NCBI GenBank assembly: GCA_028690215.1
Contig: JAQVBQ010000018.1
Location: 1-34,570 of the forward strand
Length of the DNA stretch: 34,570 nt
Source of the DNA: Bacteroidales bacterium
GTDB taxonomy: Bacteria > Bacteroidota > Bacteroidia > Bacteroidales > UBA932
Reading direction: 5' to 3'
Shown: one piece after another, positions 1-34,570 of the stretch
Layout: every line of letters begins with the position of its first letter
How positions within the stretch are numbered: the stretch's first letter is position 1
Position numbers and translations under genes: made by a program
Notes under the pieces: generated by a model
Told to the model about the DNA's origin: nothing
Seen by the model: the letters and a program-made list of their open reading frames with translations, nothing else
Databases searched by the model: none

Positions 1-23
1 ATACTTGACTTAAATCCTGGATT

Positions 24-91
24 TGTTTCCGAGAACGGACAAAGCACGAAAAGTGCCCTAAAAACCGATAGATATGTTCCCAAGAACGGAC
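24..91 (+). repeat. Direct repeat TGTTYCCRAGAACGGAC, two copies
   Basis: Copies lie at 24-40 and 75-91 and differ at two positions. A third, weaker relative (GCCGAAGAACGGC, itself an inverted repeat) is at 171-183. The spacing of about 51 bases between the two good copies, close to the GAGTTGACA repeats further right, is reminiscent of protein-binding repeats near transposon ends, but they could equally be operators of a gene left of the window. Confidence 0.5.
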
Positions 92-269
92 GAGGGCATT
101 TGACATTCAATCAATCAACTCGTGCCACGTTGAGAGTGTTGTCTTGATGTCAAGGGTTGACAAATAAAGTGCCGAAGAACGGCTAAAATAAGGGATTTCT
201 GGTATTGGGCTGCTGATTGCCGGATGCCTGAAATCCCTTTTCTTTCATCTGTCAGAACATATCTATCGG
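65..269. repeat. 15-bp perfect inverted repeat bounding about 175 bp
   Basis: CCGATAGATATGTTC at 65-79 is matched exactly in reverse complement at 255-269. The enclosed segment carries the terminator-like stem at 190-239 and no gene. It may be a small non-autonomous element or a very long imperfect hairpin; no target-site duplication was obvious at the borders. Confidence 0.45.
190..245 (+). terminator. Terminator-like stem with T-rich tail
   Basis: AAGGGATTTC (190-199) pairs with GAAATCCCTT (230-239) over a 30-base loop that can form a further short stem, and TTTCTTT follows. The stem is AT-rich and the loop long, so this is a weaker terminator than the one at 7801. It would stop transcription arriving from the left before the defence operon. 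Confidence 0.4.
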
Positions 270-281
270 AAATTTGATTGA

Positions 282-357
282 GGGTTGAGTTGACAGGATT
301 GTTTTTTGGTAGGTTGTGTTGATAGGACTGATATTTTAGGGTCGAGTTGACAGCATT
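282..357. mobile_element. Possible IS21-type element end (three GGGTYGAGTTGACA repeats)
   Basis: Three related 19-base units lie at 282-300, 312-330 and 339-357, with core G(G/T)GTTGA(C/T)AG(G/C)A; a partial copy GGGTTGACA is at 154-162. Read on the other strand the outermost copy begins TGTCAACTCGACCC. IS21-family insertion sequences have TG...CA termini with several internal repeats of the end sequence that bind the transposase, which this resembles. No transposase gene is in the window, so this would be the end of an element lying to the left or a remnant. An array of regulator-binding sites is the alternative. Confidence 0.35.
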
Positions 358-416
358 ATTTGCAACCGTCACGAAAAAACAAAGAACAAAAGTTCTGACT
401 TTGAAATTAGAAAATA

Positions 417-432
417 TCGCATTTGGATGCGA
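417..432. promoter_or_regulatory. Palindrome upstream of the XRE promoter (candidate operator)
   Basis: TCGCAT (417-422) and ATGCGA (427-432) form a perfect inverted repeat with a 4-base centre, ending 7 bases before the -35 box. A second small palindrome, AGAAC-AAAA-GTTCT, is at 383-396. The position suits an operator bound by the XRE protein encoded just downstream, as with controller proteins of restriction-modification systems. This is inferred from position only. Confidence 0.35.
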
Positions 433-439
433 ATAAGTA

Positions 440-468
440 TTGCTTTAAATGGAGAAATGTGATATGAT
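440..468 (+). promoter_or_regulatory. Sigma-70 promoter of the defence operon
   Basis: TTGCTT (440-445) and TATGAT (463-468) are separated by exactly 17 bases, and the first gene of the operon starts at 520 with GAGAGGAG upstream. No equally good promoter was seen inside the operon, so this is probably the main promoter for the genes between 520 and 7785. Confidence 0.65.
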
Positions 469-519
469 ACTAGATGAGATATTTTAAACAAATGAAGATA
501 GGACCGAGAGGAGAAATAG

Positions 520-750
520 ATGTCTATATCGTATGACAAACTGTGGAAGTTATTGATAGATAAAAAGATGAGTGCAGCAGACTTGCGTAAGGCAGCTGAT
601 ATTGCTCCAAATACGATGACGAGAATGCGAAAAGACCAAGAGGTTACGCTGCTTGTTCTGGAAAAAATATGTGAGACATTAGATGCAGATTTTGGAGATA
701 TAGTTGAATATAAAAAATCAACTGACAACGATAAAGAGATGGAGGTATAG
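520..750 (+). CDS. XRE/Cro-type HTH regulator (controller-like)
   Basis: A 76-aa helix-turn-helix protein of the Cro/CI (XRE) superfamily. The HTH covers roughly residues 5-60: a first helix with YDKLWKLLIDKK, then MSAADLRKAADIAPNTMTRMRK as the helix-turn-helix, then LLVLEKICETLDADFGDIVEY, which is the usual closing helix and tail of small single-domain XRE proteins. The ATG is preceded by GAGAGGAG. It is the first gene of the operon, with a palindrome just upstream of the promoter, and its 3' end carries the ribosome binding site (GGAGGT, 741-746) of the methyltransferase gene. By analogy with C proteins of restriction-modification systems it probably controls operon dosage so that methylation precedes nuclease build-up; that role is inferred. 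Confidence 0.85.
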   Translation: MSISYDKLWKLLIDKKMSAADLRKAADIAPNTMTRMRKDQEVTLLVLEKICETLDADFGDIVEYKKSTDNDKEMEV

Positions 751-754
751 CATA

Positions 755-3280
755 GTGCTGAAAGATAAGAGTTTAACCTATGTTTCATTGTTCAGCTGTG
801 CAGGCGTAGGCTGTTATGGCTTCCATATGGAGGGCTTCCATTGTGTTGCAACGAATGAACTTTTACCGAGACGATTGGATGTTCAAAAGGCAAATCACAA
901 ATGCGAGTATGAAAGTGGATATGTGCCTGGCGATATTACTACAGATGAAGTGAAACAACACATTTATACCGAAATTGACAGATGGACAAAAAAAGGAAAT
1001 GATCGAGTAGATGTTGTAGTTGCAACGCCACCATGCCAAGGAATAAGTGTTATTAATCATAAAAAGACATCGAAGGAAATCAATCGGAACAGTTTGGTTG
1101 TTGAGTCTGTAGAAGTAATCAAAAATATAAGACCGAGATTTTTTATCTTTGAAAATGTAATGGCTTTTCAAAAAACATTATGTATTACCCCGGACAACCG
1201 GACGATACCGATTGGAGACTACATTCGAGAAGCACTTGGAGAAGATTACATTATTTCGGGCAGAATTCTGAATTTCATGAATTATGGCTCAAATTCATCA
1301 AGAACCAGAACCTTGATGATTGGGGTTGATAAGAAATATAGAAATAATATTACTCCTCTTGATTTATACCCAGACTATAAGCCGGAGAAGACACTGCGTG
1401 ATGTTATTTATGATTTTCCAAGGTTGGAGTGGGGCGAAATAGATGAAAATGATTTCTATCATGCATTCCGAACATATAGCCACGAAATGCGTAATTGGAT
1501 TCATGACCTGAAAGAGGGCGAATCCGCATTTGATAATGAGGATCCATTAAAACGTCCGCATAGAGTGGTCGATGGAAAAATCGTAGAAAATATACGCAAG
1601 AATAGGGATAAGTATACAAGACAGCCTTGGGACAGATTTGTTCAATGTGTTCACACTAGAAATGACCAGTTGGCGGCGCAGAACACGATTCATCCAGAAC
1701 AAGATCGAGTTTACAGCATAAGAGAACTTATGACGATGATGACGATTCCACGAGATTTTCAGTGGATGGAATACACTCTGGCAGAACTGAATGATATGCC
1801 TGATACTGAAAAGAAAAAAGTATATAAGACACATGAGGTAAATATTCGCCAGTGTATTGGTGAGGCTGTTCCGACCGAAATCATGCGCCAGATTGCTGCT
1901 AAAATCAAATTCCATCTTTTTGGAAAAATGTGTGATGCAACGGAAGTTAACAAGATTATTGCTGACAAGAAACTGACGGATAGGAATGCTTTGACGAAAT
2001 TCTTAAAAGCTAATCCGCTTAATTTGGATATGGCATCGCTTATGCGCATTACAGAATTATGTAATGCACGTCGGGAGAAGAATGCGGCTTTTTATACCAA
2101 TAAATTTATTGTGAATGAAATCATGGGGCAGTTGCCAGTATTTAACAAGGAAACGATTAGGATACTTGAACCCTCTGTTGGTGCTGGTAGCTTTATTCCC
2201 TTCTTATTCAAGCAATATGCCAATGTCCCTAATGTAATTCTTGATGTGGTTGATGTTGATGAAGAAAGTTTGGAAGCCTTTAAAATATTGCTTGAGCAGA
2301 TAGGGATACCAGAAAATTTTACTGTTAATTGCATTTGTCATGATTTTTTAACTTGGACTCCGGGTGCAGTTCCATATGATTTAGCCGTAGGGAATCCTCC
2401 ATTTTCAAAACTAAAAAAGCATACCAAAGAAATAGATGCTTGTTTAAAGGGAAATGTGAATCAAAAGACAAACAACCTTGCAGCAATGTTTTTGGAAAAA
2501 TGCATGAGATGCAGTGACTGTGTTGCATTGGTATTGAATAAGAACATACTTGCCACAGAAGAATATGCAGCAACCAGAGAACTATTACGCTCTGTGCAAA
2601 TAGATACGATTATTGACTTTGGCAGATATGGATTTACTGGAGTATCAATCGAAACGATGTGTTTGATTATATATCCAAAGCAGAAGCCAAAAGAAACTTC
2701 AATCTATAGCATGAAATACAACAAGCGTTTTTTGAGGAATCAAGACTATATTACGGATAACCGATTCCCCTCATTTGTGATATATAGAGATGAACAGTTT
2801 GATGAAGTTGCAAAGAAACTTGATTTCAATGTGTTTACTGTATTTAGAGATAGACAAATAACAAAGGCGGTGACTACTGCAACGGAAAGTGAAGATGCCT
2901 TGTGGGTTATCAAAGCTAGAAATATCAACGATGATGGGCTAGGTATAACGCACATTGACAATTACGATGTTTTTTTGCCGGAAGAAAAGGCAGAGTCGCT
3001 GTCAGTAGCACGCTTCCTTAATGATGAGAGCGTTTATCTGACCCCGAATATGACGTATAACCCAAGAGTGATAGAAAACCTTCCGAATACAATACCGGAT
3101 GGCTCGGTGGCTGTACTCATTCCGAGGAAACCATTTAGATTGACAGCGAAACAAAGAGCATTTTTTTCAACTGAAGAATATAGAAGGTTTTATGGTATTG
3201 CCAGAAATCTTTCTACACAGTCAATAAACGTGGACAATAATAGTGTGTTTTTTTACGGGGTGTTAAAAGATGACAAATAA
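755..3280 (+). CDS. Fused C5-cytosine and N6-adenine DNA methyltransferase
   Basis: An 841-aa two-domain DNA methyltransferase. Residues 1 to about 385 are a C5-cytosine enzyme: motif I near the N-terminus (LFSCAGVG), catalytic Cys94 in PPCQG, ENV at 133-135, RTR of motif VIII at 183-185, and a motif X GEAVP at about 369. Residues from about 430 are an N6-adenine enzyme of the TaqI/Eco57I-like gamma type: AdoMet site EPSVGAGSF (from 472), catalytic NPPF (547-550), then a C-terminal part suited to target recognition. I start it at GTG 755, eight bases after GGAGGT; an ATG at 704 would overlap the regulator deeply and has no binding site. Neighbours suggest it protects host DNA from the HNH nuclease encoded next, overlapping by 11 bases. 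Having both chemistries in one chain is unusual; it may protect the two strands of an asymmetric site or two different sites. Confidence 0.9.
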   Translation: MLKDKSLTYVSLFSCAGVGCYGFHMEGFHCVATNELLPRRLDVQKANHKCEYESGYVPGDITTDEVKQHIYTEIDRWTKKGNDRVDVVVATPPCQGISVINHKKTSKEINRNSLVVESVEVIKNIRPRFFIFENVMAFQKTLCITPDNRTIPIGDYIREALGEDYIISGRILNFMNYGSNSSRTRTLMIGVDKKYRNNITPLDLYPDYKPEKTLRDVIYDFPRLEWGEIDENDFYHAFRTYSHEMRNWIHDLKEGESAFDNEDPLKRPHRVVDGKIVENIRKNRDKYTRQPWDRFVQCVHTRNDQLAAQNTIHPEQDRVYSIRELMTMMTIPRDFQWMEYTLAELNDMPDTEKKKVYKTHEVNIRQCIGEAVPTEIMRQIAAKIKFHLFGKMCDATEVNKIIADKKLTDRNALTKFLKANPLNLDMASLMRITELCNARREKNAAFYTNKFIVNEIMGQLPVFNKETIRILEPSVGAGSFIPFLFKQYANVPNVILDVVDVDEESLEAFKILLEQIGIPENFTVNCICHDFLTWTPGAVPYDLAVGNPPFSKLKKHTKEIDACLKGNVNQKTNNLAAMFLEKCMRCSDCVALVLNKNILATEEYAATRELLRSVQIDTIIDFGRYGFTGVSIETMCLIIYPKQKPKETSIYSMKYNKRFLRNQDYITDNRFPSFVIYRDEQFDEVAKKLDFNVFTVFRDRQITKAVTTATESEDALWVIKARNINDDGLGITHIDNYDVFLPEEKAESLSVARFLNDESVYLTPNMTYNPRVIENLPNTIPDGSVAVLIPRKPFRLTAKQRAFFSTEEYRRFYGIARNLSTQSINVDNNSVFFYGVLKDDK

Positions 3281-4484
3281 TATACTTTCGAGATTTATAG
3301 ATGAACATAATTATGATGTTCGAGTATCAGGAAATGGAAGATGGATTGATCAGAAGTGTGCATTGGATGCAGTCTGCTTTGTAGCAGACTGTATAGTCGA
3401 TTATGTCCAGAAAGGCGGGAAACAACCTTTCCAATCCCCTGACATCTGGCACGCAGATTACTCCATTGAAAATGTGCAGCATTTATTTGGCAAGCCAGAC
3501 CCAACCATTAGAACAACGCTTGATGAATACAATAAATTTTTCAGGCAACCGATGAAAATGTTGGCTGCAGCGGGAGTTCTTCGTGAGGATGGAGTTGTGA
3601 ATAATACCATCCAGTTCAGTGTTGAAAAGACAGAGGTATTGGAATATATTGCTCTTCGTGAACGCAATTCATTTGAGTTCTTGTGTATGTACATAGAGAA
3701 AACATTAAAGGACAGCGGGCTTTGGGATAGCTTTGAAACCTTTTTTGATTTACAGACAAAAGAAGCTTTGCTTGATTTAAAGACCTCTTTTTCTGATTTT
3801 TGTATCAGATATACACCTATTAACACAACAGTCGAGGCGAATCGTATTTTCAGTAAGGTTCTGAATCCATTAGCTTGTAAAATGCATCTAAAGGGAATTG
3901 AGCGTGGTTACCTCTCAAAATCTATGATTACATATGACAAGATTATGTATAATCAAGCGAACTGGAGAGATAAAGCCGTGGGCAAAGACAAGAATATTGC
4001 TCGTGGTGATTTTATCCAGGCACCGCAGCAGGATAATCAGATGTATCAGTACAGAGTTTCAAGAGCCATCAAATATTTACGTCAGTTTAATGATAAGTAC
4101 AACGAGGGGAAATCTGAGGTATTGGATAAGTTTTCAGTTGGTGAAACAGCTACGCATATGCATCATATTTTCCCAAGGAACCAGTATAGAATTATCGCAG
4201 AGTACATGGAAAATCTTATCGCATTAACCAGCGGCCAGCATTTGCAAGCGGCGCATCCAAATGGAAGTACATCTGTTGTTGACCCGGCATATCAATATAC
4301 TTGTTTGATTGCAAAAACCGAGAGTATTAGGAAAAATATCATGAGCAATCATGGAGAGCCCGTTATTTATGACTTTGATGCTTTTATGTACGTGCTGGAT
4401 GTTGGATTAAAAACAGATTATTTTGAGGCTCTGCCATCCTGCGATTTTAATTCTGTTTTAACAGGAATTGAGTTTAATTTCTAA
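3270..4484 (+). CDS. HNH endonuclease, probable restriction enzyme
   Basis: A 404-aa protein whose C-terminal third has an HNH/beta-beta-alpha metal nuclease signature: HMHHIFP with His296, His298 and His299, an Asn in ENL about 15 residues on, and a further His in the QHLQAAHPNG segment. The first 290 residues match no domain I can name; they begin with WIDQKCALDAVCFVADCI and contain a helical stretch and probably the DNA-recognition part. The gene overlaps the fused methyltransferase by 11 bases, so the two are translationally linked, the usual arrangement of a methylase with its cognate nuclease. I infer it cleaves unmodified DNA at the site(s) that the methyltransferase protects. It might instead be a nuclease arm of the ABC-3C set downstream. 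No binding-site consensus better than GGGGTG precedes the ATG. Confidence 0.75.
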   Translation: MTNNILSRFIDEHNYDVRVSGNGRWIDQKCALDAVCFVADCIVDYVQKGGKQPFQSPDIWHADYSIENVQHLFGKPDPTIRTTLDEYNKFFRQPMKMLAAAGVLREDGVVNNTIQFSVEKTEVLEYIALRERNSFEFLCMYIEKTLKDSGLWDSFETFFDLQTKEALLDLKTSFSDFCIRYTPINTTVEANRIFSKVLNPLACKMHLKGIERGYLSKSMITYDKIMYNQANWRDKAVGKDKNIARGDFIQAPQQDNQMYQYRVSRAIKYLRQFNDKYNEGKSEVLDKFSVGETATHMHHIFPRNQYRIIAEYMENLIALTSGQHLQAAHPNGSTSVVDPAYQYTCLIAKTESIRKNIMSNHGEPVIYDFDAFMYVLDVGLKTDYFEALPSCDFNSVLTGIEFNF

Positions 4485-4543
4485 TAAACGGATAAAGTGA
4501 GGCGTGGCAAATAATAAAATGGCTTGAAGGAGGACAGCAATTT

Positions 4544-5542
4544 ATGCGTGTATTCAATTACGCTTCATACGCCCAGGCACTTGAGTTGGGAATTTCAAAA
4601 CCGAATATGACAAAAATTGCAAAGGCCTTGTTCGAGCCAATTATTAGCATGGACACAGTTCTAAATAGGAATGGAAATCCGTACACGATTACACCTACAA
4701 TGGCTAAGGCTTGGTGGGAGCAGACGAGTGACATACCGGGTAACATAAAAATCGCCACTGGAACTCCAGAGTTAATCGATGGTATTGGAGATTATTTTTA
4801 TGAACATATCATGGTTGGACTGATTAATCCAATGCGTGAATCTCAAATGTACTCAGCAATGGTCACACTTGTGAGAGATTCAGATTTGCAGAAAAATGAG
4901 ATTGATGAATTACTCCAGTATTATGAGTCAAAGGATAATGATGAATTTCTCGGACGAGCCTTTCTCTATTCTGTTGCAAAAGATAACACACAGAAAGATG
5001 CAGCGACTGTTGAGACACCCATTGATGCAGATATAAGGACGTTTAAGGAATTAATCAAAAAGAGTCATAAGAAGCCTATAAGTATCACACCACCAGAAGA
5101 AATCGAAGATCATGAATTGGGTTATGTGCAGGAACTGTATCATGTTTATCATGAAGAAACTGGAGAGGAATACGCTCGTCCGGCAGATTTAGATTCACAG
5201 CCGAAGTTAAAAAAGAATTTTAATCGTCAGCGCAAAGATTATTATTGCGCAGAAACAATTCACAGAGAACTGCGTGATACGATTCGGTTAGATGAAACAG
5301 AAGGATTTGATATTTTAAAGGATGAGATGTTTGATGGTGTCATCACAACCTGTGAAAAGGATTATGATAGTAGCCTGCAAAGACTGACTGCCGTTATGGA
5401 ACACGCTACAGGGGTTCCTATTTCTCATAATTTGCAAGACCGAATGCTTGATTGGGTTGGGCCGGGAGAGAAAAAGGGTGTTTGCCATATGCTCGTAAAT
5501 GATAAACGCCTTACATGGATGGAGGATGAAGACGATGATTGA
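4544..5542 (+). CDS. ABC-3C system component with C-terminal ABC-3C domain
   Basis: A 332-aa acidic protein. The last 110 residues have the pattern I associate with C-terminal domains of ABC-three-component proteins: FNRQRKDYYCAETIHRELRD, then FDILKDEMFDGV, then a helical ending with MLDWVGPGEKKGVCHML. The first 150 residues (SYAQALELGISKPNMTKIAK, later WWEQTSDIPGNIKIATGTPE and MYSAMVTLVRDSDLQ) are an N-terminal domain I cannot name. I see no classical nuclease, protease or membrane motif in it, so any effector activity is unknown. It has a strong AAGGAGG site after a 59-base gap from the HNH gene and overlaps the next gene by 8 bases. The component order CTD protein, middle component, ATPase supports the ABC-3C reading. 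Confidence 0.65.
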   Translation: MRVFNYASYAQALELGISKPNMTKIAKALFEPIISMDTVLNRNGNPYTITPTMAKAWWEQTSDIPGNIKIATGTPELIDGIGDYFYEHIMVGLINPMRESQMYSAMVTLVRDSDLQKNEIDELLQYYESKDNDEFLGRAFLYSVAKDNTQKDAATVETPIDADIRTFKELIKKSHKKPISITPPEEIEDHELGYVQELYHVYHEETGEEYARPADLDSQPKLKKNFNRQRKDYYCAETIHRELRDTIRLDETEGFDILKDEMFDGVITTCEKDYDSSLQRLTAVMEHATGVPISHNLQDRMLDWVGPGEKKGVCHMLVNDKRLTWMEDEDDD

Positions 5543-5984
5543 CAGCAAATTATTTAATTCTCCATTTGAAATGGAACTCAGGATGTTACTGCTTCTTTCA
5601 GCAAATTCGAAAACAGCATACACTGTGGACAGAATAGTAGCACTTGACTTTATTTCCTGTTATGCAGCGGATTTTAGTCTTCCTTATGGGAATCTCCACG
5701 GACAGAACAATTATAAATATGGAGAAATCTCGAACAGACGAATGCTCGTTCAAGAGGCGGTCAAAGCATCAGTAACCAAAGGATTAGTCAATGTGGTAAT
5801 TGACCGTGGTTATCTTTTTGTGATTTCGGAGCAGGGACTAAAATACATACGAAAACTCAAAGATGCTTATGCGTCCGAGTATAAGACGATTGCAAAGGCA
5901 GCTGTGAAAAAATACAGAAAGGACAGTGATGAGGATATTCTTGCATCAATACAGTCTTTTTCCTTAAGGTCACTCAAGGGCTAA
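5535..5984 (+). CDS. ABC-3C middle component, MC2-like
   Basis: A 149-aa protein beginning MIDSKLFNSPFEMELRMLLLL. This opening, followed by an AYTVDRIVALDFISCYAADF segment, a LHGQNNYKYGEISNRRMLVQ segment and a KASVTKGLVNVVIDRGYLFVI strand region, matches the layout of ABC-three-component middle component 2 proteins (FNSPLEIGLR..., LQRLVxLDYL, a LHP-type segment, R...L...A...L...GL), which look like winged-helix adaptors. I choose ATG 5535, nine bases after GGAGG and coupled to the stop of the preceding gene; an ATG at 5526 sits too close to the binding site. It is expected to bridge the ATPase and the CTD-bearing protein. Confidence 0.7.
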   Translation: MIDSKLFNSPFEMELRMLLLLSANSKTAYTVDRIVALDFISCYAADFSLPYGNLHGQNNYKYGEISNRRMLVQEAVKASVTKGLVNVVIDRGYLFVISEQGLKYIRKLKDAYASEYKTIAKAAVKKYRKDSDEDILASIQSFSLRSLKG

Positions 5985-5988
5985 TTAT

Positions 5989-7785
5989 ATGTTTTACATA
6001 AAGAAGATTTCCTTGCTTACAGGAGCCAATGTCATATCAACACTGGATTTGGAGCCGGGGCTAAATATAATATACGGTGAGTCCAATACAGGAAAAAGTC
6101 TGATAGTGGATTGCATTGATTATATGTTCGGGGCAACCGAACATCGTTTTGATGCCAAATTGCAGATTAAGCAGATTACGATGATATTAGATGTTGATGG
6201 TAAAAATCTGACTATGCGGCGAGAGATTGACAGCAATGATTTTGAGGTGTCAAGTTCTGTCGATTATATTGATAGTGATACATATAAAGCCGGAAATGCA
6301 AAAAAATGTATCAATGCAGTATGGCTTCGCTTAATGGGGATTAAGGATGAAGTTAAGATTATTCAGACTCTTGCAGGCAAACCACAGAGATTAACATTAC
6401 GCACCTTTTACCATACGTTGCTTATAGATGAGCAGAGAGTTCAGGCAATCAGCAGTGTATTGGCATCGGGCATTGGCTTTAACAAGAAGGTCGGTGTGCC
6501 TGTTCTGTCCTCTTTATTGTATTTTGCTACGGGTAATAATTATCTGCCGGAGAAAGCCGGAAAAGATAAAAAGACCAAAAGTGAGCGTAAGGATGCCGTT
6601 AAGAAGTTCGTGGACAGGAGTATGTCCAAATTAGCTGAGAGAAAGGTGTCAGAACTTCAAAATTTTTCTGAAGAAACACCTGCACAATTGCAGAAAAAGG
6701 TAGATTCTGTTATTGATGAGATTGGTGCGGTAGAAGGTGCCTTAGAGGAAGCAACGAACAGAAGCCGTGATATTGCAGATAAGATTATTGCTATAGATGA
6801 CCAAATCTCTGAGTCCCGTGTGTTACGGAACCGTAATACATCGCTTTTGACACAGTACGAATCAGACATCAAGCGTTTGACATTCATAGCAGATGGCGAT
6901 ATTCATAGTGACAGCATTATGAAATTAGATCACTGCCCATTCTGTAATGGGGAACTTCCGAAGGACAAGGAAGAATCCTGTATCGATGCTGCTATTGCTG
7001 AGGTCAAAAAAATTGAAGCTCAGATAAAAGATTTGCAATCAGTCCAGGATGCTATTGCCAGTGAAATGGAAGAATTGAATGAAACAAGACTTTCTCTGAT
7101 GGCAGAGCGGCGTCAAGTGGATTCTATGATTAGAGGAGAACTTAGACCTCAGATTATAATGCTTCGCAGCCATCTTGCAAATTATACGATGGCGTTGAAT
7201 CAGTATAAAGCAAAAGAAATGATTGAGGCATTCAGTGATGTATTAGTTGGCGAACTAAAGATAACTGAGGAAGAAGAATCGTCTACGCTTAAAGTTGATA
7301 TTTCAGGAAAGTTTAATGATATCTTCCATGATAAATTGGAACATATTCTCAAAGAGTTATTGGAAGTATGCAATTATCAGCGCTTTGCAGGAGTAAGGTT
7401 TGATACAGATGACCATGATGTTGTTGTAAATGGTCATTTGAAGAAAAGCCAAGGAAAAGGATTCCGAGCGTTCCTTAATACAATCCTTGCTATTGCTGTA
7501 CAGAATTGCCTTGATGAATTTAATCTGTTCAAGCCACAAATGCTGGTAGTTGATTCCCCTATCCTTTCGCTTAAAGAAAAAGAGGATCATATCGGAGAAG
7601 AGCATACATCCGAGACTATGAAAAGCGGGCTATTCAAGTATTTATTGCAGCATCAGGATACGCGCCAAACGATTATAATAGAGAACGATATTCCAGAGTT
7701 GGATTATGAAACCGCTCATCTTATAGAATTCACAAAAGACGAGCAAAGAGGACGATATGGTTTAATAACAGGATATCGTGATTAA
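5989..7785 (+). CDS. SMC/RecN-like ABC ATPase of the ABC-3C system
   Basis: A 598-aa ATPase. Walker A is GESNTGKS (residues 30-37), with the aromatic/Asp YMFGAT segment following. Residues about 200-410 are largely coiled coil, interrupted by CPFCNGE (Cys316 and Cys319), a half zinc-hook as in Rad50-type proteins. The C-terminal half has a signature-like SQGKGFRAFLNTILAIA and Walker B LVVDSPIL (Asp522), followed by the D-loop region, giving the split-head SMC/RecN/RecF arrangement. ATG 5989 lies 8 bases after AAGGG and 4 bases after the preceding stop. It is the last gene before a strong terminator. In ABC-3C systems the ATPase is thought to sense DNA or nucleoprotein structures and license the effector; here that is inference. 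Confidence 0.85.
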   Translation: MFYIKKISLLTGANVISTLDLEPGLNIIYGESNTGKSLIVDCIDYMFGATEHRFDAKLQIKQITMILDVDGKNLTMRREIDSNDFEVSSSVDYIDSDTYKAGNAKKCINAVWLRLMGIKDEVKIIQTLAGKPQRLTLRTFYHTLLIDEQRVQAISSVLASGIGFNKKVGVPVLSSLLYFATGNNYLPEKAGKDKKTKSERKDAVKKFVDRSMSKLAERKVSELQNFSEETPAQLQKKVDSVIDEIGAVEGALEEATNRSRDIADKIIAIDDQISESRVLRNRNTSLLTQYESDIKRLTFIADGDIHSDSIMKLDHCPFCNGELPKDKEESCIDAAIAEVKKIEAQIKDLQSVQDAIASEMEELNETRLSLMAERRQVDSMIRGELRPQIIMLRSHLANYTMALNQYKAKEMIEAFSDVLVGELKITEEEESSTLKVDISGKFNDIFHDKLEHILKELLEVCNYQRFAGVRFDTDDHDVVVNGHLKKSQGKGFRAFLNTILAIAVQNCLDEFNLFKPQMLVVDSPILSLKEKEDHIGEEHTSETMKSGLFKYLLQHQDTRQTIIIENDIPELDYETAHLIEFTKDEQRGRYGLITGYRD

Positions 7786-7800
7786 TATTGGTTCGGCTAC

Positions 7801-7836
7801 AGAGTCATTCACATTATGTGGGTGGCTCTTTTTTTA
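7801..7836 (+). terminator. Rho-independent terminator of the defence operon
   Basis: A 13-bp stem including G-U pairs (AGAGTCATTCACA at 7801-7813 with TGTGGGTGGCTCT-type arm at 7817-7829) closes over a 3-base loop and is followed by seven or more T. It begins 16 bases after the ATPase stop codon and separates this operon from the phage early genes. Confidence 0.85.
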
Positions 7837-8159
7837 TGCCCTTTTTTAACTATATTCGAACTATATTGTACCTGTATTCCATGTCGATTACAGATTTCTG
7901 ATTTTACAGTATATTAAGGACAGGCTTCAGTAAGCCATTCCTCTAAAGAGGAAAAAATAAATCTCACAGCCTGAGATGCGCATTAAGGCGGCGGGATACA
8001 TAGTAGGTTTGAACACAGAAATTATCTGTGGACAAGCCGATGATGTACCCACCGTGTCTTGTCATGCCATTTTTAGGTGCAGGAGTCGGTGGACACATAA
8101 TTCCATCGGCTCCTTTTATGTTCCTGCCGCCACCATCCGGGCGGAAAGGCAGGGACTTT
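7837..8159 (+). other. 323-bp gap: AT-rich start, small hairpins, structured leader
   Basis: No gene is called here. The first 80 bases are AT-rich and could hold the promoter for the sigma-like gene, though no -35/-10 pair stands out. Small hairpins occur at 7923-7936 (GGCTT-cagt-AAGCC) and 7938-7953 (TTCCTCT-aa-AGAGGAA followed by AAAAA). From 8036 a longer nested structure begins, described separately. A reading frame continues upstream from the next gene as far as 8028 (with PPCLVMPFLGAGVGG), but it has no binding site and is not supported as protein. Confidence 0.5.
8036..8110 (+). ncRNA. Candidate structured leader upstream of sigma-like gene
   Basis: Two nested helices: GCCGATG (8036-8042) with CATCGGC (8104-8110), and CCACCG (8049-8054) with CGGTGG (8087-8092). 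A small hairpin CACAG-CTGTG precedes it. It sits 50 bases before the start codon at 8160. It may be a cis-acting leader. There is only one copy in the window, so no covariation can be judged. Confidence 0.35.
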
Positions 8160-8642
8160 ATGAGAAAGTTCAAGACAGCGGAAAAGAACCGCACGAATTA
8201 TGTTTATTACACAGCAGAGGACAAGAAGATTGTTCTGACTCCAGATGACGTGGACAGCGACTGGATTGCATTCTTACACGGAGAGGATGACGAATCCGTA
8301 GATGCAGACCGCAGGGAGGATTATCACGTTCCAGTTCATTACGATGCCTATTCGGATGGAGAGGGCGATGATGCAGCAGATCGCAACGCCTATATGGAAG
8401 ATAATTCACCCGACCCATTTGAAAGTCTGATTCAGTCTATGGATGCGGCTGAACATGAGGACAAGCTGAAAAGATTAAAAGCAGCTATCCAGACATTACA
8501 GCCACAGCAGATTGCCTTGGTTCAAAAGGTGTTTTATGAAAACCGTACCAACGTGGACATTGCTGCAGAAGAAGGTGTTACGGAGGCTGCAATCCGCAAT
8601 CGTCTGAAGAAGATTTATACAAACCTCGCAAAAAAGATTTGA
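8160..8642 (+). CDS. Sigma-70 region 4-like regulator
   Basis: A 160-aa protein with a C-terminal helix-turn-helix typical of sigma-70 region 4 or ECF-like proteins found in Firmicute mobile elements: LKRLKAAIQTLQPQQIALVQKVF, then NRTNVDIAAEEGVTEAAIRNRLKKIYTNLAKKI. The N-terminal half starts MRKFKTAEKNRTNYVYYTAEDKK, a strand-rich segment common in this family, followed by a very acidic linker (residues about 40-95). ATG 8160 is preceded by GGCAGGGAC; longer starts extend into the structured leader and lack a binding site. It opens the phage early module and may direct transcription of phage genes, or act as an anti-/pseudo-sigma, since region 2 is missing. Confidence 0.7.
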   Translation: MRKFKTAEKNRTNYVYYTAEDKKIVLTPDDVDSDWIAFLHGEDDESVDADRREDYHVPVHYDAYSDGEGDDAADRNAYMEDNSPDPFESLIQSMDAAEHEDKLKRLKAAIQTLQPQQIALVQKVFYENRTNVDIAAEEGVTEAAIRNRLKKIYTNLAKKI

Positions 8643-8647
8643 TTTCG

Positions 8648-8705
8648 GGGGTTCGATTCCCTGCTCCCTTTGGCTTATAGACAGAGGGGCAGGAAAAGAA
8701 CCTCT
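8648..8705 (+). repeat. Leader element copy A (GGGGTTCGATT...GCTTATAG...hairpin)
   Basis: GGGGTTCGATT (8648-8658), then 14 bases, then GCTTATAG (8673-8680), then CAGAGG and a short hairpin AGAGG (8683-8687) / CCTCT (8701-8705), then AAAGGAG and a start codon. The same order and the same 14-base spacing recur at 13301-13363. In this copy the hairpin is only 5 bp. Confidence 0.55.
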
Positions 8706-8723
8706 CGGAAAGGAGCTGTTGAT

Positions 8724-8930
8724 ATGGCAGTAAAGCACAAAGTCACAATCAATATCTCTGATGCAAACGGAGGAAAATCCACAGTTTTGCGAGGTGCGAA
8801 TATGAAACTCCCGGCAAGAATCATTCGATTTCTGTTCGGTGATTTCACACAGGTGTACCTCTTAAAACCGGGACAGACCGTGGAATCCGTGGATGTCAGA
8901 GAAATCAAGGAAGGGGGTACGACATCATGA
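8724..8930 (+). CDS. Small conserved-looking phage protein
   Basis: A 68-aa protein starting MAVKHKVTINISDANGG. It is strand-rich, with a basic middle (MKLPARIIRFLFGDF) and ends VYLLKPGQTVESVDVREIK. I recognise no domain. ATG 8724 lies 8 bases after AAAGGAG; an upstream in-frame ATG at 8670 would add an Arg-rich segment that overlaps the leader repeat and has no binding site. Its stop overlaps the next start (ATGA), so it is co-translated with the 120-aa gene. Confidence 0.65.
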   Translation: MAVKHKVTINISDANGGKSTVLRGANMKLPARIIRFLFGDFTQVYLLKPGQTVESVDVREIKEGGTTS

Positions 8931-9289
8931 GTAAAGTAAGCGAATTGTCCATGCTCGTTGAGGAACTTCGAAAATGCGGAGAAATGCTTGTAGGTATTTC
9001 GGAGGGATTGGCTGATATGTTCAGTGGTGCAGGTGAAGAAAAACCACCTGCAAAAAAGGTAGCACCAAAGAAGAAAGTAGCAGAGGAGCCTAAGCCTAAA
9101 TTGCAGGAAGAAAAGCCGCTGACTCTGGAAGATGTCCGAGCCGTGTGTGCGGATAAATCCCGCAAAGGCTTTACGGCAGAGGTTAAGGCAGTCCTCACAA
9201 AACATGGTGCAGACAAGCTGTCCGAGGTAAACCCGGCAGAATATAAAGCACTGCTTGCGGAAGTGGAGGTGCTTGGTAATGCCGGATAA
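8927..9289 (+). CDS. Phage protein with Lys/Pro/Ala linker, unknown function
   Basis: A 120-aa protein in three parts: an amphipathic helix with heptad-like hydrophobics (VSELSMLVEELRKCGEMLV), a KPPAKKVAPKKK-type low-complexity linker (residues about 43-65), and a C-terminal helical domain (LTLEDVRAVCADKSRKGF, VLTKHGADKLSEV, YKALLAEVEVL). The last part has the look of the small domain found at the end of phage recombination or replication accessory proteins (LeDVRavla...G....v..ll...G...l..v......l). Start is coupled (ATGA) to the preceding gene and its end overlaps the DUF2800 start by 11 bases, so these genes form an operon. The function is not known. Confidence 0.7.
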   Translation: MSKVSELSMLVEELRKCGEMLVGISEGLADMFSGAGEEKPPAKKVAPKKKVAEEPKPKLQEEKPLTLEDVRAVCADKSRKGFTAEVKAVLTKHGADKLSEVNPAEYKALLAEVEVLGNAG

Positions 9290-10421
9290 ACACGCAGTAC
9301 TATCAGCATCGTCCAGTCACAGGTGGCTGGAATGCCCGCCCTCGGCTCTGCTTTGTTCTAAGGTCGAAGATACAGCCAGTGAGTTCGCCATGCAGGGCAC
9401 CGATGCCCATAGTCTTTGCGAGCATAAGCTGAAAATCGCACTGGGACAGAAATCAAAAGACCCCACGGAGAATTTGCAGTATTTCGATGAAGAGATGGCG
9501 GACTGTTCCGATATGTATGCCCAATATGTGATGGAACAACTTGGGTTGGCAAAGGAAAAATGCAAAGACCCTATTGTTCTGATTGAACAGCATCTCGATT
9601 TTTCCAGATGGGTGCCGGAGGGATTTGGCACCGGGGACTGTGTCATTGTTTCCGATGAGACCCTTACCGTGATTGACTTCAAATATGGTGTGGGCATTTT
9701 GGTGGAAGCGGAAAAGAATCCGCAGATGATGTGCTATGCACTGGGAGCCTTACAGCTGTTTGATGGCATCTACGATATTGATTCGGTGACCATGACCATC
9801 TTCCAGCCAAGACGAGACAGTGTCAGTACCTACACCATTTCAAAGGGAGAACTTCTGAAATGGGCGGATGGGGTGCTTAGTCCCACTGCACAGCTGGCGG
9901 CAAAGGGCGAGGGCGATTACAAAGCCGGAAACCATTGTCAGTTCTGCAAGGTCAAAGCCACCTGCCGCAAGAGAGCCGAATACAATCTTGAACTTGCGCG
10001 TTACGATTTTGAGATGCCTTCCACCCTTGAAGATGATGAGATAGAGGCCATTCTTGCAAAAGCGGACGCACTGGTATCTTGGGCAGGTGATATTAAGGAA
10101 TACGCATTGCAGCAGGCTGTCAGCGGCAAGGAGTGGAAAGACTGGAAGATTGTCGAAGGACGCTCCAACAGGAAGTATGTAAACGAAGATACCGTGGCAG
10201 ATAAGGTCAAGGTTGCAGGCTATGACCCGTATGAACATAAGGTTCTGGGTGTTACGGCAATGACCAAACTGCTTGGCAAGACAAGATTTGAAGAACTGCT
10301 CTCCGGGTTTATTGAAAAACCGCAGGGCAAGCCAACATTAGTACCTATGTCGGACAAGCGTCCGGCGATGAATAACAGCCAAGCCGCATCAGCGGCAGAC
10401 GATTTTAAGGAGGACAAATAA
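9279..10421 (+). CDS. DUF2800 protein, RecB/Cas4-like nuclease fold
   Basis: A 380-aa phage protein of the DUF2800 family. It opens with LSASSSHRWLECPPSALL (first Cys), then has a PD-(D/E)xK-like core: GTGDCVIV with Asp120 and VIDFKYG with Asp133 and Lys135, and a Cys cluster CQFCKVKATC near residue 220. The set of one N-terminal and three C-terminal cysteines resembles the iron-sulphur cluster of AddB/Cas4 exonucleases. It is probably a 5' end-processing or recombination nuclease working with the DUF2815 protein next to it. ATG 9279 is 8 bases after GGAGGT and overlaps the 120-aa gene by 11 bases. The catalytic role follows from fold resemblance. Confidence 0.85.
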   Translation: MPDKHAVLSASSSHRWLECPPSALLCSKVEDTASEFAMQGTDAHSLCEHKLKIALGQKSKDPTENLQYFDEEMADCSDMYAQYVMEQLGLAKEKCKDPIVLIEQHLDFSRWVPEGFGTGDCVIVSDETLTVIDFKYGVGILVEAEKNPQMMCYALGALQLFDGIYDIDSVTMTIFQPRRDSVSTYTISKGELLKWADGVLSPTAQLAAKGEGDYKAGNHCQFCKVKATCRKRAEYNLELARYDFEMPSTLEDDEIEAILAKADALVSWAGDIKEYALQQAVSGKEWKDWKIVEGRSNRKYVNEDTVADKVKVAGYDPYEHKVLGVTAMTKLLGKTRFEELLSGFIEKPQGKPTLVPMSDKRPAMNNSQAASAADDFKEDK

Positions 10422-10422
10422 T

Positions 10423-10989
10423 ATGTCAAAGAATTATACCAACCCTACCAAGGTTATCACAGGAGTAAACACACGCTGGTCTTATGCAAATGTATGGGAT
10501 GCGAAATCCATCAACGGCGGCACACCGAAGTTTAGCGTAAGTCTTATCATTCCCAAGGACGATACCGCAACCGTCAACAAGATTAAGGCAGCCATCCAGT
10601 CTGCATACGAGGAAGGTCAGTCCAAGCTGAAGGGCAATGGCAAGACCGTGCCTGCACTTTCCGTACTTAAGACCCCGATGAGGGACGGAGATTTGGAACG
10701 TCCTGACGATGAAGCCTACGCAAATAGCTACTTCATCAATGCCAATAGCGCGGCGGCTCCGGGCATCGTGGATGCAGACCGCCAGCCTATCATTGACCGC
10801 AGTGAGGTATACAGTGGTGTGTATGGCCGTGCCAGCATCAACTTCTATGCCTTCAACTCCAATGGCAATAAGGGTATCGCCTGTGGTCTGAACAACCTTC
10901 AGAAGATGAAGGACGGAGAGCCGCTTGGCGGAAAGAGCCGTGCAGAGGATGATTTTGCAACCGAAGCAGAGGATGATTTTCTTTCTTAA
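10423..10989 (+). CDS. DUF2815 protein, likely ssDNA-binding protein
   Basis: A 188-aa protein of the DUF2815 family. It starts SKNYTNPTKVITGVNTRWSYANVWDA and contains a PKFSVSLIIPKDD strand segment, GVYGRASINFYAFNSNGNKGIACGLNNLQ, and an acidic tail (AEDDFATEAEDDFLS). The family has an OB-fold-like core, and the acidic C-terminal tip is a feature shared with phage and bacterial single-strand DNA-binding proteins, where it recruits partner enzymes. Strong AAGGAGG 12 bases upstream; 1 base separates it from the DUF2800 gene, so both are made together. It sits just before the polymerase gene, consistent with replication. Confidence 0.85.
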   Translation: MSKNYTNPTKVITGVNTRWSYANVWDAKSINGGTPKFSVSLIIPKDDTATVNKIKAAIQSAYEEGQSKLKGNGKTVPALSVLKTPMRDGDLERPDDEAYANSYFINANSAAAPGIVDADRQPIIDRSEVYSGVYGRASINFYAFNSNGNKGIACGLNNLQKMKDGEPLGGKSRAEDDFATEAEDDFLS

Positions 10990-11010
10990 GTAAATGCAGT
11001 GACAACCAAT

Positions 11011-11036
11011 GCAGGCGGTGTGAAACTGCCGCCTGC
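11011..11036 (+). other. 8-bp GC-rich hairpin after DUF2815 gene
   Basis: GCAGGCGG (11011-11018) pairs with CCGCCTGC (11029-11036) over a 10-base loop, with no T-run after it. It may reduce read-through or stabilise the mRNA end; it lies between the stop at 10989 and the next start at 11065. Confidence 0.4.
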
Positions 11037-11064
11037 AGATATTATGAAAATGTGAGGTAAACAG

Positions 11065-11244
11065 ATGGAATTATATGAATTTGCAAAGCAGTTTGATGTG
11101 ATTGTGATTTTTGTGGTGCTGTACAGTTTAGGCATCGGCAGTTTGGTGTACTGGGTCATGGAGTTCCTGCACTGGTGCTTTAAGAAGTGGAAGCAGCACA
11201 AGGAGAAGAAAAAGGTAGCAGTCGAAGAACAGAATAATCAGTAA
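11065..11244 (+). CDS. Small single-pass membrane protein
   Basis: A 59-aa protein starting MELYEFAKQFDVIVIFVVLYS. Residues about 12-36 form one hydrophobic segment (VIVIFVVLYSLGIGSLVYWVM), followed by an aromatic and basic cytoplasmic tail (WCFKKWKQHKEKKK) and an acidic end. GAGGT lies 7 bases upstream of the ATG. By the positive-inside rule the tail is cytoplasmic. Its place between the single-strand binding protein and polymerase genes suggests a phage accessory role such as membrane anchoring or superinfection interference, but nothing in the sequence decides it. Confidence 0.65.
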   Translation: MELYEFAKQFDVIVIFVVLYSLGIGSLVYWVMEFLHWCFKKWKQHKEKKKVAVEEQNNQ

Positions 11245-11302
11245 ACAGCGGGCGGCGGAGGTACATTCTTCGCCGCCTTGCTTATATAAGGATGGTGACA
11301 AT

Positions 11303-13294
11303 ATGGGAAAAATTAATACGCTTTCGATTGATATTGAGAGTTACAGCGATGTGGATTTGCAGAAGTGTGGGGTATACAGGTACGCCCAATCCCCTAACTT
11401 TGAAATCCTGCTGTTTGGTGTATCCGTAAACAGCGGTGAGGTCACGGTTTATGATCTGGCACAGGGCGAAGAACTGCCGATGGAGATTATAGAAGCACTG
11501 ACCGATGATGCCGTAACTAAGTGGGCATTTAATGCGGCTTTCGAGAGGGTCTGTCTTTCTGTATGGCTGCGAAGGAACTACCCACAGTATTTCAGCGGTT
11601 ACAGCATAAATGAGGATACAGTCGGAGATTACCTTGACCCGGCGGCATGGAAATGCTCCATGATATGGTCGGCATACATGGGACTGCCGTTATCCCTTGC
11701 CGGAGCCGGCATGGTGCTTGGGTTGGAAGAACAGAAACTGAAGGAAGGCAAAGACCTCATCCGATACTTCTGTGTTCCCTGCAAGCCAACCAAGGTCAAC
11801 GGCGGCAGGACACGCAATCTGCCGGAGCATGATATGGAGAAATGGAATCTATTCAAGTTTTATAACAAGCGTGATGTTGAGGTGGAGATGTCTATTCAAA
11901 ACAGGCTGAAAAAATATCCTGTACCGGATTTTGTGTGGGAGGAATACCACCTCGACCAAGAAATCAATGACCGAGGGATTGCTCTTGATATGTCAGTAGT
12001 AGAGAACGCTATTGCTTTTGATGCGAAGTCCAAGGCAGAACTGGCGGCAAAAATGCAGGAACTGACCGACCTTGATAACCCCAACTCCGTGGTGCAGATG
12101 AAGCAGTGGCTTGCTGACAATGGTTTGGAAATGGACAGCCTTGGGAAAAAGGAAGTGGCACAGGCGGTCAAAACTGCTCCAAAGGAACTGGCAGAGGTTC
12201 TGCTCCTGCGACAGCAGTTATCTAAATCCTCAGTGAAAAAGTATCAGGCAATGCAGAATGCAGTCTGTGAGGACGGCAGAGCCAGAGGAATGTTTCAGTT
12301 TTACGGTGCCAACCGTTCCGGGCGATGGGCAGGCAGAATAATACAGCTGCAGAACCTTCCTCAAAACCATATGCCGGATTTGGAACAGGCTCGTGGTCTT
12401 GTAGAGTGTGGCAATTATGATGCAATAGAATTTTTATATGATGATATCCCAGATACATTATCGCAGCTTATCCGTACTGCCTTTGTGCCGAGAGTTGGGA
12501 TGAAATTTGTGGTGGCGGACTTCTCTGCCATCGAAGCAAGGGTACTGTCTTTTTTGGCAAAGGAAAGCTGGCGAAGCGAGGTGTTTCAGAATAACGGGGA
12601 CATCTATTGTGCATCGGCATCTGCCATGTTCGGTGTGCCTGTGGAAAAGCATGGTGTCAACGGACATCTCCGTCAGAAGGGAAAAATCGCTGAATTGGCT
12701 CTTGGTTACGGCGGCTCGGTCGGTGCTTTAAAAGCAATGGGCGCTTTGGATATGGGGCTTGAGGAGGAAGAACTCCAGCCGCTTGTGGATTCATGGAGAG
12801 CCGCTAATCCGAACATTGTGCGTTTCTGGTGGGACGTTGACCGCTGTGTAAAGGATACGGTCAAAAACAGAGTAACCACGGAAACACATGGCATCCGCTT
12901 TTTCTACCAGAGCGGGATGCTGTTCATTCAGCTGCCAAGCGGCAGGCGGCTTTCCTATGTGAAGCCTCGTATGGGAGAGAACCGTTTCGGCGGCGAGGCT
13001 GTTACCTATGAAGGTGTGGGCGGCACGAAGAAATGGGAACGCATCGAAAGCTACGGTCCCAAGTTCGTGGAAAATATCGTGCAGGCAATCAGCAGGGACA
13101 TTCTTGCCTATGCCATGCGTACCTTATCCCACTGCTTTATCTGCGGTCATGTTCATGATGAATTGATTATTGAGTGTGGCATGGGAGCTTCCCTCGATGC
13201 GATTTGTGAGCAGATGGGCAGGACTCCGCCTTGGATTTCAGGACTTCTGCTCCGAGCGGACGGGTACGAATGCAGCTTCTATAAAAAAGATTAA
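11303..13294 (+). CDS. Phage family A DNA polymerase with 3'-5' exonuclease
   Basis: A 663-aa DNA polymerase of the PolA superfamily, phage type. The exonuclease part begins at once with SIDIESY (Asp10, Glu12). The polymerase has motif A VVADFSAIEAR (Asp406), motif B in RQKGKIAELALGYGG, and motif C GHVHDELIIE (His618, Asp619, Glu620). It lacks the 5'-3' exonuclease of bacterial Pol I. ATG 11303 is preceded by AAGGATG. It replicates the phage genome together with the VapE primase/helicase, SNF2 helicase and single-strand binding protein encoded nearby. All three metal-binding acidic sites are intact, so it should be active. Confidence 0.95.
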   Translation: MGKINTLSIDIESYSDVDLQKCGVYRYAQSPNFEILLFGVSVNSGEVTVYDLAQGEELPMEIIEALTDDAVTKWAFNAAFERVCLSVWLRRNYPQYFSGYSINEDTVGDYLDPAAWKCSMIWSAYMGLPLSLAGAGMVLGLEEQKLKEGKDLIRYFCVPCKPTKVNGGRTRNLPEHDMEKWNLFKFYNKRDVEVEMSIQNRLKKYPVPDFVWEEYHLDQEINDRGIALDMSVVENAIAFDAKSKAELAAKMQELTDLDNPNSVVQMKQWLADNGLEMDSLGKKEVAQAVKTAPKELAEVLLLRQQLSKSSVKKYQAMQNAVCEDGRARGMFQFYGANRSGRWAGRIIQLQNLPQNHMPDLEQARGLVECGNYDAIEFLYDDIPDTLSQLIRTAFVPRVGMKFVVADFSAIEARVLSFLAKESWRSEVFQNNGDIYCASASAMFGVPVEKHGVNGHLRQKGKIAELALGYGGSVGALKAMGALDMGLEEEELQPLVDSWRAANPNIVRFWWDVDRCVKDTVKNRVTTETHGIRFFYQSGMLFIQLPSGRRLSYVKPRMGENRFGGEAVTYEGVGGTKKWERIESYGPKFVENIVQAISRDILAYAMRTLSHCFICGHVHDELIIECGMGASLDAICEQMGRTPPWISGLLLRADGYECSFYKKD

Positions 13295-13300
13295 AAATAT

Positions 13301-13363
13301 GGGGTTCGATTGATTCGGATTCTTCGCTTATAGGCAGAGGGATATATGTTCCTCTGCCTATAA
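13301..13363 (+). repeat. Leader element copy B with 13-bp hairpin
   Basis: GGGGTTCGATT (13301-13311), 14 bases, GCTTATAG (13326-13333), CAGAGG, then a perfect 13-bp stem TTATAGGCAGAGG (13328-13340) / CCTCTGCCTATAA (13351-13363) with a 10-base loop, followed by AAATTTT and the AAGGAGG of the antirepressor gene. It matches the architecture of copy A at 8648. It could act as terminator for the polymerase gene, as attenuator for the antirepressor gene, or as an RNA-processing signal. Confidence 0.6.
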
Positions 13364-13384
13364 AATTTTAAGGAGGAATTCGTA

Positions 13385-14137
13385 ATGGACGAATTAATCA
13401 GAATCAATTTCGACAGTGATCGCCCTACTGTGAGTGGGAGAGAACTTCATGCTGCACTTGGTATTGAAACCAGATATAACGACTGGTTCAAGCGTATGTG
13501 CGATTATGGCTTTGATGAAGGGACAGACTTTTACTCTTTTTTGAGTAAAACCTCTGAGGGTGGCAGACCAGCTACGGATCATCAGCTGACCATTGATATG
13601 GCAAAGCAGCTTTGTATGATTCAGCGTACTGAAATCGGCAGACAGTTCCGCCAATATTTCATTAAAGTTGAGGAATCATGGAACTCGCCGGAAGCAGTCA
13701 TGGCGAGAGCATTGCAGTTTTCCAATCAGCAGCTGGCGCTTATGAAACATCAAAACGCAGAACTCTTGGATACTGTGGCAGTGCAGAATCAGCAGATTAC
13801 GGAGATGAAGCCGAAAGCCAGTTACTACGATGTGGTATTAAGCTGCAAAGACCTGGTTGCAATTTCTGTAATCGCCAAGGACTATGGTTGGAGTGCAAAC
13901 CGTATGAATCGCTACCTCAGCGAAAATGGTGTGCAGTACAAGCAGGGAAAAATCTGGTTGCTGTATCAGAAATATGCGGAAAAAGGATACACAAGCACCA
14001 AGACCTTTAGCACTCCCGGCAGTGATGGCGATCTTCATAATCATGTTCATACCTACTGGACACAGGCGGGAAGATTATTTATCTACGGAATGCTGAAAGC
14101 AGAGGGCATTGTTCCCTTGATGGAACAGGGGGTGTAA
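13385..14137 (+). CDS. Phage antirepressor (AntA plus KilAC domains)
   Basis: A 250-aa antirepressor. The N-terminal part (residues 1-100; PTVSGRELHAALGIETRYNDWFKR, TIDMAKQLCMIQRTEIGRQFRQYF) is an AntA-type domain. A coiled stretch follows (LKHQNAELLDTVAVQNQQITEMK), then a C-terminal KilAC/ANT DNA-binding domain (ISVIAKDYGWSANRMNRYLSENG and the closing TQAGRLFIYGMLKAEGIVPL). Such proteins counter a prophage repressor during induction. AAGGAGG lies 8 bases before the ATG. The upstream hairpin may regulate it, as antirepressors are often controlled by small RNAs or attenuation. No repressor partner is visible in the window. Confidence 0.9.
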   Translation: MDELIRINFDSDRPTVSGRELHAALGIETRYNDWFKRMCDYGFDEGTDFYSFLSKTSEGGRPATDHQLTIDMAKQLCMIQRTEIGRQFRQYFIKVEESWNSPEAVMARALQFSNQQLALMKHQNAELLDTVAVQNQQITEMKPKASYYDVVLSCKDLVAISVIAKDYGWSANRMNRYLSENGVQYKQGKIWLLYQKYAEKGYTSTKTFSTPGSDGDLHNHVHTYWTQAGRLFIYGMLKAEGIVPLMEQGV

Positions 14138-14141
14138 GCAG

Positions 14142-14582
14142 ATGGGTATTGATAAGTTCAACTCTGAAGGGTACTATGACCCGACTACTTATACGGCACT
14201 TACCAATATCCATCGTGACGAAATGGCAGCTGAGAGAAAAGCTGCCTATCGTCCGTTGGTATATATTTGCAGTCCGTATGCCGGGGATATCGCTAAAAAT
14301 GTGAAAAATGCAAGGAAGTACAGCCGCTTTGCTTTTGAACAGAATACCATTCCCCTTGCCGCCCATTTGCTCTTTCCACAGTTTATGGATGATGAAAATC
14401 CGGCAGAGCGTGAAGCTGCAATGCATTTTAACTATGTGCTGCTCGGCAAATGTGAGGAATTGTGGGTGTTCGGTGATACCGTTTCTCAGGGCATGGCGCA
14501 TGAGATTAGTATTGCAAAGAAACGCAGGCAGAAAATCAGATACTTTTCGGAAGATTGTAAGGAGGTCGATAAAGATGCGTGA
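14142..14582 (+). CDS. DUF4406 protein (nucleoside deoxyribosyltransferase-like)
   Basis: A 146-aa protein with a DUF4406 core: LVYICSPYAGDIAKNVKNARKYSRFA, AAHLLFPQFMDDENPAERE, and LLGKCEELWVFGDTVSQGM followed by EISIAKKRRQKI. The layout is that of the nucleoside 2-deoxyribosyltransferase/TIR-like Rossmannoid group, including the SPY and acidic positions. In phages such proteins are thought to act on nucleotides or NAD-related metabolites, but no activity can be fixed from sequence. It lies 4 bases after the antirepressor stop and its end overlaps the VapE start by 8 bases, so it is part of the same operon. Confidence 0.75.
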   Translation: MGIDKFNSEGYYDPTTYTALTNIHRDEMAAERKAAYRPLVYICSPYAGDIAKNVKNARKYSRFAFEQNTIPLAAHLLFPQFMDDENPAEREAAMHFNYVLLGKCEELWVFGDTVSQGMAHEISIAKKRRQKIRYFSEDCKEVDKDA

Positions 14583-16926
14583 TTTGAATATTGCCTATGG
14601 CAACAGCAGAACGGCAAAACAGTGGAGCAATAAGACCATTCGTTTTGATGATTTGAAGGAACGTCTGAAAACAACCATCAGAACCTCAGAGTCAGCGGAG
14701 GAATATGCGAAGTTTACCAAGGCACAGCGTGATACCGTAAAAGACCACGGAGGTTTTGTTGCCGGGGTGTTGAAGGGCGGCAGACGAAAGATTGATACCG
14801 TGGAGTCCCGTTCTATGGTGGCATTGGATGGAGATAGAATCGATGCGGAGTTTTTGAAGGATTATGAGAAGAATGCACCCTATACCTCCGTTCTTTATAC
14901 CACACACAGTCATACGGATGAAAATCCAAGAGTGCGTTTGGTATTCCCGCTTACAAAGGATGTGACCTCCGAGGAATATGTGGCGGTAGCAAGATATCTG
15001 GCACAGGCACTGGGTATGGATTATTTTGATGAATGCTCCTATCAGCCGAATCAGCTGATGTACTGGCCAAGCACTCCTTCCAATGGTGTATTCGTGTATA
15101 AGGAAATCGAAAAGGACTGGCTTGACCCGGATGAGATTTTATCGGCACACCCGGAATGGACAGACCCTACCAGACTTCCGACTTCATCGAGGGAGAGCAA
15201 GGCAAACACAGCCAGCTTCAAAAAGGTGCAGGATCCGCTTGAAAAAGAAGGTGTGGTCGGTCTTTTCAACAGGGTCTACTTCCCTGTTATCCTTGCTATT
15301 GATGAGTTTCTTTCAGATGTTTATGAGCCGACCGACACGGACAGCCGCTACCATCTGATTGAATCCAGCAGTATGGCAGGTGTGGAAATCAAGGAGAACG
15401 GAAAGTTTGTCTACAGCCACCATGCCAAAGATCCTGCTTACTTAAAGCTGTGCAATGCTTTTGATATTGTCCGCATCCATAAATTTGGAGATGACGATGA
15501 AAAGAAATCCTATAAGCAGATGTGCGAATTCGTCATGAGCCTTGATGCTGTCAAAACAGCGGCACTGGAAGAAAAACAAATGAGCGCACAAAAAGACTTC
15601 GATGATACAGATAATGATTCTTGGAAAAAGCATCTGCAGTATGAACCGCGTTCAACAGTGCTGAAAAATAATCTCCATAATCTTACTTTGATTTTGGAGA
15701 ATGATAAATTTTTGAAGGACATCGTGTTTAATCAGCAGCTTGACGGCATGGAAATCAAAGGTACTGTGCCTTGGAAACATCCATCGAAATACTGGAGAGA
15801 TGCCGATGATGCGCAGCTGATAAGTTATATTGATTCCAACTACGGCACGTTTTCCGAGAGAAATTATAAGATTGCGGTAACAAAAGTTACGGATGATCGC
15901 TCATATCATCCAATTCGTGAGTTTTTAGATGCACTGCCTGAATGGGATAAAATCAAAAGAGCGGAAACACTGCTGATTGATTATCTCGGTGCAGAGGACA
16001 ACAAGTATGTCCGCGCCGTTACCAGAAAAGCATTGTGCGGCGCAGTATGCCGTGTACTTCATCCCGGATGTAAGTTTGATACCATGCTTGTGCTGAACGG
16101 TCCGCAGGGCGTTGGCAAAAGTACCCTTATTTTAAGGCTTGGCGGAGAGTGGTTTTCTGACTCTTTGAGTCTTAATGATACCAAGGATAAAACAGCGGCG
16201 GAAAAGCTGCAGGGGTATTGGATTCTGGAAATCGGAGAACTTGCGGGATTAAGAAAAGCTGAGGTGGAAACTCTGCGTTCGTTTTTGTCAAGACAGAATG
16301 ACATCTACAGGGCAGCATTTGGGAAAAGAGCGACTCCTCATCCGCGCCAGTGTATTTTTATTGGGACAACGAATGCAGAATCCGGCTATCTGAGGGATAT
16401 TACGGGAAACCGCAGGTTCTGGCCTGTGCGTACTCCGGGTGGCGGCACAAAGCATTCATGGGAATTAGACCAATACGAAATGCAGCAGATTTGGGCAGAG
16501 GTTCTTGAACTGGTCAGAAATGATGAAAAGCTGTATCTGTCACCGGAAGAAGACAGTCTTGCAAAGACAGAACAGCGGGCGGCAATGGAATCTGATGAAC
16601 GAGAAGGTCTGGTGCGTGAATATTTGGATATTCTGATTCCAGACAACTGGGACGATATGGATTTATTTGAACGCAGAAATTTTCTGACAGGAAATGAACT
16701 GGGAGAAATCGGGAGAAAAGGAACTGTGCCGAGGACGCAGGTCAGCAATATGGAAATATGGTGTGAATGCTTTGGAAAAGAGAGAGCCAATATCGGGCGA
16801 GCCGATTCCAATGCACTTGCGGCGATACTGATTAAACTTGGCTGGGAAAGACTGCCCAACAAACTTCGTATTCCAATGTATGGACCCCAGTATATTTTTG
16901 TTCCCAAGGACTGTTCCGAAAAATAA
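14575..16926 (+). CDS. VapE-family primase/helicase
   Basis: A 783-aa replication protein. The first 280 residues form a primase-like (PriCT/AEP-related) part: MVALDGDRID, YTTHSHTDENPRVRLVFPL, YQPNQLMYWPS. The C-terminal half is the virulence-associated E ATPase: Walker A GPQGVGKST (509-517), the acidic LEIGELAGLRKAEVETLRSFLSR segment of Walker B/sensor type, and FIGTTNAESGYLRD with NRRFWPV, which is diagnostic of VapE. ATG 14575 is 8 bases after TAAGGAGGT; longer in-frame starts overlap DUF4406. It likely primes and unwinds at the phage origin ahead of the family A polymerase. Confidence 0.92.
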   Translation: MRDLNIAYGNSRTAKQWSNKTIRFDDLKERLKTTIRTSESAEEYAKFTKAQRDTVKDHGGFVAGVLKGGRRKIDTVESRSMVALDGDRIDAEFLKDYEKNAPYTSVLYTTHSHTDENPRVRLVFPLTKDVTSEEYVAVARYLAQALGMDYFDECSYQPNQLMYWPSTPSNGVFVYKEIEKDWLDPDEILSAHPEWTDPTRLPTSSRESKANTASFKKVQDPLEKEGVVGLFNRVYFPVILAIDEFLSDVYEPTDTDSRYHLIESSSMAGVEIKENGKFVYSHHAKDPAYLKLCNAFDIVRIHKFGDDDEKKSYKQMCEFVMSLDAVKTAALEEKQMSAQKDFDDTDNDSWKKHLQYEPRSTVLKNNLHNLTLILENDKFLKDIVFNQQLDGMEIKGTVPWKHPSKYWRDADDAQLISYIDSNYGTFSERNYKIAVTKVTDDRSYHPIREFLDALPEWDKIKRAETLLIDYLGAEDNKYVRAVTRKALCGAVCRVLHPGCKFDTMLVLNGPQGVGKSTLILRLGGEWFSDSLSLNDTKDKTAAEKLQGYWILEIGELAGLRKAEVETLRSFLSRQNDIYRAAFGKRATPHPRQCIFIGTTNAESGYLRDITGNRRFWPVRTPGGGTKHSWELDQYEMQQIWAEVLELVRNDEKLYLSPEEDSLAKTEQRAAMESDEREGLVREYLDILIPDNWDDMDLFERRNFLTGNELGEIGRKGTVPRTQVSNMEIWCECFGKERANIGRADSNALAAILIKLGWERLPNKLRIPMYGPQYIFVPKDCSEK

Positions 16927-17002
16927 AATGCGTGAACCGTAAATTTGGAACAGTTCCCGGAATCTGATTTGGTTCCGAAAAAGATGACTGGGAACGATGT
17001 AT

Positions 17003-17059
17003 GGAACACATCAAGGGTGCGGGCGCAAGCCTACTTTGCTGCCTTTGCACCTGTGTTCC
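17003..17059 (+). other. Long bulged hairpin between vapE and YozE-like gene
   Basis: The gap 16927-17171 has no gene. It contains GGAACACA (17003-17010) pairing with TGTGTTCC (17052-17059), immediately continued by GGTGC (17016-17020) with GCACC (17047-17051), a 13-bp structure with a 5-base bulge. A weaker stem GGGTGA/TCGCCC lies further on, and several GGAAC/GTTCC words recur from 16911 onward. No T-run follows, so terminator action is uncertain; a structured RNA or an origin-proximal element is possible. Confidence 0.45.
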
Positions 17060-17171
17060 TAATAATTACTATGTAAATGGAATTGAAATAAATTAAGGGT
17101 GAGTAACAGTAAAACACGTACATTCGCCCGCGTATAGCATTTTTGGGATTTTAAGAACTGGAGGAACAGAT

Positions 17172-17432
17172 ATGACATTTTATACATTTATGATGAAGAA
17201 CTATTTGAGCGAAGATGCACCAGCAGGTGATCTGGCACAGGATATGCGCAGGAACAAAGAGGGATTTCCAAGAAATCGTTCATGCAAATTTGATGGATGG
17301 CATACCGTTATTCTGGATTATCTGCAAAACAGAAATGCCTGCAGAGAGTGTCTTGAAGTATTTGATGAGTGCTGGAAGGAGTATGTGGAATGCGAGAAAA
17401 AACGATTGAACAAAAACTTGCAGCAGCAGTAA
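17172..17432 (+). CDS. YozE/SAM-like small protein
   Basis: An 86-aa protein opening TFYTFMMKNYLSEDAPAGDLAQD and continuing RNKEGFPRN and FDGWHTVILDYLQNRNACRECLEVFDECWKEY. The F-Y-x-x-M...G-D-L-A-x-D...FP...YL pattern fits the YozE sterile-alpha-motif-like family common in Firmicutes and their phages; the biochemical role is unknown. GGAGGAAC precedes the ATG. It overlaps the VRR-NUC gene by 43 bases, so the two are probably translated in a coupled way. Confidence 0.75.
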   Translation: MTFYTFMMKNYLSEDAPAGDLAQDMRRNKEGFPRNRSCKFDGWHTVILDYLQNRNACRECLEVFDECWKEYVECEKKRLNKNLQQQ

Positions 17433-17677
17433 AAAAGCATGGCGGGATATGTCCCAAGTTCACTTCTCCCGGCTTCGATGGTATGCCGGATCGTTTACTG
17501 CTTCTTTCGCATGGTAAGTTCGCCTTTGTGGAAGTAAAAGCACCGGGAGAAAAACCAAGACCGCTGCAGCTGGCAAGGCACAGATTACTGAGCCGTCTGG
17601 GATTTCGAGTGTATGTCCTTGACAGCGAGGAGCAGATTGAAACAATCATTCAGGAGATTGGAGGTGATGCCGAATGA
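17390..17677 (+). CDS. VRR-NUC domain nuclease
   Basis: A 95-aa protein that is essentially one VRR-NUC (PD-(D/E)xK) domain: E in EKTIEQKLAAAVKKHGG, GMPDR with Asp34, and FAFVEVKAPG with Glu48 and Lys50, then LQLARHRLLSRLGF, which is the usual Q-x3-H helix. Stand-alone VRR-NUC proteins of phages act as structure-specific nucleases, for example on Holliday junction-like DNA. ATG 17390 has AAGGAG 8 bases upstream. Its stop overlaps the start of the SNF2 helicase gene, with which it is almost always paired in phage genomes. Confidence 0.88.
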   Translation: MREKTIEQKLAAAVKKHGGICPKFTSPGFDGMPDRLLLLSHGKFAFVEVKAPGEKPRPLQLARHRLLSRLGFRVYVLDSEEQIETIIQEIGGDAE

Positions 17678-19023
17678 AGTTCATACCACATGATTATCAA
17701 AAATATGCAGTCGAATATATCGAAAGCCATCCGATTGCAGCAGTCCTGCTGGATATGGGCTTAGGTTAAGGCAAGACGGGTATTACACTGACGGCTCTTT
17801 CCAATCTGCTGTTTGACAGCTTTGAAATCCATAAAGTCCTTGTTATCGCACCCCTTCGTGTGGCTTCGGTGACATGGAGCACCGAAATCGAAAAATGGGA
17901 GCATCTGCATTTATTGCAGTATTCGGTGGCAGTCGGTTCTGAGTCGGAACGGCTGTCGGCACTGAAAGCACAGGCAGACATCTACGTCATCAACCGTGAG
18001 AATGTGCAGTGGCTGATTGAGAAAAGCGGCATTCCCTTTGATTTTGATATGGTGGTTGTGGATGAGCTTTCCTCCTTCAAGAATTACCAGTCCAAGCGGT
18101 TCAAGGCACTCATGAAAGCAAGACCGAAGGTAAAAAGGATGGTGGGTCTGACAGGCACTCCATCCAGCAACGGTCTGATGGATTTATTCGCAGAGTTCAA
18201 ACTGCTGGATATGGGAGCAAGGCTTGGCAGGTTCATCGGTCAGTACCGAACTGCCTACTTCTCCCCAGACAAGAGGAATGGTCAGATTATCTACAGTTAT
18301 AAACCACTGCAGGGTGCCGAACAGCAGATTTATGATAAGATTTCGGATATTACGATTTCCATGAAGTCTACCGACCATCTGAAAATGCCGGAACTGATCA
18401 GTACCCAGCTGGAGGTGGCATTGTCGGAATCGGAAAAGAAGAAATACGAGGAACTGAAAAAAGACCTCATCCTTCAGCTGCCGGATGGAGAGATAACAGC
18501 CGCCAATGCTGCATCGCTGACAGGCAAGCTGTCGCAGATGGCAAACGGTGCAGTCTATTCCGATGATGAGAGCGTTTTGGAGATACACCAAAGAAAGCTG
18601 GATGCATTGGAGGATATCATCGAATCAGCAAACGGCAAGCCTGTCCTTGTGGCATATTGGTACAAGCATGATGTGGAGCGTATCAGAAAACGCTTTGATG
18701 TGAGAGAAATCAAGACCACAAAGGATATAGCCGACTGGAATCATGGCAGTATCCCCGTTGCCGTAATACATCCGGCATCGGCAGGCCACGGTCTCAATTT
18801 ACAGCAGGGCGGTTCTGCCTTGGTATGGTTCGGAATCACATGGTCACTGGAATTATATCAGCAGACCAATGCCAGACTTTGGCGGCAGGGTCAGTCGGCA
18901 GAAACGGTGGTCATTACCCACATCATAACAAAGGGTACCATTGACGAGCGGATCATCAAGGCACTGAAAACCAAGGATACTTCACAGTCCGCTTTGATAG
19001 ATGCCGTAAAAGCCAATCTATGA
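17674..19023 (+). pseudogene. SNF2-family phage helicase with in-frame TAA in Walker A
   Basis: Read from ATG 17674 this is a 449-codon SNF2/DEAD-like helicase, but codon 32 is TAA. The frame runs D-M-G-L-G-stop-G-K-T, where the family has D-M-G-L-G-K-T, so six extra bases (TTAGG followed by TTAAGG) appear inserted exactly in the ATP-binding loop, keeping frame. Everything downstream is intact: VVDELSSFKN (motif II), LTGTPSSNG (III), HPASAGHGLN (V) and NARLWRQGQ (VI). Translation could restart downstream (a frame with ATG at 17860, 387 codons), but that product would lack Walker A and so ATPase activity. Either a recent inactivation, an assembly/sequencing artefact, or stop read-through. It is coupled to the VRR-NUC gene (ATGA overlap). 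Confidence 0.8.
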
Positions 19024-19090
19024 AAATCAGAGTCAACCTATGACAATCCAAGCCAATCCGAGTGGAATACAAAATTTCGGAGGTAAGGAT

Positions 19091-19546
19091 ATGAGCATTA
19101 TTTGGAAGTATTTAGACAAGCGTTCTGCGGCAGTGGATGCCTTGAAGGATTATGACAGCATGGCATTTATCATTGCGAACACCAGCAGTGAAATCAAAAA
19201 TACCCGTGATAAGATGAGCGGTGTCCGAAGTCCCCAGTTTGACGGGATGCCGAGAACACACAATCCGCAGGCAGGAGAAGAACGCATCTTAAAGGGCATC
19301 GAGGAGATTGACATCCTGCAGGAGCGTTACCGACAGGCGGTAGAGTACATGGATTGGTTCAAGCCAGCGTGGGAACAGCTGAGTTCCGAGGAACGCTATG
19401 TGCTTGAAACCTTCTATCGTGATGAGGGTGGTCAGACAGGAGCCGTTTACGAAATCTGCGACCACTTCCACATCGAGCGTTCCTCTGCCTACAACAGAAA
19501 GAACCGTGCATTGGCAAAGCTGGCGGTTCTGCTGTACGGCAAGTGA
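19091..19546 (+). CDS. ArpU/RinA-like phage late regulator
   Basis: A 151-aa protein with a sigma region 4-like end: WEQLSSEERYVLETFYRDEGG, AVYEICDHFHIERSSAYNRKNRALAKLAVLLYGK. The N-terminal part (IWKYLDKRSAAVDALKDYDSM, NTSSEIKNTRDKMSG) is helical. This matches the DUF1492/ArpU/RinA group of phage activators that switch on packaging and structural genes; its position just before the HNH and terminase genes fits. ATG 19091 follows GGAGGTAAGG closely; an earlier in-frame ATG at 19040 lacks a site. The stop codon overlaps the start of a tiny ORF (TGATG). Confidence 0.8.
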   Translation: MSIIWKYLDKRSAAVDALKDYDSMAFIIANTSSEIKNTRDKMSGVRSPQFDGMPRTHNPQAGEERILKGIEEIDILQERYRQAVEYMDWFKPAWEQLSSEERYVLETFYRDEGGQTGAVYEICDHFHIERSSAYNRKNRALAKLAVLLYGK

Positions 19547-19632
19547 TGAGTAATACCGTGGACGCTTTTTGCGGTGGAGCCTGTTATAATGATAGTATGA
19601 AAAACTGCAAAGGGAGCAGCACCCGTGAGTAA
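19546..19632 (+). CDS. Tiny 28-aa Cys-containing ORF, first of a tandem pair
   Basis: The 28-aa frame MSNTVDAFCGGACYNDSMKN... begins within the stop of the late regulator (TGATG) and ends CKGSSTRE. A second frame with the same plan (MSNIADAFLGRMCYSYNMKDCK) begins at GTG 19625 inside its end (GTGAGTAA). Most base differences between the two copies fall at third codon positions or give similar residues (GCT/GCA, TTT/TTC, GGT/GGC, TGC/TGT), which argues for selection on a peptide. The DNA also carries a TGnTATAAT extended -10 motif (19582-19590), so a promoter repeat is the alternative. Confidence 0.4.
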   Translation: MSNTVDAFCGGACYNDSMKNCKGSSTRE

Positions 19633-19939
19633 TATCGCGGACGCATTCCTCGGCAGGATGTGTTATAGTTATAACATGAAAGATTGTAAACAGAGAGCCT
19701 TGTGGGTCACACCGACCTGCAGGGCTTTTCTTATGCCCAAAAGGAGGTGGCGAGAGTGCCAAGAAAACCAAGACGAGGGTGTGCTTACCCCGGCTGTCCT
19801 ATGTATGCCGAGGAAGGCAGCAGCTACTGCTTGGAACACAAAAAGGAAATGGATAAGAACTACGAGACGTACAGCCGTGACCCGTCAGTACGCCGCAAGT
19901 ATGGCAGAGCGTGGAAACGCATTCGTGACAGCTATGTAA
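19625..19939 (+). CDS. Second tandem small ORF, 3' part overlapping HNH gene
   Basis: Starts at GTG 19625 with the MSNIADAFLGRMCYSYNMKDCK module that duplicates the preceding tiny ORF. After about residue 24 the frame stays open to 19939 (104 aa) but overlaps the well-supported HNH gene in another frame and becomes Arg-rich and unlike a folded protein, so only the first part is likely meaningful. It may be a leader peptide whose translation affects the HNH gene, whose AAGGAGG lies at 19741. Confidence 0.25.
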   Translation: MSNIADAFLGRMCYSYNMKDCKQRALWVTPTCRAFLMPKRRWRECQENQDEGVLTPAVLCMPRKAAATAWNTKRKWIRTTRRTAVTRQYAASMAERGNAFVTAM

Positions 19940-20121
19940 AGACCCATCCCTTCTGTGAGCAGTGTTATGCCAATGGAATCTTAGTCCCTGTGGATGAGGT
20001 GCATCACAAGGTGCAGATAGCAAAAGGTGGAACCCATGACAGAAGTAATCTAATGAGCCTGTGTCGTTCCTGTCATAACAAGATTCATGCGGAGCTTGGG
20101 GACAGAAACGTGAGAGAGTGA
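19756..20121 (+). CDS. HNH endonuclease of the packaging module
   Basis: A 121-aa HNH nuclease beginning at GTG 19756, eight bases after AAGGAGGT. It has an N-terminal zinc-binding part (CAYPGCP, SYCLEHKK), the RGSARKRGY-like helix YGRAWKRIRDSYVKTHPFCEQC, then VDEVHHKVQIAKGGTHDRSNLMSLCRSCHNKIHAE, the full HNH motif with paired CxxC zinc ligands. In HK97-like phages the HNH protein works with terminase at the cos site to give correct genome ends. It sits directly before the terminase small subunit. A longer start at ATG 19702 lacks a ribosome binding site. Confidence 0.9.
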   Translation: MPRKPRRGCAYPGCPMYAEEGSSYCLEHKKEMDKNYETYSRDPSVRRKYGRAWKRIRDSYVKTHPFCEQCYANGILVPVDEVHHKVQIAKGGTHDRSNLMSLCRSCHNKIHAELGDRNVRE

Positions 20122-20230
20122 CCGGGAGGGGGTCAATTTATCTCTCCGGGTCCATTGTCAGAACACCGGCGCCCAAAGCTACGCAGAAAAAAGGCGATTT
20201 CAAAAGGGTTATAGAGGAGGTGGCAAAAGT
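20119..20230 (+). other. Candidate cos/packaging region
   Basis: The 109 bases between the HNH and small terminase genes begin with GACCGGGAGGGGGTC, then an AT-rich TTTATCTCT and a GC-rich ACCGGCGCCC block. G-rich runs followed by such a block, in the same gene gap, are usual in Firmicute HK97-like phages and are where cos cleavage is expected. The cut position cannot be assigned from sequence alone. Confidence 0.35.
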
Positions 20231-20785
20231 ATGCCTACAAAATCACATAATACAGGCGGCAGAGGCGGTGCCAGAGTTGGTGCCGGACGTAAGAAATCTG
20301 CCGTAAAAGAAAAATACGAAAATGGAAATCCGGGCGGCAGACCATTAGAGGTTTTGGACATTCCTGAAATGGAAGGTGTGGAGATGCCGAAGCCACACGA
20401 TTTTTTATCGGCTGAACAGCGTGACGGCAGTGAACTGCAAGCCGCTGATATTTACAGAGAAACATGGGAATGGCTGAAAAGCATCGGATGCAGTCAGAAA
20501 GTATCCAGTCAACTTTTGGAACGATATGCAATGGCATCGGCTCGTTGGATACAGTGTGAGGAAATGACAAATAAGCTCGGCTTTCTCTCAAAGCACCCAA
20601 CCACGGGAAAACCGATTCCTTCACCTTTTATCAACATTGGCATTAACTACATGAACCAAGCAGTGCGTTTGTGGAATGAGATATTCCAGATTGTAAAGGA
20701 AAACTGCAATACAGAATACAGCGATGAAGCACCACAGAATGATGTCATGGAGCGTCTGCTCCGTGCAAGGGAAAGCAAATCATGA
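20231..20785 (+). CDS. Phage terminase small subunit, P27 family
   Basis: A 184-aa P27-type small terminase. It has the usual Gly/Arg-rich start (GGRGGARVGAGRKK, NPGGRP), which tends to contact DNA, then a helical body: AADIYRETWEWLKSIGC, SQLLERYAMASARWIQCEEM, and the TTGKPIPSPFINIGINYMNQ segment, which is characteristic (k.G.p.pnP...i......). GAGGAGGT lies upstream of ATG 20231. It recognises the packaging site and hands DNA to the large terminase, whose gene is unusually far away (29338). Its stop overlaps the start of an HNH homing endonuclease gene. Confidence 0.88.
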   Translation: MPTKSHNTGGRGGARVGAGRKKSAVKEKYENGNPGGRPLEVLDIPEMEGVEMPKPHDFLSAEQRDGSELQAADIYRETWEWLKSIGCSQKVSSQLLERYAMASARWIQCEEMTNKLGFLSKHPTTGKPIPSPFINIGINYMNQAVRLWNEIFQIVKENCNTEYSDEAPQNDVMERLLRARESKS

Positions 20786-21771
20786 AGCCGAGGATTCCGA
20801 TTGAAATAGGAAAAGAATATGGCTGGCTTACCGTATTGGGTGAAGGAGAAAGAGATAAGTCAGGGCATCATCGTTATCATGTTCGCTGTCGATGTGGAAA
20901 CGAATATGATGTACAGCCATCATTCTTAAAAAGTAAAGAACCAAAATGTAAAAATTGTGTACAAGGAACCAAGCGCCCACATCAGTCGGATGATATTGTT
21001 GGAAAGACAATTAATTCATGGAAGGTACTGCGAAACACGAATACAAAGGATGAGCAAGGAAATTATTTATTTAAGTGCAGGTGTATTCAGTGCGGTGCGA
21101 TTTCTTATAAGCGAAAGAGCGAGGTGCTGCGTTCCAATGGAAAAGGCTGTCAGCATTGCACTCCTGATTATCACTTTACTGTTTCAGGAGATACTGCACA
21201 TGGCATTCTCCCGGATGGGACAGTGTTTCTGATAGATGCAGAAAATGTCGAGCAGATTTCAAAAATGTACTGGAAATATAGTAAATCCAAAGGATACATC
21301 CAATCAACAGAAAGAAAGTTTGAGCGAATGCCACTTCATAGGTTTTTGCTCAATATTACGGATTCGTCAATTTTGGTAGATCATATTAACAGGAATCGTT
21401 TAGATTGCCGAAAGAGTAATCTTCGGATTGCAACGGCACAACAAAACAGCATGAACTGCAGTATGCGGGCAAATAAGACAGGATATAAAGGTGTCAGTTT
21501 TATCAAAAGGAAGAACCTTTATCGCGCCCAGATAGGAATCAATAATCGTGACATACATCTTGGAAGTGCCAAAGATCCCGTGAAATGCGCACAGATGTAT
21601 AATATCGCAGCGCAAATTCTGTTCAGAGAATACTGTGGCTTTATCAATGATGTGCCTGATGCAGATTCGGCATTGCAGAAAAAAATAGAAAATAAACTGC
21701 TGCCATATTTGGCAGAGTCAGAAGTGGCTGCACAATCGTGTAGTCATTTTTTATGCGATAAAGGAGCGTGA
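20782..21771 (+). CDS. HNH/AP2-type homing endonuclease with zinc ribbons
   Basis: A 329-aa free-standing homing-endonuclease-like protein. The N-terminal half has two zinc-ribbon modules (CRCGNEYDV...CKNC at residues about 35-60; CRCIQCGA...CQHC at about 95-130), each preceded by a short GWLTVLGE/SWKVLRN strand motif. Then come an HNH core (MPLHRFLLN, LVDHINRNRLDCRKSNLRIAT) and an AP2-type DNA-binding domain (TGYKGVSFIKRKNLYRAQI, and an AAQILFREYCGFIN tail). Base composition is more AT-rich than the flanking genes. It overlaps the terminase small subunit by ATGA, indicating a clean insertion. Related enzymes are seen throughout phages as selfish genes. Confidence 0.88.
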   Translation: MKPRIPIEIGKEYGWLTVLGEGERDKSGHHRYHVRCRCGNEYDVQPSFLKSKEPKCKNCVQGTKRPHQSDDIVGKTINSWKVLRNTNTKDEQGNYLFKCRCIQCGAISYKRKSEVLRSNGKGCQHCTPDYHFTVSGDTAHGILPDGTVFLIDAENVEQISKMYWKYSKSKGYIQSTERKFERMPLHRFLLNITDSSILVDHINRNRLDCRKSNLRIATAQQNSMNCSMRANKTGYKGVSFIKRKNLYRAQIGINNRDIHLGSAKDPVKCAQMYNIAAQILFREYCGFINDVPDADSALQKKIENKLLPYLAESEVAAQSCSHFLCDKGA

Positions 21772-21776
21772 TTATT

Positions 21777-22559
21777 ATGATAGAAAAAGTGAACCCAAAG
21801 CACCCTGACAAGGTGGCGGATAGAATTGCCGGAGCCATTGTGGACTTGGCATACAGAGCCGAAGAAAATCCGAAGATTGCCGTGGAGGTATTGATTGGGC
21901 ATGGCAAATGCCATGCAATTATTGAAACCACAGCACAGTTATATGAAACAGATATTTGTAGTGCGATTACTCGCATTGCAGGAGAAGTGGAAACAGATAT
22001 TGTGATTGTTCCGCAGGATACGCATCTTTCGGAGAACCAGTCCGGCAGTGTTCACTGTGGGGACAACGGCATCTTCAAAGGAATGCCACTGACGGCGGAG
22101 CAGAAAGAATTATCACAGATTGCTCATTCCATTTATGAAAACTACACATCGGACGGCAAGTACATTCTGGACGGTGTCAGGCTGATTATCTGTCAGAGCA
22201 ATGCCGACAGTGAGGAACTGAAAAACACATATCCGGGTGCAGAGGTCAATCCGCTCGGTGGCTGGACTGGCGGTACGGATGTAGATACGGGAGCCACAAA
22301 CCGTAAGCTGGGTTCTGATATGGCAGACAGTGTCACAGGCGGCGGACTGCATGGGAAGGACTTATCCAAGGCGGATGTGTCCGTCAATATTTATGCGTTC
22401 CTAAAAGCACAGAAAACAGGAGAGCCTGTGCAGCTTGTATGTGCTATCGGTGACAGTGAAGTGGACGGTATTCCCTATGCAGACATCGTAGCAGAAGCAA
22501 GAAAATATATTGATGCCATCGGCGGCTTTGAGAAGTTTGCTGAATGGGGTCTGTATTAA
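21777..22559 (+). CDS. metK-like: Shortened S-adenosylmethionine synthetase homologue
   Basis: A 260-aa homologue of S-adenosylmethionine synthetase (cellular enzymes are about 380-400 aa). Motifs retained: HPDK (9-12) at the N-terminus, a GDNGIF counterpart of GAGDQG, DTGATNRK corresponding to DCGLTGRK, and GGGLHGKDLSKADVS corresponding to GGGAFSGKDPSKVDRS. About 100 residues of the central domain and part of the C-terminus are missing. ATG 21777 is 10 bases after AAGGAG; a GTG at 21768 is too close to that site. It is followed directly by two DNA methyltransferase genes, so it probably raises AdoMet supply for them. Whether the trimmed enzyme is active cannot be told from sequence. Confidence 0.85.
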   Translation: MIEKVNPKHPDKVADRIAGAIVDLAYRAEENPKIAVEVLIGHGKCHAIIETTAQLYETDICSAITRIAGEVETDIVIVPQDTHLSENQSGSVHCGDNGIFKGMPLTAEQKELSQIAHSIYENYTSDGKYILDGVRLIICQSNADSEELKNTYPGAEVNPLGGWTGGTDVDTGATNRKLGSDMADSVTGGGLHGKDLSKADVSVNIYAFLKAQKTGEPVQLVCAIGDSEVDGIPYADIVAEARKYIDAIGGFEKFAEWGLY

Positions 22560-22572
22560 GGAGGTGCGGATT

Positions 22573-23823
22573 ATGTCAAAAACTACAACAAAAATGGAAT
22601 TGGTATCCATCGACAAATTGATACCATATGTAAATAATGCTCGTACCCATTCAGCGGAGCAGATTAATAAACTCCGTGCCAGTATTCGGGAGTTCGGATT
22701 TATCAACCCGGTCATCATCGACCACGAATATAATGTAATTGCGGGTCATGGGAGAATTTGCGGTGCGAAAGCAGAAGGCATCACGGAAGTACCATGTGTA
22801 TTTGTGGACTATCTTACTCCGGCACAGAAAAAAGCATATATCTTAGCTGACAACCGCATGGCAATGGATGCAGGCTGGGATGAAGAACTTCTGCGTGTGG
22901 AGATTGAAGCATTGCAGGCAGACTCCTTTGATGTGGGTCTGACTGGCTTTGATGAAAAAGACATCGCTGAACTTTTCGCAGGAGAAGATGGGGATGCACA
23001 GGATGATGATTTCGATGTAGATGAAGAACTGCAAAAACCGCCTGTTACAAAAAGCGGTGATGTGTGGCTGCTTGGAAATCACAGGCTCGTCTGCGGTGAC
23101 AGCACCAAGGAAGAAACCTATGCCGTTCTCATGGACGGAAAGAAAGCCAATCTTGTGGTAACCGATCCCCCTTACAACGTCAACTATGAAGGCAGTGCCG
23201 GGAAAATTCAAAATGACAGCATGAACGAAGAAGCCTTTGAGAAATTTCTCTTTGATGCCTATACACAGATGTATGGTGCTATGGCAGAGGATTCTTCTAT
23301 TTATGTATTTCACAGCGACTCACACGGTCTTGCATTTCGTAAGGCTTTTGAAGAGGCTGGGTTTTATCTCTCCGGCTGCTGTATCTGGAAAAAACAGTCC
23401 TTGGTATTAGGACGCTCTCCGTATCAGTGGCAGCACGAGCCATGTCTTTATGGTTGGAAGAAAAAGGGCAAACATCAGTGGTATTCCGATAGAAAGCAGA
23501 CCACCATTTGGGAATTTGATAAGCCAAAGAAGAACGGTGACCATCCAACTATGAAGCCGATTCCGTTGATTGCCTATCCGATTAAGAATTCCAGTATGAG
23601 TAACTGCATTGTTCTCGATCCCTTTGGCGGCAGTGGCTCTACACTCATTGCCTGCGAACAGCTGGGCAGAATCTGCCATACCATTGAGCTGGACGAGAAA
23701 TACTGTGATGTTATCGTGAAAAGGTATATTGAACAGGTCGGCAGTGCAGAAAATGTATCTGTGGTGCGTGACGGCAAGACCATCCGCTTTGAGGACTTGG
23801 AGGTCAGTGCCGATGGAGAATAA
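22573..23823 (+). CDS. ParB-like nuclease domain fused to N6/N4 DNA methyltransferase
   Basis: A 416-aa two-domain protein. Residues 1-100 are a ParB/sulfiredoxin-type domain (IDKLIPYVNNARTHSAEQI, ASIREFGFINPVIID, VIAGHGR, LADNRMA). Residues about 160-400 are a class beta amino-methyltransferase: catalytic DPPY (198-201) comes before the AdoMet motif DPFGGSGST (349-357), with HPTMKP between them. The fusion is common in phages and produces N6-methyladenine or N4-methylcytosine; DPPY fits adenine better. GGAGGTGCGG precedes ATG 22573, 13 bases after the metK-like stop, and its end overlaps the C5 methyltransferase gene by 11 bases. Confidence 0.9.
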   Translation: MSKTTTKMELVSIDKLIPYVNNARTHSAEQINKLRASIREFGFINPVIIDHEYNVIAGHGRICGAKAEGITEVPCVFVDYLTPAQKKAYILADNRMAMDAGWDEELLRVEIEALQADSFDVGLTGFDEKDIAELFAGEDGDAQDDDFDVDEELQKPPVTKSGDVWLLGNHRLVCGDSTKEETYAVLMDGKKANLVVTDPPYNVNYEGSAGKIQNDSMNEEAFEKFLFDAYTQMYGAMAEDSSIYVFHSDSHGLAFRKAFEEAGFYLSGCCIWKKQSLVLGRSPYQWQHEPCLYGWKKKGKHQWYSDRKQTTIWEFDKPKKNGDHPTMKPIPLIAYPIKNSSMSNCIVLDPFGGSGSTLIACEQLGRICHTIELDEKYCDVIVKRYIEQVGSAENVSVVRDGKTIRFEDLEVSADGE

Positions 23824-25723
23824 CAACTTAACACTGGGGAGTCTGTTTGACGGCAGCGGCGGATTTCCACTTGGAGGCTTGATTTCCGGGATTACCCCTT
23901 TGTGGGCATCGGAGGTTGAGCCTTTTCCAATTCGTGTTACTACAAAAAGACTGCCGGGCATTCAGCATTATGGTAATGTCAGCAAATTAAATGGTGCGGA
24001 AGTTCCGCCCGTGGACATCATCACATTCGGAAGTCCCTGCCAAGATATGTCTGTGGCAGGCAAGCGAAGCGGACTGGATGGTGAGCGTTCCAGTCTATTT
24101 TATCAAGCGGTGCGAATCGTGAAGGAAATGAGGTGTAAGACAAATGGCAAATATCCAAGATTTGTGGTCTGGGAAAACGTCCCCGGAGCGTTCTCCACTA
24201 ACAAAGGCGAAGACTTCAAGGCAGTCCTCGAAGAAATCTGCAAAATCAAAGACGAGGAGTTTTCTGTTCCTCAGTCTGACAAATGGACAAATGCAGGAGA
24301 AATCATGGCAGACGGATTCTCCCTTGCATGGCGAGTGCTTGATGCGCAGTATTGGGGAGTTCCCCAAAGAAGAAAGCGTATCTACCTTGTCGCAGATTTT
24401 GCAGGCCAATGTGCCGGAAAAATATTATTTGAGTCAGAGAGCGTGTCAGGGTATCCTGCGAAGGGCATCTGCCCGTGGCAAGGAACTGCCGGAAATACTC
24501 AAAGCGGCATTGGAACGGCAGGCATCGGCATAGATGGCTACAATGGTTCTGCGGATGAAGTTGCAGCTACCCTTGGTGTGAACTGTGGTATGGCAACAGG
24601 CAGAAACGGTGTCATAGTACTTAACGACCAAGGCGGCAACCGTATGGATGTGACGGAAGATATGACCTGCACCCTTCGTGCAGAATCCGGGCATCCTCCA
24701 CTGGTCTTTGAAAATCATAGTCAGGACACGAGATACACCGGTCCCTTGGAACAGGCTCCTACAGTCAGTTCTACTTATGGAACCGGCGGCAACAATCAGC
24801 CTTTCGTATTGGAAACACCAAAGACCCTCAAAATCCGAAGTGGCTGTGAGGGCGGCGGTAAAGGTGCATTGATTCAGGATGATTTGTCTGCGACCCTTGG
24901 CTGTAATAATGACCAGACGCTGTTCGTGCCAAAGGCATACGGCATCTGCTCTAAGGACAGCAATTCCATGAAATCGGACAATCCCCACAGTGGCATCTAT
25001 GAAGCAGATACCTCTCGTACCCTTGATGCCAATGGCGGCAACCCTGCCTGCAATCAAGGCGGCATTGTGGTGGTGGAGGGCAACGGTAGCAGACCGTCCC
25101 ACAAGGGTGACGGCTATAAAGAATCCGAGGTCATGTATACCTTAAATACCATCGAACAACACGCAGTGGTGTATGCCATCGACCGTGAAAGCTATAACTG
25201 CGGTCAGAATTATGCAAGGAAGATGGGTATTACAGAGGACGGCATCAATTCCACGCTGAATGCACAGGGTCCGAGTGCCGTGGCTGCACCCGTCTATTCC
25301 TCCAGTAAGGCCTCGTTCTTTACCTCTGCCGAAGAGGAACTGGCGAACACACTGGTGGCTACGGATTACAAAGACCCGCCTATCGTAAATGATGTGAGTG
25401 AGATGCCGGAGTACATCGTCCGCAGGCTGACCCCTACGGAATGTGCAAGGCTGCAGGGATTCCCGGATTGGTGGTGCAGTGATCTTGGCACGGCAGAGCC
25501 GACCGAGGAAGAAATCAAATGGTGGATGGATGTGTTTGAAACTCATCGTCATATTATGGGTACTTCCTCAAAGCCAAAGACAGAAAAGCAGATTATCAAA
25601 TGGCTGAAAAATCCACATTCTGATTCAGCAGAATACAAAATGTGGGGCAACGGGGTGGCACTTCCCAACGTGGTATTTGTGCTTTCCGGCATCGTGTACT
25701 ATACACAAAATGAGGGCAGATAA
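23813..25723 (+). CDS. Large phage C5-cytosine DNA methyltransferase with internal repeats
   Basis: A 636-aa C5 methyltransferase, about twice the usual size. Motif I is SLFDGSGGFPLGG, catalytic Cys76 lies in GSPCQDMS, ENV is at 121-123, motif VIII is VPQRRKRIYL, and motif X GNGVALPNV is near 612. Between VIII and IX lies an insert of about 270 residues made of at least seven degenerate repeats with D-x-(S/T)-x-T-L-x-x-x-x-G (for example DEVAATLGVNCG, DLSATLGCNN, DTSRTLDANGG, GINSTLNAQG), each ending in a short hydrophobic strand. Such expanded regions are known from multispecific phage methyltransferases. ATG 23813 is 8 bases after GGAGGT. It likely protects phage DNA from host restriction. 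Confidence 0.9.
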   Translation: MENNNLTLGSLFDGSGGFPLGGLISGITPLWASEVEPFPIRVTTKRLPGIQHYGNVSKLNGAEVPPVDIITFGSPCQDMSVAGKRSGLDGERSSLFYQAVRIVKEMRCKTNGKYPRFVVWENVPGAFSTNKGEDFKAVLEEICKIKDEEFSVPQSDKWTNAGEIMADGFSLAWRVLDAQYWGVPQRRKRIYLVADFAGQCAGKILFESESVSGYPAKGICPWQGTAGNTQSGIGTAGIGIDGYNGSADEVAATLGVNCGMATGRNGVIVLNDQGGNRMDVTEDMTCTLRAESGHPPLVFENHSQDTRYTGPLEQAPTVSSTYGTGGNNQPFVLETPKTLKIRSGCEGGGKGALIQDDLSATLGCNNDQTLFVPKAYGICSKDSNSMKSDNPHSGIYEADTSRTLDANGGNPACNQGGIVVVEGNGSRPSHKGDGYKESEVMYTLNTIEQHAVVYAIDRESYNCGQNYARKMGITEDGINSTLNAQGPSAVAAPVYSSSKASFFTSAEEELANTLVATDYKDPPIVNDVSEMPEYIVRRLTPTECARLQGFPDWWCSDLGTAEPTEEEIKWWMDVFETHRHIMGTSSKPKTEKQIIKWLKNPHSDSAEYKMWGNGVALPNVVFVLSGIVYYTQNEGR

Positions 25724-25768
25724 AGGGCAGTTATTCTGTTACAGAATGACTTGCTATTATCTGCCTTT
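25722..25768 (+). other. Nested hairpin after C5 methyltransferase gene
   Basis: AAAGGGCAG (25722-25730) pairs with CTGCCTTT (25761-25768) with one bulged base, enclosing a perfect ATTCTG-TTA-CAGAAT hairpin (25733-25747). No T-run follows. A GTAGTACCGAAAA word just after it resembles the end of the repeated 140-bp cassettes at 26766 and 28669. It may be a weak terminator or a regulatory leader. Confidence 0.4.
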
Positions 25769-25810
25769 AGAGTGATATATGTAGTACCGAAAAAAAAGGA
25801 GGTACTTATC

Positions 25811-26560
25811 ATGAAGGTTATTTACAACATTACAGACAGAAAGCCTTTTGTAAAGGCACTGGAAGAAATCACAGGGGCAAAAGCGATTTATATGAAAACC
25901 CCAACCTACGCATACACGGTGGATTATTTTACTGTGACCCGTGAGGGCAACCTTACATTCAACGATATGGCAGACAGTGAGGAAATCGAGCGAGTGCTTG
26001 AGAAACTCGACCAGAGAGGTTTCCACTGCGAGAGTTCAGAATACGATGAACCTCAGCCGGAAATCGACTGTGAGGAGCCTTTGGAGGACAGCCCGCCTGC
26101 ATACGGGGTGTCGGACACCGAGCCACAGGGCGAAACGGTAGGGCTTACGGTGGCGATGCCGCTGGATCAGGTATTGGTCGGTAACCTTACCAACCTCTTG
26201 GAAGCCAAGGGCAGGCTTATCAAGAAAGCACTGGGAATCAGCGAACTTCCCATCATCATTGATGAGGAGAAGATTTCCTTCCCTTGGTTTTCTGACGGCT
26301 TGGATGCAGACACGGTCAAAGCCTACACCGACTTCATTTCCGCCCTGTGCAAAATGAGCCGGGAGCAGAAACGCATCTCCAACACCGAAAAGGCAGTGGA
26401 AAACGAAAAATATGCATTCCGATGCCTGCTCCTTCGCTTGGGATTTGTGGGAGCAGAATATAAGCGGGACAGAAAAATCCTGCTGAAGAATCTGACAGGC
26501 AGCAGTGCATTCAAGAATGACGTGAAAAAGGAGGCGGCAGACGATGAGATTTCCGAGTAA
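25811..26560 (+). CDS. Hypothetical phage protein sharing C-terminus with amidoligase
   Basis: A 249-aa protein of a group often labelled 'virulence protein' in gut Firmicute elements, without known function. The N-terminal part (residues 1-75) is a small alpha/beta unit (VIYNITDRKPFVKALEEITGA, AYTVDYFTVTREGNLTF, IERVLEKLDQRGF). An acidic, Pro-rich linker follows (about 78-115), then a helical region (MPLDQVLVGNLTNLLEAKG; DADTVKAYTDFISALC). The last 45 residues, NEKYAFRCLLLRLGFVGAEY and onward, closely resemble the end of the amidoligase encoded 1.3 kb downstream. GGAGGT is 7 bases before ATG 25811. It overlaps the DUF4314 gene by 17 bases. Confidence 0.7.
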   Translation: MKVIYNITDRKPFVKALEEITGAKAIYMKTPTYAYTVDYFTVTREGNLTFNDMADSEEIERVLEKLDQRGFHCESSEYDEPQPEIDCEEPLEDSPPAYGVSDTEPQGETVGLTVAMPLDQVLVGNLTNLLEAKGRLIKKALGISELPIIIDEEKISFPWFSDGLDADTVKAYTDFISALCKMSREQKRISNTEKAVENEKYAFRCLLLRLGFVGAEYKRDRKILLKNLTGSSAFKNDVKKEAADDEISE

Positions 26561-26771
26561 AGAAATTGTGGAACGGGTACGCAGTCAGTACCCCGTGGGA
26601 ACGAGAGTGGAGCTGGTGCAGATGGAGGACGTGCAGGCTCCACCTATTGGCACAAAAGGAACGGTAACAGGGGTGGATGATACAGCAAGCATTCTTGTGA
26701 ATTGGGATAACGGTTCGCATCTCAATGTGGTCTATGGCGAGGACAAATGCAGGAAAATCAGTGTTGAATAA
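26544..26771 (+). CDS. DUF4314 small protein
   Basis: A 75-aa protein with a single SH3-like beta-barrel domain of the DUF4314 type: the IVERVRSQYPVGTRVELVQM opening, then IGTKGTVTGVDDTASILVNWDNGS and LNVVYGEDKCRKI. The short repeated G-T-x-G-x-V and W-D-x-G-S turns are typical of this barrel. Function unknown; it is widespread in phages and conjugative elements of Firmicutes. GGAGG lies 8 bases upstream of the ATG. Its last two codons are the first bases of the 140-bp intergenic cassette. Confidence 0.8.
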   Translation: MRFPSKEIVERVRSQYPVGTRVELVQMEDVQAPPIGTKGTVTGVDDTASILVNWDNGSHLNVVYGEDKCRKISVE

Positions 26772-26906
26772 CTGCTGTAAGATACACAATTTTCCTCCAA
26801 AAAGATTGTGTAGATTATGCTGAGAATTGAGTGGATATAGTCGGCACACAGCGGTAATATGTGTACTACCAAAAGGAAAACAAACCAAACGGAGGTACAT
26901 AAAATG
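26766..26906 (+). repeat. Intergenic cassette, copy 1 (near-identical to 28669-28808)
   Basis: A roughly 140-bp unit running from the final Glu-stop codons (GAATAA) of one gene to the ATG of the next. It contains a stem TACACAAT (26783-26790) / ATTGTGTA (26805-26812) whose loop carries TTTCCTCC, a sequence complementary to ribosome binding sites, and a second stem TGCTGA (26818-26823) / TCGGCA (26841-26846). A TAATATGTGTACTACC word precedes the GGAGGT of the amidoligase gene. Compared with copy 2 the second stem has a C-to-T change that turns a C-G pair into a U-G pair, so pairing is kept. Confidence 0.75.
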
Positions 26907-27851
26907 AGCGAGAAAACCACAAGACAGGTTGAAGAAATGAAACAGCAGACCATCGGAGTTGAGGTCGAGATGAACGGCATCACAAGGGATAAGGCAGCAA
27001 AACTTGTAGCCACCTACTTCGGCACAGAAAGATACGAAAACACAGCCGGACGCAACGGCTATAGCACTTGGTCGGCTTGGGACGGGGACGGCAGAGAATG
27101 GAAATTCCAAAAGGATGTCAGCATCGCTGGATGCGACAGCGAGAAATGCGAACTGGTAACCCCAATCCTTACCTACGCAGACATCGAGGTTTTGCAGGAA
27201 CTTATCCGAAAACTTCGACACGCAGGAGCAAAAAGCGATGCCACAAGGGGCTGCGGAGTTCACATTCACATCGGAGCAAACGGACACACCCCACAGACCA
27301 TGAGAAACCTTGCGAACATCATGGCAAGCCACGAAAGTCTCATAGCCGATGCCCTCGACCTTGACAGGGGCAGGATGCATCGCTACTGCAGAACGGTTGA
27401 CCCTCGGTTCTTGGAGCAGGTCAACAAGAAAAAGCCAAAGACGATGGCGGCACTTGCAGACATTTGGTACTCCTCCAACGGAGCCAACTACGGCAGAGAC
27501 CATCATTACAACGACAGCCGCTACCATATGCTGAACTACCATGCAACCTTTACCAAGGGAACAATTGAATTCAGACTTTTCCAATTTGATGCCCCGGCAG
27601 ACGGCAAGCTGAACGGACTTCATGCCGGACAGCTAAAAAGCTACATTCAGCTTTGCCTTGCACTCAGCCAAATGGCGAAAACGGTAAAGAGTGCAAGTGC
27701 CAAACCACAGCAGAATGAAAATCCGAAATACGCAATGAGGACTTGGCTCTTAAGACTTGGCTTCATCGGAGAGGAATTCAAAACAGCAAGAGAAACCCTT
27801 ACCAAGAAACTCGCAGGAGATACAGCCTTCAGAAACGGCAGAGCCGCTTGA
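26904..27851 (+). CDS. Amidoligase family protein
   Basis: A 315-aa protein of the amidoligase (COOH-NH2 ligase, glutamine synthetase-like fold) group. Visible motifs: IGVEVEMNG (acidic metal ligands) near residue 17, RNGYSTW...WKFQKDVSI, CELVTPIL, GCGVHIHIG (His ligands) at about 115, YCRTVDPRF, and RYHMLNYHATFTKGTIEFRLF (the closing Arg/Glu motif) near 215. The C-terminal 45 residues (NPKYAMRTWLLRLGFIGEEF on) are an added module shared with the 249-aa protein upstream. Such enzymes join amino acids to carboxyl groups; together with a gamma-glutamylcyclotransferase encoded next, a peptide-ligation/release cycle is plausible. ATG 26904 is 7 bases after GGAGGT. Confidence 0.85.
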   Translation: MSEKTTRQVEEMKQQTIGVEVEMNGITRDKAAKLVATYFGTERYENTAGRNGYSTWSAWDGDGREWKFQKDVSIAGCDSEKCELVTPILTYADIEVLQELIRKLRHAGAKSDATRGCGVHIHIGANGHTPQTMRNLANIMASHESLIADALDLDRGRMHRYCRTVDPRFLEQVNKKKPKTMAALADIWYSSNGANYGRDHHYNDSRYHMLNYHATFTKGTIEFRLFQFDAPADGKLNGLHAGQLKSYIQLCLALSQMAKTVKSASAKPQQNENPKYAMRTWLLRLGFIGEEFKTARETLTKKLAGDTAFRNGRAA

Positions 27852-27858
27852 AGGACAC

Positions 27859-27991
27859 GCAGGAGTTAGCCTCCTGCCACCTTTCCCCGACCACTTCGGT
27901 GGTCTTAAGGTGGTAGAAGGGTAAGTCTCGCTTGCCAGCTCGGTCGGTGCTTTTGCTACGCAAAGGTTGCCACTGGCAACCCGCACCCTTC
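27859..27991 (+). ncRNA. Hairpin-dense structured element, candidate RNA
   Basis: Four or more stable helices fill 133 bases. GCAGGAG/CTCCTGC (27859-27865, 27871-27877); CCACCTT/AAGGTGG (27877-27883, 27907-27913) enclosing GACCAC-TTCG-GTGGTC (27889-27904), a UUCG tetraloop; GAAGGGT/ACCCTTC (27916-27922, 27985-27991) enclosing GGTTGCC-ACT-GGCAACC (27965-27981) or, as an alternative, CTTTTGC/GCAAAGG (27950-27956, 27960-27966). No T-run follows. The last stem abuts the GGAAAGGA ribosome binding site of the next gene, so a cis-acting regulator of that gene or a processed stand-alone RNA is possible. Confidence 0.5.
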
Positions 27992-28010
27992 GGAAAGGAT
28001 GGATACCATT

Positions 28011-28493
28011 ATGAAGAAACGATATTACATTGCCTACGGCAGTAACCTAAACATTCGTCAGATGCGGATGCGATGCCCATCGGCACGGGTCATTGGAACA
28101 GCAATTATTCCAGACTACGAACTGCTTTTTAAGGGCAGTCAGACGGGAGCGTACCTTACCATTGAACCCCAAATTGGGGCGAGTGTTCCTGTGGCGGTTT
28201 GGTCGGTGACGGATGAGGATGAAGCGGCTCTTGACCGCTACGAGGGATTCCCCACCTTCTACTACAAGAAGGAAATGCAGCTGCCGATTAAGGGCATCAA
28301 GTCCGGCAAGACACGAATCCGAGATTGCTTCGTGTATATCATGCATGAGGAGCGGAGCATCGGTGTTCCGTCACTTGCTTATGTCAGCGTTTGCCTTGAG
28401 GGATACATCAGCTTTGGCTTTGACGAACACTTTCTTGCAGAGGCACAGCTAAAATCTGAGGAGGCATTTGGATATGAAAACAGAAATCGCTGA
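28011..28493 (+). CDS. Gamma-glutamylcyclotransferase-like protein (AIG2/GGCT)
   Basis: A 160-aa member of the gamma-glutamylcyclotransferase superfamily. The glycine-rich substrate loop YYIAYGSNLN lies at the N-terminus (Tyr9-Gly-Ser-Asn), followed by the usual strands (YELLFKG, AYLTIEP, VPVAVWSVTDEDEAALDRYEGFP, with the conserved Tyr-Glu near the active site) and KKEMQLPI. The family releases 5-oxoproline from gamma-glutamyl peptides. Next to an amidoligase it could undo or edit the gamma-linked product. I prefer ATG 28011, 11 bases after AAAGGA; ATG 27999 overlaps that site. It overlaps the zinc-ribbon gene by 20 bases. Confidence 0.88.
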   Translation: MKKRYYIAYGSNLNIRQMRMRCPSARVIGTAIIPDYELLFKGSQTGAYLTIEPQIGASVPVAVWSVTDEDEAALDRYEGFPTFYYKKEMQLPIKGIKSGKTRIRDCFVYIMHEERSIGVPSLAYVSVCLEGYISFGFDEHFLAEAQLKSEEAFGYENRNR

Positions 28494-28674
28494 ACTTAAA
28501 ATCTGCCCACGCTGTGGCAAAGCCTATCACGGCTCTCCGGCACTGTCGAGGATAGACAATGAAACTCTTATCTGCCCAGACTGTGGCACCAGAGAAGCCT
28601 TGGAGAGCATCGGTGTAAAGCCGTCTGAACAGGAAGAAATCCTCGAAACCATACATCGCTCCATGCGTGAATAA
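28474..28674 (+). CDS. Small zinc-ribbon protein
   Basis: A 66-aa protein with two CxxC knuckles: CPRCGKAYHGSPALSR and LICPDCGTREALES, a rubredoxin-like zinc ribbon, and a helical tail (SEQEEILETIHRSMRE). Similar proteins are frequent in phages and mobile elements of Firmicutes with no known activity. ATG 28474 follows GGAGG by 9 bases. Its final Glu-stop begins the second copy of the 140-bp intergenic cassette. Confidence 0.75.
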   Translation: MKTEIAELKICPRCGKAYHGSPALSRIDNETLICPDCGTREALESIGVKPSEQEEILETIHRSMRE

Positions 28675-28808
28675 CTGCTGTAATCTACACAATTTTTCTC
28701 CCAAAAGATTGTGTAGTATATGCCGAGAATTGAGTGGATATAGTCGGCACATAGCGGTAATATGTGTACTACCGAAAGGGAAAAACACAAACGGAGGAAA
28801 CGAAAATG
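28669..28808 (+). repeat. Intergenic cassette, copy 2
   Basis: Second copy of the unit at 26766-26906, again beginning at GAATAA (stop of the zinc-ribbon gene) and ending at the ATG of the next gene. Stems: CTACACAAT (28685-28693) / ATTGTGTAG (28708-28716), with TTTTCTCCC in the loop, and TGCCGA (28721-28726) / TCGGCA (28744-28749). A third pairing CACATA/TATGTG (28748-28753, 28761-28766) overlaps the second and could be an alternative fold. The flanking genes differ from those around copy 1, so the cassette moves or is copied independently of genes. Confidence 0.75.
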
Positions 28809-28979
28809 GCAAAGAAAAGAAGCACAATCTGGGTGGTAAGAGTAAACAGAGGGCTTGAAGGATGGCAGGACTTGAGAACCTTCACAAACGCAGCAGAGGC
28901 AGACGATTGGCTTTGCGACTTCGTTAGAAAAAACGGCTATTGGATGAACGATTTCAACCTTGTCAGAAGGGAGGCATAA
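28806..28979 (+). CDS. Small hypothetical protein
   Basis: A 57-aa basic protein starting MAKKRSTIWVVRVNRGLEGW and ending YWMNDFNLVRREA, with TNAAEADDWLCDFV in the middle. The layout is a strand, a short loop, a helix and a strand, reminiscent of small phage proteins of unknown function; I cannot name a family. GGAGG precedes ATG 28806 within the repeated cassette, which probably drives or regulates its expression. It is followed 4 bases later by the next gene. Confidence 0.6.
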   Translation: MAKKRSTIWVVRVNRGLEGWQDLRTFTNAAEADDWLCDFVRKNGYWMNDFNLVRREA

Positions 28980-28983
28980 GAAT

Positions 28984-29226
28984 ATGTGGAGCGAAGGAAC
29001 GATAGGCATTCCCACCAAGGGAGCAAAATACACGGCGGTTCATTACTGGGTTAAGCACTTCGAAGAACCGAGTGAGGAATACGGCATTGACGGCGGCAGG
29101 ATTTCCAAGCTGATGCTGAAATCGGATGGCGAGGTCATTTGCAACTACGATAGGGGTTGGGACATGGAGCCTACCTGCAATGAGGCAGAACTTGCCCTTG
29201 CTATTTTGATGAAGGAACACAACTAA
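28984..29226 (+). CDS. Small hypothetical protein (DUF7678-like)
   Basis: An 80-aa protein starting MWSEGTIGIPTKGAKYTAVHYW, followed by VKHFEEPSEEYGIDGGRISKLMLKS and YDRGWDMEPTCNEAELALAI. The order of strands, GGRISKL and YDRGWD recalls a small family (DUF7678) found in Firmicute mobile elements; I am moderately sure of the label and know no function. GGGAGG is upstream and overlaps the stop of the previous gene. Confidence 0.6.
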   Translation: MWSEGTIGIPTKGAKYTAVHYWVKHFEEPSEEYGIDGGRISKLMLKSDGEVICNYDRGWDMEPTCNEAELALAILMKEHN

Positions 29227-29311
29227 GAATTTTACAATTGAAAATTCCAAGAACGGAGCCAAGCGGCTCTGTATCTTGTTACCAAGGCTTGCCGATGGCA
29301 GGTCATTTTTT
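29227..29311 (+). terminator. Hairpins and T-run before the large terminase gene
   Basis: In the 111-base gap are GAATTTT/AAAATTC (29227-29247), GAGCC/GGCTC (29256-29269), and CTTGCC/GGCAGG (29288-29302) followed after three bases by six T (29306-29311). The last one looks like a modest terminator that separates the accessory block from the head genes. Confidence 0.4.
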
Positions 29312-29337
29312 ATGCCAAGAAACGGAGGTGATGGCAT

Positions 29338-30939
29338 TTGCGAAAACTGAAAAAATACAGACCGACCAAGTTTAAAAATAAGGACAGCCACTATGATGAG
29401 GATGCGGCGGACTTCGCTGTTGCCTTTATCGAGAGCCTTTGCCATACCAAGGGTACATGGGCAGGAAAAGCCTTTGAACTGATCGACTGGCAGGAGCAGA
29501 TTATCCGTGATTTATTTGGAACGCTGAAACCCAACGGCTATCGGCAGTTTAATACAGCCTATGTGGAAATCCCAAAAAAGATGGGTAAATCAGAACTGGC
29601 GGCGGCTGTTGCACTTCTTCTTACCTGTGGCGATGGAGAGGAACGAGCCGAGGTGTATGGGTGTGCAGCAGACCGTCAGCAGGCTACCATCGTGTTTGAT
29701 GTGGCGGCAGATATGGTGAGGATGTGTCCGGCTCTTTCCAAGCGAGTGAAGATACTGACCTCGCAGAAAAGAATCGTGTATATCCCAACTAACAGCTTCT
29801 ACCAAGTGTTGTCAGCAGAAGCCTATTCTAAGCATGGCTTTAATATCCACGGAGTTGTCTTTGATGAACTGCATACGCAGCCGAACAGAAAATTATTTGA
29901 TGTTATGACCAAAGGTTCTGGCGATGCCCGTATGCAGCCGTTGTATTTTCTTATCACAACAGCCGGGACAGACACCAATTCCATCTGCTATGAAACGCAT
30001 CAGAAAGCAAAGGATATTCTGGAGGGCAGAAAAATCGACCCTACCTTCTACCCTGTGATTTACGGTGCGGATGAAGCAGATGATTGGACAGATCCAAAGG
30101 TGTGGAAGAAAGCCAACCCCTCCCTTGATATTACGGTTGGGATTGATAAGGTAAAAGCTGCCTGCGAATCGGCAAAACAGAACCCCGGCGAAGAGAACTC
30201 CTTCCGGCAGCTGCGTCTGAACCAGTGGGTTAAACAGGCAATCCGCTGGATGCCAATGGACAGATGGGATAAATGCTCTTTTGCTGTAAATGAGGACGAT
30301 TTGGAAGGCCGTGTGTGCTACGGCGGTCTTGACCTTTCCAGTACCACGGATATCACGGCATTTGCACTGGTATTCCCACCGATTGATGAAGAGGACAAAT
30401 TCAGCATCCTGCCTTACTTCTGGGTGCCGGAGGAAACTCTCGACCTGCGTGTCCGCCGTGACCATGTTCCCTATGATGTGTGGGAACGGCAGGGATATTT
30501 GCAGACCACGGAAGGCAATGTGGTGCATTACGGCTACATTGAGAAGTTCATCGAAAAACTGGGAGAACGGTTCAATATCCGTGAGATTGCCTTTGACCGC
30601 TGGGGGGCAGTGCAGATGGTGCAGAACCTTGAGGGTATGGGATTTACCGTGGTGCCCTTCGGACAGGGATTTAAGGATATGAGTCCTCCGACTAAGGAAC
30701 TGATGAAGCTGACACTGGAACAGAAGATTGCCCACGGCGGCCACCCTGTTCTCAGATGGAATATGGATAATATCTTCATCCGCACCGACCCTGCCGGAAA
30801 CATCAAGGCAGACAAGGAAAAATCCACGGAGAAGATTGATGGTGCCATTGCCACGATTATGGGGCTGGACAGAGCCATTCGCTGTGGTGCTGACAGTGGT
30901 GCATCGGTTTATGACGAGCGAGGAATTTTGTTTATTTAG
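29338..30939 (+). CDS. terL: Phage terminase large subunit
   Basis: A 533-aa large terminase. The ATPase part has the adenine-binding WQEQIIRDLFG segment, a Walker A variant IPKKMGKSE (Lys84) and Walker B VVFDELH (Asp176, Glu177), followed by the LITTAGTD coupling motif. The nuclease part has YGGLDLSSTTD (Asp332), EIAFDRWGA, and DGAIATIMGLD with the terminal acidic residue. Start is TTG 29338, nine bases after GGAGG; no in-frame ATG nearby fits. It packages DNA into the prohead through the portal encoded next. It lies 8.5 kb from its small-subunit partner (20231-20785), which is unusual. Confidence 0.95.
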   Translation: MRKLKKYRPTKFKNKDSHYDEDAADFAVAFIESLCHTKGTWAGKAFELIDWQEQIIRDLFGTLKPNGYRQFNTAYVEIPKKMGKSELAAAVALLLTCGDGEERAEVYGCAADRQQATIVFDVAADMVRMCPALSKRVKILTSQKRIVYIPTNSFYQVLSAEAYSKHGFNIHGVVFDELHTQPNRKLFDVMTKGSGDARMQPLYFLITTAGTDTNSICYETHQKAKDILEGRKIDPTFYPVIYGADEADDWTDPKVWKKANPSLDITVGIDKVKAACESAKQNPGEENSFRQLRLNQWVKQAIRWMPMDRWDKCSFAVNEDDLEGRVCYGGLDLSSTTDITAFALVFPPIDEEDKFSILPYFWVPEETLDLRVRRDHVPYDVWERQGYLQTTEGNVVHYGYIEKFIEKLGERFNIREIAFDRWGAVQMVQNLEGMGFTVVPFGQGFKDMSPPTKELMKLTLEQKIAHGGHPVLRWNMDNIFIRTDPAGNIKADKEKSTEKIDGAIATIMGLDRAIRCGADSGASVYDERGILFI

Positions 30940-30955
30940 GAAGGAGCGTGATTTT

Positions 30956-32332
30956 ATGGGAATATTCAGTGGACTTTTTAGGTCGAGAGATGCACCTACC
31001 AACAGTACGGCAGGCAGTGCCTACCGATTTTTCCTTGGCGGAAGTACCTCCGGCAAGCCAGTCAATGAGCGGTCGGCAATGCAGATGACGGCGGTGTACT
31101 CCTGCGTGAGGATACTGTCGGAGGCTGTAGCAGGTCTGCCGCTTCATTTATACAAATACAGTGCAGACGGCAGTAAGGAAAAGGCAGTGGACAATCCGCT
31201 GTACTTCCTTTTGCACGATGAGCCGAACCCGGAAATGACATCATTTGTTTTTAGGGAAACGCTCATGACACACCTACTGCTGTGGGGCAATGCCTACTCG
31301 CAGATTATCCGAAACGGCAAAGGCGAGGTGGTGGCACTGTATCCGCTGATGCCAAACCGCATGACGGTTGACCGTGACGATAAAGGTCAGCTGTATTATG
31401 AATACCAGACCTCAAGCGATGAGGCACATACCACCAAAGGCGGAACAGTCAGGCTGAAACCAACCGATGTGCTGCATATCCCCGGTCTTGGCTTTGATGG
31501 ACTGGTAGGGTATTCGCCCATTGCAATGGCGAAAAATGCCATCGGCATGGCGATTGCCTGCGAGGAATACGGTGCAAAGTTCTTTGCAAACGGTGCGACA
31601 CCGGGCGGACTTTTGGAGTATCCGGGAACGGTCAAGAACCCGGATGCCATTAGGGAAAGCTGGAATAAAGGCTTTGGTGGAAGTCATAACGCAAACAAGG
31701 TAGCCATTTTGGAAGAAGGAATGAAGTACACACCGATTTCCATTTCCCCGGAACAGGCACAGTTTTTGGAAACAAGAAAATTTCAGATAGACGAGATTGC
31801 TCGAATTTTCCGAGTTCCTCCACACATGGTGGGAGATTTGGAGAAGTCGAGCTTTTCTAATATTGAGCAGCAGTCCTTGGAGTTCGTGAAATACACCTTG
31901 GAGCCGTGGCTCATGCGCTGGGAACAAGCGATGGCGAGGGTACTAATTTCACAGAATGACAAATCTGCATTTTTTATCAAGTTCAATGTGGATGGACTGC
32001 TCCGTGGCGATTATGCAAGCCGTATGAGCGGCTATGCCACAGCAAGGCAAAACGGCTGGATGAGCGCAAATGATATCCGTTCCTTAGAAAATCTCGACCT
32101 TATCCCGGCAGAAGATGGAGGTGACCTATATCTGATCAACGGCAATATGACAAAGCTTGCGGATGCAGGCATTTTTGCAGCCAGTGCATCAACTGGCGGA
32201 GAGGAGGAAAAAACCGATGAAGAAGTTTTGGAACTGGAAGAACAGGACAGTGACCAATCAGGAAACGCAGGAACAGAAAGCGGAGAGGACACTGCTTCTA
32301 AACGGCACAATCGCAGAGGAAAGCTGGTTTGA
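30956..32332 (+). CDS. HK97-type portal protein
   Basis: A 458-aa portal protein. It begins GIFSGLFRSRD, then VNERSAMQMTAVYSCVRILSEAVAGLPL, a signature of the family, LLLWGNAYSQIIRNGKGEV, LYPLMPNRM, GLGFDGLVGYSPIAMAKNAIG, and FRVPPHMVGDLEKSSFSNIEQQSLEFV, also diagnostic. The C-terminus is acidic and variable. AAGGAG precedes ATG 30956. It forms the ring through which DNA enters. Its last 116 bases overlap the protease gene in another frame, a common arrangement in these modules. Confidence 0.95.
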   Translation: MGIFSGLFRSRDAPTNSTAGSAYRFFLGGSTSGKPVNERSAMQMTAVYSCVRILSEAVAGLPLHLYKYSADGSKEKAVDNPLYFLLHDEPNPEMTSFVFRETLMTHLLLWGNAYSQIIRNGKGEVVALYPLMPNRMTVDRDDKGQLYYEYQTSSDEAHTTKGGTVRLKPTDVLHIPGLGFDGLVGYSPIAMAKNAIGMAIACEEYGAKFFANGATPGGLLEYPGTVKNPDAIRESWNKGFGGSHNANKVAILEEGMKYTPISISPEQAQFLETRKFQIDEIARIFRVPPHMVGDLEKSSFSNIEQQSLEFVKYTLEPWLMRWEQAMARVLISQNDKSAFFIKFNVDGLLRGDYASRMSGYATARQNGWMSANDIRSLENLDLIPAEDGGDLYLINGNMTKLADAGIFAASASTGGEEEKTDEEVLELEEQDSDQSGNAGTESGEDTASKRHNRRGKLV

Positions 32333-32972
32333 TGATGATGTCACACCACAGCTTTTCAAGGAGGAACTGTTAGCCGACAGCGGTGACATTACCGTGTGGA
32401 TTAACAGTCCCGGCGGTGACTGCGTGGCGGCGGCACAAATCTACAATATGCTGATGGATTACAAGGGGAATATCACAGTCAAGATTGATGGTATTGCGGC
32501 TTCGGCGGCGAGTGTCATTGCAATGGCAGGCACCAAGGTGCTGGTATCCCCTGTGTCCATGATGATGATTCACAACCCTGCCACCATCGCATTCGGTGAC
32601 ACGGGCGATATGCAGAAAGCCATTGATATGCTTTCGGAAGTCAAGGAATCCATCATCAATGCCTATGAAATCAAAACGGGCATGAGCCGAGCCAAGCTGT
32701 CCCATCTGATGGATGCGGAAAGCTGGATGAATGCAAACAAGGCTGTGGAACTTGGCTTTGCCGATGAAATCATGAACCGTGGTGAGAATACGGAAAATGT
32801 AGAACAACCACAGGTTTCCATGATGTATTCCCAAGTGGCAGTGACCAATTCACTGATGGATAAGATTGCGAAGAAGTGTCATATCCAGAAGAAACCGCCT
32901 GCGCCGGAAAGCACAGAACGAAGCGTTGATTCGCTCATGGAGCGTCTCGATATTATCAAACAACACATTTAA
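32217..32972 (+). CDS. ClpP-like prohead protease
   Basis: A 251-aa head maturation protease of the ClpP/S14 type. Key parts: WINSPGGDCVAAAQIYNML, IDGIAASAASVIAMAG with nucleophile Ser96, and MMIHNPATI with His119; the acidic partner probably lies in the later helical part. The C-terminal stretch (after about residue 205) is variable and may bind capsid. ATG 32217 follows GAGGAGG by 8 bases and lies inside the portal gene. It cleaves the capsid protein's N-terminal scaffolding segment. It is followed by AAGGAGG and the capsid gene. Confidence 0.93.
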   Translation: MKKFWNWKNRTVTNQETQEQKAERTLLLNGTIAEESWFDDDVTPQLFKEELLADSGDITVWINSPGGDCVAAAQIYNMLMDYKGNITVKIDGIAASAASVIAMAGTKVLVSPVSMMMIHNPATIAFGDTGDMQKAIDMLSEVKESIINAYEIKTGMSRAKLSHLMDAESWMNANKAVELGFADEIMNRGENTENVEQPQVSMMYSQVAVTNSLMDKIAKKCHIQKKPPAPESTERSVDSLMERLDIIKQHI

Positions 32973-32986
32973 GGAGGAATTTTATT

Positions 32987-34159
32987 ATGACTATTTTAGA
33001 ACTGAGAGAAAAACGCAGCACAGCATGGGATGCTGCAAAGGCATTTCTGGACTCCCATCGCAGTACCAAGGGCACTCTGAATGCAGAGGACGATGCAGTG
33101 TATTCCAAGATGGAGCAGGAAATCAATGACCTCGGCAAAGAGATCAGCCGCTTGGAGCGTCAGGAGCAGATGGAGGCGGAACTTTCTAAGCCTGTGAATA
33201 AGCCACTGACTTCCAAACCGGGTATGGGCAAAGAGCCGGAGGAAAAGACAGGCCGTGCAGCCGATGCGTATAAAACCGCTATGCTTGATGCTATTCGTTC
33301 CAATTTCAAGCGTGTCAGCAATGTTTTGCAGGAGGGTGTGGATGCCGATGGCGGCTACCTTGTGCCGGAGGAATATGACCATCGTTTGATTGATGTTTTG
33401 ACAGAAGAAAATATCATGCGCAGCCTTGCTACCAAGATTACTACAAGCGGTGAGCATAAAATCAATATCGCAGCCACCAAGCCTGCGGCATCTTGGATTG
33501 AAGAGGGCGGCGCACTTAGCTGGGGCGAAGCAACCTTTGACCAGATCCTTTTGGATGCCCACAAACTCCATGTTGCCATCAAGGTAACGGAGGAACTTCT
33601 GTATGATAATGCCTTCGGTCTTGAGAACTACATCATCACACAGTTTGGTAAGGCTCTCGCCAATGCCGAAGAGGATGCGTTCCTCAATGGTGACGGCACG
33701 GGCAAACCTCTCGGTCTGTTCGCGGCCACTGGCGGTGGTCAGATTGCAGGCACTTTGACGGCTGCCCTTAAGTCTGACGATATGCTGGATTTGGTAGGAA
33801 AGCTGAAGCGTCCATACCGTAAGAATGCGTCCTTCATTTTGAATGACCAGACCTTGTCTGCACTTCGCAAGCTGAAGGACAATAACGGCTCCTATATCTG
33901 GCAGCCTTCTTATCAGGCAGGAGAACCAGACCGTCTGCTTGGCTATGCGATTCATACCTCTGCCTATGCACCGACTGATGCCATCGCTTTTGGCGATTAC
34001 AAGTATTACAACATCGGTGACCGTGGCAGCCGTTCTTTCGCTGAACTTCGTGAGTTGTTCGCAGGCAACGGCATGATTGGCTATGTGGCAAAAGAGCGTG
34101 TGGACGGCAAGCTGATTCTGTCGGAAGCCGTACAGATTTTGAAATTGAAATCTGAATAA
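32987..34159 (+). CDS. HK97-type major capsid protein
   Basis: A 390-aa capsid precursor. Residues 1 to about 105 form a coiled-coil delta/scaffolding domain (ELREKRSTAWDAAKAFLDSH, MEQEINDLGKEISRLERQEQ), which the adjacent protease removes. The mature shell begins near DGGYLVPEEYD and contains LATKITTSGEHKINIA, AASWIEEGGALSWGEATFDQ, KVTEELLYDN, AFLNGDGTGKPLGLFA and a C-terminal YVAKERVDGKLILSEAVQIL. These are classical HK97-fold landmarks. Start ATG 32987 follows AAGGAGG. A strong stem at 34166 follows the stop, as expected for a highly expressed gene. Confidence 0.95.
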   Translation: MTILELREKRSTAWDAAKAFLDSHRSTKGTLNAEDDAVYSKMEQEINDLGKEISRLERQEQMEAELSKPVNKPLTSKPGMGKEPEEKTGRAADAYKTAMLDAIRSNFKRVSNVLQEGVDADGGYLVPEEYDHRLIDVLTEENIMRSLATKITTSGEHKINIAATKPAASWIEEGGALSWGEATFDQILLDAHKLHVAIKVTEELLYDNAFGLENYIITQFGKALANAEEDAFLNGDGTGKPLGLFAATGGGQIAGTLTAALKSDDMLDLVGKLKRPYRKNASFILNDQTLSALRKLKDNNGSYIWQPSYQAGEPDRLLGYAIHTSAYAPTDAIAFGDYKYYNIGDRGSRSFAELRELFAGNGMIGYVAKERVDGKLILSEAVQILKLKSE

Positions 34160-34165
34160 TCTAAT

Positions 34166-34195
34166 GGCAGTGCTGTCAAATGTGGCGGCACTGCC
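34166..34195 (+). terminator. Hairpin after the capsid gene
   Basis: GGCAGTGC (34166-34173) pairs with GCACTGCC (34188-34195) over a 14-base loop, followed by TAATCTTTAT rather than a clean T-run. It probably causes partial termination or protects the capsid mRNA 3' end while letting some transcription continue into the connector gene. Confidence 0.55.
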
Positions 34196-34225
34196 TAATC
34201 TTTATGGATTGAGGTGGTGATAAAT

Positions 34226-34501
34226 ATGCTTGTAGCATTGGAAGAGATGAAACAGTATCTCCGTGTGGATTTTGCAGATGATGATTCGCTGATAGAGTAT
34301 CTTCTGTCCAGTGCGGAGAAAATCTGCATGGATATTATGAGAACCGATGATGTTAATTCGCTCAATTCTGAGCGTAATGCAAAGACGGCCGTGCTGTATA
34401 CGGTGGCATATCTTTATGAGCATCGTGAGGATGCCGACCATCGCGCACTGATGATTACCCTTCGTGCCTTGCTCTTTGGAAGCAGACGGGAGGGATTCTG
34501 A
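34226..34501 (+). CDS. Phage head-tail connector protein (gp6-like)
   Basis: A 91-aa protein of the HK97 gp6/SPP1 gp15 connector group: LEEMKQYLRVDFADDDSLIEYLLSSAEKICM at the start, the helical NAKTAVLYTVAYLYEHRED segment, and ITLRALLFGSRREGF at the end. It binds below the portal as a ring and links it to the head-closure protein. ATG 34226 is 8 bases after GAGGTGG; a GTG at 34214 is too close to the binding site. The stop overlaps the next start (TGATG). Confidence 0.88.
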   Translation: MLVALEEMKQYLRVDFADDDSLIEYLLSSAEKICMDIMRTDDVNSLNSERNAKTAVLYTVAYLYEHREDADHRALMITLRALLFGSRREGF

Positions 34502-34570
34502 TGGATATTGCACTTTTGAATGTGCGGGTAGTTTTCCAAAAGTCTGCTGTGACTGTGGATGCCATCGGTA
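34501..34570 (+). CDS. Start of phage head-closure protein (partial)
   Basis: Only 23 codons are in the window: MDIALLNVRVVFQKSAVTVD and a few more. The start is coupled to the connector's stop (TGATG). The strand-rich start (V-x-V-x-F-Q-K) and the gene order point to a SPP1 gp16-like head-closure protein. The gene runs off the right edge. Confidence 0.6.
   Translation, partial: MDIALLNVRVVFQKSAVTVDAIG

Follow-up and report, generated by a model that had tools for sequence, protein, structure and literature searches.

A phage-borne restriction-modification pair in tandem with a Lamassu system whose close relatives adjoin different restriction genes

The six genes at positions 520-7785 of the window (the whole stretch of DNA analyzed, 34,570 bases) are two known systems in tandem, a restriction-modification (R-M) set followed by a Lamassu set, in one low-GC block of phage cargo. 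We observe eight loci with the same full-length LmuA type, and in six of these, same-strand restriction genes of five different kinds lie directly upstream of LmuA. The reading that we favor, to which we give roughly even chances, is a two-layer phage-encoded defense cargo in which restriction would act first and Lamassu would serve as an abortive back-up, with the two layers coupled through DNA ends.

The window is an entire contig of a 153-contig assembly (90.1% complete, 6.58% contamination). As a preliminary description of this DNA had reported, the six genes are closely spaced: all are real ORFs on the + strand, separated by 4, -11, 59, -8, and 4 nt, and their G+C content is 0.37-0.40 compared to 0.476 for the remaining contig. 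We regard the block as phage cargo because the rest of the contig encodes a tailed phage, with an Enc34-type ssDNA-binding protein, DNA polymerase, helicase/primase, antirepressor, small and large terminase, portal, Clp-type protease, and capsid. A search for the terminal repeat of a circular contig (20-299 bases) found none, and near-identity searches against phages and plasmids gave no matches. The features of the region are:

65-269, no strand: attP-like region, a 27-bp block (126-152) plus an inverted repeat; putative attP
278-361, no strand: three imperfect 27-nt repeats, GGGTTGAGTTGACAGGAT-like, also found 5′ of the cassette in L011 and L013
364-4516, + strand: the 4.15 kb that blastn shows replaced in L011 (by HTH, C5 methylase, and EcoO109I-type nuclease genes)
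440-468, + strand: candidate sigma-70 promoter, by eye, extended -10, 8/12
520-750, + strand: XRE/Cro-type HTH_26 regulator, 76 aa (HTH_26 3e-19)
755-3280, + strand: HpyAV-type fused methyltransferase, 841 aa, C5 domain followed by N6-adenine domain
3270-4484, + strand: restriction endonuclease with HNH-type motif, 404 aa (PADLOC PDLC03488, REase_II, 9.5e-126, residues 1-402)
4544-5542, + strand: LmuA, 332 aa, helical N-domain at about 4544-4993 and CTD6 at about 5114-5518
5535-5984, + strand: LmuC, ABC-3C middle component MC2, 149 aa (MC2 8e-38, PDLC03875 2.9e-44)
5989-7785, + strand: LmuB, SMC/Rad50-like ATPase, 598 aa (PDLC03867 2.6e-159)
7801-7829, + strand: intrinsic terminator from the terminator scan, 13 pairs followed by a T-run

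The boundaries of the block carry several candidate signals. At 26 of its 27 bases, the attP-like block at 126-152 is identical to the 3′ end of a host gene of rlmD type in L011, and on either side of it lie the arms of a perfect inverted repeat of 15 nt (65-79 and 255-269). The rlmD-type label of the L011 gene was given by eye; an rlmD search of the other contigs of the window's own genome returned one 34% relative and one short 27% match. The terminator previously placed at 7801 is on the scan list. The promoter previously placed at 440-468 looks reasonable by eye (TTGCTT, 17 nt, TATGAT, with an extended -10 TG); however, its score of 8/12 is below the scan cut of 9 and it is absent from the list, on which promoter-like sites are in no excess (28 vs 26.7 in shuffles). 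We also considered the three-repeat element as a shared element and rejected it, as a search of IMG/VR gave 8 contigs, about the number expected by chance from a rough estimate.

By architecture, catalytic-residue spacing, and profiles, genes 2 and 3 are predicted to be an HpyAV/Hin4II-type IIS R-M pair. An R-M pair had been proposed before, and it is borne out by the PADLOC models of the nuclease (above) and of the methyltransferase (PDLC03277, 2.5e-262, nearly full length). The methyltransferase also matches DNA_methylase (1e-32), Eco57I (2.8e-9), and N6_Mtase (1.3e-6), and has PPCQ and ENV motifs in the C5 domain and NPPF in the N6-adenine domain. For its start we chose the GTG at 755, which lies behind a GGAGG, the first start given by the ORF caller being a TTG at 704. 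The enzyme is thus a fused C5/N6 protein as first described, but this dual chemistry is not new and corresponds to the published architecture of M.HpyAV (PMC2816704). In the available text of that paper, HpyAV consists of an 823-aa C5+N6A fusion (841 aa here) whose gene lies just before that of an HNH nuclease of 419 aa (404 here), which cuts CCTTC(6/5), and the use of two chemistries is put down to the asymmetry of the site, in which one strand must carry its mark on a C and the opposite strand on an A. The likeness extends to the catalytic residues: H298, H299, N315, and H324 of our nuclease have exactly the spacing of HpyAV H294, H295, N311, and H320, and all four are conserved without exception in an alignment of 7 sequences that includes the window's. 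Unlike HpyAV and Hin4II, to which the likeness is one of architecture and spacing, the pair here is phage-borne and has an HTH gene before it and Lamassu after it.

The HNH label of the nuclease comes from its motif and the HpyAV spacing (PMC2816704); no library names it an HNH: the protein has no Pfam or NCBIfam match, reaches the PHROGs HNH family only at E 0.11, and matches a REase_II model that carries no enzyme name. Its sequence had no match in the PDB, PDLC03488 had no hit in 14 control genomes, and scans of viral contigs with the nuclease and with the methylase found no relatives. In the phage part of the contig, CCTTC has an observed/expected ratio of 0.85, which is mildly low and gives no clear avoidance signal. 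The HTH protein has a marginal Colicin_immun match of 22.3 bits (cut-off 22) beneath the far stronger HTH_26 match.

Genes 4-6 are, judged by their profiles and motifs, a Lamassu (ABC-3C) set consisting of LmuA with CTD6, LmuC with MC2, and a zinc-hook LmuB. This agrees with the complete ABC-3C set proposed in the preliminary description, the 332-aa protein matching CTD6 (2.3e-43), the 149-aa protein matching MC2, and the ATPase matching the LmuB profile; in whole LmuA, the alignment to the PADLOC LmuA model PDLC03857 (7.7e-55) begins at residue 21. LmuB contains a Walker A motif GESNTGKS (30), a CPFC zinc hook (316-319), an SQGKG signature, and a Walker B motif VVDSP with Ser where the catalytic Glu is expected. 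The same Ser is found in 11 of 12 aligned CTD6-type LmuB proteins and a Thr in the twelfth. A Glu-to-Gln change at this position is described, in the available text, as general in LmuB and as suggesting low or no ATP hydrolysis (PMC10586767). No PDB entry matched LmuB by sequence.

The N-domain of LmuA (about 150 aa) is predicted by AlphaFold2 to be all-helical, with a pLDDT of 92.7 in the best of five models and 40-53 in the other four. Residues 1-160 alone have no Pfam match at 0.1 and no PADLOC match at 0.001, Foldseek with the LmuA model found no PDB fold at E≤0.001 and with the full-length model nothing among viral proteins, the best match of LmuA to the PDB by sequence has an E value of 0.05, and searches for the N-domain in phages and plasmids returned none. 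A match of the N-domain profile to an aminotransferase (PDB, E 0.0025, 47 residues) was judged to be chance. The locus resembles known Lamassu, ABC-3C, and DdmABC systems in its LmuA-LmuC-LmuB set, CTD6 and MC2 domains, zinc-hook SMC-like LmuB, and altered Walker B. It differs from them in the small, helical LmuA N-domain with no recognizable enzyme and in the restriction cassette directly upstream.

We retrieved seven relatives of the window via LmuA and not via the R-M genes. In viral contigs, an LmuA scan (among the matches listed), an LmuA motif, and an LmuB scan all led to the same two contigs and a second LmuA motif added L064, and scanning genome contigs with two N-terminal LmuA peptide patterns gave at least four loci, so the set of relatives is certainly incomplete. 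Outside the window's own genome, no full-length LmuA relative was found in 395 genomes of the class, 393 of the order, 299 of the family, and 395 of the phylum, these sets overlapping. The eight loci are the window, L003, L004, L010, L011, L012, L013, and L064, with LmuA identities to the window of 93% (L011), 82% (L003), 65% (L010), 49% (L004 and L012), and 37% (L064), and of 84% over the 144 residues present in L013. Directly upstream of LmuA they carry:

Window and L013: HpyAV-type pair
L011: HTH_26 gene, C5 methylase, and EcoO109I-type nuclease (Pfam 3.3e-68)
L003: type I genes in the order S, R, RhuM, S, M
L010: Mrr_cat-ResIII-helicase protein and a 234-aa protein with no assignment; no methylase seen
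L064: AAA_5 protein (REase_II model 8.8e-16) and McrC-like protein (McrBC 2.1e-30); no methylase seen
L004: baseplate J gene; no restriction genes directly upstream
L012: a large gene, chromosomal-looking by eye; no restriction genes directly upstream

The gaps between the restriction genes and LmuA in the six loci are 59, 30, 54, 416, 22, and 99 nt, the 416-nt gap being that of L003. On the upstream side, L003, L010, L013, and L064 run up to or close to the end of their contig or of the stretch examined. L004 and L012 are one lineage, sharing 3451 bp at 93.6%. The Lamassu genes are intact in the window, L003, L004, L010, and L011, and in L012 LmuB runs off the end of the contig. Two loci are broken: L013, where LmuA is cut near residue 150 and LmuC and LmuB were not found while the R-M frames are open, and L064, which has lost LmuC and LmuB. 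Phage early genes (DUF2800, ssDNA-binding protein, and polymerase) follow Lamassu in the window, L003, and L010, and a stub of the first phage early gene follows the Lamassu position in L064.

Comparison at the DNA level locates the exchange precisely. The window aligns with L011 by blastn at 126-363 (86%) and 4517-8200 (89%), and homology with L003 begins at 4524, placing the exchange point 20-27 bp before the LmuA start codon in both comparisons, so that LmuA would stay readable from a cassette transcript. The C5 methylases of the window and L011 are distant homologues. Since L011 has a different HTH_26 gene before a different R-M system, the HTH controller seems to belong to the restriction cassette, contrary to the earlier view of one controller for all six genes. 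What survives of the earlier reading is a looser pairing, of this Lamassu with some restriction cassette.

As a background we chose 21 less related CTD6-Lamassu loci, from 13 of 134 plasmid records, 3 phages, and 5 genomes. Plasmids and phages were judged from their annotation (incomplete for the plasmids) and genomes by tblastn and reading frames, with Pfam for two proteins. A restriction-type nuclease of one type, with no methylase, overlaps LmuA from upstream in 3 of the 21 (Azotobacter, Klebsiella, and Citrobacter), and a recognized complete R-M system lies directly upstream in none. Restriction genes upstream in 6/8 vs 3/21 loci gives a Fisher p = 0.004. Treating the window and L013 as a single locus, and likewise the three nuclease loci (5/7 vs 1/19), gives p = 0.002, and counting only complete R-M systems with a methylase (3/7 vs 0/19) gives p = 0.013. 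These tests were devised after the pattern was seen and involve few loci (8); L004 and L012 are counted separately despite being one lineage, which weighs against the pattern. In the background loci L041 and L046, R-M genes lie downstream and not directly upstream. The LmuA of L046 is shortened beside an insertion sequence.

In the favored two-layer reading, the fused methylase would place m5C on one strand of an asymmetric site and m6A on the opposite strand, and unmarked incoming DNA would be cleaved by the HNH-type enzyme. LmuB and LmuC would then sense aberrant DNA (ends or hairpins) and unleash LmuA, so that the cell stops. Cleavage by whichever enzyme occupies the upstream slot would yield ends and, if the invader persists, these ends would help trigger LmuB; such a coupling would explain why the DNA cutters in the slot change while Lamassu stays. 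Nuclease restriction with an abortive back-up, suggested in the preliminary description, is thus kept as the best mechanism, in which we infer co-transcription, end-sensing by the window LmuB, the coupling, the abortive outcome, and any LmuA N-domain activity. Counted against the coupling are the small number of loci (8), the L004/L012 lineage with no restriction genes, and the 416-nt gap in L003.

Several described systems bear on this mechanism, as far as the available portions of the sources go. Lamassu is described as acting by abortive infection and as sensing hairpins or DNA ends (PMC10586767, PMC12904381), and at native levels Vibrio Lamassu requires DdmDE for efficient restriction (PMC10586767). 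RloC, which is Rad50-like and bears a zinc hook, becomes active in response to linear DNA and to agents that induce breaks, and a contingency role during alleviation of type I restriction has been proposed for it (PMC3874168). Its activation in Acinetobacter did not require its R-M (PMC3874168), so restriction is not a prerequisite for an end sensor. Conversely, the R-M genes can do without Lamassu, because Lamassu is broken in L013 and L064 and the R-M frames of L013 are open. The window resembles PrrC-EcoprrI in joining a restriction system with a cell-disabling second-line partner, and RloC in its Rad50-like hook and proposed break sensing; however, these two use an anticodon nuclease, none of which matched here, and PrrC is tied to and silenced by a type Ic R-M, whereas the kind of R-M varies here (PMC3874168, PMC3506569). 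No anticodon nuclease family appears among the Pfam matches of the six proteins (E≤1). Under the immunity-suicide coupling hypothesis, immunity genes are expected to be linked to an abortive back-up, an arrangement like the one proposed here, although the hypothesis was framed for toxins, with no mention of Lamassu in the available text (PMC3506569).

Each half of the locus is already known, as is the gain by Lamassu of an upstream nuclease-protease module (PMC12799240, in its available text). Those pairs, in Lamassu, Hachiman, and Avs, likewise are extra modules directly upstream of LmuA that were gained repeatedly, but they consist of an MBL-fold nuclease and a protease fused to LmuA, whereas here the module is a stand-alone restriction system, and no fusion was seen (PMC12799240). 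Among the matches listed in titles and abstracts of the open-licence literature, there is no description of Lamassu with swapped restriction cassettes. The natural trigger of Lamassu is unsettled, with hairpins and DNA ends proposed in the parts of the papers available (PMC10586767, PMC12904381), and close relatives of one Lamassu behind five kinds of DNA-cutting system form a natural series for testing restriction products as the trigger. The same series bears on whether immunity-suicide coupling is general, shows phages exchanging restriction specificity before a fixed back-up, and adds an LmuA N-domain with no family match.

The strongest rival, which we consider quite possible though short of an even chance, is plain stacking, in which the space between the att site and the early genes is a cargo slot, R-M lands beside Lamassu by chance, and each acts alone. 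R-M systems are among the commonest defense genes, and the low G+C of the block is that of cargo. The HpyAV-type pair has no Lamassu genes nearby in 7 of 9 inspected loci (the window, L013, L014-L017, and L028-L030), no restriction genes lie directly upstream of Lamassu in L004, L012, and the phages L026, L027, and L053, and at other Lamassu loci, such as L041 and L046, R-M genes are merely near. Against chance, the slot cassettes of all six loci are DNA-cutting systems, representing five kinds, each directly 5′ of LmuA and in the same orientation, and in the comparisons with L011 and L003 homology restarts close to the LmuA start codon.

A less likely variant, which we hold as doubtful, is that LmuA of this Lamassu clade lacks an enzyme, with the helical N-domain acting as an adaptor and the interchangeable upstream restriction system as the weapon. 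On this view Lamassu would provide a sensing platform, recruiting or de-repressing the cutter that happens to fill the slot, and ends made by the cutter would feed back on the Lamassu sensor. We regard as improbable an addiction module, in which loss of the prophage would leave unmethylated chromosomes to be cut by the nuclease and Lamassu would add to the killing. Type II R-M systems do act as stabilizing modules of this sort, the block adjoins an attP-like site, and an end-sensing Lamassu would respond to chromosome cuts, but the type I, Mrr-helicase, and McrBC-like cassettes would make poor addiction modules, the last two having no methylase seen.

A single merged system with an SMC sensor gated directly by methylation state, as first suggested from the close spacing, single terminator, and possible single promoter, is very improbable, since the parts of this exact gene list occur apart more often than together, an outcome that the preliminary description had named as refuting (6 of 8 close Lamassu loci lack the pair, and Lamassu genes adjoin the pair in 2 of the 9 loci, one a remnant), close Lamassu relatives adjoin other kinds of cassette or ones with no methylase, profile search found no domain linking methylase and LmuB, and no finding supports methylation gating Lamassu. 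The nuclease itself is found in 5 of 395 genomes of the class, the window's own included, and each of the other four has an adjoining fused methylase. Of five plasmid and phage records bearing the nuclease, three were inspected. The methylase and nuclease of L030 are 2 kb apart on opposite strands, and in L029, an Acinetobacter plasmid, the N6 domain is encoded by its own gene.

Upstream of the cargo block, the following features were found in the window:

65-269, attP-like region, with a 27-bp block (126-152) within a perfect 15-nt inverted repeat
278-361, three spaced GGGTTGAGTTGACAGGAT-like repeats

In L011, a locus with the same full-length LmuA type, an rlmD-type host gene directly adjoins the cargo, and its end agrees with the 27-bp block in 26 of 27 bases. 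From its sequence, window 65-269 looks like an attachment site. The GGGTTGAGTTGACAGGAT-like repeats lie immediately 5′ of the cassette in three loci, namely the window, L011 (about 7615-7700) and the remnant locus L013 (about 194-275), and may be an operator or a recombination site.

Decayed Lamassu sets were observed in two relatives. In L013 (4418-4927), LmuA is broken off near residue 150, directly past the N-domain, and LmuC and LmuB were not found within 10 kb behind it; the restriction-modification frames are still open. In L064 (2797-3915), LmuA reads directly into the end of an apparent phage early protein, the counterpart of window 8927-9289. LmuC and LmuB are absent from this related phage, which has undergone an internal deletion.

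Among less related CTD6-Lamassu loci, the phages L026 and L027 share related early genes with the window and carry a standalone Lamassu, which adjoins the same phage genes in opposite orientation; their LmuA N-domains do not align to that of the window. Three proteobacterial plasmids (L041, L044 and L052) encode a 331-aa restriction-type nuclease (4858-5853) that overlaps LmuA by 4 nt, mREase_IV-like by profile in L041, the one profiled; it may serve a different Lamassu lineage as an additional effector.

The phage part of the window also encodes the following:

21768-22559, protein with an S-adenosylmethionine synthetase N-domain at its start
22510-25723, two methylases of the phage itself: one is a ParB-like/DNA methylase fusion, and the other matches phrog_38038 over its C-terminal half
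26859-27851, amidoligase-type gene
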